61,757 nt of DNA. Origin: a virus. The translations under genes and the position numbers were made by a program. Positions 1 to 61,757 of this stretch are shown here, one piece after another; within the stretch, counting starts at the first letter, position 1; every line of letters begins with the position of its first letter. The notes below the pieces were generated by a model. That model was given only the letters and a program-made list of their open reading frames with translations, did no database searches and was not told the origin of the DNA. The stretch lies in the IMG/VR virus record IMGVR_UViG_3300030098_005510, positions 1-61,757 of that record. One strand, 5' to 3'.

Positions 1-264
1 GAATACGTTGTTGGTAATGACAACGTTAAAGTTGAATACTGCCATAGCAGTGTTTCAGACTCAATCAAAGTGGTTGAGATGTGGGTTAATGGTAAGTTCC
101 ATAGGGTTAATTGGATGAGTCCTGAGGGTAATAAGAGGTTGATGGATAGGTTGGAAAAGGATATGACCGATAGGATGTGCGGTAGTTATATGGATGATTT
201 ACAAACCACAGGCTTTGATACAGAGATTGATTTAGATAGGGACATGCCAAGTTATGGATTATAA
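1..264 (+). CDS. Hypothetical protein, 5' end outside the window
   Basis: The frame is open from base 1 and ends at TAA 262-264, so the gene begins upstream; an internal Met at 70 is not needed as a start. The visible 87 residues are charged and end in an acidic stretch. I recognise no family. Its stop overlaps the start of the next gene at 254, so the two are probably translationally coupled. Confidence 0.6.
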   Translation, partial: EYVVGNDNVKVEYCHSSVSDSIKVVEMWVNGKFHRVNWMSPEGNKRLMDRLEKDMTDRMCGSYMDDLQTTGFDTEIDLDRDMPSYGL

Positions 265-445
265 AGAAATATTGGATAGGCTTGTAGATATAGAAGGTCA
301 GTTGGATGACGCTATGAACACCTTACCAGAGTATAATGCTAATGTAGATTCACAAGGATATATAGACGGCGCCAGGTGTGACTTATATTATCTTAAAGAC
401 GAAATAGAAAAGGCCATACTTGACGACAAGTCTGATAGCCAGTAA
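254..445 (+). CDS. Small acidic hypothetical protein (63 aa)
   Basis: The ATG at 254 lies inside the end of the preceding gene (11-base overlap). The product is acidic and predicted helical, rich in Asp, Glu, Leu and Ile, with no membrane segment and no motif that I recognise. It overlaps the next gene (TTG at 420) by 26 bases. Tight overlap on both sides supports a real gene in an operon of small phage proteins. Function unknown. Confidence 0.6.
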   Translation: MDYKEILDRLVDIEGQLDDAMNTLPEYNANVDSQGYIDGARCDLYYLKDEIEKAILDDKSDSQ

Positions 446-974
446 CTGTAAAGAATGTCAAACCGAGTTGGATTCATCACGAGTTCAACTTGGTTATGAT
501 ATCTGTACAGATTGTTCTGATACTCAAAAGTATTCAGCTCATGTCGTGTATCCACACAAAACAGGTGCGATTGTCCAACCTGTCCAAGAAGACACTAAAA
601 GGAATATTCAGAGATTAGACCGAAGGTCTTCTAATGGTGGTCGTGTAGCTAAAGGTATCTTTGCTGATAATAGTTGGGATAGGTGGTTGGAAAAGTATTA
701 CGACAATATATATAACAAACAGACAACGAAAAAATCTTTTAAAAAAATCTCTCAAAAGTTCTCTCACATGAAGACCGAAACACTCTACCAAACTATCGTA
801 AAAGAATTCATCGAATGGGGTTATCAACGGGCAGTAGACAAAGTAAACGAGTTATATTCACAAGATAAAATATCATTGATTCAGAAAGGTAAGATGATTG
901 ACAACCTTTCTAAATTACAAATGATGTCCTCAAAAGAAAAAAAGTTTTTCAAGAAGTTAGAAAACAATTCATAA
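420..974 (+). CDS. Zinc-ribbon protein of unknown function (184 aa)
   Basis: The N-terminus carries a CKEC pair (residues 10-13) and a CTDC pair about 19 residues later, a CxxC-x(n)-CxxC zinc ribbon. The rest is basic and helical, with an aromatic patch (WDRWLEKYYDNIY) and a Lys-rich C-terminal half. The in-frame stop at 405-407 forces a start after it; TTG at 420, with an AAAAGG purine run 7-8 bases upstream, is the first workable codon. The zinc ribbon plus basic tail suggests nucleic-acid binding or a transcription role, but this is inference. The stop codon lies in the left arm of the hairpin at 971-1036. Confidence 0.65.
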   Translation: MTTSLIASNCKECQTELDSSRVQLGYDICTDCSDTQKYSAHVVYPHKTGAIVQPVQEDTKRNIQRLDRRSSNGGRVAKGIFADNSWDRWLEKYYDNIYNKQTTKKSFKKISQKFSHMKTETLYQTIVKEFIEWGYQRAVDKVNELYSQDKISLIQKGKMIDNLSKLQMMSSKEKKFFKKLENNS

Positions 975-1036
975 GGTGGTACTAATTCTTTAGTCCTCAA
1001 CTAGTCAACGACTTAAAAGAAGAAGTGCCACCTTAT
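971..1036 (+). promoter_or_regulatory. Long stem-loop between genes
   Basis: Arms 971-982 (ATAAGGTGGTAC) and 1025-1036 (GTGCCACCTTAT) pair over 12 bp with one G-U wobble. Inside, 987-996 and the region around 1010-1022 can extend the pairing with bulges. The left arm covers the stop codon of the zinc-ribbon gene. There is no U-tract after the right arm, so a classical intrinsic terminator is unlikely. An mRNA-processing or stability element, or a small structured RNA, is more likely. It does not fit a tRNA: no TTCRA loop and no suitable anticodon arm. Confidence 0.5.
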
Positions 1037-1062
1037 ACTTATTAATAAAGAAAGGAAATACA

Positions 1063-1638
1063 ATGTCAGTAAATAAACTATATTACCTATTAGGTGTATT
1101 AACAACTGCTGTATCTGTTATGGCTTATGTAGAAATAATAGAGCCTGATATACCAATACAAACAAAAACCGAAACAGTTGTTCGTATGATTAACGTACCT
1201 TTTGCTCCAAGTGACTACGAACTACAGGCAGAAGAGATTAAATCTTCTTTGAATAAATCTAAGCTAAAACATATACTTATTTATATAGAAGCTCTCTGTT
1301 GGGAGTATGGGGTTGATTATGAAATGGTTAAAGCTGTTATACAAACTGAATCTGATTGGAATCACAAAGCTGTTTCCACGAGTGGAGCAATAGGTCTTAT
1401 GCAAGTATTACCATCAACTGCTATGTCAGAATTTAAAACACCAGAAAAAGACTTATATAATCCATATGTTAATGTAACTGTTGGTATAAAATATCTATCC
1501 AAACTTAACAAACACTTTGATGATATGGAATCAACACTTACAGCATATAGTCACGGTCCTACCGTAACAAAAAAATATTCTAATAATTATATTAGTAATA
1601 ACTTTTATGTAAAGAGAGTTCAAAAGAATCTAAAATGA
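1063..1638 (+). CDS. Membrane-anchored lytic transglycosylase (SLT domain, 191 aa)
   Basis: An N-terminal hydrophobic segment (residues about 5-23) is followed by a short linker and a C-terminal SLT domain. The signature is clear: catalytic Glu in IQTESDWNHKA, then STSGAIGLMQVLPSTA, and a later helix YNPYVNVTVGIKYLSKL. This is the soluble-lytic-transglycosylase (goose-lysozyme-like) family, which cleaves the MurNAc-GlcNAc bond of peptidoglycan to a 1,6-anhydro product. The single N-terminal helix would hold it in the inner membrane facing the periplasm. It could act in lysis or, less likely, in local wall opening at entry. ATG 1063 is preceded by AAAGGAAA. The stop overlaps the next start (ATGA at 1635). 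Confidence 0.9.
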   Translation: MSVNKLYYLLGVLTTAVSVMAYVEIIEPDIPIQTKTETVVRMINVPFAPSDYELQAEEIKSSLNKSKLKHILIYIEALCWEYGVDYEMVKAVIQTESDWNHKAVSTSGAIGLMQVLPSTAMSEFKTPEKDLYNPYVNVTVGIKYLSKLNKHFDDMESTLTAYSHGPTVTKKYSNNYISNNFYVKRVQKNLK

Positions 1639-2288
1639 ATATAGCAACTTTAGCTGGACACTTAGCCTTTGGTCTTATTGCCTTTTCTTTTTTGGTAAAG
1701 GACATACTGTATCTTAGAATACTATCTATACTAGCTAGTTTGTTCTCTGTACTTTATAATTTCTATATACCAGTCGAACCTATGTGGTTAGCAATAAATT
1801 GGAACATCATATTTATTTTAGTTAATATCTATCATATAGCAGTCATCATTTATGAGAAGAGACCTGTTAAGATGTCTGCTAAAGAAAAAGAATTATATGA
1901 AACTATGTTTCGTGGTTTATCACCGGTAGAGTTTCTAAAGATTACTAAGATTGCTAAATGGAAAAAATTTAAATCACCATTACCAATTATTCAACAAGGT
2001 AAACCTGTAAATGATTTAATTTTAATTTACAATGGTGTGGTTGATATTTTAGTTAATGATAACAAAGTAGCTGAATTAAAAGATGGTCAGTTTGTAGGAG
2101 AGATGTCTTTCCTTACGGAGAAACCAGCTACTGCTACTTGTAAAGTAGCACATACCACAGAATGTTTAGTCTGGCCACAAAAAGATTTTAAGGATTTGTT
2201 GAAACGAAATCCCTCTTTATATTTCACAATACAATCACTTTTAAGTGAACAAGTATCTAACAATTTAGTTTCAAGTTCTCAAAAATAA
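1635..2288 (+). CDS. Membrane protein with Popeye-like cyclic-nucleotide-binding domain (217 aa)
   Basis: Three hydrophobic helices occupy about residues 3-75 (around LAFGLIAFSFLV, ILSILASLFSVLYNF and WNIIFILVNIYHIAVIIY). A cytoplasmic CRP/Popeye-fold domain follows (about 100-217), with the phosphate-cassette-like motif GEMSFLTEKPATAT. Three helices plus this domain is the architecture of Popeye-domain proteins, which bind cAMP in animals and have bacterial relatives. The conserved Arg of CRP-type cassettes is not present (KPATAT), as also seems typical of the bacterial Popeye-like group. It overlaps the transglycosylase gene by 4 bases, so the two are likely co-expressed. It could sense host second messengers or bind defence nucleotides; both ideas are inference. 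Confidence 0.75.
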   Translation: MNIATLAGHLAFGLIAFSFLVKDILYLRILSILASLFSVLYNFYIPVEPMWLAINWNIIFILVNIYHIAVIIYEKRPVKMSAKEKELYETMFRGLSPVEFLKITKIAKWKKFKSPLPIIQQGKPVNDLILIYNGVVDILVNDNKVAELKDGQFVGEMSFLTEKPATATCKVAHTTECLVWPQKDFKDLLKRNPSLYFTIQSLLSEQVSNNLVSSSQK

Positions 2289-2291
2289 TGC

Positions 2292-2320
2292 TTGACTTAA
2301 TGGTTATTTGTTTGTATATT
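2292..2320 (+). promoter_or_regulatory. Sigma70-type promoter
   Basis: TTGACT (2292-2297) and TATATT (2315-2320) are separated by 17 bases. This is a near-consensus bacterial sigma70 promoter, placed just after the Popeye-like gene and reading toward 2454. A host-sigma promoter fits early expression of the small genes that follow, including the late sigma factor. Confidence 0.6.
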
Positions 2321-2385
2321 ATATTGGATAATTAAATAGGTTATCGTTCTCAAAGAATTGAATCTCATTTATAAGAGGTTCTTAT

Positions 2386-2420
2386 GGGGCATAGTTCTTT
2401 CTTCCTTTCTTCTATGCCCC
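2386..2420 (+). promoter_or_regulatory. Stem-loop in the leader of the 2454 gene
   Basis: GGGGCATAG (2386-2394) and CTATGCCCC (2412-2420) form a perfect 9-bp stem around a pyrimidine-rich 17-base loop (TTCTTTCTTCCTTTCTT). It lies about 65 bases downstream of the sigma70-type promoter and 33 bases before the next ATG. The following bases (TAAAATTTAA) are not a U-tract, so it may be a leader element rather than a terminator. Confidence 0.5.
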
Positions 2421-2453
2421 TAAAATTTAAACAATAATAATAAGAGGTTAACA

Positions 2454-2690
2454 ATGAAAAATAAGAAAATAGATCTTTCCCAATTCGAACTATCAGCAGA
2501 TGATAAAAGACAAATGAAGTCTATGGATAAATTGTCGTCATCTACTCCTAACTATAAAGAAAACAAGAGAGTTAATCTTGATTACTTTAATGAAGGTGAA
2601 TTAGATGATACTGCTGTTAATGATTACTCCGAGTGTGATGGTCGTGAAGACTTAAAAACATTAGGTGACATTGGAATGGATGTATATTAA
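2454..2690 (+). CDS. Small acidic hypothetical protein (78 aa)
   Basis: Starts at ATG 2454 with AAGAGG 8-13 bases upstream. The N-terminus is Lys-rich and the C-terminal half is strongly acidic (GELDDTAVNDYSECDGRED). No membrane segment or known motif. It is the first gene after the sigma70-type promoter and leader hairpin. The composition would suit a small regulator or inhibitor, but nothing in the sequence proves it. Confidence 0.55.
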   Translation: MKNKKIDLSQFELSADDKRQMKSMDKLSSSTPNYKENKRVNLDYFNEGELDDTAVNDYSECDGREDLKTLGDIGMDVY

Positions 2691-2753
2691 AAATTAAAAT
2701 CTCAATACTTAAATATAAGTGATTTGGTTAGGTGGTAGACTATTTATGAGTAT

Positions 2754-3086
2754 ATGGAACAGAAAGAAGCAAATAACGAACAAATCATTAAAGTATTATC
2801 TTTCATAATGACTAGATTAGATACTTTGGAGATTGAGCAATCAAGACACAAAGAGATGTTCTATAAAGTTCGTAAGAACTTGACAGATGCTAATGACTTG
2901 ATTAATCAAATACTTGATGTATTGGAGATAGAAAATCCAGAGTTGTATACCAAAACTATGGAACAATATCAAAATAGTCATATGAAGGATTTGGTTTCCA
3001 CATTAGATAAACATATAGAAGAACTTGATAATTTAAGTGATGATGAAGTTCTTGAACTATTAATGCAAATTGTAGGAGATGCTTAA
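2754..3086 (+). CDS. Coiled-coil hypothetical protein (110 aa)
   Basis: Predicted almost entirely helical, with heptad-like hydrophobic spacing (IIKVLSFIMTRLDTLEIE; LINQILDVLEIENPELY; LDKHIEELDNLSDDEVLELL). No membrane segment. Probably a small oligomeric coiled-coil protein. Its stop shares a base with the next start (ATG at 3086), so it is in the operon leading to the sigma factor. Function unknown. Confidence 0.6.
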   Translation: MEQKEANNEQIIKVLSFIMTRLDTLEIEQSRHKEMFYKVRKNLTDANDLINQILDVLEIENPELYTKTMEQYQNSHMKDLVSTLDKHIEELDNLSDDEVLELLMQIVGDA

Positions 3087-3232
3087 TGATAAATTCAGAG
3101 ATGATTCTCTTCTTAGAGGATTTAAAGGCTTTGTTATTAGAAATAGATACACACCATGAGGAAGACCAAAACGAGATACTTATAGAAGTCATAGATTTAA
3201 TAGACGATAAAATTATCGAACTAGAGTCATAA
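3086..3232 (+). CDS. Small acidic helical protein (48 aa)
   Basis: A 48-residue frame from ATG 3086 (TAATG overlap with the preceding stop) to TAA 3230-3232. The product is acidic and amphipathic (FLEDLKALLLEI; EILIEVIDLIDDKIIEL). AGGAGAT lies 8-14 bases upstream of the ATG. It abuts the next gene directly. Overlap, ribosome site and abutment together make it credible despite its size. It resembles the preceding coiled-coil protein in character and may be a partner. Confidence 0.55.
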   Translation: MINSEMILFLEDLKALLLEIDTHHEEDQNEILIEVIDLIDDKIIELES

Positions 3233-3523
3233 TTGTTACATTACATAATTACAATCATATTAGGAATTGTTGCTACCTTTTTTGGGGTGGTAATTTTCTA
3301 TGCATTACGCCGTATAAACTCATACGAAAATATAATACTAAACATAAGCAATACAGTAGAATCAATAAAACTTCAACTTAAAGTAATAGACGATAAAGGA
3401 ACATTTGAATCAGACGATGAAGTTGGTTTCTTCTTTGAAGAAATAAAACAACTTGGAAAAGACTTAGACAATTTATTTGAAACCGAGGTTGAAGAAAATG
3501 AAAAAGAGACGAAAGAAAAGTAA
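3233..3523 (+). CDS. Single-pass membrane protein (96 aa)
   Basis: Starts at TTG 3233, directly after the preceding stop; no ATG is available before the hydrophobic segment. Residues about 4-24 (IITIILGIVATFFGVVIFYA) form one transmembrane helix, followed by RR and a charged, helical cytoplasmic tail ending in Glu/Lys-rich sequence. The positive-inside rule places the tail in the cytoplasm. Overlaps the sigma factor start by 26 bases. Function unknown. Confidence 0.55.
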   Translation: MLHYIITIILGIVATFFGVVIFYALRRINSYENIILNISNTVESIKLQLKVIDDKGTFESDDEVGFFFEEIKQLGKDLDNLFETEVEENEKETKEK

Positions 3524-4205
3524 AGTTTATTTTGGTACACCAGTACATGATGCTATCGTAAGATATAATCATTGTGATAATACCTTAGAAAAAAACAAAA
3601 TTTATACTGAGGAGATACATGCAGCATTTCTTAAGTTAGCAGAAAATATAATTAATACTTTCAAGTTTAGTTATTTTACTTATGGATTCAGAGACTTACA
3701 AGAAGAGGTTGTTTCTAACCTTGTTCTTAACATGCACAAATTTGATGAAACAAAGGGGAGTAAAGCTTTTAGTTATTTTTCTGTAGTAGCAAAAAATTAT
3801 CTTATTCTAAATAATAATGCTAACTACAAGAAGATGAAGATACATGACGACATAGATGTTTTATATGACCACGGTCACGATGATGAAGTTATAAATAAAA
3901 ATCCATCATCTGATGTATTTAAAAAGACTATCGATTATTTTGACCAAAATATAGAAAGACTCTTTCCAAAACACCAAGACAGAGAGATTGCTGAATCTAT
4001 ATTATATCTTTGTAGAAATAAAGATAACATAGATAACTTTAATAAGAAAGCAATCTACATAATGATTCGTGAGATGACAGATGTGAAAACATCAAAAATA
4101 ACTCAGATTACAAATACGTTCCGTAAAATATATCCTAAAATCCAAGAAGAAGTGCTTACAAGAGGTCACATAGACAACCTAAGATATACAGGTTCTTTAG
4201 TGTAA
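3498..4205 (+). CDS. gp55: Late-transcription sigma factor, T4 gp55-like (235 aa)
   Basis: The region RYNHCDNTLEKNKIYTEEIH, then FRDLQEEVVSNLVLNMHKFD and KGSKAFSYFSVVAKNYLI, matches the sigma-70 region-2-like fold of T4 gp55 and its marine-phage relatives. These direct host RNA polymerase to TATAAATA late promoters together with the sliding clamp. A C-terminal helical part (MIREMTDVKTSKITQITNTFR) could provide further DNA or polymerase contacts. ATG 3498 is chosen over TTG 3477 because GAGG lies about 10 bases upstream. T4 gp55 is 185 residues, so this one is longer. Exact or near TATAAATA elements occur later in this window (21976, 30870, 39753), which supports the role. Confidence 0.85.
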   Translation: MKKRRKKSKVYFGTPVHDAIVRYNHCDNTLEKNKIYTEEIHAAFLKLAENIINTFKFSYFTYGFRDLQEEVVSNLVLNMHKFDETKGSKAFSYFSVVAKNYLILNNNANYKKMKIHDDIDVLYDHGHDDEVINKNPSSDVFKKTIDYFDQNIERLFPKHQDREIAESILYLCRNKDNIDNFNKKAIYIMIREMTDVKTSKITQITNTFRKIYPKIQEEVLTRGHIDNLRYTGSLV

Positions 4206-4220
4206 TATTGTAACCATACT

Positions 4221-4232
4221 ATATTTATATGT
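4221..4232 (+). promoter_or_regulatory. Late-promoter-like motif before 4233
   Basis: ATATTTATATGT ends directly at the ATG of the next gene. The ATATTTAT core recurs at 21971, 30865, 39783 and 58466, and in inverted orientation near 39760, each time just before a gene. Taken with gp55 I read it as the phage late promoter family. There is no ribosome-binding sequence between the motif and the ATG. Confidence 0.45.
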
Positions 4233-4631
4233 ATGGACAATGATATAAAAATATTTGGTGACAAAAACTTCTCGGATTTATCCCAAGAAATATACGAGAA
4301 TAACAAGTTAAAGAAAACTCAAATCGACTTGTTAATCCAAGAGGTGCATGGTTACATACAAGGTATCGAAGATATTGCTATCGTAGGTCCTATTATCAAA
4401 GAACTAATGGATGTTGGTATCAAGAATGATGACAACCTTGTTAAACTAGCAACTCTATATCAGAGGATAATGTCTAAACAAACTATTGATGAAAGTGGAG
4501 TTAGTCTATTATCGGATGAAGAAAAAGAACAACTCATGGCTTCGCTTGAAGATGTAGCAGAGGACTTACAGAAAAAGAAAGACGACATTGTTGATATGTC
4601 TGAGATAAGACAAAAGTATGGTGACTCATAA
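4233..4631 (+). CDS. Hypothetical helical protein (132 aa)
   Basis: The frame starts at the only Met near its 5' end, immediately after a late-promoter-like motif, with no visible ribosome site. The product is helical and acidic toward the C-terminus (LLSDEEKEQLMASLEDVAEDLQ), with no cysteines and no membrane segment. It shares a base with the next start (TAATG at 4631). Its place at the head of the baseplate operon suggests a structural or assembly role. I do not recognise the family. Confidence 0.6.
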   Translation: MDNDIKIFGDKNFSDLSQEIYENNKLKKTQIDLLIQEVHGYIQGIEDIAIVGPIIKELMDVGIKNDDNLVKLATLYQRIMSKQTIDESGVSLLSDEEKEQLMASLEDVAEDLQKKKDDIVDMSEIRQKYGDS

Positions 4632-5992
4632 TGACGAATTTAGCAGTAAATCCATTGAATATAAACCAACGAGGAACTCCTAATCAAGATGAGGTTACTT
4701 TACCGGAGTTTACTTTTCATCACGGTCATGTTGAAATGGTTGTTCATGAATATTCTGATTTAGAACAATATGGTAAACTACCAACAAATTTACCATCAGA
4801 CTTAAGTCATTGTATTTTATTACTACCCACATTTGAAGGCATAGTTGGTTCACAAAATTTAAAAGAAGTGGTTTTAGCACAACCTTTATTAAGAGGAGTT
4901 TCAGACTCGGTGGCTAGGGGAGATAGTGTTATTTTTACAAGAATAGGTGATATATTTTTTTACTTAGGTCCTTTAAATACAACTAACAATCCAAACTATT
5001 GTCCTGATAGCTATTATGATTCCTCGTTTGGTGGTAATAGAGTTATACAATCTAGTGCTGACGATAGTAATGGTTACAATTTAGATTATAAAAAAGTTAA
5101 TATAAAAAGAGTATTAAAAGATAAAAATGTGTTTTTAGACAGACCATATAATTTAGGAGTTGGGGAAGTTGGTTCAAAGGCACATACACAATCACACTAT
5201 TCTAATTTAACATTTGAAGGAAGACACGGCAATTCAATTGAAATAGGCACTCGTTTTATTAATCCATATATAACAATAAAAAATAATACAAGAGCAGTAT
5301 CCGGTACTGGTATAGGCTTGTTATCACTTGGAACTATAAATGATTATTTTCCAAGTTACGGAAGTTTATCAAGCGACAGAAGAATAAATGAAGAACGAGA
5401 AACTTTAATAGAAGGTCAATATCCTGGTTATCAAATAAATTTTGGTAATGATGAACTAAGTGGTAATAATCTACCTAGGCAGGATAAATTTGATTATTTA
5501 TATGCTGCGACCAATAAAGAAACTCCAGAATCACAAACGGAGTTTGACCAACTAATAATATTTTCAGATAGGATAACTTTTGATTCTAGAGATAATGATT
5601 TAACGATGTCAGCATATCGTAATATAAACTTAGGTGCTGGAAGAAATGTAACTATTACTAATAAAGGATTCTCAGTTATTGAATCTCAGAATATTTATTT
5701 AGGGAAGCAATCTAAAACTAAAAAAGAACCGTTGGTATTAGGTGATGAACTAAGAGCATTATTATTAGATATTATGACTATATTACAAGATTCACGAGCA
5801 TTAGTTCAAGGAGTTCCGATTCCACTTGTTGATGACAACTCTGCACCAATGTTTCAAAGAATACAAAATTTAATTACTGAACTAGAACCAAGAACTGAAG
5901 GTGATAATGGATTTACAAATGACGGACCTAAATTTATGAGTCATCATCATTACATAGAAATAAACAATAGGGAACAGAACAATGAAGGTTAA
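4631..5992 (+). CDS. Putative baseplate/tail-tip protein, gp5/OB-fold type (453 aa)
   Basis: A beta-rich protein with the motif LTFEGRHGNSIEIGTRFINPY, close to the GRxGNSIRxG motif seen in phage hub and spike proteins that begin with an OB fold. The later part includes short beta repeats (LTMSAYRNINLGAGRNVTITNKGFSVIESQNIYLG) like the base of a gp5/VgrG-type spike, then a helical segment (LRALLLDIMTILQDSRALVQ) and a His-rich C-terminus (MSHHHY). It precedes gp25- and gp6-like genes, as expected for a baseplate component. No lysozyme domain is visible, so wall digestion on entry is not assigned to it. Alternative: another wedge or spike protein. Confidence 0.5.
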   Translation: MTNLAVNPLNINQRGTPNQDEVTLPEFTFHHGHVEMVVHEYSDLEQYGKLPTNLPSDLSHCILLLPTFEGIVGSQNLKEVVLAQPLLRGVSDSVARGDSVIFTRIGDIFFYLGPLNTTNNPNYCPDSYYDSSFGGNRVIQSSADDSNGYNLDYKKVNIKRVLKDKNVFLDRPYNLGVGEVGSKAHTQSHYSNLTFEGRHGNSIEIGTRFINPYITIKNNTRAVSGTGIGLLSLGTINDYFPSYGSLSSDRRINEERETLIEGQYPGYQINFGNDELSGNNLPRQDKFDYLYAATNKETPESQTEFDQLIIFSDRITFDSRDNDLTMSAYRNINLGAGRNVTITNKGFSVIESQNIYLGKQSKTKKEPLVLGDELRALLLDIMTILQDSRALVQGVPIPLVDDNSAPMFQRIQNLITELEPRTEGDNGFTNDGPKFMSHHHYIEINNREQNNEG

Positions 5993-6410
5993 TATATTTA
6001 AAAAGTTAATAAGAGAAGTAGTAAGAGAAGAGTTAGATTATAAATTTTCTGCACTTGAAAAAAAGTTAGATGAAGTGTTAGTTAGCTCTAATTCTAATAG
6101 TATAGTAGAAGATAGAGCGCTACAACTTACCGCATCTTCGACTGAAAAAACAAATACTCAGTCACGAGTTCCGACTCCGACATTACCATCTACCAATACT
6201 GCACTAACAAAAGATGCAATATTAAATGATATTCTTGCTGAAACAGCAGCAAATGATGATTGGAAAAAAATAAATGAAGAACCACAAGTTCAATCCGTAA
6301 CAGACAATACTCAAGGATTACCTGAACATCTGGCAAATGCTCTTAACAAAGATTATTCAGAGGTAATGAATAAGGTAGAAGAAAAGGCAAGGTTTAAGAA
6401 TGGCTCTTAA
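5982..6410 (+). CDS. Hypothetical structural-operon protein (142 aa)
   Basis: Begins with an amphipathic basic/acidic helix (FKKLIREVVREELDYKFSAL) continuing as a short coiled coil, then a low-complexity Ser/Thr/Pro linker (about residues 45-75) and an acidic C-terminus. Similar N-terminal helices with REE motifs are common on small proteins of marine phages. It overlaps both neighbours by about 11 bases. Probably a virion or assembly protein of the baseplate block; no specific function is shown. Confidence 0.55.
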   Translation: MKVNIFKKLIREVVREELDYKFSALEKKLDEVLVSSNSNSIVEDRALQLTASSTEKTNTQSRVPTPTLPSTNTALTKDAILNDILAETAANDDWKKINEEPQVQSVTDNTQGLPEHLANALNKDYSEVMNKVEEKARFKNGS

Positions 6411-6765
6411 AGACGACATATATACAGCTTTAATTAATAATATTCAACCAGATAATCCTGGTGAAAATTTTAATTTATCAGATGCAGCAATAGATAAAGT
6501 GGAAAAATTATCTGAAGATTTAACAACAGCTATTAAATCATATATTGACGATTTAGTTTTTAGAGTTCACGACTTAAAAGCCGATACTATTATTTTACCT
6601 GGCACAATACAAACAGCAGCAGGTCCTAATGTTAATCCTTTACAAGTATCAGTTAAAGTTAGTCAAGATAATCCAGAGGGTATTACAGACGCACCAAACT
6701 CTCTTCAGTCTGTGATTAAAGTTGATAAAATTGTAAATAGCGATAAAAGTGGAGTGCTTGTATAA
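6400..6765 (+). CDS. Hypothetical structural-operon protein (121 aa)
   Basis: The N-terminal half is helical (DDIYTALINNIQ; EKLSEDLTTAIKSYIDDLVFRV), followed by a beta-type C-terminal part around LPGTIQTAAGPNVNPLQVSV. It overlaps the previous gene by 11 bases, and its TAATG stop overlaps the gp25-like start. The position next to gp25 suggests a baseplate assembly or wedge-associated protein. No family recognised. Confidence 0.55.
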   Translation: MALKDDIYTALINNIQPDNPGENFNLSDAAIDKVEKLSEDLTTAIKSYIDDLVFRVHDLKADTIILPGTIQTAAGPNVNPLQVSVKVSQDNPEGITDAPNSLQSVIKVDKIVNSDKSGVLV

Positions 6766-7274
6766 TGCCAATACTCGACAGAAGAAAAGATAGATTTGTA
6801 GAAGACCAAGATACAAGAGTGTCTGTGGGAATTGATTTTCCTTTTGGTAGGGTTGGCAATGGCGATGGATTTTTTAAAACTACAAAGACAACAATAGATG
6901 CTATAAAAAACAATATTAAACTTCTTTTACAAACTAATCAAGGTGAAAGAATGTTTCAACCAAACTTAGGAATGAACTTAAGAAATCTTTTGTTCGAGGA
7001 AATGACAGAGGACTTGACTATACAAATAGAAAATAATATTGTAGATGTGTTTGAAAGATGGCTTCCTTTTGTCGAGTTAAGAAACATAAACATAGAAAAT
7101 AGAAACGAATTAAGTCAAGTAAAAATTAATATAGAATTTAATATAAGAAGAGCACCTAATTCTTTGGAGAGTGTTCAAGTTACATTTGATGGTGTAGGTG
7201 CTGGAAGTTCTACCAGCATTGGTGGTGGAGTGACTACCGGAACTAGTAGCGGCGGTGGTGGTGGTGGTTACTAA
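6765..7274 (+). CDS. gp25: Baseplate wedge protein, gp25-like (169 aa)
   Basis: Contains the gp25/W family pattern: IDFPFGRVGNGDGFF, then TIDAIKNNIKLLLQTNQGER and FQPNLGMNLRNLLFE with DLTIQIENNIVDVFERWLPF. In T4, gp25 is the lysozyme-fold-like wedge protein that helps nucleate sheath assembly on gp6. T4 gp25 is 132 residues; here a C-terminal extension of about 35 residues ends in a Ser/Gly-rich stretch with a run of six Gly before the final Tyr. The gp6-like gene follows after 16 bases, the same neighbourhood as in T4-like phages. Confidence 0.88.
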   Translation: MPILDRRKDRFVEDQDTRVSVGIDFPFGRVGNGDGFFKTTKTTIDAIKNNIKLLLQTNQGERMFQPNLGMNLRNLLFEEMTEDLTIQIENNIVDVFERWLPFVELRNINIENRNELSQVKINIEFNIRRAPNSLESVQVTFDGVGAGSSTSIGGGVTTGTSSGGGGGGY

Positions 7275-7290
7275 GACATAGGAGATATTA

Positions 7291-9207
7291 ATGGCATATA
7301 CAGAAAAACAAAGACTAAAACCAACAAATGTAAAATACACAAGTAAAGATTTTAGTACGATTAAAAAAGATTTAATTGAATATACTAAATCTTATTTTCC
7401 TGATACATACAAAGATTTCAACGAAACATCACCTGGTATGATGTTAATAGAGTTATCAAGTTATGTTGGTGATGTGCTTTCATATTACATAGATTATAAC
7501 TACAAAGAAAATCTGTTAGCAACCGCCACAGAAAAAAGAAACATCCGTAGACTATCAGAATTTCTTGGATATAAAACTCCAAATACAACACCATCAGTTG
7601 TTAGGTTAAAAGTAGAAACTAGTATTGGTGCTGATAGTACAACTGGTGAACCACTTTACGGAGAAGCCCCATCTTCAATAGATAGCGGTTTACAGATTGC
7701 TTCAAATATAGATTCTGAGATTCTTTTTGAGACTACTGATGAAATAGACTTCTCATCAAGTGGTTCAGGTGATCCTGCTATAAGTGCTCCAATACTTGAT
7801 AGTAATGGTGAAGCTAGTTCTTATACTTTAACAAGATTTGTTAGAGCTATATCGGCAGAGACTAAAACAAAAACATTTAATATTACAACTCCTACAAAAT
7901 TTTTAGAATTAGATTTAGGTGAAAGTAATTTAATTGAGATACTAGATTGTACAGATGGTTCTGGACAAAAATGGTATGAAGTAGATTATTTAGCACAAAC
8001 TAAGATTTTAAAAGAAACACATTATAGTGATGATTCAACTAGAACAAATGCTTACGACCAAGGTGATGCCTCAACTGAAACTTCAACAATACCTGTTCCT
8101 TATGTTGCTGAGTACATATCCTCTACAAAAAAATTCACAACTAAATTTGATGAAGATACTGAAACATACAAAGCTTGTTTTGGTAATGGACTGTTTAGAT
8201 TTAGTAACTCTGGTTCAAATGTAGATCCTGTAGAACAAGCTGGTGTAACTATTAACGGAACTAATCTTGCTGATGTACCAAGTGCTATTGGTGTAGTAGT
8301 AGGAAACAATCCAAATTTAGGAGAAACTCCATCAAATACATCATTGACATTTACCTATAGAGTTGGTGGTGGTGCGGATACAAATATACAATCCGGAGAA
8401 TTGACAACTGTTAATAACTCACCAGCAGGTGTTTCTATAACTGTAACAAATGATGAACCAAGTGTTGGTGGAACTGATGGTCAAACTGTAGACGAGATAA
8501 GAAACAATGCCTCTGCTTTCTTTGCCTCTCAACTTCGTTGTGTTACCAAAGAAGATTATCAGGCAAGAATACTGTCTCTTCCACAAAAGTTTGGTAGTAT
8601 TGCTAAATGTTATGTGGAAAGAGTAGATGGTGGAGCTTTATTAGTGTCTACTCTTTCTTATAATCAGAACAGGCAATTAGTTCAGACACCACAACTTGTT
8701 TTACAAAATATTGGTACATACCTTAATCAATTCAGAATGATAAACAATCAAGTAGGTTTTGGTTTTACATTGAATGACACATTGTTTTCTGGCTATGTAA
8801 TAAACTTTGGAGTTCGTTTTATTATCAATTATGACAGAAGATTAAATCCAACTGAAGTAAAGTTAAATGTAATTCAAGTGATAAAGAATTTCTTTGCAGT
8901 AGAAAAAATGCAGTTTAGACAATCGATTAATTTAAACGATTTACAATATAATATCTTAGGATTAGACGGTGTGATTGGTATAAAAGAATTAAAGTTATTT
9001 CAAGATGGAAATACAAATTACGCTAATGGTAGAAAGCTTTATCAATATCAAGGTAACGGTGAAATTGTGACTGATGGTGAATCGGAATATGGTTTTCAGT
9101 ATAACTTTGAAAATGCTTTGCAAGACGGAATCATAAGACCATCTGTTACACCAGCAGTATTTGAATTAAGAAACCCTAACCAAGACATATACGGAAAGGT
9201 AATATAA
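7291..9207 (+). CDS. gp6: Baseplate wedge protein, gp6/baseplate-J-like (638 aa)
   Basis: The start KYTSKDFSTIKKDLIEYTKS with FNETSPGMMLIELSSYVGDV and YYIDYNYKENLLATATEKRN is characteristic of T4 gp6 (baseplate J family). T4 gp6 is 660 residues, so the length is right. The middle is beta-rich. The C-terminal region includes DEIRNNASAFFASQLRCVTK and the EDYQARILSLP segment conserved in this family. gp6 forms the iris ring linking the wedges. ATG 7291 has AGGAGAT just upstream. Its stop overlaps the next ATG by one base. Confidence 0.88.
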   Translation: MAYTEKQRLKPTNVKYTSKDFSTIKKDLIEYTKSYFPDTYKDFNETSPGMMLIELSSYVGDVLSYYIDYNYKENLLATATEKRNIRRLSEFLGYKTPNTTPSVVRLKVETSIGADSTTGEPLYGEAPSSIDSGLQIASNIDSEILFETTDEIDFSSSGSGDPAISAPILDSNGEASSYTLTRFVRAISAETKTKTFNITTPTKFLELDLGESNLIEILDCTDGSGQKWYEVDYLAQTKILKETHYSDDSTRTNAYDQGDASTETSTIPVPYVAEYISSTKKFTTKFDEDTETYKACFGNGLFRFSNSGSNVDPVEQAGVTINGTNLADVPSAIGVVVGNNPNLGETPSNTSLTFTYRVGGGADTNIQSGELTTVNNSPAGVSITVTNDEPSVGGTDGQTVDEIRNNASAFFASQLRCVTKEDYQARILSLPQKFGSIAKCYVERVDGGALLVSTLSYNQNRQLVQTPQLVLQNIGTYLNQFRMINNQVGFGFTLNDTLFSGYVINFGVRFIINYDRRLNPTEVKLNVIQVIKNFFAVEKMQFRQSINLNDLQYNILGLDGVIGIKELKLFQDGNTNYANGRKLYQYQGNGEIVTDGESEYGFQYNFENALQDGIIRPSVTPAVFELRNPNQDIYGKVI

Positions 9208-10301
9208 TGCATAGATATTTTTTTACAACCAAAGATACCTTTATCAGTAGTGGTTCAGACCAAATTACTGGTGAAGATTTTAAAGATAAGAATACAGGAC
9301 AAGATGAAGTTCTTGAGTTAAAAAAAGTATTTTTTGACAGAGGTTTTTCTTACCATACTCGTGTTCTTGTTCAATTTGATACTACTGAAATAGAAAACTA
9401 TATTAGTTCTTCAGTATTACCAAGTGATTACCAACTTAACTTAAGACTTTATGAAACAGAAGGTACAAGTGGATTAACTGAGGAGTATACGATTGCTGCT
9501 TATCCATTAGAGGAAGAATGGGACGAAGGTGTAGGTAAAGAAATTGATGAACCAAAAACAACAGATGGTTGTAGCTATCTGTATAGGAAAAATAGAGAAG
9601 GCGCTACTGAAATAGAATGGACAGATGCTGGTGGAACTTATATTGACAGCGATGAAGTAACACAATCCTTTTCATCAGAGTCACCTGATATTAACATGGA
9701 CATAACTAATATCAGTAAAAAATGGTTTGATGGGAGAAATACAAATCATGGTCTTTTGCTAAGATTTTCTGGTAGTAGAGAAACATCAAGTGGTAGTTTT
9801 GAAGACATCAAGTTTTTCTCAAGACAAACCAACACTATCTACTCGCCGAAGATAGAATTAAAATGGGATGACCATCTACCGGCAACTGGTTCAAATACAG
9901 GCAGTTTAACTCAGTTAGATATTAGTGGTAATAGTGAAAACTTTTTGTATCCATTACATTTTAGAGAAGCCTATAAAGAAAACGAAACCGTAAAGTTTAG
10001 ATTTGGTGCTCGTAAAAGATACATACAAAAATCATTTACAACATCAGTTCAAACTGTAAGTGGTAGTTTTATACCACATGGTTCAGGTTCTTACTCTATC
10101 ATAGATATGGCAACAAATGAATCAGTTGTTCCATTTAGTGCTTACACAACGATGAGTTGTGACACGACATCTAACTATTTCAAACAAGACTTAAATGCTT
10201 TTGAACCTAATCGTGCTTATAAAATACTAATAAAGGTCAATCACAACGATGGTCAGGAGATAATCTACGATAACGACTTTGAATTTATATTGAGGACTTA
10301 A
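9207..10301 (+). CDS. Baseplate/tail protein with DNRLRE-like domain (364 aa)
   Basis: The N-terminal about 220 residues follow the DNRLRE pattern: TKDTFISSGSDQ, then RVLVQFDTTEIENYI, YQLNLRLYETEG and a late DITNISKKWFDGRNTNHGLLLRF. DNRLRE domains are beta-sandwich surface modules of carbohydrate-binding character. The C-terminal part is also beta-rich. The gene begins one base inside the gp6-like stop. It is likely a peripheral baseplate or receptor-binding component; carbohydrate binding is an inference from the fold. Confidence 0.65.
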   Translation: MHRYFFTTKDTFISSGSDQITGEDFKDKNTGQDEVLELKKVFFDRGFSYHTRVLVQFDTTEIENYISSSVLPSDYQLNLRLYETEGTSGLTEEYTIAAYPLEEEWDEGVGKEIDEPKTTDGCSYLYRKNREGATEIEWTDAGGTYIDSDEVTQSFSSESPDINMDITNISKKWFDGRNTNHGLLLRFSGSRETSSGSFEDIKFFSRQTNTIYSPKIELKWDDHLPATGSNTGSLTQLDISGNSENFLYPLHFREAYKENETVKFRFGARKRYIQKSFTTSVQTVSGSFIPHGSGSYSIIDMATNESVVPFSAYTTMSCDTTSNYFKQDLNAFEPNRAYKILIKVNHNDGQEIIYDNDFEFILRT

Positions 10302-10302
10302 T

Positions 10303-12759
10303 ATGCCTTATCACACTAGAACTAGACAGATAAGCACAAGAACTCGTCAGCAAGATACTGATACACAACAGAGAACTACAACGACTCGTCAGCAAAGAAC
10401 CACAACAACTCGTCAGCAAAGTAGTCGTGTTCAACCAAGAACCACAACTACTCGTCAGCAAAGTAGTCGTGTTCAACCAAGAACCACAACGACTCGTCAG
10501 CAAAGTAGTCGTGTTCAACCAAGAACCACAACGACTCGTCAACAAGACACAGGCAGACAACAACAAAGTAGGGTGCCTCGTCAACCACGAACAATAAATA
10601 GACGACAAATTACCGAAACTCAACAACCAAGAGTGACAACTCCTAGACCGATTGAACAAATATCTCAAACTGATATAGTCCCACAACAAACTCCGACTGT
10701 CACATTGTCTGGCACATTAGTTATGCCAACACCTGATGCCAGTGTATGGTCAGTCACATCTGTGGACAATAATAATTTAGCACAACAGGTAGAAGCCGGC
10801 ATGACCGTTACCTTGCTTCAATACGGACAAACACAAAATTTTATAATCGAGTCGATAAGTGGAAGCACGGTTAACTTAACTCAGCCGGTTCCAGGACAGA
10901 GTATAGGCTCAACGATTGAGTTTTTTGTAGAGATAGATTTAGAGAATGAACAAGAATCTGATGTTAATGTGCTTCTTGACAATCCAATAGTAGAAATTGG
11001 GTTGATTGCGTCAAGTGAAGATAATTGGTTTTATGAAATTAGTGGAGAGCCATATGTTGGGTTGTATCATTTACATGAAGATGGTACTGCTATGATTAAT
11101 GAGGGTGTATTAGGTGTAGTTCATGAGCTGAAACCAGATGAAATAATTATTCAACTTCCCATACCAGAAGTAGAAGTAGATATTGTCGAAACGATAGTAG
11201 AACCAGTGTCCTATGAAACAGTACAAGAAGTAAAGGAAGTAGTTAGTGATATTTTTTATAAAGTATGGTTTAAATCAAATACATTATCTGAAGAAGAAAT
11301 ACTGTCAATGCAAACTACCATTCGAGATGGTATAAAACAAATAGGTCGTAATGAAGACGAACCTCTTGTATTCTATAAGAAAGATAGAAATACTTTAGAA
11401 AGTAGAAAAGATTTGCAAGGTGATAAATTTGAAAAGATATGTCAATACGTCTATAGTAATCAGATACTTGATTTAGGTGATAGATTTAATGTCTATGTAC
11501 AAGAACTTTATGATAAAACAATATATTATTTAAGATTTCTTAAGCTTGATTCATCTTTTATTGATCTTCAAATAGCAGTAAAGGTAGAAGGTGAGTTTAC
11601 AGATGTTCTAAATCTTAGTCAGCTAACAAAACCAAAATCTGGTAATAAAATAAAACCTGAAAAAGCTCGTGAGGTTTTAGACACAAATATATTTGAATTA
11701 CTTCCAAATCAAACAACTCGTCAAGATCAAGTAAATGACTTCTTTACAGAGTTTGATAATTTAATAGGACCAACACCAGTTTTTCAAGACGTAGATGGTG
11801 ATGGTGTTGGCGAAGATATACAAAATAAAGAACAAGACGAACAATCTCGTATTAGTTTTGAAAATCAACCAGGTGCTTTCATAACAAGGTTAGATGAACA
11901 AGCAGAAGGTGATAGTATTAATCAAGGTAAGACTCTTGAGTCAATGAGAAACAGACTTAATACTTATCTTGGTGATGTTGATAATGTTATTGAAACATTA
12001 GAGGATGACAGACCAGAGTATCAAAATATTTCAAGTGGTTTTTTAAAAATAAGAAAACCAAATCAAGCAATAATAATAAGAGCACCTGGTAATGACTTAT
12101 TAGAATTTCAAAAAATAAATTCTAATGGAATTCCAAGTTATTTAGATGATGGTTTTACAATAACAATGTGGGTGAGATTTATTAGTAAAACATCGGAGGG
12201 AACTCTTTTTAATTTTGGTAATCCTTTAGACAACAATGGAGATGGGTTTAGATTAGAAACAAGAACTAATATTGATAGTGATGGTAATTATAAAAGATGG
12301 ATAAGATTATTAGTAAGACAAAATAATGGGGTTTTGACACAGAACAATTGGGGTGTTGAAGGTTTACCTCGAAGGTTGAGCAATCCAATTGATTCTGTCA
12401 GTAGTGAAGAAGTTCACAAGGTTTATCCAAACATACCAACTGATGATTTAAACGAATGGTTTTTTATTTGTGCAACTTTCAATCCAACTATATCTGAAGT
12501 AGGACATGGAGAACCTACAAACACTAATAAACAGTATTGGTTAAATCATGTTTTACCAACAGAAGATGGTGATGTGGTGGTTGCTAATAGTGGGTTGGGA
12601 GCTAAATGTAAAGTAGAGATAATAAGTCGTTCTGATTTACTTAGAGCTCGTGGATATAAGATTGGTGATTTAAGTATTGATTCTACTTCGAATCAACAAC
12701 AAACTGAAGTTGAACTCGAACAGGATGAACAAACAGAATTAGACTTAGGTATTCGTTGA
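10303..12759 (+). CDS. Large tail/baseplate protein with Arg/Gln/Thr repeats and LamG-like domain (818 aa)
   Basis: Residues about 1-115 are low-complexity and highly basic, made of Thr, Arg and Gln with a 14-residue unit (RTTTTRQQSSRVQP) repeated in tandem. A beta-type segment follows, then a helical middle (about 320-580), and a LamG/concanavalin-type domain (about 600-760) seen in FTITMWVRFISKTSEGTLFNF and NEWFFICATFNP. LamG-like domains in tail proteins commonly bind surface glycans. The last part is Glu/Gln-rich. The gene starts 1 base after the previous stop and its own stop lies 2 bases before the next ATG. Role in the tail tip is inferred from context. Confidence 0.65.
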   Translation: MPYHTRTRQISTRTRQQDTDTQQRTTTTRQQRTTTTRQQSSRVQPRTTTTRQQSSRVQPRTTTTRQQSSRVQPRTTTTRQQDTGRQQQSRVPRQPRTINRRQITETQQPRVTTPRPIEQISQTDIVPQQTPTVTLSGTLVMPTPDASVWSVTSVDNNNLAQQVEAGMTVTLLQYGQTQNFIIESISGSTVNLTQPVPGQSIGSTIEFFVEIDLENEQESDVNVLLDNPIVEIGLIASSEDNWFYEISGEPYVGLYHLHEDGTAMINEGVLGVVHELKPDEIIIQLPIPEVEVDIVETIVEPVSYETVQEVKEVVSDIFYKVWFKSNTLSEEEILSMQTTIRDGIKQIGRNEDEPLVFYKKDRNTLESRKDLQGDKFEKICQYVYSNQILDLGDRFNVYVQELYDKTIYYLRFLKLDSSFIDLQIAVKVEGEFTDVLNLSQLTKPKSGNKIKPEKAREVLDTNIFELLPNQTTRQDQVNDFFTEFDNLIGPTPVFQDVDGDGVGEDIQNKEQDEQSRISFENQPGAFITRLDEQAEGDSINQGKTLESMRNRLNTYLGDVDNVIETLEDDRPEYQNISSGFLKIRKPNQAIIIRAPGNDLLEFQKINSNGIPSYLDDGFTITMWVRFISKTSEGTLFNFGNPLDNNGDGFRLETRTNIDSDGNYKRWIRLLVRQNNGVLTQNNWGVEGLPRRLSNPIDSVSSEEVHKVYPNIPTDDLNEWFFICATFNPTISEVGHGEPTNTNKQYWLNHVLPTEDGDVVVANSGLGAKCKVEIISRSDLLRARGYKIGDLSIDSTSNQQQTEVELEQDEQTELDLGIR
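10396..10541 (+). repeat. 42-bp tandem repeat
   Basis: Three units of 42 bp (10396-10437, 10438-10479, 10480-10521) plus a partial fourth, differing by single bases. They encode the 14-residue Arg/Thr/Gln unit. Near identity at DNA level points to recent unit duplication by slippage or recombination, so copy number may vary between related phages. Confidence 0.9.
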
Positions 12760-12761
12760 CA

Positions 12762-14351
12762 ATGGCTAAATTTACGAGTATAGAGAAATTGCTCGAAGAA
12801 GCATATCAATCTATTGTTGGTTCTCCACCAGAACATGGTCGTGTTGAATTGGGAACAAAAACTCTCGATAATAGGGATTATTGGGAAAATATAAATTTCA
12901 ACAAAGACACTTTTCAACCTTACTTGACTGGTAACTTAGAGACATTAAATACTGAACTTAGAGATGGAATAGTTTATCGTAGAAATATAGAAACATCTGA
13001 ACTCTTTCAATATTCTATTGATGCCTTACCCTTTGTTACAGATATCAATGATGATGATGAAATAATAAGGTTAGATGAATACTATGATAAAAGAAATGAT
13101 TCTACACAATATTATTTAGCAACAGAAGGTAAGATAAATTATTATTTGTATGCCAGAGAAAGTGGAAGACCAACACCAGATGGTCATATTGATAACTATG
13201 CAACAAGAAATAAAACAAATAAATTTGACAGTTATGCTAATAGACCAGGTGAAACTGGTTTTTATTTATTTAAATTAAATTGGGGTGATGGTACTACCAT
13301 AGAATATACTGATAGACCAAAGTTGTTAGAGGAGTCTGTATTATTAGAACACTTTTATGAAAAACCTGGTTTCTATACTATTTCCGGCGTGGTTTATGCT
13401 TTATTTAAACCAAATGATGGGACAGGTCGCGAAGCCATAGGTGGATATGAAAGGTTTGAAACAAACATATTATTAAACCCATCGAAGAACTATGAATTGA
13501 ATTTATATGATTATTATAATTTTGCTACCATAGGTGGTGTAGATTTAAATTCATCTTTAATTAAATCTTCTTTAAATACTATAGGGATAGATCCTAAAAA
13601 TCCATTTGAGCCTCATCCTGGAGATGATGATTCTGAAAATATAGAGAAATTAAATTTATTTGATAAGTTACAATTGTTTAATTTTTTAAACAAAGTATCG
13701 GATACTTTTTTAAGTAGATTTGACAGTTTAGTAGAACCTTATTCTGAGGCTTTTGATAACACTCCTAATATTACCGATGATATTTTTCCTTTTCAATTGA
13801 ATGTTATTAGTGAACCAGTTTACAACAGAGACACGAGTGAATTTGAAATTGCTGGCACCATCATCGTGTCACCGGATACTGATGATGGCACTGGAACAGG
13901 TGATAGAATTTATGATGAAGGAACAGTTGTTAACATACAAGCACTTGCTGACGATCGTTTTGAATTTGATACATGGGATGTGACAATAGGTAACGATAGT
14001 CAAATAGGAAACCTTTCTTCACCAAGCACAACTGTCACTATGTCACGAGATATTAGAGTGTATGCTAGATTTAAAGCAGTGGAGTTCGAAGATTTTGATG
14101 GAGAGGATTTTAATCCAGATTCTGATTTCGATGACCCGATTGATGAGACAACTGATATAGATATTGATAATTATGTATTTCCCTTTGATGAATATTTTGG
14201 TGAACCGAGAGAAAATGAAATTTTTACAGATTCTAATGGTGTTACTTGGCAATACACTCATTTAACTAATGAACAAGCCGGTATAATTTTATCTGAACCA
14301 CTTGAGTTGACAAATCCAGCACAATTTGATTGGTTGGTTGTGGGGGTATAA
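12762..14351 (+). CDS. Tail/baseplate protein with PKD-like and InlB-repeat-like domains (529 aa)
   Basis: ATG 12762 (MAKF) is preferred to TTG 12756, which overlaps the previous stop. A PKD-like beta-sandwich lies around residues 170-220 (LNWGDGTTIEYTD, then EHFYEKPGFYTISGVVYA). A domain like the divergent InlB/List-Bact repeat lies around 365-435 (DEGTVVNIQALADDRFEFDTWD, TVTMSRDIRVYARFKA). Both are extracellular binding or spacer modules usually found in bacterial adhesins. The C-terminus is Asp-rich. In this operon it is likely a baseplate-associated or fibre-connecting protein; the domain assignments are read by eye. Confidence 0.6.
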   Translation: MAKFTSIEKLLEEAYQSIVGSPPEHGRVELGTKTLDNRDYWENINFNKDTFQPYLTGNLETLNTELRDGIVYRRNIETSELFQYSIDALPFVTDINDDDEIIRLDEYYDKRNDSTQYYLATEGKINYYLYARESGRPTPDGHIDNYATRNKTNKFDSYANRPGETGFYLFKLNWGDGTTIEYTDRPKLLEESVLLEHFYEKPGFYTISGVVYALFKPNDGTGREAIGGYERFETNILLNPSKNYELNLYDYYNFATIGGVDLNSSLIKSSLNTIGIDPKNPFEPHPGDDDSENIEKLNLFDKLQLFNFLNKVSDTFLSRFDSLVEPYSEAFDNTPNITDDIFPFQLNVISEPVYNRDTSEFEIAGTIIVSPDTDDGTGTGDRIYDEGTVVNIQALADDRFEFDTWDVTIGNDSQIGNLSSPSTTVTMSRDIRVYARFKAVEFEDFDGEDFNPDSDFDDPIDETTDIDIDNYVFPFDEYFGEPRENEIFTDSNGVTWQYTHLTNEQAGIILSEPLELTNPAQFDWLVVGV

Positions 14352-14353
14352 AA

Positions 14354-14992
14354 ATGTCTCAAGGACCACATCTCGGATTTATTAATAAAAAATTGTCCAA
14401 CTCCCTAAAAGATACTGGTTTAAATAATTTTGATTTAGCAACCACAAGAATTTACAAGGGTGTTAGGCCAATGTGGGAACAACTTGGTTTCGAAAGTGAT
14501 GATAGTGATATACCAATTACAGTTTCTTATTGGAATAATATAATACCAAGTGAATTTGATTTTTTAAATAAAAGTGGAATTGAAATTCAAGATGGTGATG
14601 AGCCTATAAAAGGTTCAAAAACACCAAGAACACCATACAAAGAAATAATCATCGATGAAGATGATGAACAGATTTGGAACGATAATTATCTTTATCCAAT
14701 ATTACCAAAGATAAGTAAATTTGGAGAGTTTGTTGAAGATGTAAATGTTGAAGGTTCATATGGTAGAGATGATGCCCCAATAACAAATTTAAATGTTGTT
14801 GATGATAATTTAATATTAGATGTTGATTTTGGAGTAAACACAACAGACAATCTAATTGACAAAACAGACTTTAGTAAACTCCATTACAATCAAGATTTTG
14901 AACTTTCACTTGATGATAACTTAAGATTAAAAACAGATACTTTTATTATACCAGATAGTATAGAAAAAGATAATTCAGAACAGGCATTTTAA
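14354..14992 (+). CDS. Hypothetical baseplate-operon protein (212 aa)
   Basis: ATG 14354 follows a GGGGG run 9-13 bases upstream; the earlier in-frame TTG at 14330 lies inside the previous gene. The product is soluble and acidic, with an aromatic N-terminal segment (RIYKGVRPMWEQLGFES). It ends in DNSEQAF, similar to the end of the next protein (DNDNQAF), hinting at a shared C-terminal docking tail. TAATG overlaps the next gene. Family not recognised. Confidence 0.55.
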   Translation: MSQGPHLGFINKKLSNSLKDTGLNNFDLATTRIYKGVRPMWEQLGFESDDSDIPITVSYWNNIIPSEFDFLNKSGIEIQDGDEPIKGSKTPRTPYKEIIIDEDDEQIWNDNYLYPILPKISKFGEFVEDVNVEGSYGRDDAPITNLNVVDDNLILDVDFGVNTTDNLIDKTDFSKLHYNQDFELSLDDNLRLKTDTFIIPDSIEKDNSEQAF

Positions 14993-17346
14993 TGGCATAC
15001 GAAAAAAAAGATAACTACCCATCGTATAAAAAACCAGGTGTATACCCATCTGGTTCAATAAAAGAACTTGGTTTAAACAATGATGACTTAGAAAAGTTTT
15101 CTTTGGGTAATTGGAATTCAATCACAAAAAATAATAGAAAGTTTTTTGTTCCACAACAAGATAGTTTGTTGAATGATTTTTTAAATGGTAAAACTTTAGG
15201 AAGACCAGTTTTAATATCTAATATACTACCTGTAAATTTTTTACAAGGTAATATTGGATTTTTTTCACAAAAAGTTTTAACACATCCGAGTAGTAACTTT
15301 TTAAGATTTGTTAGTCAACCAGCTTGGCCAAGTAGAGCGGGTTATTTGTATAATACATTTGGTCTTGACAATTTCAACTATAATATTGTAAAAGATTATA
15401 GTCAGAGTGACATAAATCAAATTTCTAATTTTCTAACCGAAAGGTATAATGAATTAAAAGAAATATTAGATAATAATTATGCTTATATTTTACCTGATGA
15501 TACAGATGTAGAAGGTTTGTCCGATGGGGAAAAAGTTCAAATTCCAATTAGGTTTAGATTTGAACCCGAAGTTCAAGAGCAAATCAACGAAATATTGAGT
15601 CAACAAATTACTAAGGGAACTGATACTTTGTCTGTAAATCAAATACGAGCTCAAAAAAATGGTCTTGAGGATTTTGGTTTTCCACAAGATTGGCCAGAGG
15701 ATAGCAGAACTCAAGAGTTCCATACATATCAACTTTACATTAGCCCACCAACACAACACGATGATGGAACACCATTAATACCTGAATCAAATGAGCAATA
15801 TCCACCCGATGAAAATTATTTATTCGATGTTTACGCAGAAGAGGATTATTTGACACTAAATACAGTTAATATACCAACAGCAGATGGTTTTCTTTTTAGG
15901 TTTTTTGTCCAATCAATAGATGACGATGGTATTTACACTGGTGTTTTTTCTGCAGGTGAAGAAGATGGTATAAGTGCTTTAAACGCTTCACAACGATTTG
16001 GTGGTCATCCAAATTATCCAATTCGATTTCCTTTTGTTGATGAAAATATTGTGCCTGAATTAATACCAGATAAAGTCGATTTTAAAGTTTTTTGCACTCC
16101 ATCCTCAGATCTAATAGGTGTTGAACAAAATAAATTTGAATCAGTACAAGAACAAAAAGATTCTTTTCTTTATTACGAATTCGAAGATGAAAGATATACA
16201 AGTACATCCTATCCGATAAAAGTTGATTTATCGATTTCAGTCGAAAATACAAATTTTGTTCAGTTTCGAAATCAAGAAACCATTATTGATGAAGACTTGA
16301 CAAGTGAACTTTTTCAATTGTTTTCTACAACAAAAGATGATCAAATCAACTCTTTAGTAAGCGGAGATTTCGGAAATTTAAACTCAATAGATACTTCAGT
16401 TTTTTACTACAAAGTAATACAATGGGGAGATGAAAAAAAATTACTAACAGATGATGATATATTAAATACAGAATATTTTAAGATATATGATTTTGAAGAA
16501 TATCCAGGTAATGATAATTACTATTTTAAAAGATATAGACAACAAATTTTAAACAAGGTCAATTGGGAGGAGGCTAGTTACACAGAAATGCTAGAGTCAA
16601 ATAATTTCAAACCTATTAAAAACCCTTCTAATGTTTCTAACGATTTAATTATTTCAAATCATGCTTACAACGAACCAGGTCCTAAATCTATCAAAATTAT
16701 ATTAATGAGATTTACTTCGAATATGTTGATTTTAAATGAAACAATATTAGTGACAAAAAATATAGTCATTAATGATGGAAATTTATTAAGCCAAGATTTT
16801 TCAATATTTGGTGGAACTGATTTTAACTTTTTACCAATTGTAGATAATCAAGCAATAATAGGTGGTTTTGATGAAAACTCAAATTATAACAACTCTGTAT
16901 CTAAAATTGTTAAAGATGATAATTTTGTTCAAGAGGATTATTTGGAAAGGGTGTCTTCAAAAGATTATGTAAAAAAGTTCAATGATGGTTTTTTAGGTAA
17001 TACGCCAGGTCAATTAGACTTGAGTCAAACAAGAGTTTTTACAGAGTCAAGGGACATATATGATTTTATTGGTGGTGATAAATTAGAGTGGATAAATCAA
17101 GGTTCAGGTAGTTTACCACTCAATAGTTTAGCAACCGACATATTTATTAGAGATGATAAATGTGTTGTTGATTTAAATCCAACTAACTCTGAATTTCTTA
17201 CAATACAAAATCAGATGGGAACAAAAGAACAAGGCATTTTGATTGGAGACTATAAAGTCAATCAACCAAAAGATGGTAGAGTTCAAAAACAAGGTGTGAT
17301 GCGAACTCCACTTTTAGAAACGGATAATGACAACCAAGCATTCTAA
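14992..17346 (+). CDS. Large hypothetical baseplate/tail protein (784 aa)
   Basis: Mixed alpha/beta protein rich in Asp, Asn and aromatic residues, without cysteine-rich or transmembrane parts. An early helical segment (SQSDINQISNFLTERYNELK) precedes long beta-type sequence. The C-terminus DNDNQAF resembles that of the preceding protein. Overlap with both neighbours (TAATG at each junction) suggests stoichiometric co-translation in the tail operon. Size and position suit a wedge protein such as T4 gp7, but I see no motif proving that. Confidence 0.55.
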   Translation: MAYEKKDNYPSYKKPGVYPSGSIKELGLNNDDLEKFSLGNWNSITKNNRKFFVPQQDSLLNDFLNGKTLGRPVLISNILPVNFLQGNIGFFSQKVLTHPSSNFLRFVSQPAWPSRAGYLYNTFGLDNFNYNIVKDYSQSDINQISNFLTERYNELKEILDNNYAYILPDDTDVEGLSDGEKVQIPIRFRFEPEVQEQINEILSQQITKGTDTLSVNQIRAQKNGLEDFGFPQDWPEDSRTQEFHTYQLYISPPTQHDDGTPLIPESNEQYPPDENYLFDVYAEEDYLTLNTVNIPTADGFLFRFFVQSIDDDGIYTGVFSAGEEDGISALNASQRFGGHPNYPIRFPFVDENIVPELIPDKVDFKVFCTPSSDLIGVEQNKFESVQEQKDSFLYYEFEDERYTSTSYPIKVDLSISVENTNFVQFRNQETIIDEDLTSELFQLFSTTKDDQINSLVSGDFGNLNSIDTSVFYYKVIQWGDEKKLLTDDDILNTEYFKIYDFEEYPGNDNYYFKRYRQQILNKVNWEEASYTEMLESNNFKPIKNPSNVSNDLIISNHAYNEPGPKSIKIILMRFTSNMLILNETILVTKNIVINDGNLLSQDFSIFGGTDFNFLPIVDNQAIIGGFDENSNYNNSVSKIVKDDNFVQEDYLERVSSKDYVKKFNDGFLGNTPGQLDLSQTRVFTESRDIYDFIGGDKLEWINQGSGSLPLNSLATDIFIRDDKCVVDLNPTNSEFLTIQNQMGTKEQGILIGDYKVNQPKDGRVQKQGVMRTPLLETDNDNQAF

Positions 17347-20300
17347 TGGAAATATTACAACCATATAATAATAATACTTTACAATTAATATCGGATGAAA
17401 ATTCATATGAATTTACACCTGATTTGTTACAGAGTGGTGTAATAAAACTATCTGTGTTCTCAGATGTTGGGGGATTTTTAGACTCCTCTATATTAGAAGA
17501 GGGTGTTGATTTTTATGTAAGAGACAATGATCTTTTTCTAAAACCTAATGAGTTTTTAGATAGAACTGGTTTTAGTGAAGATAACTATAATTTACAATAT
17601 GATTTTTTAAATAGATTAGATACAAGTGATTTTAATATATCTGAAATATCTCCAAGTAGACAAGAAATAAGAATAAATATAGTTGGTTCTGAAATAGATG
17701 ATGATACTCAAGATGTCATTGTTAATTTTATGCAAGGTGATGAGGATACCTATCAGTTTAATTCTTATTTAGAATTATCACAAGGAAGATTGATTCCAAT
17801 TAATGGATATGCTTTTGATAATGTAACTGGTAATAAAAGAACTTTAATAGTAAAATTAAATCAACCATTACCAAATGATATACCAACTTTATCAACTGAT
17901 TTTAATATATCAAATAAATTTTTATCATCACAAACCGAGACAATATTTTTTATAGACAGAGAAGGTCTTGCTATAAGTGGATTAGGTCTAGCAATAGATG
18001 AGGGTTATTCTACAACACCAACTCACGAAGAAGACTCATATGTTAATTATAATAATATCACAGCATCTTCTGGTGAAAACATTGTAGAAGAAATAACTCG
18101 TCAACAAAAAGACCTCAACCTAAATATAGATTATAAAAAATTTGATGGCCATGTTTTTTTTGGTTCAGCAAAATCTAAACTTGAAGGATTTAAAAATAAA
18201 GCTGTTAGGTTAGATGGTTTATTTACACAACTTAGTCAGTCACTTGCCTTTTCTAGTAGTCTAAAGGTTGTAGAGAGAAGAAAACATTTATTTAAAGAGA
18301 TAAGGAAAATAGAAGACGAGTTTACTCATTACGAACATTTTGTGTACAACGATGGGCAAAGTTACTCTACATCATCAGCGCCTGGTGTTAGTAATAATTT
18401 AGCTGGAACAAATTATACAAATTTGGTAAATAATGATTTTACTAAATTACAAAACCAAGAAGGATTCGACAGAGTTTATAAAAAGTCTGAAGATGGTTTT
18501 ATACATCTTTTTACTGATGTTTATAATGTGGAACAACCACCATTTTATAATTCAGATGATGAGTTTTATCTTTCTTTTATTTTAAGAGGTGGTGGAGCTG
18601 ATAGTGAATATGAACTAAACTTTGCTTCTGGTGGTTTTGCTAATGAAAGGTATGATAGGTCGGGTGGAGATGAAGTCGGAAACTATGGATACTTTAATGG
18701 TAGACAAATTCCTTTTAATGCTTGGAATGGTTCGGTATTGGCAAATCCTGAAACTACAGGTTCTCATTACCAAAGATACATTTTTCAAGCTAAACAACAA
18801 TTTTTTAGACCTGTTAAAAGTGGTGATTTTGGTTTAATAACTGGTCTTGAAGATTATAGTAGTGATTCCACATCTTGGGAAATACTTTCTGGTTCAAACC
18901 CAATATCTGCTTCTACAAGTGGTTCTATAGGAGATGGGTTTGCTTATGGTTTCTTTGATTTAACTGGTGTTTATAACTCTTATGTTTTTCCAAACCAAAT
19001 TCAAGATGATGGTACATTGGGTATGCAAGATTTTGTTACAGGCTCAATATTACCACAAGGTGATTTATTTCCTTTGTTTACTCAAGAGAGTGGAGATAAA
19101 GAAGCATTCTTTACAGATGTAGTTGTCACAAAAAATAACCCAACAAATATACATCCTTTTTCAAAAATTTACAGACCACCTAGTGGAAGTTATGCTGGTT
19201 CATCAGAATGGAATGATTGGTATGATACGATGCATGATATTGCTTCTGATTATGACGATAATAACATTCATTCTCTTGTAAACAATTTACCAACTTTTTT
19301 GAGAGAGGGTAGTGACCATCAAACTCTTCGTGATTTCGTAAATATGTTAGGAGAACAATTTGACTTATTAAGAAGTTATGTTGACAATTATCATAATATT
19401 TACAAACTCGGATACACAAATCCGAATGCTATGCCAGACAATCTTTTACCAATTATTGGAAACTCACTTGGGTTTGATTTGAGAAACCCACTTACTGGTA
19501 GTCTTGATAATTATTTAGAATCAACTCGTGGTGATGAGATTGGAGATAAAACAGCTATAAATTCACTTTGGACAAAAATATTAAATAATTTAGTTTATAT
19601 CTACAAAACAAAAGGAACTCAAGAAAGTATAAATACTTTATTAAGTTTGTATGGGTATGATCCTACTTCGTTTAAATTAACTGAATACGGTGGTTCAAGA
19701 GAAGAGCATAATCCAAGTGTTGTAACAAATAATGTTGCTAATGATTTAGAAAATGGATTAAAAAATGTTGTAGGAAATGTTTCATTCAGAGAAAGTGTGG
19801 ATGCGTTTAAATCACTTAATCTTTCTTCTGGTTCAGACCGATTAGCTGTTGATTGGTGGTCTAACGATGCTGAACCAAACGGTATTGAATTTATATTTAG
19901 AACAACAAACACTAACAATCACCAAACTCTTATTAGATCAAGTGGTTCTGTTGCTGGTGAAGACCATTGGGATTTGAGAATTATACCATTTGGTTCATCA
20001 ACCACTACTGGTAGTATACAGTTTAGATTAAATAATAGTGAGAATGCTAGTAGTGTGATTGCCTCTAATGCTATATCAATGTCAACAGATAATATCAATG
20101 ATATAAACAATAATAAATTTATAAACGTTTTTTTACAAAGAGATAAAGTAACATCAAGTTTTGCTGTAACACAATCATATCACATGTTTATTGGTAGAAA
20201 GGATGGTGATAAAATAAAAAATATACAGCATATTAGTATGTCTAGTTTTAATACACATGCAAATCAAAATTTTATAACTTCATCAGGCCAATCAAATAAT

Positions 20301-21956
20301 AATTTGTTGTTTGGAGAAGAGATAACAGGTTCAATCGGTGAGATAAGAGCTTGGGATGCTTACATCAGCATGTCTAAATTTAAACAACATATTCTTAATT
20401 ACAAAAGTGTTGTTGGAGGAACTGCTACATCACCAAGAGATAATTTAATATATCATTACCCTCTTAATGATGGTTCAAATACTACAACTATAAAAGATAT
20501 ATCCTCTACAAAAAAAATAAAAAGTTTTGACAAAACAGTATCATCTCAGCCAAATTTAACCGTCAAAAGTTCTACCTCTGATGTAAAAAACTTTTCATTT
20601 CAAGTAAGAGGAAGTGATGTTGTAAAAAGTGATAGACAATATAACATTGGTTCTGATATGAAATATTATGGGGAATTAAATCCAAATACAAGAACTTTGG
20701 GATTACCTTACAATCCACAAGATAATCAAGAGGTAAATGTAAATAAAATAGGAAAATCATTTTCTTATGTAGATGCGATTGATGCCCTTGTAATAAACGC
20801 TATGTCTGATTTTGTATTAGATGATTTCTTAGATGATTATGATAACAATGGTATCTACGATGAGTTAATAACTTTAAGAAGACAACTCATTGATGAAAGA
20901 CTAATAAAAGTAGACGTAGTTAATAACTTGTCTATGGTAGAATCACATGTAGATAATCCTGAATTTATAGACTCTATGGAAAAGTTATTACCAGCAAATA
21001 CAAAGTTAGAGTTTTCATACGAAATCAAAAATGATACTCTATTTAGGTCAAGAATAAAAAGAGCTGCTTTACAGACACAACTTAATCCAAACAAAGCAGA
21101 GGGTTCAACTAATTTGACAGAACCAACTGTTAGTATAAACTTTAATGAAAACAAACACGAAAAATCGATTGATGTTTTAACTGATGAAGTTGACGTAACT
21201 GCATTGTTTAACGAAAACAAACACGAAAAATCTATTGATGTTTTAACAGACGAAGTTAGTATTACATCTACATTTAACGATAAAGTTCACACAAACGAAT
21301 CTGCTCCATTAGATATTATTGATTTGTCAGACTCTTCAAATCAAACTGTTCTTACTTTAGAACCGAGTAACTTTACTGATTTGTTACTAGGTTCTAAAAA
21401 TGAGTTTTATAAAAATCATGGTAAGAGTGAAAACCAAACTTTCTTTAAAACAGCCAATCAAGGTGCTAATGGGGATTTCAATACTTACAAATACGAAAGT
21501 AGGTTTCATTTTAGAACTATTGGTGATATAGAGGAGTTTTTTCCTGTTAGTGGAGCTCTTGAGAGTAGAACTGGCACAAATGCCAAACAACCTTTTAATC
21601 ATCATGATAATTTTAGACATTTTGGAAATCGTTATTATGTGGATAGTGGAAGTGGATACACTTACTCCTCTTTCTTTGGCAGTGATGATGCTACTGTTGA
21701 TGGTAGGATGGTAGGTAGAACACTATTCTTTAAATCAGATGATGATGGAAACATTACATACCCAATCAATCATTATTTTAAGGTAGGAACAAGTAAAGAT
21801 GCTTTAACAAATCTTATTTATAAAGGAACACAAAATGATGGATTTCCTGAATCACAATTTGATCCTGAATTAGATGTTTTACCTAGAGTTTCAGCATATA
21901 AAATCAATGTAGGTGGTTCGGATACTAAAAATAAATTAAAAGTAACACGAGGTTAA
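17346..21956 (+). CDS. Giant tail protein with tail-protein-I-like and LamG-like regions (1536 aa)
   Basis: The middle (about residues 635-780) reads like a P2 gpI-type tail protein: LVNNLPTFLREGSDHQTLRD, LLRSYVDNYHNIYKLGYTNP, LPIIGNSLGFDLRNPLTGSL and a helix with YKTKGTQESINTLLSLYGYD. It is followed (about 830-1010) by a concanavalin/LamG-type domain. The C-terminal third holds a 22-residue tandem repeat (from about 1265) and a terminal beta region. gpI-type proteins sit at the baseplate rim and connect to tail fibres, which fits its position at the end of the baseplate operon. TAATG overlaps the preceding gene. A late promoter follows. Confidence 0.65.
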   Translation: MEILQPYNNNTLQLISDENSYEFTPDLLQSGVIKLSVFSDVGGFLDSSILEEGVDFYVRDNDLFLKPNEFLDRTGFSEDNYNLQYDFLNRLDTSDFNISEISPSRQEIRINIVGSEIDDDTQDVIVNFMQGDEDTYQFNSYLELSQGRLIPINGYAFDNVTGNKRTLIVKLNQPLPNDIPTLSTDFNISNKFLSSQTETIFFIDREGLAISGLGLAIDEGYSTTPTHEEDSYVNYNNITASSGENIVEEITRQQKDLNLNIDYKKFDGHVFFGSAKSKLEGFKNKAVRLDGLFTQLSQSLAFSSSLKVVERRKHLFKEIRKIEDEFTHYEHFVYNDGQSYSTSSAPGVSNNLAGTNYTNLVNNDFTKLQNQEGFDRVYKKSEDGFIHLFTDVYNVEQPPFYNSDDEFYLSFILRGGGADSEYELNFASGGFANERYDRSGGDEVGNYGYFNGRQIPFNAWNGSVLANPETTGSHYQRYIFQAKQQFFRPVKSGDFGLITGLEDYSSDSTSWEILSGSNPISASTSGSIGDGFAYGFFDLTGVYNSYVFPNQIQDDGTLGMQDFVTGSILPQGDLFPLFTQESGDKEAFFTDVVVTKNNPTNIHPFSKIYRPPSGSYAGSSEWNDWYDTMHDIASDYDDNNIHSLVNNLPTFLREGSDHQTLRDFVNMLGEQFDLLRSYVDNYHNIYKLGYTNPNAMPDNLLPIIGNSLGFDLRNPLTGSLDNYLESTRGDEIGDKTAINSLWTKILNNLVYIYKTKGTQESINTLLSLYGYDPTSFKLTEYGGSREEHNPSVVTNNVANDLENGLKNVVGNVSFRESVDAFKSLNLSSGSDRLAVDWWSNDAEPNGIEFIFRTTNTNNHQTLIRSSGSVAGEDHWDLRIIPFGSSTTTGSIQFRLNNSENASSVIASNAISMSTDNINDINNNKFINVFLQRDKVTSSFAVTQSYHMFIGRKDGDKIKNIQHISMSSFNTHANQNFITSSGQSNNNLLFGEEITGSIGEIRAWDAYISMSKFKQHILNYKSVVGGTATSPRDNLIYHYPLNDGSNTTTIKDISSTKKIKSFDKTVSSQPNLTVKSSTSDVKNFSFQVRGSDVVKSDRQYNIGSDMKYYGELNPNTRTLGLPYNPQDNQEVNVNKIGKSFSYVDAIDALVINAMSDFVLDDFLDDYDNNGIYDELITLRRQLIDERLIKVDVVNNLSMVESHVDNPEFIDSMEKLLPANTKLEFSYEIKNDTLFRSRIKRAALQTQLNPNKAEGSTNLTEPTVSINFNENKHEKSIDVLTDEVDVTALFNENKHEKSIDVLTDEVSITSTFNDKVHTNESAPLDIIDLSDSSNQTVLTLEPSNFTDLLLGSKNEFYKNHGKSENQTFFKTANQGANGDFNTYKYESRFHFRTIGDIEEFFPVSGALESRTGTNAKQPFNHHDNFRHFGNRYYVDSGSGYTYSSFFGSDDATVDGRMVGRTLFFKSDDDGNITYPINHYFKVGTSKDALTNLIYKGTQNDGFPESQFDPELDVLPRVSAYKINVGGSDTKNKLKVTRG
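21142..21258 (+). repeat. 66-bp-spaced direct repeat inside the 1536-aa tail gene
   Basis: Two copies of about 51 bp (starting 21142 and 21208) encode FNENKHEKSIDVLTDEV twice, with only a few synonymous differences. A third degenerate beginning (FNDK) follows. This is an intragenic tandem duplication of a spacer segment. Confidence 0.85.
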
Positions 21957-21970
21957 AAAATAATTTAGAT

Positions 21971-21985
21971 ATATTTATAAATAAG
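21971..21985 (+). promoter_or_regulatory. T4-type late promoter
   Basis: TATAAATA is exact at 21976-21983, within ATATTTATAAATAAG. The start ATG of the next gene is 28 bases downstream, with AAGGA between, so a normal leader results. This is the best example of the phage late-promoter motif in the window and matches the gp55-type sigma factor at 3498. Confidence 0.75.
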
Positions 21986-22011
21986 TAATATTATAACTTA
22001 AAGGATTTATT

Positions 22012-22701
22012 ATGGGAATTTTAGACAACGATACAGTAATAGTAGATGCCATTCTAACCAAGTTAGGTCGTCAGAAGTTAGCAAATGGTCAACCATTAGG
22101 TGTTACACAATACGCTTTTGGAGATACGGGTGTTGATTACACTCTTTATAATGCTTCACATCCAAGTGGTTCAGATTCATATGGAAATGCTATCACCTCT
22201 CTTCCAATGTTAGAAGCTGTACCAGATGACAATGTATTTTTAAGATTTAGATTATATGGAGAAGGTGAAAGGAATGTAGAAAACTTTTCCTTCATCACAG
22301 TAACAAGCGGAACTTCTGTTACAATAACAAAAGTGCCTGGTGAAACTGAGAGTAATCCTATTACAATAATCCCAAGAATTTTTCCCGTACCAGACTTTTC
22401 TCTATTTACTTTCAAAATTTTAGACGCTAGAGGATTAACTGTAAGAAGAGGAAGTGGAGCCGAAATGCCAGATGATGCGATTACTTTTTCTGGTGATTAC
22501 AGTCTTGATAATCTACCATCATTTTCAGTACCAGAGCCTGTTATTGCTACTGTTTTGGGAACTGGTATTAATCGTATCACTCTTAATGCTCAACCACAAC
22601 AAATAACTTCACCGAGAACTATCGGTGTTGAAATCACAGCACAAGGTGCTGCTTCGGCATTCGTAAGTGTAACAATTGATGCAAATAACACAACAGCATA
22701 G
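22012..22701 (+). CDS. Tail structural protein (229 aa)
   Basis: First gene after a T4-type late promoter. The N-terminus (VDAILTKLGRQKLANGQPLG, TQYAFGDTGVDYTLYNASHP, then SLPMLEAVPDD) is a conserved virion-protein pattern I associate with marine and flavobacterial phages. The remainder is beta-rich. No enzyme motif is present. It is likely a tail or fibre-associated structural protein made late in infection. The AAGGATTT site precedes ATG 22012. Confidence 0.6.
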   Translation: MGILDNDTVIVDAILTKLGRQKLANGQPLGVTQYAFGDTGVDYTLYNASHPSGSDSYGNAITSLPMLEAVPDDNVFLRFRLYGEGERNVENFSFITVTSGTSVTITKVPGETESNPITIIPRIFPVPDFSLFTFKILDARGLTVRRGSGAEMPDDAITFSGDYSLDNLPSFSVPEPVIATVLGTGINRITLNAQPQQITSPRTIGVEITAQGAASAFVSVTIDANNTTA

Positions 22702-22711
22702 GATTTGAACC

Positions 22712-23776
22712 ATGATGAAAACATTTAATATAGCAGAAGATACTATAACAACACAGATTACTGTGACCAACGGATTTTTTGATGGTGGTGTTGGAACACT
22801 TGATGGTTCTAATTTAACAACCTCTTCGTTATCTGCTACACAGAAATCTTACTACTACAATCTACAATTTAACTCAAAAGACCATTTTAGTATAACCTAC
22901 GGTCACAAAGGTGGTAGTGGTTCAGCTGAAGAATCAGCAACTGTCGAAGGAACAACACAGGCAATATATAAACAATTTTTTAATTTTGTTGAACCAAATG
23001 CTGAAAATATAAGAGATGATGTTGGCTGGTCAATGATTGATGGAACTGATGGTACTAATGCTGTAACTCAAAATGATGTCTATATCTTGGCGGCTGAAAG
23101 ACTACAAATGAAAGACAGATTAAATCCTGGTACTTGGACAATTACCCTTTCAGGCTCTAATACTGTTGGTGTTGGTAAGAATTTAGAATTAACAGATGAT
23201 TCTAAAACTGTAAATGCGACATCTGTTCCATTCGGACCAAGACATAATATTGTATCTGGTTCTGCTGGAACTGTTAAGCTTGCTCACACCACTAAAACCT
23301 ACGGATTCTTTTATCCAGATGCTGGATTAATGGTATTTAGTGCTAATGCTCTTTCATCAAGTTTACCAGGTACTGTTGGATTTATACAAAGTGGAAGTTC
23401 TCATCCCACTGCTATAGGTGGTACTGGTTTAACATCAGATACTAGAGTTGCTGAGGCTGTTGACAATGCTCACAAATTAACACAAGCTATACAATTAGGT
23501 TCAACAACTCTTCGTTCGGAAGAACAACAATATATTTACGATTACTTTTGTAGAGCTAAGGCAACTGAGTTTAACTTATCTCAAAACTTAACTTTTTGGA
23601 GTGGTTCAACTTACGCTATCAGACATGATGATATGGTGAGTAATCCTCAAACTTTTATTAGTGAAGTTGGGTTGTATGATAATCAAAACTCACTTATGGC
23701 AGTAGGTAGATTAAGTTCACCGATAAATAAAAACTTTAGTTCTGAAGCAATCGTCAAGGTTCGCTTGACTTACTAA
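22712..23776 (+). CDS. Tail structural protein with shared C-terminal fibre module (354 aa)
   Basis: Beta-rich, Ser/Thr/Gly-rich protein. The last about 80 residues include FISEVGLYDNQNSLMAVGRL and end in VKVRLTY. The next gene ends with the same kind of module, so the two are paralogous there. Modules of the form IxxIGLYNDxNxLLAV occur at the ends of many phage tail proteins and probably form a shared interaction surface. The double ATG at 22712/22715 leaves a 1-codon uncertainty in the start. Confidence 0.6.
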   Translation: MMKTFNIAEDTITTQITVTNGFFDGGVGTLDGSNLTTSSLSATQKSYYYNLQFNSKDHFSITYGHKGGSGSAEESATVEGTTQAIYKQFFNFVEPNAENIRDDVGWSMIDGTDGTNAVTQNDVYILAAERLQMKDRLNPGTWTITLSGSNTVGVGKNLELTDDSKTVNATSVPFGPRHNIVSGSAGTVKLAHTTKTYGFFYPDAGLMVFSANALSSSLPGTVGFIQSGSSHPTAIGGTGLTSDTRVAEAVDNAHKLTQAIQLGSTTLRSEEQQYIYDYFCRAKATEFNLSQNLTFWSGSTYAIRHDDMVSNPQTFISEVGLYDNQNSLMAVGRLSSPINKNFSSEAIVKVRLTY

Positions 23777-23785
23777 TGTCATGGG

Positions 23786-24598
23786 ATGCTTAAACAATTC
23801 ACACCTGAAAATCAGAATACTTACGAGTACAAGGCACATAAGTCATTTACTTTAACTCAGGCAGATGTCACACGACATCAGTTTTTAAACAACTCATCAA
23901 ACGAAGTATCTAAAAGTTATTATGACTTTGCTCGTATAAATTTTTATCTTAGTGGTTCTACCGTTGATAGCTATGGTAAAGGGTTTAATATAGGAAACGA
24001 TGGTTCTGGTTATGACACCTTTTTAACAAAGTTTTATGATACTGGTTCAATTGTTTTTATACCACAAAATAAATTTGATGTAGAAATAAAAAGAGGTAGT
24101 TTTCAGTTAATTGACACTACTACAAATGCTATCATAGTAGACGATAGTAATGGAAATCTTTATTCTACAAATGCTACATTTTCACAATCGGTGTCAGCAC
24201 TATCATCATCCGACAACTATGTAGGAAATATTTTTTATAATGTTGGTGCTTTTGCCATCACAGAAACAGCTTCATTTGATGGCTCACAAAATTATACAGA
24301 TGTAACAAGTGGTGACTATACAATTACATACAAGGGTACAGCTGTAATAAATACATATGAATGGACTTGTGATGCTCAACCAGATGAGTTGAATGACACA
24401 ACTAATGCTACGGTGTTTCATAGTAATGGATTAGGGCAATTAAAAGATAATTTAACAAGTAGTAATTTTCCAACTTATATAACAGAAGTAGGATTGTATG
24501 ATGACCAAAACAGTTTGGTGGGTTATGCTAAACTTTCTAAAGCAATACCTAAAAGTCAAAAGATACCAATGAAATTTTTATTAAGAATGGATTACTAA
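23786..24598 (+). CDS. Tail structural protein, paralogous C-terminus (270 aa)
   Basis: Beta-rich, with the C-terminal module YITEVGLYDDQNSLVGYAKL followed by a basic segment and a final LLRMDY, matching the end of the preceding protein. Together with 22012 and 22712 it forms a small late-expressed structural group between the baseplate operon and the envelope-gene module. A 5-codon frame (23776-23793) overlaps the start and is probably meaningless. Confidence 0.6.
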   Translation: MLKQFTPENQNTYEYKAHKSFTLTQADVTRHQFLNNSSNEVSKSYYDFARINFYLSGSTVDSYGKGFNIGNDGSGYDTFLTKFYDTGSIVFIPQNKFDVEIKRGSFQLIDTTTNAIIVDDSNGNLYSTNATFSQSVSALSSSDNYVGNIFYNVGAFAITETASFDGSQNYTDVTSGDYTITYKGTAVINTYEWTCDAQPDELNDTTNATVFHSNGLGQLKDNLTSSNFPTYITEVGLYDDQNSLVGYAKLSKAIPKSQKIPMKFLLRMDY

Positions 24599-24630
24599 TA
24601 CTTATTAGTGTAACTTATAGGAGAAATATA

Positions 24631-24921
24631 ATGGAAAGTCCAATATCAAAATTTGTAAACTGGCAACTATCAACTGGTCAACTTGACCATTGGACATCTT
24701 ATCATATAGCAGCCGGTTTGGCTATTGCAAAAATAGCTCAATGGTTGGGTTCATCCGATTTATGGGCAGTTCTTTGGGTACTAATCATTGGAATTGCTTG
24801 GGAAATATTTGAATATATCATAGAGGATTGGAGAGTCTATGGTAGTAAAAAGAAATGGGCTTGGAACACTGCAGCCGACATCATAGTCGAAGTTGGTGCA
24901 GCGTGGTGGATGGTTCTTTAA
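24631..24921 (+). CDS. Small integral membrane protein (96 aa)
   Basis: Two or three hydrophobic helices with Trp-rich ends (SYHIAAGLAIAKIAQWLG; LWAVLWVLIIGIAWEIFEYI; TAADIIVEVGAAWWMVL). The pattern H-x(3)-G...WEIFEY...D.x(2)D resembles small VanZ/YfiM-like membrane proteins, as does the later gene at 27897. AGGAGAAATATA precedes ATG 24631. It opens the group of envelope genes. A holin is possible from size and topology, but no functional motif distinguishes this. Confidence 0.55.
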   Translation: MESPISKFVNWQLSTGQLDHWTSYHIAAGLAIAKIAQWLGSSDLWAVLWVLIIGIAWEIFEYIIEDWRVYGSKKKWAWNTAADIIVEVGAAWWMVL

Positions 24922-24942
24922 AATTAACTTAGGAGAAAACAG

Positions 24943-26238
24943 ATGTTAAAGAAAATTATATTAGGGATACTGCTATCCTCATCTTTGTTTAGTCAGAACT
25001 TTTTTACTAACTTTTTTAAGTATTCCACAGCTTATTCAAGTTTTAGTTTAAATGCTCCTCGCTATCAAGATGATAGATTTGCCATTGTTGGTGGTCTATC
25101 AACTGGTGTGTTGCAAGTAGAACGAACTGAAAGAGAATTAAAACCTGATTTTCAAACCTCATTTGGACTTCGTAAGATTGGTAGATTTCAGTACGAAGCT
25201 AAAAGAGGTGTAAAGTCTGCGGGAAAAGGTGGTGTTTGGTATGATGGCTCAGAACAAAATGCTAACGAAAGTGCTACATTTGGTCCTGTTAAGGGTTGGG
25301 AATACTTAATAAAATTTTCAGAAGGTAGACAATGGGGTAATGAATATTTAAACCAAGAATATTGGTTGAGATATATTGGTGACTTTGTTATGGCAAAAGT
25401 TGGATGGACTGAATTAGGTCTTGAAGATATTGCTTATGGACAAGGTGACATTAGATTACATCTAACACCAGAAGCATTAGGAAACAAACTACATTTCTCT
25501 GTTGGTCTAAAACACAGACAACATCCTGTGTATGGATTTGATGCTATGGTATTAGATACTACTTGGTATAAAGGTCAATGGTGGAACTTTGCTGAAGATG
25601 CTTTTGGTATAGATGACAATATGTGGTATGACTCAACTATGATTGACCCGAACTCACCCACTGGTTGGGAGAAGAGAACACTATACGAGGTTGATCCTGT
25701 AACAGGTGAAATCAGAGAGGTGGAAGGTTCTGGTCCTTTTTGGAATGAAGGTGGAGAGTATTGGGGACACGATTGGTTGTGGAGAGATGAAGAAGGTAGA
25801 ATATTTGCTTATACAGATAGAGAATATTTTATTTACCACTTTCCAAAAATGTTAGAAAATTACATAGGTGGTGTTAAAAAAGATTTAGGATATCAAAGTG
25901 AAACATCTTTAGTTTTAGGTGTTGATTGGTATCACTATGATGAAAAGTGGTGGTTACATGCTTGGGGTAATTGGCTACCTTATCACTATGGTCATTCAAA
26001 ACACGCATATCATAATGCTGCTCATTATCAAACTCATTTGGAAGAGGGTGGTGAAGCAAGTGATTTTATGTATATGAATTCAATGTGGCACGATTGGAAT
26101 GATTATGATATTGGTGCTATATTAGGTGTAAAAATAAAAGAAAACTTAGGTGTATTCACCGAAGGTCGTTATCTGTATTATTGGGAAAGACCAGCATATG
26201 ATATTAAATTTGGTCTTAATTATCAATTCTTAAACTAG
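24943..26238 (+). CDS. Secreted outer-membrane beta-barrel candidate (431 aa)
   Basis: The signal peptide MLKKIILGILLSSSLFSQ is followed by alternating hydrophobic/polar strands and ends in YDIKFGLNYQFLN, the aromatic C-terminal strand typical of outer-membrane barrels recognised by BAM. The mature part is unusually rich in Trp, Tyr and His, with a His/Trp-dense patch near residues 320-365 (around GVDWYHYDEKWWLH and HYGHSKHAYHNAAHYQTH), which could bind metal or shape a pore loop. Outer-membrane proteins are rare in phage genomes; known ones alter surface receptors or exclude other phages. AGGAGAAAAC precedes ATG 24943. A host-derived gene is possible, since its relatives would be bacterial. 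Confidence 0.6.
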   Translation: MLKKIILGILLSSSLFSQNFFTNFFKYSTAYSSFSLNAPRYQDDRFAIVGGLSTGVLQVERTERELKPDFQTSFGLRKIGRFQYEAKRGVKSAGKGGVWYDGSEQNANESATFGPVKGWEYLIKFSEGRQWGNEYLNQEYWLRYIGDFVMAKVGWTELGLEDIAYGQGDIRLHLTPEALGNKLHFSVGLKHRQHPVYGFDAMVLDTTWYKGQWWNFAEDAFGIDDNMWYDSTMIDPNSPTGWEKRTLYEVDPVTGEIREVEGSGPFWNEGGEYWGHDWLWRDEEGRIFAYTDREYFIYHFPKMLENYIGGVKKDLGYQSETSLVLGVDWYHYDEKWWLHAWGNWLPYHYGHSKHAYHNAAHYQTHLEEGGEASDFMYMNSMWHDWNDYDIGAILGVKIKENLGVFTEGRYLYYWERPAYDIKFGLNYQFLN

Positions 26239-26247
26239 GAGATAACT

Positions 26248-26298
26248 ATGTGTGACTGTTGTGGATGTGATTATAATTGTAATTGTGGAAAAAAATAA
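26248..26298 (+). CDS. 16-residue Cys-rich peptide
   Basis: A 17-codon frame, MCDCCGCDYNCNCGKK and stop, has six Cys in 16 residues (CxCCxC then CxC). TAGGAGATAACT places a strong ribosome site right before ATG 26248, and the stop at 26296-26298 is followed directly by the next ATG at 26299. Spacing like this is hard to explain unless it is translated. The Cys pattern suits metal binding (metallothionein-like) or a disulfide-rich secreted peptide, but there is no signal sequence. It may instead act as a leader coupling translation to 26299. Confidence 0.5.
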   Translation: MCDCCGCDYNCNCGKK

Positions 26299-26940
26299 AT
26301 GAATGGTGACATCAAAATCGGTAAGTTGTTGTGTGATGAGGATATCATCACTAAAAGACAACTCAACAAAGCCTTACAAGTTCAGGTAAAAGGAGACAAA
26401 CGTACTATTGGTGAAATACTTGTAGACCAAGGTTTTTGCGATTTTGATGACATCACTAACGCATTATTAAACCACGATTCAGACACGGAGAAACACGAAG
26501 AAAAGTCAGAAAAGATACATGTTGAACCCACGCCAATAAAAGAAAAACCTAAAGAAAAATCAAAATCAAAGAAAAAAGAACCTATAGAAATAAGTGAAGA
26601 TAAAGTATTAGATACTAAATTCACATTATCTGTACAAACAATGATAGCAGCTGGAACTGGTCTAGCTTCATTGATTGGTATGTGGTATACTCTACAAGGT
26701 GAAATTGAAGAAGCAAAAGAATTACCTAAAATAGATATAGAAAAAATTTTTACGGATGAATACCCATCCAAACCTGATGGTCATAATTGGCCACGGTCAT
26801 ATGAACAATATAAGAACCAAGTTGGAGGTCTACAAGAAGATATGGATGCTGTATATGACGCACTAGATGAGTATGAAGAACTCATCAAAGAATTACAAAA
26901 AGATATCAAAGACCTTGAACGAAGGAAAAGGGATAAATAG
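26299..26940 (+). CDS. Membrane protein with GspE/MshE N-terminal-like domain (213 aa)
   Basis: Residues about 5-60 form two similar half-repeats, IGKLLCDEDIITKRQLNKAL and IGEILVDQGFCDFDDITNAL. This is the pattern of the MshEN/GspE N-terminal domain, which in some type IV pilus and type II secretion ATPases binds c-di-GMP. A Lys/Glu-rich linker (60-100), one transmembrane helix (about 109-131) and an acidic coiled-coil C-terminus (about 175-213) follow. The ATPase domain is absent. Its place in a module with four pilin-like genes suggests it engages a host pilus or secretion machine, but this is inference. The start abuts the stop of the Cys-rich peptide. Confidence 0.6.
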   Translation: MNGDIKIGKLLCDEDIITKRQLNKALQVQVKGDKRTIGEILVDQGFCDFDDITNALLNHDSDTEKHEEKSEKIHVEPTPIKEKPKEKSKSKKKEPIEISEDKVLDTKFTLSVQTMIAAGTGLASLIGMWYTLQGEIEEAKELPKIDIEKIFTDEYPSKPDGHNWPRSYEQYKNQVGGLQEDMDAVYDALDEYEELIKELQKDIKDLERRKRDK

Positions 26941-26949
26941 GAGTCTGTT

Positions 26950-27324
26950 ATGAGAAACATATTAACATTATTACTATTTCTGTCTGTTACATTTTCACAA
27001 GTAAATGACAAGAACTTCAAATCAGAAATCAATGGCGGAATAGTAGTTGCTATCTTTTCATCTGAATGGCAAGAACAAGATGTCGATGAAAAGATACTGA
27101 AGGGTGTTAGTGGATATCAAGATTGTAAAATAATTAGAGTCAAGAGTGAAGATGCTCCGAAGGTTGTAAAAAAATTAAGATTTAGAAACTTTCCATCAAT
27201 GGCATTATTCTATGATGGTTCTAAGAAAGAAACTTGGAAGGCTGATATGGATGGTGAACTTGATATCAGTAATAAAGATATAAAAGGTGCTATAGATGAT
27301 ATTTTATCAGAAGATGTATTTTAG
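26950..27324 (+). CDS. Periplasmic thioredoxin-fold protein without CxxC (124 aa)
   Basis: The signal peptide MRNILTLLLFLSVTFSQ is followed by a small thioredoxin-like domain: IVVAIFSSEWQEQ in the position of the WCxxC loop, and a cis-Pro-type motif FRNFPSMALFYDGSK. Both active-site Cys are replaced, so it cannot be a disulfide exchanger; it may be a chaperone or a binding protein. A single Cys remains (about position 51). AGGAG overlaps the previous stop, 8 bases before ATG 26950. Confidence 0.6.
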   Translation: MRNILTLLLFLSVTFSQVNDKNFKSEINGGIVVAIFSSEWQEQDVDEKILKGVSGYQDCKIIRVKSEDAPKVVKKLRFRNFPSMALFYDGSKKETWKADMDGELDISNKDIKGAIDDILSEDVF

Positions 27325-27333
27325 GAGAACAAA

Positions 27334-27897
27334 ATGAAAAAACTACTTTTACTTTCTTTTTTACTATTTTCACTCAGTTGTGAAGATTACAGAGAGGAGT
27401 CCTCAGAACCATCTATGCAGTTATGGGTAAATGGTGACTACATAAATCCGTACACTTATTATAAACAAATAAATACTTATGGTGAGAAAAAAGTAGGTGA
27501 TGATGGCAAAATCAAAAAACTATTTGTTCTTCATTTACAAAGAGAAATAGGTAGAGTTTTACCAGAGTTAGAACACTACGCTGGTATATGGTATGATGAA
27601 GATGGTGAGGATAATAAAGCGTTAATCGATGCGGGTTTGTATCTGAACTATGGACCAACGGATACATTGGCTCACACAAGAGAACAAACGATGAACATGG
27701 AGATTATTGGTAGCTTAGACTATACAGAATTCGCACAATCAGAAATATATGTAAATGATGATAATAAAATTTCAGGAATGGCTAATGGTAAGTTTTTTAA
27801 TCCATATAGAAATGAAATGCAAATTGGGTTACTAATTTTTGAGAATATAGAAATCGGAACAGATCCGGAAGCTACATTTTATCAAGGAGATTATTGA
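27334..27897 (+). CDS. Lipoprotein of unknown function (187 aa)
   Basis: The signal sequence MKKLLLLSFLLFSLSC ends in an LSLSC lipobox, with Cys16 as the lipidation site, followed by acidic EDYREE. The mature domain is soluble and mixed alpha/beta, with acidic beta-type sequence and no recognised family. Asp/Glu after the Cys may influence its retention, but sorting rules for the unknown host are not certain. AGGAGAACAAA precedes the ATG. It sits within a run of exported proteins and may be an envelope partner of the barrel or the pilin-like proteins. Confidence 0.65.
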   Translation: MKKLLLLSFLLFSLSCEDYREESSEPSMQLWVNGDYINPYTYYKQINTYGEKKVGDDGKIKKLFVLHLQREIGRVLPELEHYAGIWYDEDGEDNKALIDAGLYLNYGPTDTLAHTREQTMNMEIIGSLDYTEFAQSEIYVNDDNKISGMANGKFFNPYRNEMQIGLLIFENIEIGTDPEATFYQGDY

Positions 27898-28163
27898 TGA
27901 GTAAATTTAATGATTTTATGTTACAATGGGGTGTGGATAAGTTTTTACATTTTATGGCAGGTGCTGCTGGATTTGCTATAACAGAGTCGTGGATAGTGTT
28001 GAGTATACTAGCATTTGGTAAAGAAATATATGATAAATACAATTCATCAAGTGGTTGGAGTAATCCTGATGCCTTTGCTACTGTGTTGGGTGGTGTTGTA
28101 GCATTTGTTGGTATTATTTGTTGGGATTTTGTTACAAGTAAATTACCGTTTGTAATTTATTGA
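27897..28163 (+). CDS. Small integral membrane protein, YfiM/DUF2279-like (88 aa)
   Basis: ATG 27897 overlaps the previous TGA and has AAGGAG 10 bases upstream, so it is chosen over TTG 27894. The pattern DKFLHFMAGAAGFAI, then KEIYDKYN, a Gly/Ser loop, DAFATVLGGVVAFVG and a final hydrophobic helix resembles the YfiM/DUF2279 family of small membrane proteins. It is similar in plan to the protein at 24631. A stem-loop and intrinsic terminator follow, so it ends a transcription unit. A holin role is possible but not shown. Confidence 0.6.
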   Translation: MSKFNDFMLQWGVDKFLHFMAGAAGFAITESWIVLSILAFGKEIYDKYNSSSGWSNPDAFATVLGGVVAFVGIICWDFVTSKLPFVIY

Positions 28164-28183
28164 TACACTTTGTAACAAGTGTA
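28164..28183 (+). other. Short hairpin after the stop codon
   Basis: TACACTT (28164-28170) and AAGTGTA (28177-28183) form a perfect 7-bp stem with a 6-base loop immediately after the TGA. It precedes the intrinsic terminator by 8 bases and may add to 3'-end stability. Confidence 0.45.
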
Positions 28184-28191
28184 ACATTTTG

Positions 28192-28219
28192 AAAACCTCA
28201 TTTTTAAATGGGGTTTTTT
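28192..28219 (+). terminator. Intrinsic terminator
   Basis: AAAACCTCAT (28192-28201) pairs with ATGGGGTTTT (28208-28217) with one G-U pair, extendable through the TTT/AAA inside, and runs into TTTTTT. It separates the barrel/lipoprotein unit from the pilin unit. It is the clearest terminator in the window. Confidence 0.85.
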
Positions 28220-28288
28220 ATTTATACTCTAAATTCAATAATATCAACATTACAAAAAAAAATAAAAAAATTGGCAAAAACAAACACT

Positions 28289-28314
28289 TTGGTACAGTTA
28301 TTGTACTATATAAG
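28289..28314 (+). promoter_or_regulatory. Promoter/operator candidate for the pilin genes
   Basis: After the terminator, an AT-rich tract leads to TACTATATAAG (28304-28314), a plausible -10 region; no good -35 is found at 17 bases. A perfect inverted repeat GTACA-GTTAT-TGTAC (28292-28306) overlaps it and could be an operator or activator site replacing a -35. ATG 28341 follows with AGGAGAGC upstream. Confidence 0.4.
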
Positions 28315-28340
28315 TAACAACAACATATAGGAGAGCTGAA

Positions 28341-28979
28341 ATGTTCAAATCAATAAAAAAATACTTTAAAGGTCGTAGTGGTCAGTCACTCGCTGAATTT
28401 GCAGTAACAACTGCTATGATGGCCACACTTGCTACCACTGCTGCACCTAAATTTTCCGGTGTTGGAGAAGGTGCTAAGGAAAAGAAAACTCTTGCTGATA
28501 TCGATAAGATAATGAAATCAGCTAACAATTTTTATAATGCTAAGGTAACATCAGAAGGTCGTGGTAGATTTCCTGGTCAGGTAAAGTACAACGAAAGTGT
28601 ACCTGATAATAATGGTGGATATGCTAACGAAGATTTACTTCTCGCGAGTATCGATGTATTCGAAACTTTTGAAAGTGAAGAAGCATCCAAATGGGCTTCT
28701 GTGTTTGGAACAGCAAATTTAGAATCACCAGCACCACAAGGTTCTTCTGTGAATGTATCAGAAGATGATGATAATGATGGTTCATTTGATCTTACAGCTG
28801 GTGCCGAAGAGTTCTTGAATGAGTTTGGTGGTAATGCTATCAAATCACCTTTCCAGGATGGTCACTATATCTACACAGTAATTGCTGGTGGTGGAAGTGG
28901 ACAACAATCCTATTCTCCAATTCTTTATATTGCAGATTTGGAAAGTCCAAAGAACTTTAACAAAAAATTACAACCTTAA
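28341..28979 (+). CDS. Type IV pilin-like protein with noncanonical leader (212 aa)
   Basis: A basic 14-residue leader (MFKSIKKYFKGRSG) ends in Gly before QSLAEFAVTTAMMATLATTA. This gives a prepilin-peptidase site G^Q, Glu at mature position 5 and a hydrophobic helix, then a soluble domain of about 170 residues. The helix has fewer large hydrophobic residues than classical pilins. It is the largest of four successive pilin-like proteins and has its own promoter region after a terminator, so it could be the major subunit. Maturation would depend on host prepilin peptidase, since none is encoded in this window. Confidence 0.7.
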   Translation: MFKSIKKYFKGRSGQSLAEFAVTTAMMATLATTAAPKFSGVGEGAKEKKTLADIDKIMKSANNFYNAKVTSEGRGRFPGQVKYNESVPDNNGGYANEDLLLASIDVFETFESEEASKWASVFGTANLESPAPQGSSVNVSEDDDNDGSFDLTAGAEEFLNEFGGNAIKSPFQDGHYIYTVIAGGGSGQQSYSPILYIADLESPKNFNKKLQP

Positions 28980-29009
28980 AATCAGACTCGAAATCGAGCG
29001 GAGAATACA

Positions 29010-29441
29010 ATGAATAACAAAGGATTCACATTAATAGAACTAATAATGGTTACTATCATTTTAGGGATTCTCGCAGCAGTAGCTATACCAAGATATGTTG
29101 GTGTAGTAGACAAAGCAGAACAGGCTGCAGAAGATGCAATAATATCTTCTGTTAAGGCTGGTTTGGAAAACTATGCTGTCGAACAACTTCTTGATAATGG
29201 TAGAAAGAGTTGGCCAACCCATCCTTTTGATGCTTTAGACCAAGTACCAGTAGGATACGATTCAACAGATGTTGATAATGCTGATACCGATGGCGAGTGG
29301 ACATTCAATACCACAACCAACAAAATCACACACCAACGAAAAGATAACACTCGTTATGCTTGGGCTTATGACAAAGGAGTTCAAACAGGTGACAATGCTG
29401 GTGTTGGTTCAATTGGTACTAGAGAAGCTATTGTAGATTAG
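29010..29441 (+). CDS. Type IV pilin / GspG-like pseudopilin (143 aa)
   Basis: Canonical class III signal: MNNKG^FTLIEL followed by IMVTIILGILAAVAIPRYVG, with Glu5 and the IPR motif. The soluble domain has SWPTHPFDAL and DGEWTFNTTTNKITHQR, both echoed in the pilin-like protein at 29899, so these two are paralogues. Length and features match small pseudopilins of type II secretion or minor pilins. GCGGAGAA precedes the ATG, and a small CTCG-AAAT-CGAG hairpin (28987-28998) lies just before that site and may modulate initiation. Confidence 0.85.
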   Translation: MNNKGFTLIELIMVTIILGILAAVAIPRYVGVVDKAEQAAEDAIISSVKAGLENYAVEQLLDNGRKSWPTHPFDALDQVPVGYDSTDVDNADTDGEWTFNTTTNKITHQRKDNTRYAWAYDKGVQTGDNAGVGSIGTREAIVD

Positions 29442-29452
29442 AGGGGATACCA

Positions 29453-29899
29453 ATGAGAAACTCAAATGCTGGTTTCACATTGGCAGAGATGGTTGTTAGT
29501 ATTGCATTAGTGGGAGTAGTAATGTCATTTGCTATTCCCACTTTTAGTAATGTGACTATGGATACCCAACGACAAATTAATCTTGCCAATATGTCAATTA
29601 TAAAAGATACATTTTTGAGATATTATCAAGAGACACATATGAAAGGTAATCCTCAACTTCCTACAGAGCCAGAAAATAATTTATTAGATGGAGAATATCG
29701 TCAAATAGTATTATCTGATGGTAGAACTCCTAATCATTTGTTTAGTGGAGATTTGCCATTCAATTCCAATCAAAATGCATTTAGATATGAAATAAAATCA
29801 GATACATCCGAGCAAGGATATATAACCAAACTATTTATTATTAGTGATGTGGACGAAGATAGTCCATCATATGAGGAATATATAATCGGAGAAATCTAG
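29453..29899 (+). CDS. Type IV pilin-like / GspH/I-type pseudopilin (148 aa)
   Basis: Class III signal NAG^FTLAEMVVSIALVGVVMS, with Glu5 and a hydrophobic helix ending in AIPTF. The soluble domain starts with a polar helix (NLANMSIIKDTFLRYYQETH) and continues with beta-type sequence. The AEMVVS pattern resembles minor pseudopilins (GspH/I) more than major ones. Its stop shares a base with the next start (GTG at 29899), which suggests coupled translation of subunits of one filament tip. Confidence 0.82.
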   Translation: MRNSNAGFTLAEMVVSIALVGVVMSFAIPTFSNVTMDTQRQINLANMSIIKDTFLRYYQETHMKGNPQLPTEPENNLLDGEYRQIVLSDGRTPNHLFSGDLPFNSNQNAFRYEIKSDTSEQGYITKLFIISDVDEDSPSYEEYIIGEI

Positions 29900-30294
29900 T
29901 GAGTAAAGGCTACACTTTATTTGAACTTGTGGTGGTGATTTTATTGATTGGAATATTAACTGCTGTGGCTATTCCAAGATTTGAAAAAAGAATTGAATTA
30001 GAAGAATTAAAAGCAGAAAAACAATTTGCTCATCGATTGTGGGAAGAGTTAGAACTGTATGCCGATATTCAAAAAGAATTAACAGACATCGATGTATGGC
30101 CTGACCATCCATTATCAGTATTAGGTCGTACAAGAGGTGTCATTGTTACTCACGAGTTAGGTATACCTGATGAAGATAATGAGTGGCAATTTGATGGGAC
30201 TAAACTATATCATAGGAGAATGAATAATGAGATTTGGTATTTTGAATACAACCCTAATAATTTTTATTTGTCTGAACTTCCAATTAAGTTATAG
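29899..30294 (+). CDS. Type IV pilin / GspG-like pseudopilin (131 aa)
   Basis: GTG start at 29899 gives MSKG^YTLFEL, then VVVILLIGILTAVAIPRFEK, with Glu5 present. The motifs VWPDHPLSVLGRTRG and NEWQFDGTKLYHRRMN parallel SWPTHPFDAL and GEWTFNTTTNKITHQR in the 29010 protein, showing recent common ancestry. The gene overlaps the next one by 68 bases, in a different frame. With 28341, 29010 and 29453 it makes a four-gene pilin-like cluster. Confidence 0.83.
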   Translation: MSKGYTLFELVVVILLIGILTAVAIPRFEKRIELEELKAEKQFAHRLWEELELYADIQKELTDIDVWPDHPLSVLGRTRGVIVTHELGIPDEDNEWQFDGTKLYHRRMNNEIWYFEYNPNNFYLSELPIKL

Positions 30295-30841
30295 TCAAGA
30301 TGTACAAAGAACATCTGAAATCAAAAGAGATGTTGCTTATGGACAAGATTGTGATGATACAGAATATCGTAATGAATGGGGAACACCAAATTGGAAAAAC
30401 TATGGTAAGTGGTTAAGTGAATGTGATTCAATTCGTACTGTAAATTTAGATAAAGAGTTTGCCGAAAGAGACAGAATAAAAAGACTGAAGAAAGCAAAAC
30501 AAGATAGTATTGATATGGTCGAGATGCAATCAATAGAATTAGATTTAGACGCTATGTGGGAAAATACAGTATGGGAAGAGATTCAAGAAATTGGAGAAGA
30601 AGTAATCTACGAAACAGAATACATAACAGCTGTTGCCGGTGTTCGTGGAGCAGAAGCAGAGGACGAAGCATTAGAACATTTATATTATAGAAAAAGCATG
30701 AAAGGTTTGGCAAAATTAGACATACAAAAGGCATTAGGTAAGTTAATTTTAAGAAGAGAAAAAATATCAGACGACCACAAAGATGCCAAAAAAATAGATG
30801 GTTACATATCTCAGTTAAAACTTAAATTGAAAAAAGTTTAA
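30227..30841 (+). CDS. Secreted helical protein of unknown function (204 aa)
   Basis: ATG 30227 lies 68 bases inside the preceding pilin gene, supported by AGGAG about 9 bases upstream and by the signal peptide that starts there (MRFGILNTTLIIFICLNF, ending SYSQ). The mature protein is charged and helical, with RDRIKRLKKAKQDSIDMVE in the middle and a C-terminal part with ITAVAGVRGAEAEDEALEHL. Only one Cys pair candidate is present (CDDTEY and SECDS). It probably acts in the periplasm with the pilin-like proteins. Family not recognised. Confidence 0.6.
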   Translation: MRFGILNTTLIIFICLNFQLSYSQDVQRTSEIKRDVAYGQDCDDTEYRNEWGTPNWKNYGKWLSECDSIRTVNLDKEFAERDRIKRLKKAKQDSIDMVEMQSIELDLDAMWENTVWEEIQEIGEEVIYETEYITAVAGVRGAEAEDEALEHLYYRKSMKGLAKLDIQKALGKLILRREKISDDHKDAKKIDGYISQLKLKLKKV

Positions 30842-30864
30842 AGCATTTCTTTCGTATTTTCATT

Positions 30865-30877
30865 ATATTTATAAATG
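30865..30877 (+). promoter_or_regulatory. Late promoter before the internal-protein genes
   Basis: ATATTTATAAATG, with TATAAATG (30870-30877) one base off the T4 late consensus. The gene's ATG begins 2 bases after the motif, the same spacing as at 39783-39795. No ribosome site is visible between them. Confidence 0.55.
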
Positions 30878-30879
30878 TA

Positions 30880-31242
30880 ATGGTACATCTAAAAGACATA
30901 TTTCTAGAACTCATTGAAGATAATTCTTGCATTTACTGTGGTGAAATCGTTGATGAAAATTTAAGACAATGGTTTCAAAAAGGTGGTAAAGGTGGAACAA
31001 CTTCTGGTGGTTGGGATAGGTATGGTTCTGATGGACAAAAACTTGGAAAGTGTGGTGCAGGAAAAAAAGGTGGTGCTTATGCTGCTTGTTTGAGTGCCGA
31101 AAAAGCTCGTAAGCTTGGTAAAAAGGGAAGAGCATCTTTCGTAAGAAGAAAAAGAGCAGCTCAGAAAAAGGGTGGTGATGCGAAAAAAGGTGGTGAAAAA
31201 AGAAAAGCCCAAAAGTCAATCAAGGTTAAAACTGGTGCCTAA
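30880..31242 (+). CDS. Basic protein, DUF5872-like, with predicted capsid-targeting leader (120 aa)
   Basis: The leader MVHLKDIFLE ends with F-L-E at residue 10, with a second candidate LIE site at 13. It matches the leaders of four genes that follow. The body has a CIYCGE pair, then WDRYGSDGQKLGKCGAGKKG, YAACLSAEKARKLGKKG and a very basic C-terminus of Arg, Lys and Gly. The WDRY...C...C...RRKRAAQ pattern is that of DUF5872-type proteins of marine phages. A basic, DNA-neutralising internal head protein fits. It follows a late promoter and overlaps the next gene (TAATG). Confidence 0.65.
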   Translation: MVHLKDIFLELIEDNSCIYCGEIVDENLRQWFQKGGKGGTTSGGWDRYGSDGQKLGKCGAGKKGGAYAACLSAEKARKLGKKGRASFVRRKRAAQKKGGDAKKGGEKRKAQKSIKVKTGA

Positions 31243-32372
31243 TGTCTTTACCTTGTGGATACAAAAGTAATACCGAGACTGTAGCTCAGTATAGAAAGAG
31301 ATGTGGTCCTAGACCATTGGGTATGATAGGTAAGGTTCATGAAGGAGATGACAAGTTAGAGTTGATAAAGTTGTATAATAAAGCTCTCAAAATGATGCCT
31401 AACTCACCTGCACAAAAAAAGATAAGAAAACAGATTTCTGCTTTACGAAAAAAATTAAAAATGGATGAGGCACCAAGAAAACCTCGAAAGAAAGGTCAAC
31501 CAGCTGGTTCAAAAAAACACTCGGATTTATACACGGATGAAAATCCAAAGGGAACAATACACGGGCTAAAGTTTGCTACCGTAAAGGATGCTCAAAAGTC
31601 AGTCAGTAAAATAAAGGGTAGTGGAAAAACCCATGCTCATAAAATACAGGCAGCTATAGCTATGGAACAAAGAGCAAGGGCAGCTGGTAAGAAAAGTGCT
31701 GCTGGTGTGTATAGAAAATTTATTAACCAAATGAAAAAAAAGACTAAACAACGAAATGAAGGTTGGTCGGACAAATATAAGAAAAGTATCGACTGTAATA
31801 ACCCAAAAGGATTTAGTCAAAAAGCACATTGTGCTGGAAGAAAAAAACGAGAGAATAAGATGAGTTTAAAGTTAGAACAGTTAGTAGGAAAGGTTATTAC
31901 AGAAGAACAATTTGATGAGGCAGCTGGTAAGAAGGATGCTTGTTATCATAAGGTTAAAGCTCGTTACGATGTTTGGCCATCAGCATATGCTAGTGGTGCT
32001 CTCGTCAAATGTCGTAAAGTAGGTGCTAAAAATTGGGGTAATAAAAGTAAGAAAGAGTCTTATGATATATGGGCAGAAGATGGTTCATTTGGATATACAA
32101 TGACAGGTTTAGTTGAAGCTGAGTATCAAGGTCGTAAAGTAAAACTTAATAAACCAATGCAAGGTGATTCTAAAAAGTTCAAAGTTTATGTTAAAAATGA
32201 TAAGGGTAATGTGGTAAAGGTAAACTTTGGACAAGGCGGTGACGCTAAAGGTGGAACTATGAGAATTAGAAAATCTAATCCTAAGGCAAGAGCCAACTTT
32301 AGAGCAAGGCATAATTGCGATAATCCAGGACCAAAATACAAGGCCAGATATTGGAGTTGTAAAAAATGGTAA
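31242..32372 (+). CDS. Multi-module basic protein, possible prohead polyprotein (376 aa)
   Basis: Several modules in order: an N-terminal Cys segment (MSLPCGYKSNTETVAQYRKR), a helical basic domain with KHSDLYTDENPKGTIHGLKF and THAHKIQAAIAMEQRARAAG (DUF5824-like), a segment starting MSLKLEQLVGKVITEE, a DUF5872-like part (ACYHKVKARYDVWPSAYASG) and a C-terminal basic domain with NFRARHNCDN and KARYWSCKKW. Candidate prohead-protease sites of T4 form (I/L-x-E) sit between modules: ITE before EQFDEA, and LVE before AEYQGRK. I infer an internal head or core protein that may be cut into pieces. It lacks the ten-residue leader itself. Confidence 0.55.
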   Translation: MSLPCGYKSNTETVAQYRKRCGPRPLGMIGKVHEGDDKLELIKLYNKALKMMPNSPAQKKIRKQISALRKKLKMDEAPRKPRKKGQPAGSKKHSDLYTDENPKGTIHGLKFATVKDAQKSVSKIKGSGKTHAHKIQAAIAMEQRARAAGKKSAAGVYRKFINQMKKKTKQRNEGWSDKYKKSIDCNNPKGFSQKAHCAGRKKRENKMSLKLEQLVGKVITEEQFDEAAGKKDACYHKVKARYDVWPSAYASGALVKCRKVGAKNWGNKSKKESYDIWAEDGSFGYTMTGLVEAEYQGRKVKLNKPMQGDSKKFKVYVKNDKGNVVKVNFGQGGDAKGGTMRIRKSNPKARANFRARHNCDNPGPKYKARYWSCKKW

Positions 32373-33112
32373 AATTAAAAGACTTACTAACTGAAGGCGT
32401 TTTAGATCCTGGCATACTTAAAGCCGTATTTCTTGCTGGAGGACCTGGTAGTGGTAAAGGTTTTGTTGGAAGTGGATTATTTGGTATTCCAAAAAAAGTA
32501 AATGTATCAGCGTATGGCTTAAAACTTGTAAATCAAGATAAAGAATTAGTTCGTATGTTAAACAAGTATGGATTTGGTACAGACTTAGACGATATGCCAG
32601 AAGAACTATTTAGACAATTGACAGATCCTGATTACGAGGATTATAGTGGCTTACGAGGTAGGGCAAAAGAGTTGACTAGGGATAGACAAAAACTTTATAT
32701 GGAAGGTCGTTTGGGTATGATAATAGACGGTACAGGTCATAAGTTTGATAAGATACGAAAGAGAAAATTAGAATTAGAAGAAATAGGATATGATTGTTTT
32801 ATGGTATTTGTCCATACAGATTTAGAAGTAGCACAAAAAAGAAATATGGAAAGACCAAGAAAACTTAATCCTGAATTAGTAGAAGAATCTTGGAATGATG
32901 TTCAAAAAAATAAAATATACTTTCAAGGTCTTTTTGGAAATGCGAATTTTATGATGGTCGATAATTCAAATACCTTAAGTGAAAAACAAGCTACCAAAAA
33001 ATTTAATATGTTGGTTAAAAAGGGTATTGGTTCTTTTATCAAAAAACCAGTTAAAAACTATCGTGGTAAAAAATGGGTTGAAAGACAACTTATACTTAAA
33101 GGAATAAAATGA
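32366..33112 (+). CDS. P-loop kinase, zeta-toxin-like, with capsid-targeting leader (248 aa)
   Basis: After the leader MVKLKDLLTE, a Walker A motif appears in AVFLAGGPGSGKGFVGSGLF. A later IIDGTGHKFDKIRKRK and VHTDLEVAQKRNMERPRKLN fit the lid and Walker-B regions of zeta-toxin/polynucleotide-kinase-type P-loop kinases. Zeta toxins phosphorylate UDP-GlcNAc; phage relatives may act on other substrates, so the reaction is not assigned. With the leader, it may be carried in the head and injected. The start overlaps the previous gene by 7 bases and GGAG lies 10 bases upstream. Confidence 0.7.
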   Translation: MVKLKDLLTEGVLDPGILKAVFLAGGPGSGKGFVGSGLFGIPKKVNVSAYGLKLVNQDKELVRMLNKYGFGTDLDDMPEELFRQLTDPDYEDYSGLRGRAKELTRDRQKLYMEGRLGMIIDGTGHKFDKIRKRKLELEEIGYDCFMVFVHTDLEVAQKRNMERPRKLNPELVEESWNDVQKNKIYFQGLFGNANFMMVDNSNTLSEKQATKKFNMLVKKGIGSFIKKPVKNYRGKKWVERQLILKGIK

Positions 33113-33567
33113 TTAAATTAAAAGATTTACTAAGAGAACAAGATGATTTTAAGGTCGATAAAAAACCTGAACATGAAATTCCATCTCATTTTGGAAGTGG
33201 TAAGGAAATAACTGTAAAGGGATATGAAACCAAACATTTTGACATATGTGCTTCAGCTGTAAGTTTATTTACTAAATTAGATAAAGTAGATAACGAAGAA
33301 GCAACAAAGTATATTGTCGAGGCTGCTAAAGGAATTGACCATATATTCGAGATGGAAAAGGCTGTTGTAAATAAAGAAGCATTAAATCACGATCCTATAA
33401 AACATGGTATTGAGATAACTAATACGGCATCTTTTCAATTAGGGTATGTAGCAAAATTAATTGATGATGATTTTATGGATGAAACACTATTCATACCAGA
33501 ACATATAATGGTAATGGTGGAAAGACAAGATGATATAAAAATAGATAAATCGTTGGATAAGGGGTAA
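33109..33567 (+). CDS. Unknown protein with capsid-targeting-type leader (152 aa)
   Basis: The leader MIKLKDLLRE is followed by a soluble acidic/helical domain: FDICASAVSLFTKLDKVDNE, then a helix with AAKGIDHIFEMEKAVVNKEA and a C-terminal TSFxx-type segment. One Cys, no membrane helix. Starts in an ATGA overlap with the kinase gene, with AAAGGAATA upstream. Family not recognised; membership of the leader group is the main clue. Confidence 0.6.
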   Translation: MIKLKDLLREQDDFKVDKKPEHEIPSHFGSGKEITVKGYETKHFDICASAVSLFTKLDKVDNEEATKYIVEAAKGIDHIFEMEKAVVNKEALNHDPIKHGIEITNTASFQLGYVAKLIDDDFMDETLFIPEHIMVMVERQDDIKIDKSLDKG

Positions 33568-33570
33568 AAG

Positions 33571-34074
33571 ATGATTAAGTTAATGAATTTAATATCTGAA
33601 CAACGGATAAACGAAGAGGCTGGTGTCTTCAAAAATAAGGATGCTGACAAGTATCTTAAAACACTCATGGATATGTTGGGTGAAGAAACATACAAAAGTG
33701 ATAAAGAGTATGGTTGGTATGATGTTACACTTAAAGATCCATACTATGTAAAAAATTTAGATAAGGTCTACATAATAGACGAGTCAATACCACATTCATT
33801 TCCAGCAGACCACAGAGATTTTTGTTACTCACAATATACTGTACCTGAGTGGAAACCAAAAGATGGACAACATACAATAGACACTCAGTTGTTTGAAGAT
33901 TTTGCCAAGGTGACAGGTTCAATTATCATAGATGGGTTGAAGGGAACTGTTACGGCTAGGTGTGGTGATTTGGTGGCAAATGATGTCACAATAAATTTTG
34001 TTCTTGATGTGGTGTCTGGTAAAATAGAACCATCAAGAGATGAATATAAAAAGAGAATATTAGCAACGAGGTAA
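33571..34074 (+). CDS. Unknown protein with capsid-targeting-type leader (167 aa)
   Basis: The leader MIKLMNLISE ends with I-S-E at residue 10. The body is a mixed alpha/beta domain with an aromatic and acidic first half (DKEYGWYDVTLKDPYYVKNL), a segment HSFPADHRDFCYSQYTVPEW and a beta-type second half (GSIIIDGLKGTVTARCGDLV). No catalytic motif is recognised. AAGGGGTAAAAG precedes the ATG. Probably another internal head protein. Confidence 0.6.
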   Translation: MIKLMNLISEQRINEEAGVFKNKDADKYLKTLMDMLGEETYKSDKEYGWYDVTLKDPYYVKNLDKVYIIDESIPHSFPADHRDFCYSQYTVPEWKPKDGQHTIDTQLFEDFAKVTGSIIIDGLKGTVTARCGDLVANDVTINFVLDVVSGKIEPSRDEYKKRILATR

Positions 34075-34076
34075 TT

Positions 34077-34151
34077 ATGGATAAATATAATAAATCAGTT
34101 CAACATCAATGATTTCACCACGCAACTTGGGGGTCCCCAAAGTATGAACAT
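34077..34151 (+). other. In-frame TGA and hairpin upstream of the 34152 gene
   Basis: ATG 34077 has a good ribosome site (GAGG with 5 bases spacing) and opens a frame that reads 11 codons to TGA at 34110-34112. It then continues in the same frame without another stop through 34152 to 34397. A perfect 6-bp palindrome (TTGGGG 34127-34132, CCCCAA 34135-34140) follows 14 bases after the TGA. In the RNA the loop would be GGUC. The ATG at 34152 has no clear ribosome site. The region is a nonsense-disrupted start, a readthrough site or a leader peptide. Confidence 0.5.
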
Positions 34152-34397
34152 ATGGGTGTTGGAAAAGTAACATGGCATTCACTCACAGAAGATGGTAAAG
34201 TAGAGAGAGTTCACATTAAATTTGGAAAAGAAGTGTATGAAAATGTAGATGTATCTCATTTAAAACCACTTAAAATTGAAGCTCATGGTCATCCAGCAGC
34301 TAAAGATGATGAAGAAAATCCAAAAAGAAAAAAGAACGCTCATAAGAAAAAAGTCAAAGAAGTAATTATCAAAGGTAAAAGATATAGAGCAATATGA
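34152..34397 (+). CDS. Small basic protein, possibly the 3' part of a longer frame (81 aa)
   Basis: Beginning at ATG 34152 the product has a beta-rich first half (GKVTWHSLTEDGKVERVHIK, then KEVYENVDVSHLKPLKI) that resembles a small KOW- or Tudor-like barrel, and a Lys-rich C-terminus. The frame is open back to a TGA at 34110 and has an upstream ATG with a better ribosome site (34077). If read through, the product would be 106 residues. The tail overlaps the next start by 4 bases (ATGA). Function unknown. Confidence 0.5.
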   Translation: MGVGKVTWHSLTEDGKVERVHIKFGKEVYENVDVSHLKPLKIEAHGHPAAKDDEENPKRKKNAHKKKVKEVIIKGKRYRAI

Positions 34398-34954
34398 TAA
34401 AGCTGTTAGATTTAATTAGTGAAAAAATTGTCTTGGATATTAAACCAGGAGATGTTATATTAGCTGGTAGATTCAAAAACAAAAAAGTTGTTGTCAAATC
34501 TATAGGAAAAGATGAACATGGTATGCCAACAATAAATGGAAAAAAGGTTGTGAATTTTAGAATATCACCAAAAAACGAAATAAAAGAAAGAGTTGATTTT
34601 TATGATACAGCAAAACAATTAGTCAAGAAAGCTGGACTAAAATCAAAGGTTGTTTTTGCGAAAAGAAAAGGTGTAAAGGCAGATTACAATGTAGATACCG
34701 ATACAATTTACATCAAACCAACATCAGATTTCAAAGATTTCTTAGTTACAGTTTTTCATGAACTTGACCACGCTTTAGATGCAAAAAAATTTGGAAAACA
34801 AAAGTATAAAGACAAGTATGAATTAGAGATGAACAAAGCAGTTGCTAGGGGTGGGGATGCACATGATGATAATTACTACGAAAAGAAAGCAGAAAAATTT
34901 GGTCGTAAGATGGCAAAGGACTATCTGAAGATTAATAGGAAAAATATTTATTAG
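34394..34954 (+). CDS. Zinc metallopeptidase with capsid-targeting-type leader (186 aa)
   Basis: The leader MIKLLDLISE is followed by a small beta-type domain (PGDVILAGRFKNKKVVVKSI) and a C-terminal zincin domain. The metal motif is HELDH in VTVFHELDHALDAKKFGK, with YYEKKAEKFGRKMA downstream offering the third ligand (Glu). Length and motif suit a compact HExxH peptidase. If packaged, it would enter the cell with the DNA and could cut a host defence or regulatory protein; the substrate is unknown. Stop and next start overlap (TAGTG). Confidence 0.75.
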   Translation: MIKLLDLISEKIVLDIKPGDVILAGRFKNKKVVVKSIGKDEHGMPTINGKKVVNFRISPKNEIKERVDFYDTAKQLVKKAGLKSKVVFAKRKGVKADYNVDTDTIYIKPTSDFKDFLVTVFHELDHALDAKKFGKQKYKDKYELEMNKAVARGGDAHDDNYYEKKAEKFGRKMAKDYLKINRKNIY

Positions 34955-35457
34955 TGAAAAAATTAGGTTTGGATGCCTCAACAACTACAGTAGGATATGC
35001 ATTTGTTGATGGCTCAGAAGTTATAGACATGGGATTCATACCCATTCAAAAAGAAAAGTCTATCAGAGATAAAGTTAAATTAACAATGGATATTGTTACA
35101 AATATAGATCCGTTTGAACATATTGATAAAATCAACATAGAAGATAGTCTTTCAGGTTTTATGCGTGGTAGAACATCACAACAAACAATAATAAAGTTAG
35201 CAAAGTTTAATGCTGTATTGACTTACTGTTTAGAATTTGCCTATGGTGAAATAATAGATGGTGTAAATCCCATGACAGCAAGAAAATACCTTTTTGGAAA
35301 AGCCAGAGTAAAAGGTGTATCAGCAAAAGATTTTGTAAAAAAAGAAATAAATTGCTTGTATAATTTAGAAGAATATGTTAAATTAACTAAGACAGGATTA
35401 TGGGATAAACGCAATATGGATGCCTACGACGCATTGGTGTGTGCCTTATATGAATAA
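34954..35457 (+). CDS. RuvC-type Holliday junction resolvase (167 aa)
   Basis: GTG start at 34954, in a 1-base overlap with the peptidase stop. The RuvC/RNase-H-fold acidic residues are visible: Asp7 in LGLDASTTTVGYA, Glu63 in INIEDSLSGF, and Asp156/Asp159 in NMDAYDALVCALY. The length is close to cellular RuvC (about 170). It would cut branched DNA in recombination-dependent replication and before packaging, replacing T4 endonuclease VII. It leads a DNA-metabolism group with primase and Mre11-Rad50. Confidence 0.85.
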   Translation: MKKLGLDASTTTVGYAFVDGSEVIDMGFIPIQKEKSIRDKVKLTMDIVTNIDPFEHIDKINIEDSLSGFMRGRTSQQTIIKLAKFNAVLTYCLEFAYGEIIDGVNPMTARKYLFGKARVKGVSAKDFVKKEINCLYNLEEYVKLTKTGLWDKRNMDAYDALVCALYE

Positions 35458-36364
35458 ATTAGTTTACTTATTAGAACGAACATTAAATAGTAGAAGTAAG
35501 AAACTAACGAAGCAAGATGAGTATATGTTTTACTCACCTTTCGTTAGTCATTACAAACCTAAATTACAAATCAACATTGTATCACAGAAGTGGCATTGTT
35601 GGGTTAGTAATCAAGGTGGTCATTCAATCTACTCACTATTTAAGAAGATAAATGTTGATAGTCGGTACTTTACTGAACTTAAGGATTTGGTATTTATACC
35701 ATCTAAGTCAGAAGATAAAACCGAATCTAAAATCATTGTATCTTTACCAAGAGAGTTTCTTCCACTTTGGACAATGAACAAATCTTTATATCGTAATCAA
35801 GCAAAATCGTTTCTACATAAAAGAGGTATAACCGATGTTGACATCAAAAAATACAAGATAGGATTTTGTGATTCTGGTTTATACGAGGGTAGAATAATAA
35901 TACCAAGTTATGATGACAAAGGATTACTAAATTATTTTGTTGGTCGTTCTTTTGTTGGTGAAAAAATGAAATACAAAAACCCAAATGTATCACGAGACAT
36001 CGTTCCATTTGATTGGTATATTGCTTGGTCAAAACCAATCGTGTTATGTGAGGGTGTGTTTGATGCTATGTCGATTAGGTCAAATGCCATACCGATGTTA
36101 AGTAAAAAACCATCAAAAAGTTTATTGAGAAAAATATTTGAAAAAAATGTCAAGACCATTTACATTGCTCTTGACGATGACGCTAAAAAAGATGCTTACA
36201 ATATGTCCGAGTTTTTAAGAGACTTTGGTATAGATTGTAAGGTAGTAAAGTTACCGACAGATAAAGACCCGAATGATTTGGGTTGGAAAAAGATTACCAC
36301 ATTAATACATTCAACCGAGTCAGCTAGTTTTAGTGACTCGATACAGGCAAGATTATATGGATAA
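35450..36364 (+). CDS. DNA primase, gp61/DnaG-like with Toprim domain (304 aa)
   Basis: ATG 35450 overlaps the resolvase end; the earlier in-frame ATG 35420 lies inside that gene. A degenerate N-terminal zinc-binding-like segment (QKWHCWVSNQGGHSIYSLFK) precedes the catalytic core. The Toprim motifs are KPIVLCEGVFDAMSI (Glu-Gly) and IYIALDDDAKKDA (DxD). T4 gp61 is 342 residues, so this is compact. It makes RNA primers for lagging-strand synthesis with a replicative helicase encoded elsewhere. Confidence 0.85.
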   Translation: MNKLVYLLERTLNSRSKKLTKQDEYMFYSPFVSHYKPKLQINIVSQKWHCWVSNQGGHSIYSLFKKINVDSRYFTELKDLVFIPSKSEDKTESKIIVSLPREFLPLWTMNKSLYRNQAKSFLHKRGITDVDIKKYKIGFCDSGLYEGRIIIPSYDDKGLLNYFVGRSFVGEKMKYKNPNVSRDIVPFDWYIAWSKPIVLCEGVFDAMSIRSNAIPMLSKKPSKSLLRKIFEKNVKTIYIALDDDAKKDAYNMSEFLRDFGIDCKVVKLPTDKDPNDLGWKKITTLIHSTESASFSDSIQARLYG

Positions 36365-39300
36365 GAAAATAAAGAAGATTGCTCATTTAGCAGATATTCA
36401 CATTAGAAAACTACATCGTTTTGTAGAGTACAGAGATGTGTTCAACAAACTATATAAAAAATTAGAGGAACTAAAACCTGATTTAATTTATATAGGCGGT
36501 GATGTTGTTCATGGAAAACTTGATACATCGCCAGAAGAAATTAGATTATTGGCAGATTTCTTTTTGAATCTAAGTAATATTTCTAAAACTATTATTATAA
36601 CTGGTAATCACGATTGTAACTTAAACAATAAATCAAGAGAAGATGTATTATCGCCAGTTGTCGATTTGGTTCAACAAATAAATCCTAATTTAATTTATTG
36701 GAAAGAAAGTGGTGTGTATGAATTAGGTGGGTGTCATTTTGGATTACTTTCTGTTTTTGACATTACAAAAGATAATAAACCAAATCTAAAAAATTTACCA
36801 CGAGCTAAAGACATCGAAGGTAAAAACAAAATAGCTCTTTATCATGGTTCAGTTGGTACATTTGAGGTAGATACTGGTTTAAAAATGAGTGATGACTTTG
36901 TTGGTGTCCAAGACTTTGATGGATATGATATGGTTCTTTTAGGTGACATACACAAAAGACAATTTTTAAATAAAGAAGAGACGATTGCTTATTGTGGTTC
37001 ACTTATACAACAGAACTTTGCTGAGTCACCAGAACACGGTTTTTTACTTTGGGACGTTGAAACAAGAAAGTCAGAGTTCATTCAAATAAAGAATGATTAT
37101 GGGTATAAAACCATTCGTGTAGAAGATGGTGATATAAAAAGTAAAATGAACTTTGTACCTCGTTTTGGAAATCTAAAAGTAAAACATCGTAATACACCTG
37201 TAGAACAACTTCGTTTGATTGAGATGGATTTACGAAAAAAATATACAGAAATAAAATCTGTAGCATTTGAAAAGATGGATTCAATTGAAAATAGATTAAA
37301 TGAATCCTCAACAAAAATATCCATCGAAGACATTCACGACTTAAAGGTTCAGAATGGATTGATAGAGAAAGTTGCTAGGTTAGAAAACCCAGCAATAGAC
37401 GATAAAACTTTACAAAGGTTATTCGACATAAACGAATTTACTAACTCATCCATTGGTATGAAAAACGATTTACCGCGAAATGTAGATTGGAAACTTAAGT
37501 ATATTGAGTTTGGTAATATGTTTAGTTATGGTAAAAGAAATAAGATAGACTTTACAAAGCTAAATGGAGTAGTAGGTGTTGTTGCACCCAATCATAGTGG
37601 TAAGTCAGCACTCATAGATATTATTGCTTACACAATATTTGATACTTGTAGCAGAACATTTAAAGCCATAGAAGTTCTAAATAACAAATCAAAAAACTTT
37701 GAGGTAAAATTATCTTTGGAGGTAAATGGTGTAGATTACATCATACATAGAACTGGCTTACTGAAAGAAAGACGAGTGAGAAAAACAGGTGAAATCAGAA
37801 GATTATGTCCTGTTGCCGTTAAGTTTTATGTAGAAGAAAATGGTGAGTTGATTGACCTTAGTGGAGCTGCTCGTAGTAACTCACAATATGGAACAGGTAC
37901 AAACGAAGAAATAAGAAAGATATTAGGAACATTTGATGACTTTATTCTTACATCACTTTCTCTACAGAATAACGGACAGAACTTTGTAGATAAGAAACAA
38001 AGTGAAAGAAAACAAATTCTATCTCAGTTTATGGGCATCGACCTATTTGATAAACTATATGATATTGCTCGTGAAGATGTGGCAGACGAAAAAGCTTATC
38101 TAAGACGAATAAAAGAAAAGAATGTTTTTGAGTCTATGGGTAGAATAGAACAGAAATTAAAAGACTTAAAAAAATCTAAGGTAGAGGTAGAAGAAAAGAT
38201 AGAGCCAGTAAAAAAAGACTTAAAAGATTTTAAATCACAAGTAGAAGAACTAAAGACAAAATTAAAAGATGTAGATGATATTAAGGAGCTCAACTTTGAT
38301 GAATTGATAAGTGAAAAAGAAAGTGAGTTGGAGTCACAAAAAGAAAATTTAAAAGTTGAAGAAGAATATAAAGATAATATTCGACCTCTTTATAACACCA
38401 TCTATAGTAAGCTAAAAGAATATGATGAAGAAACCTTAGACCATAATTATAAAAAGTTTCAAGAGTGTAAAGAAGACTTAAGTAAAATAAAATCTGATGT
38501 TACTGTAAAGGAAAACCAAATAAAACATTTAGAGGTATCTTTAGACGAAGTAAGAGAACATCAGTTTGATGAGGATTGTGAATATTGTGTTAAAAATAGT
38601 CAATGGCATATAGAAAAAATAAAATCATTGACAAGTGAAATAAAAGATTGTAAATTTCAGTTAGACAAAATACTAAATGATAAATATCATCGTGAAAAAG
38701 ACATCAAAAGTTTTGGTGATGTAGAACAAAATAAAGCAAAGTATGAAGAGTTGATGGAAGATTTAAAACGAGTTGAAGGTGATGCCTACAAAACACATGC
38801 GAAAATAAAAGAATTAGAACTTTCAGTAGAACAAACACAATCTAATTTAGAAAAGATTCAAAAAGACCAACAACTATTTTTAGATAATGCTTCAGCAATT
38901 GCTTACAATCGTAACATAATGCAAAAGGTAGATAAGTATCAAACTCAAGTTAAGATTGGTAGTGATATATTAGAAGAACTTGATAAGGAGTTGAAGAAAG
39001 TAGATTCAACTATTTTAATAGAGGAAACCAATCAAAAAAATCTTGGGGAAGAAATCAAAGACCTTGTAGAAGCAGAACAAAAGGTTGCTGATTATGAAGT
39101 CTATCTTCGTTTAGTAAGTCGTGATGGCATTCCTCAGTTAATTATAAATGATGCTCTACCAATAATCGAAAACGAAGTTAATGCAGTATTAGACCATATG
39201 ATGGCCGGTTTTCAGTTAGGTATTACAAATGAAGATAAAAACATAAATCTGTATATACGATATGACGACCAAGAATGGCCTTTAAATCTCTCATCCGGTA

Positions 39301-39569
39301 TGGAAAAGTTCGTTTCCTCACTCGCTCTTCGAGTTGGTCTAATCAATGTTTCTAATCTCCCAAGTCCTAACTTTCTCGTTATAGACGAAGGATTTGGAAC
39401 ACTCGATACAGACAATCTCTCAAACATGAAAGGCGCCTTTGAATACCTAAAAACAAGATTTGATTCTGTATTCATCATATCTCATTTAGATACAATCAAA
39501 GATTTTATGGATTATCTACTACCCGTTACTGTGGGTGATGATGGATTCTCTAAAGTAGTTTATAACTAA
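36357..39569 (+). CDS. gp47-gp46: Fused Mre11-Rad50 (gp47-gp46, SbcD-SbcC) nuclease/ATPase (1070 aa)
   Basis: The N-terminal about 340 residues are an Mre11/SbcD nuclease: LADIHIRKLH, IGGDVVHGK, ITGNHDCN, LYHGSVG and GDIHKRQ, all metal-binding motifs. From about 380, a Rad50/SbcC ATPase follows: Walker A in VAPNHSGKSALIDIIAY, a long coiled coil with the zinc hook CEYC at the apex, the signature LNLSSGMEKFVSSLALRVGL and Walker B FLVIDEGFGTLD. In T4 and most phages these are two genes (47 and 46). ATG 36357 is chosen; GTG 36333 would add 8 residues. The complex resects DNA ends for recombination-dependent replication. Confidence 0.9.
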   Translation: MDKKIKKIAHLADIHIRKLHRFVEYRDVFNKLYKKLEELKPDLIYIGGDVVHGKLDTSPEEIRLLADFFLNLSNISKTIIITGNHDCNLNNKSREDVLSPVVDLVQQINPNLIYWKESGVYELGGCHFGLLSVFDITKDNKPNLKNLPRAKDIEGKNKIALYHGSVGTFEVDTGLKMSDDFVGVQDFDGYDMVLLGDIHKRQFLNKEETIAYCGSLIQQNFAESPEHGFLLWDVETRKSEFIQIKNDYGYKTIRVEDGDIKSKMNFVPRFGNLKVKHRNTPVEQLRLIEMDLRKKYTEIKSVAFEKMDSIENRLNESSTKISIEDIHDLKVQNGLIEKVARLENPAIDDKTLQRLFDINEFTNSSIGMKNDLPRNVDWKLKYIEFGNMFSYGKRNKIDFTKLNGVVGVVAPNHSGKSALIDIIAYTIFDTCSRTFKAIEVLNNKSKNFEVKLSLEVNGVDYIIHRTGLLKERRVRKTGEIRRLCPVAVKFYVEENGELIDLSGAARSNSQYGTGTNEEIRKILGTFDDFILTSLSLQNNGQNFVDKKQSERKQILSQFMGIDLFDKLYDIAREDVADEKAYLRRIKEKNVFESMGRIEQKLKDLKKSKVEVEEKIEPVKKDLKDFKSQVEELKTKLKDVDDIKELNFDELISEKESELESQKENLKVEEEYKDNIRPLYNTIYSKLKEYDEETLDHNYKKFQECKEDLSKIKSDVTVKENQIKHLEVSLDEVREHQFDEDCEYCVKNSQWHIEKIKSLTSEIKDCKFQLDKILNDKYHREKDIKSFGDVEQNKAKYEELMEDLKRVEGDAYKTHAKIKELELSVEQTQSNLEKIQKDQQLFLDNASAIAYNRNIMQKVDKYQTQVKIGSDILEELDKELKKVDSTILIEETNQKNLGEEIKDLVEAEQKVADYEVYLRLVSRDGIPQLIINDALPIIENEVNAVLDHMMAGFQLGITNEDKNINLYIRYDDQEWPLNLSSGMEKFVSSLALRVGLINVSNLPSPNFLVIDEGFGTLDTDNLSNMKGAFEYLKTRFDSVFIISHLDTIKDFMDYLLPVTVGDDGFSKVVYN

Positions 39570-39727
39570 CGACTTCTCAATACATTTCGTGGTTTAGATT
39601 CACCACGCTTCAAACTAAGTATATGTTGATTTAACACAGCGCTCATAGTTGTACTTTCATCTCTAACATACAGTCTAAACCACTCCATAAGTGATTCATC
39701 TATTGTAAAAGAATATTTCTTCTTCAT
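39566..39727 (-). CDS. Ribbon-helix-helix DNA-binding protein (53 aa), minus strand
   Basis: Read on the minus strand from ATG (39725-39727) to TAG (39566-39568). The product starts KKKYSFTIDESLMEWFRLYV and continues RDESTTMSAVLNQHILSLKR, then a basic tail. This is the Arc/CopG-type pattern: a short beta strand, helix, turn and helix with a conserved S-A-V-L-N. GGAG lies 9-12 bases upstream of the ATG on its strand. The stop overlaps the end of the Mre11-Rad50 gene. It is the only minus-strand gene I can support, and lies between DNA-metabolism and fibre genes, next to their promoter, so it may repress one of them or itself. Confidence 0.7.
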   Translation of the reverse strand: MKKKYSFTIDESLMEWFRLYVRDESTTMSAVLNQHILSLKRGESKPRNVLRSR

Positions 39728-39752
39728 ACCGATAGTCTCCATACTTTATACA

Positions 39753-39795
39753 TATAAATATCGTTCATAAATTATTTTGTAAATATTTATTAATG
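39753..39795 (+). promoter_or_regulatory. Late promoter region for the giant fibre gene
   Basis: TATAAATA is exact at 39753-39760, and ATATTTATTAATG lies at 39783-39795, 2 bases before the ATG. On the opposite strand, ATATTTATATGTAT (around 39748-39761) repeats the motif seen before 4233, so the minus-strand RHH gene may share a divergent late promoter here. The RHH protein could also bind here. Confidence 0.6.
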
Positions 39796-39797
39796 AT

Positions 39798-42700
39798 ATG
39801 CCAGAACTATATAGTCAGATATTAGACCTCAAAGAAAAAGATGTATTTCTCGAAACTGAAGTAAATGACTCACGATATTTTAGTGTCACTGGTTTACCAT
39901 CTAGGTTAAGTTATGGAAAACATCCTTTTTCAATAACATTTAATGATCCTGAAGGCCAACCACTTCTTAAAAATTTATCTAATATAGTTTTCGAATTTGT
40001 TGATTCTAATGATACTGTAATATTTTCTGATTTATTAGACATAGAAGAACTTAGTGGTGCTGGTAATGGTGTTTTATGGATAAAGAAAGATCCTCTAAGA
40101 ACAGCAGATGAAATATCTGATGGTCCTGTTTATCTTTATGTGATGGGTGAGTTGGATGGAGATGAAATACCAAATGAGTGGAAGGGGATATATAATGTAA
40201 GAAGTACATTTGTTTTTGATGCTAGAAAAGATTATCCTAATACTTCTAATCTTGTTTTAAAAAATCCATTAGGAATACAAACAAATCTAAATATATCAGA
40301 GAGTGTAGAGTTTGATACTGCTGATACTGTATTTAAAAGAAGTTTTATAAATGTGTCTCTGACCGACTTAGACACCGATGGTGGTAAAGTAGAATCTGTT
40401 GAGTTGGCATATAATGAAGAAAAAGCTCAAACAGATGATTATGAAATAATAACCACATATCCACTTACAAGTGGTTCATATGAGGTCACAGACATAACAA
40501 AAATATCTGGTCTAAATCCAATAACGAATACTACAAAGATATCAACACCTAAACAATTTAGACGAGACACATCGGTCAGATTCAGACTAAGATTTTTAAA
40601 TCCTGCTGGTGAATTTGCACAATATTTAGATGAAGATAGACAAGGTGAAATAGTAGAGGTCACTTCATCTTTTTTAACTTTCGAAAGCTCACCAACATTT
40701 ATAGAAAAAACTGACAATTTATTAACCGGTTCTTTTAGTGTTGGAGTTGATGTAGGAAAGGGATTTACATTTTCTGGTGCTAAATCAGCAGAGCTATCAA
40801 CTGTTGATTATCAAGGTTTCACAAGTGCATCTGCTGGTTCAGGTTCTGGTATACTTATGTTTTCTGGTTCTGTGAAAAGTGATGTGACAGATGATTATTC
40901 TTTAGGTGGTGTTGGATTAGAATTAGTTGCTGATAGCTCAAGTTTTTTTAGATTTAGAACAAATCCAAAAGAGTTGGATATAAGAGCTAATGCCTTTTTT
41001 ATTGGTTCAGAAACAAGTCAATTTATAAGCGGTTCAAGTGGCGATATAGAAATAAGTTCCTCTGTATTTCATTTAGATCCAGCTAATAGTTTGGTTTCAA
41101 TTAGTGGTAGTATTAATGCCACAGATGGTACTATTGGTGGTTGGAATATTGAAAATGATAAATTAGTAAATTTAGAAAATACTGTAGAGCTGAATAGCAC
41201 CACGCCTGGTTTAAATATAAAAGATGCTGGTGGTATAGATAGAGTAACGATTAAATCTGGATCTTTTTTAACAATAGGTGAAGGAACACAATACATTGGA
41301 AATAAAAGTTTCGAAGATGATACAATATCAGCTGGTAGAAACTTTGTTTCAAATATAACAAGTTGGTCTTTCTCTGAAGGCGGTGGTGTAAATATAAGTT
41401 TGACTGATAGAAGTTCTTTTCCTGACGATGAAAAAGCTGTAAGTGGTGATGTAACTTTGGATGTGGTAGTACCATCAGGTGGTAGCAACTATACCACTAA
41501 AAATAACTATGAATTAGTACAAGTTATAACGGCTTCTTTTAATGCGGGTGATACTCTTTCATTTAGTTCAGTAGCAAGATTTAGTTCATCATTTGGCGGT
41601 AAAGGAAAAGATAGAGCGTTAGGACCACAGTATTTTAGATTGGAATATAGTTCATCTACGTCAAATGGATTCAAATCGTTTTTACCAGCAAATGACTTTA
41701 CAGCTTCAAACGGCTACGGTGAATACTTTTTAGGAAGTGGTCAATATAATAGTTTTGGTGCATCAGCAGAGATGCCAGAAGCATCTGATTTTGTTCGAGT
41801 AATACTTACTGGTAGTATAAATGATGATACTGGTTACACAATTAAAAAACCTTTATTTGCGGAACGTAAAAGAAATAAAGATTTAGGCAATAAAATTTTT
41901 AGTAAAACAATTAAGGGAAGTGCTACAGCCGAGTTTCCTGAAACTGAGTTAAATTTTGATAATTTTTCTTTAAGAAGTAACACAAGAAAAGTTGAACTTA
42001 CTGAAAAGGGTTTATTAATTTATAACTCAGAAGATAGTTTCTTAAAAATGGATGCTAGTGGTATTGAGTTTAGGGGTGGTAGTGGTGTAACGACTTTTGG
42101 TCAATCAATAGCAAGAGAGACTTTTACAAACGATAGTGATGTTGCGGGTAGATTAGGAGCACCTGCATTACAAGCTTATCAATCAGATCCTGAGGATATC
42201 GGAACAACCGCATTTGATGGAAACGTAGGTGAATTTGCAAAAGGAAATCATAGACATAGAATAACATCTACGACAATAAATAATGTAATAAGTTCTTCAG
42301 TCTTGAATGTCGGCGGATTGATTTCAAGTGGTGATATTACGGCTGAAAACTTTATTGTTAAATCAACAGTTACACAAATTACACAATCATTCAGTAGTGG
42401 TTCTACAATATTCGGTGATTCTACTGATGATACTCACCAATTTACAGGATCTTTATTCGTAACAAGTTCAGCATTGACGATTGATAGTGCTGGTACTGTA
42501 AGTGGTTCATCAACCTCAACTGGTTCGTTTGGTGCTGGTAGATTTGCAGGAAAGGTTGGCATCGGCACCACAGGACCGTCTGCTGCTTTACATATATCAG
42601 AAACTAACGATGGTGGGGATACAGCAATAATCCTAAATAATAACGCAGGTGTTGGTTCTACAAATGAAACTGTGTCATTATTTTTTACACATACAGGTAT

Positions 42701-45700
42701 TGCTGGTGGTAAAATAGTATCTGGTAGGACTTTTAATTATTCTACTGTAGCTAACCGAGATAGTAATTTACAGTTTTTCACAACTCAGAATGCGACCGAC
42801 ACATTAGCTCTAACGCTTGATGCTGACCAGAATACAATATTTGCTGGGAATGCGAGTGGTTCATCAACATCAACTGCTTCATTTGGTGTTGTAAGAGCTG
42901 GTAATGGTATAAATAGATTTGGTAATTTATTAACTGATACTCATCAATTTACAGGTTCATTAGAAGTAACTGGTTCGTTTTTGGTAAATGGCGGTGGAGT
43001 CGCCACAACACCTGGTAGCGATAAAGAAGTTGTATTTAATGATGGTGGTTCATTAGGTTCTACATCTGCTTTTACTTTTGATAAAACCACAAATCATTTA
43101 TCAGCAAGTTTACCATCAACCGCATCATTTGGAAAAATATTACAAAATGGTCAAACACTTGCTTCTGTTGGTGGTGCTGATACAAATGTTCTTATAAATA
43201 CAGGAGGTGTAATATCAGGTTCAAATGAATTTGTTTATGACGACTCGACAAATAGGGTTGGCATCGGAGTAAGTCCTTCGTTTTTATTTCATGTTCAAAA
43301 ACAAGTGGATGGTGATTATGTTGGTTTCTTTAAAAATTCAGATTCGGATAATGGATTTGGTGTTGGGATTGATGCTGGTGATGATGCGAATGTAAGAGCT
43401 TTACAAATTAGAAATCATAATGGTAGTGCGGAGTCATTTATAGTAGATGGTGCTGGTAATGCTTTGTTTCCAAGAGCTAATGCAAAAATTAGTGGTTCAG
43501 CAACTTCGACAGGTTCGTTTGGTCAAGGACACTTCGATGGTAGGGTTGGGATTGGAATACAAACACCTGATATAGCTGCAACATCGTTAGACCATTTGGT
43601 TGTTGGAAAACCTGGAACTGGTGTTGCTATGAGTGGAACAAGTCATGTTGGAATTGTGATAGGTACTGGAACTTCTCATATTGGTAGGATTTCATTTCTC
43701 GATAGTCTATCAGCTTTTGGTGGCGCAATTGATTACCATCATGGTGCTGGTTCGGGTGGTGTTGATACCCTAAAATTTTACACAGACAATTATACACAGA
43801 GATTATGTTTAGAAGGTAATAAAATAAGTGGTTCATCAACCTCAACTGGTTCGTTTGCAAAATTAATAACAAAAAATGCAGATATCCAAGATTCTGCCGG
43901 AAACACCTTAATAGGATATGATCCTGGTGATATAGCAAGTGATGAGACAATCAATTTCAAAATAGGTGATGTGGATGGTGTTACTACTGGTGCTACATTA
44001 CAATTAGATGTAGTTAATACAGAAGTTATTTTAAATGACATGAAACTTATAATTCCTGAAACGATTGAACATCAGGGAGACGCGGATACAATTATAGCTT
44101 TTGCTAACGATAAAATAAGATTCAAAGCAGGAGTCGAAGGAGTCTCTCAAGACTTACTTCATCTTAGTGGTTCAAGAATAAGTGGTTCAGTTGCCTCAAC
44201 AGGTTCGTTCGGTAATTTAACTGTTGCGAAGGATTTGATGATGTCCAATGGTAAAGTTTTAAATTGGGGAACTTCTCATGGAACTCTCAGTTCAGCAATT
44301 GTTGGTAATTCAAGCACTAATGTTTTAGTATTTTATACGAATGGTTCTGAAAGAGCTAGATTTAACAGTTCAGGTAATTTAGGCATCGGCACTTCAAGTC
44401 CAGATGGGTTAGTACATGCCTTTAGTGGAAATGCATCTCAAACAGCAAATGCCGCTGCAAATCAACTTATTGCAGAAAATAACACAAATGCTGGTGTCTC
44501 TATTTTGTCAGGTACAAGTCATAGTGGTGCAATATATTTTGGAGATTCTGGTAATGCTAAAATAGGAACTATAATTTATGATCACGGAGATGAACAGTTA
44601 AGGATTGGAGTAAACGATGCTGTTATTTTAACATTAACGGATTCAAAAATAAGTGGTTCATCAACCTCAACTGGTTCATTTGGTGCTGGATTTTTTGATG
44701 GAAATGTTGGGGTAGGTATTGATCCTGATATGACAAGCTTCGATAGAGTATTGCATGTTGGTGGTACTAATACTGCTATAGTAAGATTTACTGGCACAAC
44801 CTATAGTGATACTGGTGGATATGTGGGTATGAACTTTGGTGGGGTGGATTTATTCAATCAAAGAAATAACTATTTGCGTTTTGGTACTAACAATACTGAA
44901 AGGATGAGAATTTCAAATGCTGGCAAAGTCGGCATCGGTGAATCACAACCAACTGTAGCCTTAGATGTTTCAGGTTCAGATAATCTATCGAGTAGAATTA
45001 GACTTGCTAAACATGCTAGTGGAACGAGTAAAATTTTACAACTTGGTGCTGATAGAGATACAACTGCAGTTCCATTCATAGGTGCTGAATCAAATCATGC
45101 CTTTGACATAATAACAAATAATACTCAACGAGTGCGTATAGATACTTCAGGTAATGTCGGCATCGGCACCACAAGTCCTTCTGATTACCATTCCCTAGCA
45201 AGTAATTTAGTTGTAGCTAGTTCGGGAGATACTGGTATAAGTCTTGTCTCTGGAACATCAAGTGATGGTAGAATATTTTTTGCAGATGGCACTAGCGGAG
45301 GTGATGAGTCAAGAGGTCACATTAGATATGACCATTCTGATAATAGTATGCATTTTGTTACCAATGATGCTGGTACTGCAATTAAAATAGACTCATCTGG
45401 TAATTCAGAGTTTCTGAGAGGAAACATAAGTGGTTCATCAACCTCAACGGGTTCGTTTGGAAGAGTTGATGCTCATAGCTTTCAAAATCCAAGTGGTTTA
45501 TTTTTAGGTAGCACAAACGCTGCACATGAGTTTAGTGAAATAACTTCTACCAATCATCTATTTATTGGAGCTGGTGCTTCAACAGTTCAAATGCAAAATG
45601 ATTTAATTCCTGATGGTGATGGAAGTCAAAACTTAGGTTCATCCAACAGAAATTTTAATCAAATTTTTGCTAAAGCAAAAGTTACTGGTTCATCAACTTC

Positions 45701-48700
45701 AACTGGTTCTTTTGGCTCGGTTGTAGCCGGTGGTGTTGGAGTAAATAGTTTTTCATCTAATGTTGGTGTTGGTTTAACTAGTCCTGAAACCATTCTTCAT
45801 ATCAGAGGAGCAGGTGATAAGTTTAGAGTTGATGCAAGTGATGGAACTCAAATTTTACAAATCCAAGAGTTTACAGGTAAGATAGCTGACATTATTGGAC
45901 CTGGTAATAAAGCCCTCAGAATTAATCACAATAGTAGTGGAGATGTTTTTATAGGAACAGGTGGTGGTAGTGTAATGTTAGGAAATACTGTTGCCAATCC
46001 AGCATCAGGTTTTTCTAATCAAAAAGGATTTGGCTTCAATGGTAGTACAGGACAAGTTCAGATAGCATCAAGTACAAATACTGCGGCATTGCAAATTGGA
46101 AAAAATCAAGGCACTGCTGGTGACCTCGTTATTTTTAGACACGAAAGTGTTTCGGTTGGTGCTATTGATACTGCTGGTGGAATAAGTGGTTCATCATCTT
46201 CAACTGGTTCGTTTGGTAAATTATTTATCGGTAATCAATCATTAACCAACACCGGAAATAGTGAGGTACAGTTTAGTCAAAATATTCAGTTGAGAGACGG
46301 TTTTGAATTACAAAATTCACTTGGGTTTAATATAGTTCGTCACGAGATAGATGCTTCTGACTCAGGTGAGGACTTAATTCTATTTGGTACAGACGATTCT
46401 CCAAACACCGATATTTTATTTATGACACCTGGTAATGCTGAGCTTCTATTATTAGAAAATGCTGGGAGTGCAAGATTTTATGGAGATGTCCGATTTACAA
46501 AAGCTAATGCAAAAATAAGTGGTTCATCAACCTCAACTGGTTCGTTTGGTAGAGTTGAAGCCACAACGATTACAGCACCTACTCTTGCTGGGAATACAAT
46601 AATTGATGGTAATTTAAGGACAATAGGTGATATAACTGCAGAAAACTTTATTGTGTCTTCTTCTGTAACAAGTATTACATATCAGTCTCTAAGTGGTTCA
46701 ACTGTTTTTGGTGATTCCTCTGATGACATACATCAATTTACTGGTTCGTTAATGGTATCAGCTTCTGGTCTGATAGGTATTGGCACAAACAACCCACAAA
46801 ATCCAATCCACATTAGAGGTACAGACGCTTTTATGTCATTTACTCATGAGACTAATGGTGCTCAAGCAGGTATTCTATATAGAAATACAAGTGGAACAAA
46901 TGTTGGTTTTGCTGCCTATAATTTTTCAAGTAACGTATGGCAAGTCAGAACTAATAATAATCTTGCTCTTACCCTTGACTCGGCTCAAGATGCTACCTTT
47001 GCCGGTCATATTGCTTTAGCCGCTACTAAAGGTATTTTCTTTGATGGTGGAAGTCATACTTCCATAGCTGAGTCATCTGGTGATAATTTAAGATTTCAAG
47101 TTGGTAATTCAAATGTGTTGGACATTACAACGACAAAAATAAGTGGTTCATTCACTTCAACTGGTTCATTTGGTCATTTAATAACAACTAACAACATCAT
47201 AATGAAAAATGAATTGGGTGCGCCTCATAATATGTTTGAATTTCATGATAAAAATGTTGCTATTCAAAGAGCACAAGGAGCTGATAGATCCAATACTGGA
47301 AACAGTCTATATCTTCATGCTTTTGAAGATATAATATTTACAGCACAAGGCACTACGGCAGCTAGTCAAACTGAAAGGATGCGTATAACTGAAGAAGGTG
47401 ATGTCGGCATCGGCACAGAAAGTCCTACAGCTCTTTTACATTTAGAAGCTGGTTCTGATAATGCAACTGGTGGTATTAGGTTCACTAATGACGACACAGG
47501 TGGTTCAACTGCTACCGATGGAACTGCTTTATTTTTAGAACAAAACACTACAGATTTCTTTATTAGAAATTATGAGAATGCTGGTATAAGATTAAGAACA
47601 AATGATACTGATGCTCTCTATATAAGTAGCGGTCAAAAAGTCGGTATCGGCACCACAAGTCCTGGTTCATTACTCACAATAAAAGATACTGGTGACATAT
47701 CGACCTCTACATTCATATCAGGTATAAGTGGTGATGGATTCAGAATAAAAGACAACGGTTCTGATGGTGTTAGTATGGAAATCGACAACATCACAGTTCG
47801 TAACACATTAAGAACTCATATATTCCAAAAAGATGTTGTTAGAGCTACAAATGGTATTTTATTTATATCAGATAGTGGTGTTATATCAGGCTCTACTGGA
47901 ACTACAAGTAGTGGTACAGTTACGTTTGACAATACCAAATCTGCTACTTTTTCTGATAATGATATACTGCTTTTCAAAGATGCTTCAGATGATGGTACGA
48001 TAAATGCCGTACAATTTCAAATAAATGGAAGCGTAAGTACGGCAGGAGATTTTGATACATACAATGTAGACAATGTAGTAGGTAATTTATCAAACCTGAA
48101 TACTGGCGGTACAGCAGCTAGGATAAGTGGTGGTACAGTAACAATAGACGCTTCATCACCTAATAGTCCTTTCGTAGATGTCAATGAGGCTAGTGGTTCA
48201 CCTGTAGTTAGAATGGGTAATTTAGCTGGAATTACATCTCCTCGATTTGGTGTAAATGATGAGTTTGGATTTTGGGCATCAGGCTCTGCTTATTTAGAAG
48301 GTGCTATAAATGCTAAGACAGGTAACATCGGTGGATGGGGAATAGGAGAAACTGCTATAAGTAGTTCAGGCGATAGTGTTATAATAGATGCTCTTACAAA
48401 AAGAATTACAGTTTCAGATGGTAGTAATGCTAGACTTTTCTTAGGTGAAGTTGATGGAGATGGTTCATCTTTTCCTGGCTCACCACAATTTGGAATAAAA
48501 ATATTTAATGGAAGTGGTGTCGCTGATGGAAATAGATTAGTTGAATTAGGTGAAGGTGCCAATATGATTGCGGGTTGGGATTTACTACCTGGTTCAATAA
48601 AATCAGATACCCAAGATGGAAGTGTAGCTTTGAGTTCTGTATCACAGTCATTAACGATTTGGACTGGTAGTATAAATCACGCTGAACCAAAACTTGTTTT

Positions 48701-51700
48701 AGGAAAACTACCAATCAATGACGGTACAGTCAATGAACCATATGGTTTAGCTGTTTTCGATGGTTCAGGTGTTGTTACATCAAGTGTAAACGATGCCAGT
48801 GCTTCAGTATTAATTACAGCAAACAAAGCTAGACTTGCTGGATGGGAGTTAGTGCCTGGTAGACTGAAGAGTGGAACGGTTGCTGATATAAATGGTAATA
48901 ATGCTTCACTAGCACTCGGAACTGGTGCAACAAGTGCTACTGGCACACCAACACAAGGATTGTTTTTTGTAAGTGCTTCTACACAACCAGTATTCTATGT
49001 GGGTGATACATTTTCATATGTAAATGATGTTTTAAAAGCTGGTGGTTGGGAGATTGGATTAGGACAAATATCAAGTTCAAAAGGAACAGCAAAACTTCTT
49101 AGTGATAATGGTGGAGCTTTTGCTCTTGGTTCTACACCACCAACGGATTATGAAAATGGAACTGGTGTATTTTTAAGTGGTAGTGGACAAGCCTTGTTTG
49201 GAAATGCTGCTGGTAGTAGAGTCCAATGGACAGGTACTGCATTACGAATTAGTTCCTCTGCGTTCAATCTTACTACTGATGGAAACTTGACGGCATCAAA
49301 CGGATTATTTCAAAATATAAGAATTGTCGGTGGTGCTGCTAATAATTCAATTGAAATGATAAGTGGTTCTTTAGGTCAACCAAACTTTATCGGTGGTGGT
49401 AACAATAACAAAATAGAAGCTAGTTACAATACTTTCTTAGGTGGTGGTCAAAATAATGTAGTATCTATGTCTAATCAATCTATTCTTGTTGGTGGTGATG
49501 GTAACGTCATAACAGGTGGTATTGAGCCCGGCCTCGGCACCTTTATTGGAGACAATGCGACAATTGCTGGTGGTAAAGAAAATATGATAGATACTGGTCC
49601 CAACGCCTTTATAGGTGGTGGTACAGAACACTACATAGGTCCTGGAAATAGAGGAATTGAACAAGCAATAGGAAGTGGTAATCCCACTATATTTAATGGA
49701 CCATATACTGAAGAATATAGCGATGGTACTGAAGTTGGAACTGTTGATGGACCAAAAAGAAGCACTTCATCTACAATTGGTGGGGGTGAGGGTAATTTAA
49801 TTAAAGCTTCAACAAATTCTACAATAGCTGGTGGTAGAGTTCATTATATAATTGATTCAGATGCTGCATCTATTGCGGGAGGATCTTTAGGAAAAATGAT
49901 TGATGCAGATCACAGTAACATTCTAGGTGGTATTAACAATCAAATAATTTCACAATCTCATTCAGTTGTTGCTGGTGGTGAACAAAATAAAATTGGTGAA
50001 AATGGTATACCAAATAGACTTACACAAGGTTCATTACAAGCCAGAAACTTTATAGGTGGTGGTTTTCAAAATTTTATATTTAATAGTCAACATTCAACTA
50101 TTCTTGGTGGAAACCAAAACACAGTACATACGGGTAGTGTTAAAGCAACAATATTAGGTGGGGAAGGAAATACCATAAGTAGTGGTTCTAATGCAATGAT
50201 TGGTGGCGGAGAAGATAATTTTATATCTCCTCCTGCAGCAGGAACATTTGGAGAATATGCTTTAATAGGCACTGGAAAAAATAACAGTATAATCAGTTCC
50301 GCAGACTTCAATGTGATTCTTGGTGGAGAAAACAATCACATAGGTAGCACACTCACAGATGTATTTGTCATAGGAAGTAATATAAGTGCATCATTGAGTA
50401 ACACTACATTTGTAGAGTCTTTAGTTGCACAAAACACCACAGATGCTAATGATTATGTAAAAGTCTCACATGATGGAACAGATGGAAATGTAGTATCAAA
50501 TAGAGGTTCATTAAAATTAGGTAGTCAAGGTAGTGCAAACGCAATAACCATTGATTCAAATGCCGATGTAATACTAAAGGCAGGTAAAAAATTATTCTTT
50601 GATGGTAGTGACAATACATATATTTTTGAAAGTTCAGACGGTGTGATAGATGTATATGGTGATAATGTTCATTTAATTTCATTTAAACAAAACGGTACAC
50701 AAAGTGAAGTTGTGGTTAATGAGGGTAGTGGCGATGTTGATTTCAGAGTAGAGGCAAATAACAACCAACACGCTTTCTTTGTTGAAGCAGAAGGACAAGG
50801 TAATGTAGAATTTCGAGGAACAAATCAAAAAATAAGTGGTTCATCAACCTCAACTGGTTCGTTTGGTTCATTAAGTCTCGGAGAATCATCCCATATTCAC
50901 ACTCTTAGTATAAAAGGTCATAGCGAGGGAAGCACTGGTATAAGAGTAAGACATCCATCGGATGATACCTTATTTGAGGTAAAGGCAAGTGAAGATGATG
51001 GTAGATTGAGGTTATTTGCTAATAACTCAAGAAAAATTCAACTTCATGCTAACGATGTCTCCTATTTCAATGGTGGAAATGTCGGCATCGGCACAGAGAG
51101 TCCTACCGCCAGAAAGCTAGAAGTAAAAGATACGAGTTCAAATGTAGGCATACGATTGACAACTGGTACATCATTGGATGCTATAATTGATTTCGGTGAT
51201 ACAGACGATGGCGACGCTGGTCGGATACAATACGACAACAACACCGATAAAATGCACTTTAGGACATCTGGATCCAATAGACTCACCATTGATAGTTCAG
51301 GAAACGTTACGCCAGGTAGTGATGATTCTCAGACTTTTGGTTCATCGTCAGAAAGATGGAAAGATATATTTGCTGTTCAAACAACAACTGGTGGTGTATT
51401 CGAGACAGGATTGAAAACAGAAAAGATTGGAGATAATCCAACAGGAACAATCGTAAGTTGGAGAGGAGATGGTTTAGTTCCTTGTGACTCGAATGAAGAC
51501 GAACTCGTAATGGGTGTGATTAAACAAGGTAAAGACGAACCAATTGTATTGGGTGCTGAGCCCGTATTAGTGACTGGTAAAGTAAACATTGGAGACTACA
51601 TTGTAACCTCTGATAAAATAGGTCATGGAAAAGCTGTTAAAAGAGGATATTTATTAAAGAAGGATTTATTTGGAAAAGTTATTGCTCAAGCACTCGAACC

Positions 51701-51752
51701 AAGTGATGATAGTGATTCGTGTTTGATAAAATGTATGATTAGGAAAATGTAA
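39798..51752 (+). CDS. Giant modular tail fibre protein (3984 aa)
   Basis: A beta-rich N-terminal region (about 1-300) presumably joins the baseplate. From about residue 900 to 2450, and again near 3680, modules are separated by the linker ISGSSTSTGSFG or close variants (12 copies). Modules often begin with NVGIGTTSP-like turns and short beta strands. Residues about 3178-3535 form a beta-roll of Gly-rich repeats (IGGGNNNKIEAS, FLGGGQNNVVSM and so on), like YadA heads. The C-terminus (SSERWKDIFAVQ, then VLVTGKVNIGDYIVTSDKIG) is similar to fibre and adhesin ends. It follows exact late-promoter elements. It would be the long tail fibre that reaches the host surface. TAATG overlaps the next gene. 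Confidence 0.85.
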   Translation: MPELYSQILDLKEKDVFLETEVNDSRYFSVTGLPSRLSYGKHPFSITFNDPEGQPLLKNLSNIVFEFVDSNDTVIFSDLLDIEELSGAGNGVLWIKKDPLRTADEISDGPVYLYVMGELDGDEIPNEWKGIYNVRSTFVFDARKDYPNTSNLVLKNPLGIQTNLNISESVEFDTADTVFKRSFINVSLTDLDTDGGKVESVELAYNEEKAQTDDYEIITTYPLTSGSYEVTDITKISGLNPITNTTKISTPKQFRRDTSVRFRLRFLNPAGEFAQYLDEDRQGEIVEVTSSFLTFESSPTFIEKTDNLLTGSFSVGVDVGKGFTFSGAKSAELSTVDYQGFTSASAGSGSGILMFSGSVKSDVTDDYSLGGVGLELVADSSSFFRFRTNPKELDIRANAFFIGSETSQFISGSSGDIEISSSVFHLDPANSLVSISGSINATDGTIGGWNIENDKLVNLENTVELNSTTPGLNIKDAGGIDRVTIKSGSFLTIGEGTQYIGNKSFEDDTISAGRNFVSNITSWSFSEGGGVNISLTDRSSFPDDEKAVSGDVTLDVVVPSGGSNYTTKNNYELVQVITASFNAGDTLSFSSVARFSSSFGGKGKDRALGPQYFRLEYSSSTSNGFKSFLPANDFTASNGYGEYFLGSGQYNSFGASAEMPEASDFVRVILTGSINDDTGYTIKKPLFAERKRNKDLGNKIFSKTIKGSATAEFPETELNFDNFSLRSNTRKVELTEKGLLIYNSEDSFLKMDASGIEFRGGSGVTTFGQSIARETFTNDSDVAGRLGAPALQAYQSDPEDIGTTAFDGNVGEFAKGNHRHRITSTTINNVISSSVLNVGGLISSGDITAENFIVKSTVTQITQSFSSGSTIFGDSTDDTHQFTGSLFVTSSALTIDSAGTVSGSSTSTGSFGAGRFAGKVGIGTTGPSAALHISETNDGGDTAIILNNNAGVGSTNETVSLFFTHTGIAGGKIVSGRTFNYSTVANRDSNLQFFTTQNATDTLALTLDADQNTIFAGNASGSSTSTASFGVVRAGNGINRFGNLLTDTHQFTGSLEVTGSFLVNGGGVATTPGSDKEVVFNDGGSLGSTSAFTFDKTTNHLSASLPSTASFGKILQNGQTLASVGGADTNVLINTGGVISGSNEFVYDDSTNRVGIGVSPSFLFHVQKQVDGDYVGFFKNSDSDNGFGVGIDAGDDANVRALQIRNHNGSAESFIVDGAGNALFPRANAKISGSATSTGSFGQGHFDGRVGIGIQTPDIAATSLDHLVVGKPGTGVAMSGTSHVGIVIGTGTSHIGRISFLDSLSAFGGAIDYHHGAGSGGVDTLKFYTDNYTQRLCLEGNKISGSSTSTGSFAKLITKNADIQDSAGNTLIGYDPGDIASDETINFKIGDVDGVTTGATLQLDVVNTEVILNDMKLIIPETIEHQGDADTIIAFANDKIRFKAGVEGVSQDLLHLSGSRISGSVASTGSFGNLTVAKDLMMSNGKVLNWGTSHGTLSSAIVGNSSTNVLVFYTNGSERARFNSSGNLGIGTSSPDGLVHAFSGNASQTANAAANQLIAENNTNAGVSILSGTSHSGAIYFGDSGNAKIGTIIYDHGDEQLRIGVNDAVILTLTDSKISGSSTSTGSFGAGFFDGNVGVGIDPDMTSFDRVLHVGGTNTAIVRFTGTTYSDTGGYVGMNFGGVDLFNQRNNYLRFGTNNTERMRISNAGKVGIGESQPTVALDVSGSDNLSSRIRLAKHASGTSKILQLGADRDTTAVPFIGAESNHAFDIITNNTQRVRIDTSGNVGIGTTSPSDYHSLASNLVVASSGDTGISLVSGTSSDGRIFFADGTSGGDESRGHIRYDHSDNSMHFVTNDAGTAIKIDSSGNSEFLRGNISGSSTSTGSFGRVDAHSFQNPSGLFLGSTNAAHEFSEITSTNHLFIGAGASTVQMQNDLIPDGDGSQNLGSSNRNFNQIFAKAKVTGSSTSTGSFGSVVAGGVGVNSFSSNVGVGLTSPETILHIRGAGDKFRVDASDGTQILQIQEFTGKIADIIGPGNKALRINHNSSGDVFIGTGGGSVMLGNTVANPASGFSNQKGFGFNGSTGQVQIASSTNTAALQIGKNQGTAGDLVIFRHESVSVGAIDTAGGISGSSSSTGSFGKLFIGNQSLTNTGNSEVQFSQNIQLRDGFELQNSLGFNIVRHEIDASDSGEDLILFGTDDSPNTDILFMTPGNAELLLLENAGSARFYGDVRFTKANAKISGSSTSTGSFGRVEATTITAPTLAGNTIIDGNLRTIGDITAENFIVSSSVTSITYQSLSGSTVFGDSSDDIHQFTGSLMVSASGLIGIGTNNPQNPIHIRGTDAFMSFTHETNGAQAGILYRNTSGTNVGFAAYNFSSNVWQVRTNNNLALTLDSAQDATFAGHIALAATKGIFFDGGSHTSIAESSGDNLRFQVGNSNVLDITTTKISGSFTSTGSFGHLITTNNIIMKNELGAPHNMFEFHDKNVAIQRAQGADRSNTGNSLYLHAFEDIIFTAQGTTAASQTERMRITEEGDVGIGTESPTALLHLEAGSDNATGGIRFTNDDTGGSTATDGTALFLEQNTTDFFIRNYENAGIRLRTNDTDALYISSGQKVGIGTTSPGSLLTIKDTGDISTSTFISGISGDGFRIKDNGSDGVSMEIDNITVRNTLRTHIFQKDVVRATNGILFISDSGVISGSTGTTSSGTVTFDNTKSATFSDNDILLFKDASDDGTINAVQFQINGSVSTAGDFDTYNVDNVVGNLSNLNTGGTAARISGGTVTIDASSPNSPFVDVNEASGSPVVRMGNLAGITSPRFGVNDEFGFWASGSAYLEGAINAKTGNIGGWGIGETAISSSGDSVIIDALTKRITVSDGSNARLFLGEVDGDGSSFPGSPQFGIKIFNGSGVADGNRLVELGEGANMIAGWDLLPGSIKSDTQDGSVALSSVSQSLTIWTGSINHAEPKLVLGKLPINDGTVNEPYGLAVFDGSGVVTSSVNDASASVLITANKARLAGWELVPGRLKSGTVADINGNNASLALGTGATSATGTPTQGLFFVSASTQPVFYVGDTFSYVNDVLKAGGWEIGLGQISSSKGTAKLLSDNGGAFALGSTPPTDYENGTGVFLSGSGQALFGNAAGSRVQWTGTALRISSSAFNLTTDGNLTASNGLFQNIRIVGGAANNSIEMISGSLGQPNFIGGGNNNKIEASYNTFLGGGQNNVVSMSNQSILVGGDGNVITGGIEPGLGTFIGDNATIAGGKENMIDTGPNAFIGGGTEHYIGPGNRGIEQAIGSGNPTIFNGPYTEEYSDGTEVGTVDGPKRSTSSTIGGGEGNLIKASTNSTIAGGRVHYIIDSDAASIAGGSLGKMIDADHSNILGGINNQIISQSHSVVAGGEQNKIGENGIPNRLTQGSLQARNFIGGGFQNFIFNSQHSTILGGNQNTVHTGSVKATILGGEGNTISSGSNAMIGGGEDNFISPPAAGTFGEYALIGTGKNNSIISSADFNVILGGENNHIGSTLTDVFVIGSNISASLSNTTFVESLVAQNTTDANDYVKVSHDGTDGNVVSNRGSLKLGSQGSANAITIDSNADVILKAGKKLFFDGSDNTYIFESSDGVIDVYGDNVHLISFKQNGTQSEVVVNEGSGDVDFRVEANNNQHAFFVEAEGQGNVEFRGTNQKISGSSTSTGSFGSLSLGESSHIHTLSIKGHSEGSTGIRVRHPSDDTLFEVKASEDDGRLRLFANNSRKIQLHANDVSYFNGGNVGIGTESPTARKLEVKDTSSNVGIRLTTGTSLDAIIDFGDTDDGDAGRIQYDNNTDKMHFRTSGSNRLTIDSSGNVTPGSDDSQTFGSSSERWKDIFAVQTTTGGVFETGLKTEKIGDNPTGTIVSWRGDGLVPCDSNEDELVMGVIKQGKDEPIVLGAEPVLVTGKVNIGDYIVTSDKIGHGKAVKRGYLLKKDLFGKVIAQALEPSDDSDSCLIKCMIRKM

Positions 51753-54279
51753 TGGGAAAGATTCACATAGAAAATGGCATTATAAGTTCATCGGCTGATT
51801 ATAGTTTATTTCATGGAACATCTAAATTGGCAATTATTGAGCCTGGTGCTTTCAGAGTCCAAGGTGATTTAATTGCCGAAAACTATATTGTGAGTTCTTC
51901 TGTGACTTTTATGACCACATCTTTTAGTGATGGTTCAACACGATTCGGTAATTCTGATGCCGATACACATCATTTTCAAGGTATCATAAGTTCTAGTGTT
52001 GGAGGCTCAACTAATAATAATTCTGTTATCAGAGCTACAGGTGGTGGTGCCAGGCTTCTTTTAGATTCTGTGCATAATGAAACAACAACTGGTGTTCAAT
52101 TTTTAGAAGGTGCTTTTGGTACTGAAGCAAGTATCAATTATAATCACGCTACTGATACGATGGAATTTAAAGGAAGTGGGACTAACACGACATTAGTGTC
52201 CATAGATACAAGTGGAGATATTGAATTAGCCACTAACGATGCTAAGATAAAAGCAGACTCTACAAACACATTAAACATACAAGCACATCAGTTAAAGATT
52301 CTTGGTTCTGGTGGTGAGGAAAGATTTCAACTGCAAAGTGAAGGGAATGATAATCCTGGTGTGTTTATGATTAAACAATCTGAAGTACAAACCACCATTC
52401 AATTAAATTCAGCTGGAGATTCTTTTTTAAATGGTGGGAATGTCGGCATCGGCACATCAAATCCAGCTGGTAATTTAGAAATAGTAGGTGGTAACGGTAC
52501 TGTTAGTGGAACACCTGAGTCTGATGGAAATGAATTTGTAATTAGAAATAATGACAGAGCTGGTATGTCTATATTAGCTGGTGAGGGAACTGGAGATACA
52601 TCTAATGTGGTATTTGGTTCTACAAGTGACATGAATGGTGCTAGTTTAAATTATGAGTTTAATGCAAAACTGTTTAGAATGCAAAGTCAGCATCCTAGTT
52701 CGGAATTATCACTAGCAAGTGCTAATAATGTTGAGGCAGTAAGAATCGATACATCACAGAGAGTCGGCATCGGCGTCTCAAGTCCCGCACAAAGACTTCA
52801 TGTTTCCCAAAGTTCTGGAACGGCCGCTCTTATTGATGGTGATGGTAATGGTAACAATCCAATTCTTCATGTAAGAGACAGAGCAGATACATTTGTCGCA
52901 TTATTCGAGGGTAACAGAGCAGGAGACACAGGAGCTGCTGTAATGATTCGTCACAATCCAGCATCACCCGCCTCTAGTAATAGAACTCGTTTAAATTTTC
53001 AGATGCCCGATAATGGTGGAACTGCTACCACTTATGCTCAATTTGCTTCATTCATAGATAGTAACACCAATACTTCAGAGGAAGGTCATTTGAAAATCAA
53101 TACAATGACTGGTGGTTCTGTAACCGAACATCTACATATCGGTAATAATAAAATAAGTGGTTCAGCAGCCTCAACCGGTTCGTTTGGTTCGGTTCACACT
53201 GGTGGGCAAGTAGGTGTGCAAACTACAGCTCCAAAGAAAGGTTTGACTGTTAAAGCCACTGGTAATGATGATGGAATAGCACTTCTTGCAAGTAATGGTC
53301 AATATGTTGCACTAATTCATCAACAAGACTCAGATGCTGGAATGTTAAGATTACATGATGATTCTTCAACAACTAAAATAGCTTTCAATGCTGATAATGG
53401 AGGTAATTCTTTTTTCAATAATGACAACGGTAAAGTTGGCATCGGCACGGATAATCCTCAAAAAGATCTACATATACATCAAAACAATAGTAATGCTTTA
53501 CATGAAGCACTAACAATTAGAACAAACTCTAGTGGTGAGGGTTTAGCTCTTGGAGTCAATGCTGATAACTCCTCTTATGTGGTTAATTCTGATTCTGGTA
53601 ATGCATTACATTTAGGTGGTTCAAGTTCTACAATTAATAATACAGGTCATCTAACAGTTGATGGTGGTGGTAACATCGGCATCGGAACGGGAAGTCCTAC
53701 ACAAAAATTAGATATTCGTGGTGGAAATTTAATAATTTCGGCTAGTGGTGGAAGTGGTGTTATCTTCAAAGGAACAGGAGACGGTTCAAACAAAAATGCC
53801 CTATACTTCAAAAATGCCTCAAATACTGAAAAGTTTAGAATAATACACGATCCAAGTGCTAATGGAACTGATGATTTACAATTCAAAGCAAATGCAAATA
53901 GTGTGCCTGTAATGACAATGTTACAGAATGGAAATGTAGGCATCGGCACATCAAGTCCTGATTCTCTTTTACATTTAGAAACAGGCGGAAAAGCAACTCT
54001 TAGAATGACAAATTCTACTACAAGTACAACAGATGAAACTGAAATTGGCACAATAGAATTTGAAGGAAAAGATAGTTCTACTAATCGTTCAGGTGTAATG
54101 GCAAAGATTACATCTAGGTATAGTGATACAGGCACTGCTGGGGGTAGTACGATTGATGGTGGTGGTAATGAAGGTGGCAATATAGGATTTTTCACATCTA
54201 TTGCAACATCAGTTGGAGGTTCTCAAACACTTGCAGAAAAAATGAGAATTGAGAATAATGGGAATATTGGCATCGGCAC
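42558..54279 (+). repeat. GC-rich 11-mer GGCATCGGCAC in fibre genes
   Basis: Nine exact copies start at 42558, 44392, 45159, 47406, 51083, 52444, 53438, 53939 and 54269, with near-copies at 43260, 44931, 47643, 52765 and 53678. They encode G-I-G-T in the frequent NVGIGTxSP turn. In surrounding sequence Gly is mostly GGT or GGA and Ile mostly ATA or ATT, so the fixed GGC-ATC-GGC usage is striking. Either recombination keeps the DNA identical, or the sequence itself is used. Confidence 0.85.
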
Positions 54280-57200
54280 CGGAAACACGAATCCGAAAAC
54301 ACATTTAGATATACAAAGTTATCAGGCAGATGGTATTACCATTGGTGCGGATAATGATGCTAATAGAACACGAACAAATTCAACAGTAAAGAGTGGTGGT
54401 ATAACTGGTGTTCATTATACTAATGCAGAGGAGAACATCAGAATAATTGGATATGATTCTACTTCTGATGCAAATAAAGTTTATATTGGTGGTGCCAATG
54501 GTGATTGGAACGCGGCAACTCAGATAGATTTTTATACTGCTGCAAATTTTAATACTGTTACTGGTACTTTAAGATTTAGACTTGACTCTAACTCCAGAAT
54601 CTCACTAAGTAATAATGATAGCGGAGGTACTGGTGGTTCAGATTCCACAAGTGCAAATACACTTTTGGGTTTTTTGGCTGGCGATGACTTAGCATCTGGA
54701 GGTGTGAATAATTCTTTCGTTGGACACGCAGCTGGACATAAAAATACAACTGGTGATAGTAATTCTGGTTTTGGAAGATATGCTGGGTTTGGAAACTTGA
54801 CTGGTGACAATAATACATTTGTTGGAAGTCAAGCTGGGCTATCAGACAATGGGAGTAGTCATAGTAATAATACCGGAGTCGGATTTGAGGCTCTAAAAGT
54901 GCTTACTACTGGTGGAAGTAACACTGCTGTGGGAGTGACTGCTGGCGATTCAATTACGAGTGCTAATTTCAACGTTGCAGTTGGCTTAGACGCATTAGGT
55001 CAAACCACAACGGGCGGTGCAAATGTTGCGGTGGGATATCAAGCTATGGAAGGGGATGCTGATGGTGACGGAGCAGACAATGTTGCCATAGGACATAAAG
55101 CTATGTTAGCAAATGTAAGTCCAAGTAAGAATGTTGCTATTGGTGATTCTGCAATGAGAGCAATGAATGGAACTGCTAATGGAATTGCACAATGTGTAGC
55201 AATAGGTGCAAATGCCTTTTTTGGTGATGCCGACAATACAACTACTAATACAGATGGCACGACTGCGATTGGATATAATTCATTATTCTCATTAACTACT
55301 GGACAACAAAATACAGCAATCGGCTCATTCAATTCTGATGCTCTAACCACAGGTGGGTTCAACACATCAGTTGGAAGGTCTACGCTTGGTGCTTTAACGG
55401 CTGGAAGTCATAATGTAGCATTGGGAAGAGCGACACTAACAACTGCGGCTGATGATGAATCAGATAACATTGCTATTGGTAATAGTGCATTAGGAGCGGC
55501 TAAACAAGACGGAACAGCAAGTAGTACCAACAGAGAAGTAAAACAAAATATAGCGATTGGAACTGATGCTCTAATTGGAGGCACTTTAACAGGTGCAAGA
55601 CATCTTGAAGGTAATGTTGCTATTGGGTATCAAGCATTGGATGCTACTGGAGCAAACGAACAAATAGGTACAGTTGCTATCGGAACAATGGCATTATCGA
55701 CATTGACGGATGGCCAATTTAACGTTGCTATAGGTTACGAATCTCAAAAATTTCAATCAGACGGAACAGGTAATACCACATTAGGATACCAATCTTTTAG
55801 AAATGCAGATAATGGTGAATCATTCAATGTTGTGATTGGACACGAAGCCGGAGAGTTTCAAAATCACGCAGCTTCCGATGGTAATGTTTGGATAGGAGGT
55901 GAGGCTTGTGTTGGTGGAACTGGTAATAGAGATTATAGTGTTGCAATAGGTTATCGAGCTTGGTCAAATGCTGGTACTCAAAATAATATTGGTGGTTCTG
56001 AGAATATATTTATCGGTGCTTATTCGGGTAACGGAACTTGGGCAACTGCCGCGAGTGACCAAAACACTGCAGTTGGATATCAAACAATGGCTGGAAATAT
56101 GAATGGGGCAGCTTATAATAGTGCGTTCGGGTTTGAGTCACTAAACGATTTGACTACAGGTGACTATAATACTGCTATAGGCTATAAATCTGCCGATGCT
56201 TTGACCACAGGCACTCAAAATACCGCATTGGGTTCTTTTTCCTTTAGTAACTCTACGGAAGCTGCCAGAGTAGTCGCAATTGGATATGCCGCGAGTAATG
56301 CCTCTCTCCTAGCCAATGGTGAGGGAAGTGTTGCAATAGGTTATGCCGCACTTAATAATCATCAACAGAATGTTAATACTGCCGTTGGATATCAATCAGG
56401 TAAAAATTGCTCGACAGGTGGAAATAACACTGCTCTTGGTTATAATACATTAGGTGGGAATAACTCTGCTGGGATAACTGGTACTAACAACACAACTATA
56501 GGACACCAGGCAGGCAGAGATATGGAAGGAGCAGTTGAAGGAAATGTCCTTGTAGGAAAAAACGCCGGTTTAAATATGACCACTGCGGCAAACAATACCC
56601 TTGTCGGAACAAATGCGGGCGATGCACTTATTGATGAAACCCATAATGTTGCAGTCGGAACAGATGCTCTTGGTGGTTCAAGTTTAGTAGACCAAACAGT
56701 TGTCATAGGTTCTCAAGCTGGTATGGGAGCAATGGAGGCTACTGCTGACGGAACAGTCATCGTGGGATATGGAGCCGGAGCATCAGTCACTTCAGGTGAG
56801 GGTAATACCCTGATTGGTTTTGGTGCGGGCACGGATATAACTACGGGTGGTGCCAATACTATTATTGGATATCAAGCCCTTATAAATGCACAAACAAATG
56901 TTGGTAACTCTACTGTTATTGGATATAAAGCTGGACAAAAACTTGGTGATAATGGACTAAGTGACCATTCAGAACATAATATTATCATTGGTTCAGGAAC
57001 AATGGATGGTGGTCACGATACATTAGCTAACAATACAGCAAATTTAAATATTGCTATCGGTAATAATGCGTTAGGTGGCAATACTGGCACATCTACTTCC
57101 CTAACAGCGGCTAGTAATACAGTCATTGGACATGATGCCATGAAAGTGGTGTCAAGTGGGGTGGATAATGTTGTAGTCGGCAAGGATGCAGGCGACTCAA

Positions 57201-58453
57201 TAACGACTGGACAGTTCAATACAATTATAGGTAAAGGTGCGGATGTATCAGCTGCCAGTGGGGAAAATCAAATAGTGATAGGTAGGGCAGTAATAGGAAC
57301 AGGTAATAACGAAACTGTAATTGGTGGTTCATCTCAAACTAAAGTTACATTTGGTGGTGACACCGCAATAACTAGTTCAGCTGGTTCTAGCATGTCAAGT
57401 GGAACAATTATTGCAAACGATTTTCAAGTTAAAACTTCAATATCTGGTTTTGGTGATTCTGATACAAAAATTGAATTGGGTTCTGATACGATTGACTTTA
57501 CTGCCGGCAATGTAAAAATGTTGTCACTCAAAGAAGGTTCAAGTGATTCTGTTGTAATAAATGATGATTCTAATGATGTAAATTTTAGAGTAGAATCTGA
57601 CGGCGAAAGCTCAATGTTGAAAGTAGATGGGGGAACGAATAGAGTTGGTATAGCACAAGGAACACCAGAAGGACTTTTACATGTGGGATTTACAGGCGCT
57701 GCCTTTGGACCATCTACACCAACAGCAGCCTTATATGTTGAAACACCTGATTATGCCCAACCAGCATTGTATACCAAAACACCAACTTCTGATGCAGGTA
57801 CAACTAAAGTTGCAAATAAAATGGAATTTGGAGATACTGCTGTTAATAGTGGTTCAGTTATTTTGGATCTTGATTTTTCAGGTGATAGTTCCCTTAACTC
57901 AAATCATAATTTTATAAGATTTCAAAGTGGTGCTGGTATAGTTGGAAGTATAAATGATGATGTGGCTTATAGTACATTTACAGGCACTCACATTTCACAA
58001 AGACCAAGTGGTTCATCCTATGATGATTGGAGAACAGGTATGATAGTAAAGTCTACTGGTAATATTATTGCTACTGGTAGTTCAATATCACTTGCTTGGC
58101 CAGAAGTTGAATTAACAACAACACAAAAAGACAAAGCTGTGATGGGTGTATTTTCAATGACAACTCAAGATGACTTTGAGTATGCCCACTTAGATAGAAC
58201 ACTTCCAAGAATACATTACAATGCTCTCGGTGAAGGAATGATTAGAGTTACGGATACTGGTGGAAACATAGAGACTGGTGATTACATATGTTCATCTACT
58301 AGAATAGGACATGGTGAAAAACAAGATGACGATTTAATGCATAACTATACAGTAGCAAAAGCCACTCAACCTTACAATTTCACATCAGCCAGTAATGATG
58401 CTGATTTAGGATATAAATCAGTATTGATTGCTTGTACTTATCATTGTGGATAA
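51752..58453 (+). CDS. Giant modular tail fibre protein 2 with YadA-like repeats (2233 aa)
   Basis: The N-terminal part (IISSSADYSLFHGTSKLAI, then AENYIVSSSVTFMTTSFSDG) matches internal segments of the first fibre. It contains one linker copy (residue about 468) and several NVGIGT modules. Residues about 960-1870 are a long run of hexad/YadA-head-type repeats such as NNTFVGSQAG, NTAVGVTAGDSI and NVAIGHKAM, which form a beta-roll stalk. The C-terminal about 100 residues contain IRVTDTGGNIETGDYICSST, like the end of the first fibre. This is probably a second, alternative or distal fibre. AGGAAAATGTA precedes the ATG. Confidence 0.82.
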   Translation: MGKIHIENGIISSSADYSLFHGTSKLAIIEPGAFRVQGDLIAENYIVSSSVTFMTTSFSDGSTRFGNSDADTHHFQGIISSSVGGSTNNNSVIRATGGGARLLLDSVHNETTTGVQFLEGAFGTEASINYNHATDTMEFKGSGTNTTLVSIDTSGDIELATNDAKIKADSTNTLNIQAHQLKILGSGGEERFQLQSEGNDNPGVFMIKQSEVQTTIQLNSAGDSFLNGGNVGIGTSNPAGNLEIVGGNGTVSGTPESDGNEFVIRNNDRAGMSILAGEGTGDTSNVVFGSTSDMNGASLNYEFNAKLFRMQSQHPSSELSLASANNVEAVRIDTSQRVGIGVSSPAQRLHVSQSSGTAALIDGDGNGNNPILHVRDRADTFVALFEGNRAGDTGAAVMIRHNPASPASSNRTRLNFQMPDNGGTATTYAQFASFIDSNTNTSEEGHLKINTMTGGSVTEHLHIGNNKISGSAASTGSFGSVHTGGQVGVQTTAPKKGLTVKATGNDDGIALLASNGQYVALIHQQDSDAGMLRLHDDSSTTKIAFNADNGGNSFFNNDNGKVGIGTDNPQKDLHIHQNNSNALHEALTIRTNSSGEGLALGVNADNSSYVVNSDSGNALHLGGSSSTINNTGHLTVDGGGNIGIGTGSPTQKLDIRGGNLIISASGGSGVIFKGTGDGSNKNALYFKNASNTEKFRIIHDPSANGTDDLQFKANANSVPVMTMLQNGNVGIGTSSPDSLLHLETGGKATLRMTNSTTSTTDETEIGTIEFEGKDSSTNRSGVMAKITSRYSDTGTAGGSTIDGGGNEGGNIGFFTSIATSVGGSQTLAEKMRIENNGNIGIGTGNTNPKTHLDIQSYQADGITIGADNDANRTRTNSTVKSGGITGVHYTNAEENIRIIGYDSTSDANKVYIGGANGDWNAATQIDFYTAANFNTVTGTLRFRLDSNSRISLSNNDSGGTGGSDSTSANTLLGFLAGDDLASGGVNNSFVGHAAGHKNTTGDSNSGFGRYAGFGNLTGDNNTFVGSQAGLSDNGSSHSNNTGVGFEALKVLTTGGSNTAVGVTAGDSITSANFNVAVGLDALGQTTTGGANVAVGYQAMEGDADGDGADNVAIGHKAMLANVSPSKNVAIGDSAMRAMNGTANGIAQCVAIGANAFFGDADNTTTNTDGTTAIGYNSLFSLTTGQQNTAIGSFNSDALTTGGFNTSVGRSTLGALTAGSHNVALGRATLTTAADDESDNIAIGNSALGAAKQDGTASSTNREVKQNIAIGTDALIGGTLTGARHLEGNVAIGYQALDATGANEQIGTVAIGTMALSTLTDGQFNVAIGYESQKFQSDGTGNTTLGYQSFRNADNGESFNVVIGHEAGEFQNHAASDGNVWIGGEACVGGTGNRDYSVAIGYRAWSNAGTQNNIGGSENIFIGAYSGNGTWATAASDQNTAVGYQTMAGNMNGAAYNSAFGFESLNDLTTGDYNTAIGYKSADALTTGTQNTALGSFSFSNSTEAARVVAIGYAASNASLLANGEGSVAIGYAALNNHQQNVNTAVGYQSGKNCSTGGNNTALGYNTLGGNNSAGITGTNNTTIGHQAGRDMEGAVEGNVLVGKNAGLNMTTAANNTLVGTNAGDALIDETHNVAVGTDALGGSSLVDQTVVIGSQAGMGAMEATADGTVIVGYGAGASVTSGEGNTLIGFGAGTDITTGGANTIIGYQALINAQTNVGNSTVIGYKAGQKLGDNGLSDHSEHNIIIGSGTMDGGHDTLANNTANLNIAIGNNALGGNTGTSTSLTAASNTVIGHDAMKVVSSGVDNVVVGKDAGDSITTGQFNTIIGKGADVSAASGENQIVIGRAVIGTGNNETVIGGSSQTKVTFGGDTAITSSAGSSMSSGTIIANDFQVKTSISGFGDSDTKIELGSDTIDFTAGNVKMLSLKEGSSDSVVINDDSNDVNFRVESDGESSMLKVDGGTNRVGIAQGTPEGLLHVGFTGAAFGPSTPTAALYVETPDYAQPALYTKTPTSDAGTTKVANKMEFGDTAVNSGSVILDLDFSGDSSLNSNHNFIRFQSGAGIVGSINDDVAYSTFTGTHISQRPSGSSYDDWRTGMIVKSTGNIIATGSSISLAWPEVELTTTQKDKAVMGVFSMTTQDDFEYAHLDRTLPRIHYNALGEGMIRVTDTGGNIETGDYICSSTRIGHGEKQDDDLMHNYTVAKATQPYNFTSASNDADLGYKSVLIACTYHCG

Positions 58454-58465
58454 CAAAATTTCTTT

Positions 58466-58478
58466 ATATTTATATATG
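58466..58478 (+). promoter_or_regulatory. Late-promoter-like motif
   Basis: ATATTTATATATG 18 bases before ATG 58497, with AGGATAAG between, so a normal short leader is possible. It starts a group of small structural genes and the third fibre. Confidence 0.5.
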
Positions 58479-58496
58479 AATAATTAGGATAAGTTT

Positions 58497-58823
58497 ATGC
58501 CGATTACATGGGCTGAAGCGGATATATCACCGTCACAACTTTCAAAAAATAGTGAACTTGCTACATTTACTTGGTCTGAGTTTAGTACAGCATATGAAGC
58601 TTATCTAAAAAGAGGTAAATATAGAAGAAAAGACTACAACGAATTCTATAATCAAAACCTTGATAAGAAAAAGAAAATGGTAAGTCTTATTCTAAAGGTA
58701 AAGGGTGAGACGATAAAAGATGATGCTATTATACCAATGGATATGGACATTAGTTTAACAGACATTGATATGGTAATTAATGAAGTATTATTAAAACCAA
58801 AGGTGAAAATATATGTCGATTAA
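58497..58823 (+). CDS. Hypothetical structural-group protein (108 aa)
   Basis: Small soluble protein with an aromatic N-terminal segment (SELATFTWSEFSTAYEAYLK), a basic helix (RGKYRRKDYNEFYNQNLDKK) and a C-terminal acidic/hydrophobic part. It overlaps the next gene by 11 bases. Late promoter and neighbours point to a virion or fibre-assembly protein. Family not recognised. Confidence 0.55.
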   Translation: MPITWAEADISPSQLSKNSELATFTWSEFSTAYEAYLKRGKYRRKDYNEFYNQNLDKKKKMVSLILKVKGETIKDDAIIPMDMDISLTDIDMVINEVLLKPKVKIYVD

Positions 58824-59331
58824 ATTATATACAGATAAGACAGAGTTGTTTGAATGTAATGTTGCTCTTGAAGGAGCTTCAATCAAAGAATCAAAACTAA
58901 GAGCTATTTTAAAATTTGACGATAAAAATTTAATGGTCGAGGGTGAAATCAAATCAAATGGAAAAGGACAAATATTATTACCTAAGTTAAAAAACATTTC
59001 TGAGGATGGAGAAGTCGGTAAAATGGAATTAGAAGTTATAGCCGAAGATGCTTATTTTCAACCATACGAGGAAACTTTTAAAGTCGTTACAAGTAAAAAG
59101 GCAACTGTTGAGGTTATGAGTAAAGAAGTTTCTAAACCAAAAATAGTAGTTGAAAAAATTACACCTGAAATGGAAATGACAAAAATGTTAAGAGAAAATG
59201 GGATTACCAAAAAGATGTTGGTAAAAAACAAGTCTCGTTTCACTCCTGTTCTACATAATTATTATAAGGAAGCAAATATAAAAGAAGGTTTTAATGTCTT
59301 TTTATCAAAGGTTTTAAAAAGGTTAGATTAA
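58813..59331 (+). CDS. Hypothetical structural-group protein (172 aa)
   Basis: Beta-rich first half (KLYTDKTELFECNVALEGAS, KSNGKGQILLPKLKNI) like a small beta sandwich, a basic linker, then a helical C-terminus (MEMTKMLRENGITKKMLVKN; KEGFNVFLSKVLKRL). No enzyme motif. ATG 58813 is preceded by AAAGGTG and overlaps the previous gene. Position between two fibre genes suggests a fibre-attachment or assembly role; this is inference. Confidence 0.55.
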   Translation: MSIKLYTDKTELFECNVALEGASIKESKLRAILKFDDKNLMVEGEIKSNGKGQILLPKLKNISEDGEVGKMELEVIAEDAYFQPYEETFKVVTSKKATVEVMSKEVSKPKIVVEKITPEMEMTKMLRENGITKKMLVKNKSRFTPVLHNYYKEANIKEGFNVFLSKVLKRLD

Positions 59332-59332
59332 A

Positions 59333-59689
59333 ATGGCCAACAGACCAGATCTTAATTTAACTGGCGATAGTATATCATCAACTTTTCAACATCTACTACA
59401 GGTTCGTGAAGATGATAAAACTCTTTACGATGCTACTGGTGACGCCCTAACTGATTTTAGAGTTACTGGTAGTTTTACATCAACAGAAACTATAACAACA
59501 AAAAATGTCAACTCCCAATTTTTGACTATTGAAAAAAATAGAACATTGACGGAAGATAAAACTTTTGATTCCACCGATAATGTCTCGTTAATGTTAGGTG
59601 ATAATTTAACTGTTGGGGATGGTGTAAGTTTAACAATAGAAAATGATGCACAATTTATAGTTGTGCCTTCATCATTTTTTATAAAATGA
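59333..59689 (+). CDS. Short fibre-like structural protein (118 aa)
   Basis: The first part (DLNLTGDSISSTFQHLLQVR, then DDKTLYDATGDALTDFRVTG) resembles N-terminal attachment segments of tail-fibre proteins, and the C-terminal half is a beta-type repeat (VSLMLGDNLTVGDGVSLTIE). It is cut short compared with full fibres. It lies 1 base after the preceding stop and 13 before the third fibre. It may be an adaptor between baseplate and fibre. Confidence 0.55.
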   Translation: MANRPDLNLTGDSISSTFQHLLQVREDDKTLYDATGDALTDFRVTGSFTSTETITTKNVNSQFLTIEKNRTLTEDKTFDSTDNVSLMLGDNLTVGDGVSLTIENDAQFIVVPSSFFIK

Positions 59690-59702
59690 TAAGGAAGATT
59701 AA

Positions 59703-61757
59703 GTGTCACAATTAAATGTAAATACTATATCACCACAATCAGGCAGTTCAATAAGTCTTGACAGTTCAATAACTGTTTCGGGTAATATTACAGCAACAAG
59801 TCAAACAGGCTCTATAGGGAGAATAGAAGGTGACACTATAAACCTATCAGGTGATTTAACTGCAAAAAGATATATTGTATCATCCTCTGTAACAGAGTTA
59901 AGTGTAATTACTAATAGTGGTTCTACTGCTTTTGGAGACTCATTAGACGATACACATATTTACACAGGTAGTTTACAATTAACTGGTAGTATAACTGCTA
60001 CAAGTTTTAGTGGTGATGGAAGTGGATTATCAAATGTATTTGAGGGAACTGTACCAAGTGCTTCTATATCAACTAGACTTACAAATACAGAGGTCACTGC
60101 TAGTAGTTTCTTAGATGGAACTGCTACATTAATAAGTGGTTCAGTAACATCAACTGGTTCGTTTGGTATAGGGTATTTGAACCAAATAGGAATATTACAA
60201 ACAAATCCATCTACAATGGACTCAGCTGCTGATGATTTAGTTATTGGAAATGGGGATAGTGGAGTAGATAGAGGAATCACTATATTCACAAGTGCTGGTA
60301 ATAGTAAAGGCTCTATTCATTTTGGTGACGCTACAAGTGGTAGTGGTAGAAAACGAGGAAGAATAGTTTATGACCATGATGGTGATGCCTTAACATTTGC
60401 AGCTGCTAATACTGATGTATTGGAAGTGACTAATGGTGGATTAGAAGTATCAACAGGTAACATAAGTGGTTCAGTAACCTCAACTGGTTCGTTTGGAAAA
60501 CTATTAGGTGATGGTAGTAGTTTAACAGGTATAACCTCTTTTGCTGGTTCAGCTGGAACTGAAACATCTTTTAGTGGTTCAGCAGCTTCAACTGGTTCGT
60601 TTGGTAGTTTAAAATTGAATAATGAATTTGGTGATGTAAATATACGTTCCTCTGGTGGTTCAATGAATATAGTTATAGGTAGTAGTACAACTGGAGAAGC
60701 ATTAAATAGTGGTGCCGTTGACAATGTATTAATTGGACAAGGTATTTCAGCACCAGCAGGTGCTTCAAATAATACGTTCATAGGATCTGGAGCTGGTGCA
60801 GCTAACGCTGCTTCCAATAATAATGTTGCCATTGGATATAGTGCTATGGCAAGTGGAAATTCTAATGCAAGAACTGTTGCAATTGGTTTTCGAGCTTTAA
60901 ATGGTAATGGTAATTCCAATAACAATGTCGCTGTTGGTTCTCAGGCAGGAGAGGCTACTACTGATGGTGAAGAAAATGTCTTTATCGGACAAGATTCAGG
61001 CGATACTAATACCACAGGAGATAAGAATGTAACTTTAGGTAACGCAGCTGATGTAAGCACTGCCAATGCACAGAATCAAATTGCTATTGGACACAATGTA
61101 ACATCTACTGGTGATAATCAAACTGTAATTGGTAATTCAGATCAAACTCATGTTGTATTTGGTGGAGATGCCTTAATAAGTGGTTCAGCAACCTCAACTG
61201 GTTCGTTTGGAACAGTTATAGCTGATAGTAATAAAATTATCCAAAGTACAGATGCAAATACATTCATTCTATTAACTGGAGCCGGTTATCCAAACGATGA
61301 TTTTAAAGTCGTTTCAAGAAATAACACTCTACTGCATGTAAATAATAATACTGGCGGTGTGATGATGGGTGGGGGTGCCAACGCTACGGGTGATTCGGTA
61401 GCTATTGGATATACAGCAGCTGCTGGAACTAATGCAGTTGCTATAGGTAGAGGTATTAGTGCGGCTGCAAGTGAAATTAGAATAGGTGAAAGCGGTGCAA
61501 CTGATGCTTACTTAGGACAAGGTAATGCTAATTTACATATAAATGCTATTACTGCTAGTGGTGACATAAGTGGTTCAGCAACATCAACTGGTTCGTTTGG
61601 ACACATAATGAAAGGTGGAGTTAATTTTGATACAGCAGTTTCTTCATCGGCTGCGGCTGCTGGATTTGGTAGTGGTGGTGGAAGTGGTGGTGGTGGTGGT
61701 TCATCACCAAATGCCACAGATGGTTCACAATCTGTAATAAGTGGTTCATCAACCTCA
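59703..61757 (+). CDS. Third giant tail fibre, 3' end outside the window (at least 685 aa)
   Basis: GTG 59703 with AAGGAAG 5-11 bases upstream opens a frame that has no stop before the window ends. The N-terminus reads MSQLNVNTISPQSGSSISLD, then AKRYIVSSSVTELSVITNSG and FGDSLDDTHIYTGSLQ. The equivalent segment (SSVT..., GDS.DDTHQFTGSL) occurs in the other two fibres. Six linker copies are visible, the last cut by the window end, plus YadA-type repeats (NTFIGSGAGAANAASNNNVA and others, about residues 350-480) and a Gly-rich stretch near the end. It is paralogous to the two fibres upstream. Confidence 0.8.
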   Translation, partial: MSQLNVNTISPQSGSSISLDSSITVSGNITATSQTGSIGRIEGDTINLSGDLTAKRYIVSSSVTELSVITNSGSTAFGDSLDDTHIYTGSLQLTGSITATSFSGDGSGLSNVFEGTVPSASISTRLTNTEVTASSFLDGTATLISGSVTSTGSFGIGYLNQIGILQTNPSTMDSAADDLVIGNGDSGVDRGITIFTSAGNSKGSIHFGDATSGSGRKRGRIVYDHDGDALTFAAANTDVLEVTNGGLEVSTGNISGSVTSTGSFGKLLGDGSSLTGITSFAGSAGTETSFSGSAASTGSFGSLKLNNEFGDVNIRSSGGSMNIVIGSSTTGEALNSGAVDNVLIGQGISAPAGASNNTFIGSGAGAANAASNNNVAIGYSAMASGNSNARTVAIGFRALNGNGNSNNNVAVGSQAGEATTDGEENVFIGQDSGDTNTTGDKNVTLGNAADVSTANAQNQIAIGHNVTSTGDNQTVIGNSDQTHVVFGGDALISGSATSTGSFGTVIADSNKIIQSTDANTFILLTGAGYPNDDFKVVSRNNTLLHVNNNTGGVMMGGGANATGDSVAIGYTAAAGTNAVAIGRGISAAASEIRIGESGATDAYLGQGNANLHINAITASGDISGSATSTGSFGHIMKGGVNFDTAVSSSAAAAGFGSGGGSGGGGGSSPNATDGSQSVISGSSTS

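Follow-up and report, generated by a model that had tools for sequence, protein, structure and literature searches.

Why should five neighbouring and otherwise unrelated proteins of one phage begin with almost the same ten residues? The question is raised by IMGVR_UViG_3300030098_005510, an uncultured T4-like phage represented by a window of 61,757 nucleotides (the whole stretch of DNA analysed), in which five adjacent ORFs, tightly packed on the same strand, start with a leader of the consensus M(I/V)(K/H)LxxLLxE. The five N-termini stand exactly as originally noted, each at an ATG start, the carriers are mutually unrelated apart from the leader, and Glu10 and a hydrophobic residue 8 are present in five of five; positions 4 and 7 are hydrophobic throughout as well. 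The span 30880-34954 also includes two leaderless genes (31242-32372 and 34152-34397), and no sixth leader ORF of the pattern M..#..##.E (#, hydrophobic) was found among frames of more than 28 codons opened at every ATG, GTG or TTG on both strands of the window. Since none of 531 ORFs from random viral contigs starts with this pattern, and the probability of finding it in at least five of ~48 genes is ~4e−8, a chance origin of the five leaders is excluded. The T4 cut motif [L/I]xE holds strictly for four leaders; the one at 30880 has F-L-E instead, with Phe at residue 8, that is, at P3.

This first leader, MVHLKDIFLE (30880..30909; all features described here lie on the + strand), opens a very basic protein of 120 aa (30880..31242; pI of the mature form, 10.1) related to DUF6321, a family matched by one member of the leader set. 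Its homologues in other phages begin with MIKLKDLLSE/DLRKWFGKG or similar (the slash marks the putative cut), and a second candidate cut site, IVDE/N, directly precedes the DUF6321-related domain. It is followed by a leaderless basic multidomain ORF of 376 aa (31242..32372), whose domain joints read MDE/A, ITE/E and LVE/A; in another phage, G030, the counterpart of its middle domain (39221-39631) bears the leader MIKLKDLLSE. The leader MVKLKDLLTE (32366..32395) belongs to a P-loop kinase-like protein of 248 aa (32366..33112) with a domain match to Zeta toxin/AAA_33. The kinase core starts at G11, directly after the leader, and no solved structure could be matched to it by sequence. MIKLKDLLRE (33109..33138) heads a 152-aa protein with no assigned function (33109..33567). 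In its predicted structure the body is folded and mostly helical, and the leader forms a low-confidence helix outside it; Foldseek searches with this model against solved and viral structure libraries returned nothing below 0.001. MIKLMNLISE (33571..33600) starts a 167-aa protein, also with no assigned function (33571..34074), for which structure prediction gave no usable fold (pLDDT 36); its homologue in G030 is fused to a DUF6321-like domain, with one leader for both. In relatives, the slot of the 81-aa ORF at 34152..34397 is occupied by other genes, several of them leader-bearing. The last leader, MIKLLDLISE (34394..34423), begins a 186-aa predicted zinc metallopeptidase with the motif HELDH (34394..34954; matches to DUF6782 and MPTase-PolyVal, both below curated cut-offs), whose N-terminal region is, in our own reading, SH3-like. 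Its single short match comes from an unannotated metagenomic phage.

The leader had also been proposed to be a general mark, and its generality was confirmed by a search of relatives, which yielded 210 leader genes in 81 sequence clusters (~80 families) on viral contigs, with up to eight leader genes per locus. The exact back-translated leader pattern occurs in at least 120 viral-contig stretches; in 257 Gb of cellular genomes the same pattern gave 13 matches, mostly in internal or short frames and one of them clearly viral. Among 76 proteins whose M[IV]KL start the search pattern did not capture, hydrophobic residues occupy position 7 and position 8 in ~95%, Glu10 is present in 66% (about a third are without it), and conservation ends at residue 10, with nothing kept beyond. 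Domains found in the cargo include Zeta-toxin-like kinases, Nudix, ADP-ribosyltransferase-like, Acb1/2′-5′ ligase-like, nucleotidase, metallopeptidase and tRNA nucleotidyltransferase; for one family of 312 aa (L011), no relative was found among annotated phages. The cargo is unusually basic (net charge of +4.9 versus −0.9 per 100 aa, p ~1e−9 by cluster), and two of the five window proteins (33109 and 33571) are acidic. Isolates related to the leader phages come from several habitats.

T4-superfamily genes of the window comprise a baseplate wedge gene and a late sigma factor gene; head genes, including one for the prohead protease gp21, were not found in the window record. Relatives of the phage encode terminase, portal-like, gp21-like and gp23-like proteins, so that the window phage and its relatives between them show the T4-like gene set for head, tail and late sigma factor that marks the T4 superfamily. 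A prohead protease of the gp21 family (peptidase S77) is present in G082, which is colinear with the window. In total, gp21 occurs in 18 of 35 leader records versus 3 of 46 random records, an association that is weaker when only contigs longer than 20 kb are considered (17/33 versus 3/15, p = 0.04). The capsid propeptide ends with [LI][LIV]xE in 16 of 16 readable capsid proteins from leader-type phages and a relative, the cleavage site being placed by alignment and not by N-terminus. Leader genes are also found inside the gp21-gp23 interval more often than expected (10 of 28 observed, 2.6 expected). A 380-aa protein of G030, considered as a capsid protein, was rejected: it matches gp067 of Flavobacterium phage vB_FspM_immuto, which is sited between the protease and capsid genes, and is thus scaffold-like.

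Taken together, these observations make it probable that T4-superfamily phages have, in this leader, a lineage-specific capsid-targeting propeptide. The original prediction is upheld in this respect, by the T4 register of the leader, gp21 in relatives, the matching capsid motif, siting of some leader genes between gp21 and gp23, and basic, effector-like cargo; docking, packaging, cutting and injection of the cargo are the steps that we infer. Residues 1-8 would serve to dock the protein on the prohead core as it assembles, and gp21 would then cut after Glu10, at [LI]-x-E as in the major capsid propeptide. The released cargo, mostly basic enzymes and DNA-associated proteins, would stay alongside the DNA inside the head and pass with it into the next host.

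Comparison of close relatives shows that the cargo differs among them, and that breaks in homology coincide with leaders. Homology of the window to the relative L258/G082 stops exactly at 30909, the end of the 30880 leader; that to G082 restarts at 32365, at the kinase leader (32366), and that to relatives restarts at 34388-34395, the start of the 34394 leader. Genes are gained and lost between leaders, and the leader therefore would mark a swappable cargo slot. In homologues of the kinase, Glu occupies the core boundary in 37 of 38 contexts, nearly always as [LIV]xE, and this motif directly precedes the core regardless of the upstream sequence. The cargo of the window is encoded mostly by separate genes; relatives have fusions of 1000-1700 aa with kinase, SH3-like and cytidylyltransferase-like domains. 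Because [LI]xE is not enriched across most long fused ORFs, only the domain joints count, and at some of these P3 is V or M. Tentatively, the same effector domains might come in two interchangeable forms, as separate leader genes or as a single long precursor with [LIVM]xE joints cut inside the prohead. Leaders and joints would then be seams for cargo swapping, and the injected set of each phage would change quickly and be readable from sequence alone.

In the isolate Atu_ph07, gp53-63 form an array of proteins starting with M(R/K)W..L.E. Both this array and a homologue of the kinase lie within the cluster CDS 31-76, for which, counted over the cluster as a whole, 29 proteins were detected in virions (PMC6102473). 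Two array proteins had no Pfam matches when tested, so that the label 'ADP-ribosyltransferase-like' in Atu_ph07 is based on the YRG motif only.

The leader might, alternatively, bring proteins into the prohead core and be cut, with the cargo remaining in the capsid as core or structural head proteins instead of being injected. Several leader genes between gp21 and gp23 are without an enzyme domain, and T4 core proteins are likewise cut at L/I-x-E (PMC9026906). Yet many cargo domains are enzymes without a known structural role, and the turnover of cargo among close relatives also argues against this account, which we regard as unlikely. Short amphipathic helices at the N-terminus often serve in docking, and the leader could be an uncut peptide docking to some other phage or host complex, such as the replication clamp, RNA polymerase or a phage compartment, its match to L/I-x-E being coincidental; Nudix, tRNA nucleotidyltransferase and kinase cargo could work in the infected cell unpackaged. 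Docking, however, requires neither a strongly favoured Glu10 nor a sharp end at residue 10. Moreover, the identical tetrapeptide motif closes both the capsid propeptide and a 10-residue T4 propeptide of known cutting, and [LIV]xE is retained at domain boundaries where the upstream sequence is unrelated, all of which renders uncut docking improbable. A clamp-binding peptide in particular was set aside, as it leaves the favoured Glu10 unexplained. Finally, conservation of the leader at the DNA level, either as a seam for recombination or as a cassette for translation start that hitchhikes on genes while its peptide is functionless, would agree with the homology breakpoints but is highly implausible, because the 5′ flanks, like the downstream ones, are at chance identity, leaving no shared cassette, and silent sites in the leader are widely divergent (pS 0.71) while the residues are kept. 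The leader is therefore kept as a peptide; low nonsynonymous change in leaders stems partly from how they were chosen, but their silent divergence does not.

Injected phage proteins are the first to act against host defences, yet they are small, evolve fast and mostly lack annotation. As the leader resembles the head-loading, cut-off signal of T4, it could serve to find such proteins: a ten-residue tag with a protease motif at its end would allow them to be catalogued in uncultured phages directly from the genome sequence. If the capsid-targeting reading is correct, virions should contain proteins with mature N-termini at residue 11, and a protein fused to the tag should be packaged. The capsid-targeting sequence as such is already known from T-even phages. 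Its broad, lineage-specific use as a delivery code is not described, nor is the string MIKLKDLL mentioned, in the literature searched, which left most subscription journals outside.

How, then, does the leader compare with known systems? Like capsid-targeting sequences of the T4 type, it is short (about 10-19 residues in that class), stands at the extreme N-terminus and is common to unrelated proteins. In T4, targeting depends on residues 4 and 7 and processing on residues 8 and 10, with L/I-x-E as the motif (PMC9026906). The likeness to T4 noted originally stands as regards this register, but among T4 sequences the propeptide of gp24, MAKINELLRE, followed by S, comes closer than the internal-protein leader MKTYQEFIAE and is the best match; the first 10 residues of gp24 are removed (PMC9958956). 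This propeptide is equal in length to the 33109 leader and identical at M1, K3, L7, L8, R9 and E10, with conservative changes at positions 4 (I/L) and 6 (E/D); gp24, however, is a shell protein, whereas the leader carriers are not. The IPII/IPIII leader, MKTYQEFIAE/A, is alike in comprising the ten extreme N-terminal residues of unrelated proteins, in hydrophobic or aromatic positions 4, 7 and 8, in Glu10 and L/I-x-E, and in gp21 being encoded by the phages. It is unlike in sequence (here MIKLKDLLxE) and in scale, with few internal proteins tagged in T4 and ~80 families, up to eight genes per locus, in the present set, in which packaging and cutting are predicted. T4 Alt, whose leader is cut at ITE-6 (PMC5694885), is an enzyme packaged in virions, and its short propeptide has the I/L-x-E ending as well; ART-like proteins are found in the cargo both in relatives and in Atu_ph07. 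Alt is a single gene in T4, and it showed no sequence kinship to any of the five proteins of the window. With the polyvalent proteins of phages and plasmids (PMC5512222) and with NAD/ADP-ribose enzymes packaged in heads (PMC9503650), the leader cargo has in common a mixture of effector domains, MPTase-PolyVal and ART-PolyVal among them, that are predicted to be injected. In the passages considered from these two papers, packaging is deduced from gene context and fusions and not from a leader, whereas here the domains come mostly as individual genes that share a leader, or within long ORFs whose domain joints read [LIVM]xE.

Five of the seven packed ORFs of the window's leader cluster (30880, 32366, 33109, 33571 and 34394) start with MVHLKDIFLE, MVKLKDLLTE, MIKLKDLLRE, MIKLMNLISE and MIKLLDLISE, as the original prediction of a leader common to five unrelated proteins had stated. 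In a scan of the whole window the pattern was exclusive to these five among real genes, and it occurred at the first ATG of 0/531 ORFs in 46 random viral contigs. A pilin-like cluster stands on one side of the seven ORFs and RuvC/primase/SbcC genes on the other. The 61,757-bp window, an IMG/VR virus record taken in full, also encodes T4-like baseplate and late sigma genes, and a search of it for head genes found none. Just 5′ of the leader cluster (28341-30294), the N-methylation motifs GFTLIELIMV, GFTLAEMVVS and GYTLFELVVV are found in three proteins of type IV pilin-like character, unusual in a phage; ORF 28341 is a fourth pilin-like ORF of the same cluster, and similar genes are present in genome G018 and in G082, a colinear close relative. 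Positions 39798-58453 hold two giant tail-fibre-like ORFs, one of 3984 aa and the other of 2233 aa. NVGIGT.SP and SGSSTSTGSFG repeats abound in them, and their similarity to G082 is limited to blocks.

The exact pattern M[IV]KLKDLLxE, back-translated, matched at least 120 stretches in viral contigs, and at many loci two to eight leader genes adjoin one another. The proposed search of relatives for further leader proteins was productive: with a looser pattern, 210 leader genes were collected from viral contigs, falling into 81 sequence clusters when clustered with the leader removed. The conserved columns in an alignment of 77 leader proteins are those of the leader only. To guard against circularity, M[IV]KL starts outside the search pattern were scored separately (n = 76); Glu10 was present in 50, a hydrophobic residue at position 7 in 72 and at position 8 in 72, and conservation was absent from residue 11 onward. 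A near-identical pattern gave 13 matches in 257 Gb of cellular genomes, mostly internal or in tiny frames, one of them in a plainly viral family also present at locus L093. Between unrelated leader genes, identity is 78% in the leader, 32% in the 30 bases before it and 30% in the 30 bases after it (about chance). Low nonsynonymous change in the leader is partly a product of how leaders were selected, a bias that does not affect the silent sites, which are widely divergent (pS 0.71). This silent divergence shows that the leader copies are old and maintained as peptide, not as DNA.

Homology to close relatives stops and restarts at leaders. Between the window and G082 it ends at 30909 and resumes at 32365, one leader gene and ORF 31242 being missing from G082; further breakpoints with close relatives lie at 33113-33153, and several further loci have one at 34388-34395. 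With end-to-end packing of the genes, a breakpoint at a leader is also one at a gene boundary; recombination inside the leader is likely rather than demonstrated. The cargo of the five window leaders comprises a DUF6321-related protein that is very basic, a kinase of Zeta-toxin-like type, a predicted HELDH metallopeptidase and two proteins without assigned function. The cargo in other leader phages includes Nudix, tRNA nucleotidyltransferase, deoxynucleotidase, ART-PolyVal and 2′-5′ ligase/Acb1-like proteins, among others, several of these assignments scoring below curated cut-offs. By cluster, the median net charge per 100 residues is +4.9 for leader proteins versus −0.9 for other genes (p = 1.5e-9), and T-even proteins bearing capsid-targeting sequences are likewise described as basic (PMC9026906). 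Since two of the five window leader proteins are acidic, cargo basicity is only a tendency.

The prohead protease gp21 (peptidase S77) is encoded in 18/35 leader records, mostly fragments, versus 3/46 random records (p = 6e-6). This association is partly due to length, because the contrast is weaker when only contigs >20 kb are compared (17/33 versus 3/15, p = 0.04). Over a stretch that starts at the pilin genes, spans the leader cluster and reaches into the tail-fibre gene, the main blocks of G082 share ~87-97% identity with the window; beyond this part G082 continues into terminase, portal and gp21. Each of six genomes examined has at least one leader gene between gp21 and gp23 (major capsid protein), where 10 of 28 leader genes lie versus 2.6 expected, a count in which G003 and G014 share content. 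In leader phages and Flavobacterium phage immuto, the major capsid protein has an invariant [LI][LIV]xE at the expected propeptide end in 16/16 readable sequences (e.g. QLIDE|A, QLISE|N, QIVSE|A and ELVKE|A; bar, putative cut point), the site being placed by position, with further L-x-E-like sites upstream of it. Leader residues 7-10 follow this motif too. At least three immuto proteins encoded close to head genes (L225; record positions 103806, 117631 and 118632) share a start of their own, F(D/N)L(K/R)(K/S)FL(V/T)ENKLT, possibly the targeting leader of the immuto lineage. The leader-bearing genome G030 encodes a ribosomal protein S21-like protein (134279-134518; L142) directly before the scaffold and capsid genes, a placement shared with bS21 phages of lake Bacteroidetes (PMC9723584); the gene hints at a Bacteroidota host for G030.

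Glu immediately precedes the kinase core in 37 of 38 distinct contexts, nearly always as [LIV]xE, and what lies upstream varies by context: the present leader, either of two further leaders (second, MSLKKLVEEITKPILQE; third, MDKLTKYLTEPFLIEE) or another domain. Melnitz leader MKTFAELQE and HTVC008M leader MIPFILKE also precede this core. The second leader, MSLKKLVEEITKP(I/V)(L/I)xE, is shared by long ORFs in the vicinity of gp21 that encode a kinase or a cytidylyltransferase (kinase start, L267, L269, L272, L274 and L285; cytidylyltransferase ORF of G082, L308-L310), and the third has the form M(D/N)KLTKYLTEPFLIEE. In ORFs of 1000-1700 aa, a Glu-ending boundary also occurs at the joint ahead of an SH3-like or a cytidylyltransferase-like domain. 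For the latter domain, Glu is at the expected offset in 22/24 contexts, and P3 is L, I, V or M in most; across these ORFs as wholes, cleavage-motif enrichment was absent in most. The recurrence of [LIV]xE-type Glu at domain joints suggests that the long ORFs may be precursors cut at those joints.

Agrobacterium phage Atu_ph07 gp53 is a kinase homologue fused to a YRGM-motif (ADP-ribosyltransferase-like) domain, and gp54-63 form a gene array, nearly all with the start M(R/K)W.QL.E. Positions 41844-50592 of its record (L220) contain about ten tandem YRG-motif, ADP-ribosyltransferase-like genes with near-identical 8-residue starts. With gene numbers verified against the paper (gp2 clpX, gp4-5 topoisomerase, gp18 tRNA nucleotidyltransferase), gp53-63 sit inside the CDS 31-76 region, in which 29 virion proteins are reported, a region-level figure (PMC6102473). 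Atu_ph07, Melnitz and immuto alike encode gp21.

The leader is best explained, by a wide margin, as a capsid-targeting-like propeptide, a reading we consider probable. The original prediction had gone on to T4-like packaged and injected proteins; injection into the host is a step beyond the propeptide, more likely than not but held with somewhat less confidence. The underlying principle of a targeting leader is already known from T4. What is new is how broad the leader code is, together with a likely interchange between leader genes and fused precursors.

The T4 capsid-targeting sequence has ten residues, of which 4 and 7 determine targeting and 8 and 10 processing, and T4 gp21 cleaves at L/I-x-E (PMC9026906). 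The leader is likewise hydrophobic at positions 4, 7 and 8 with Glu at 10, and to this extent the claimed likeness to T4 stands. The closest counterpart, however, is not the internal protein IPIII but the vertex protein gp24, whose first ten residues are removed (PMC9958956) and whose N-terminus in the T4 record is MAKINELLRE|S. MIKLKDLLRE of ORF 33109 is identical to this propeptide at 6/10 positions, with two conservative changes, whereas the IPIII leader MKTYQEFIAE is a poorer match.
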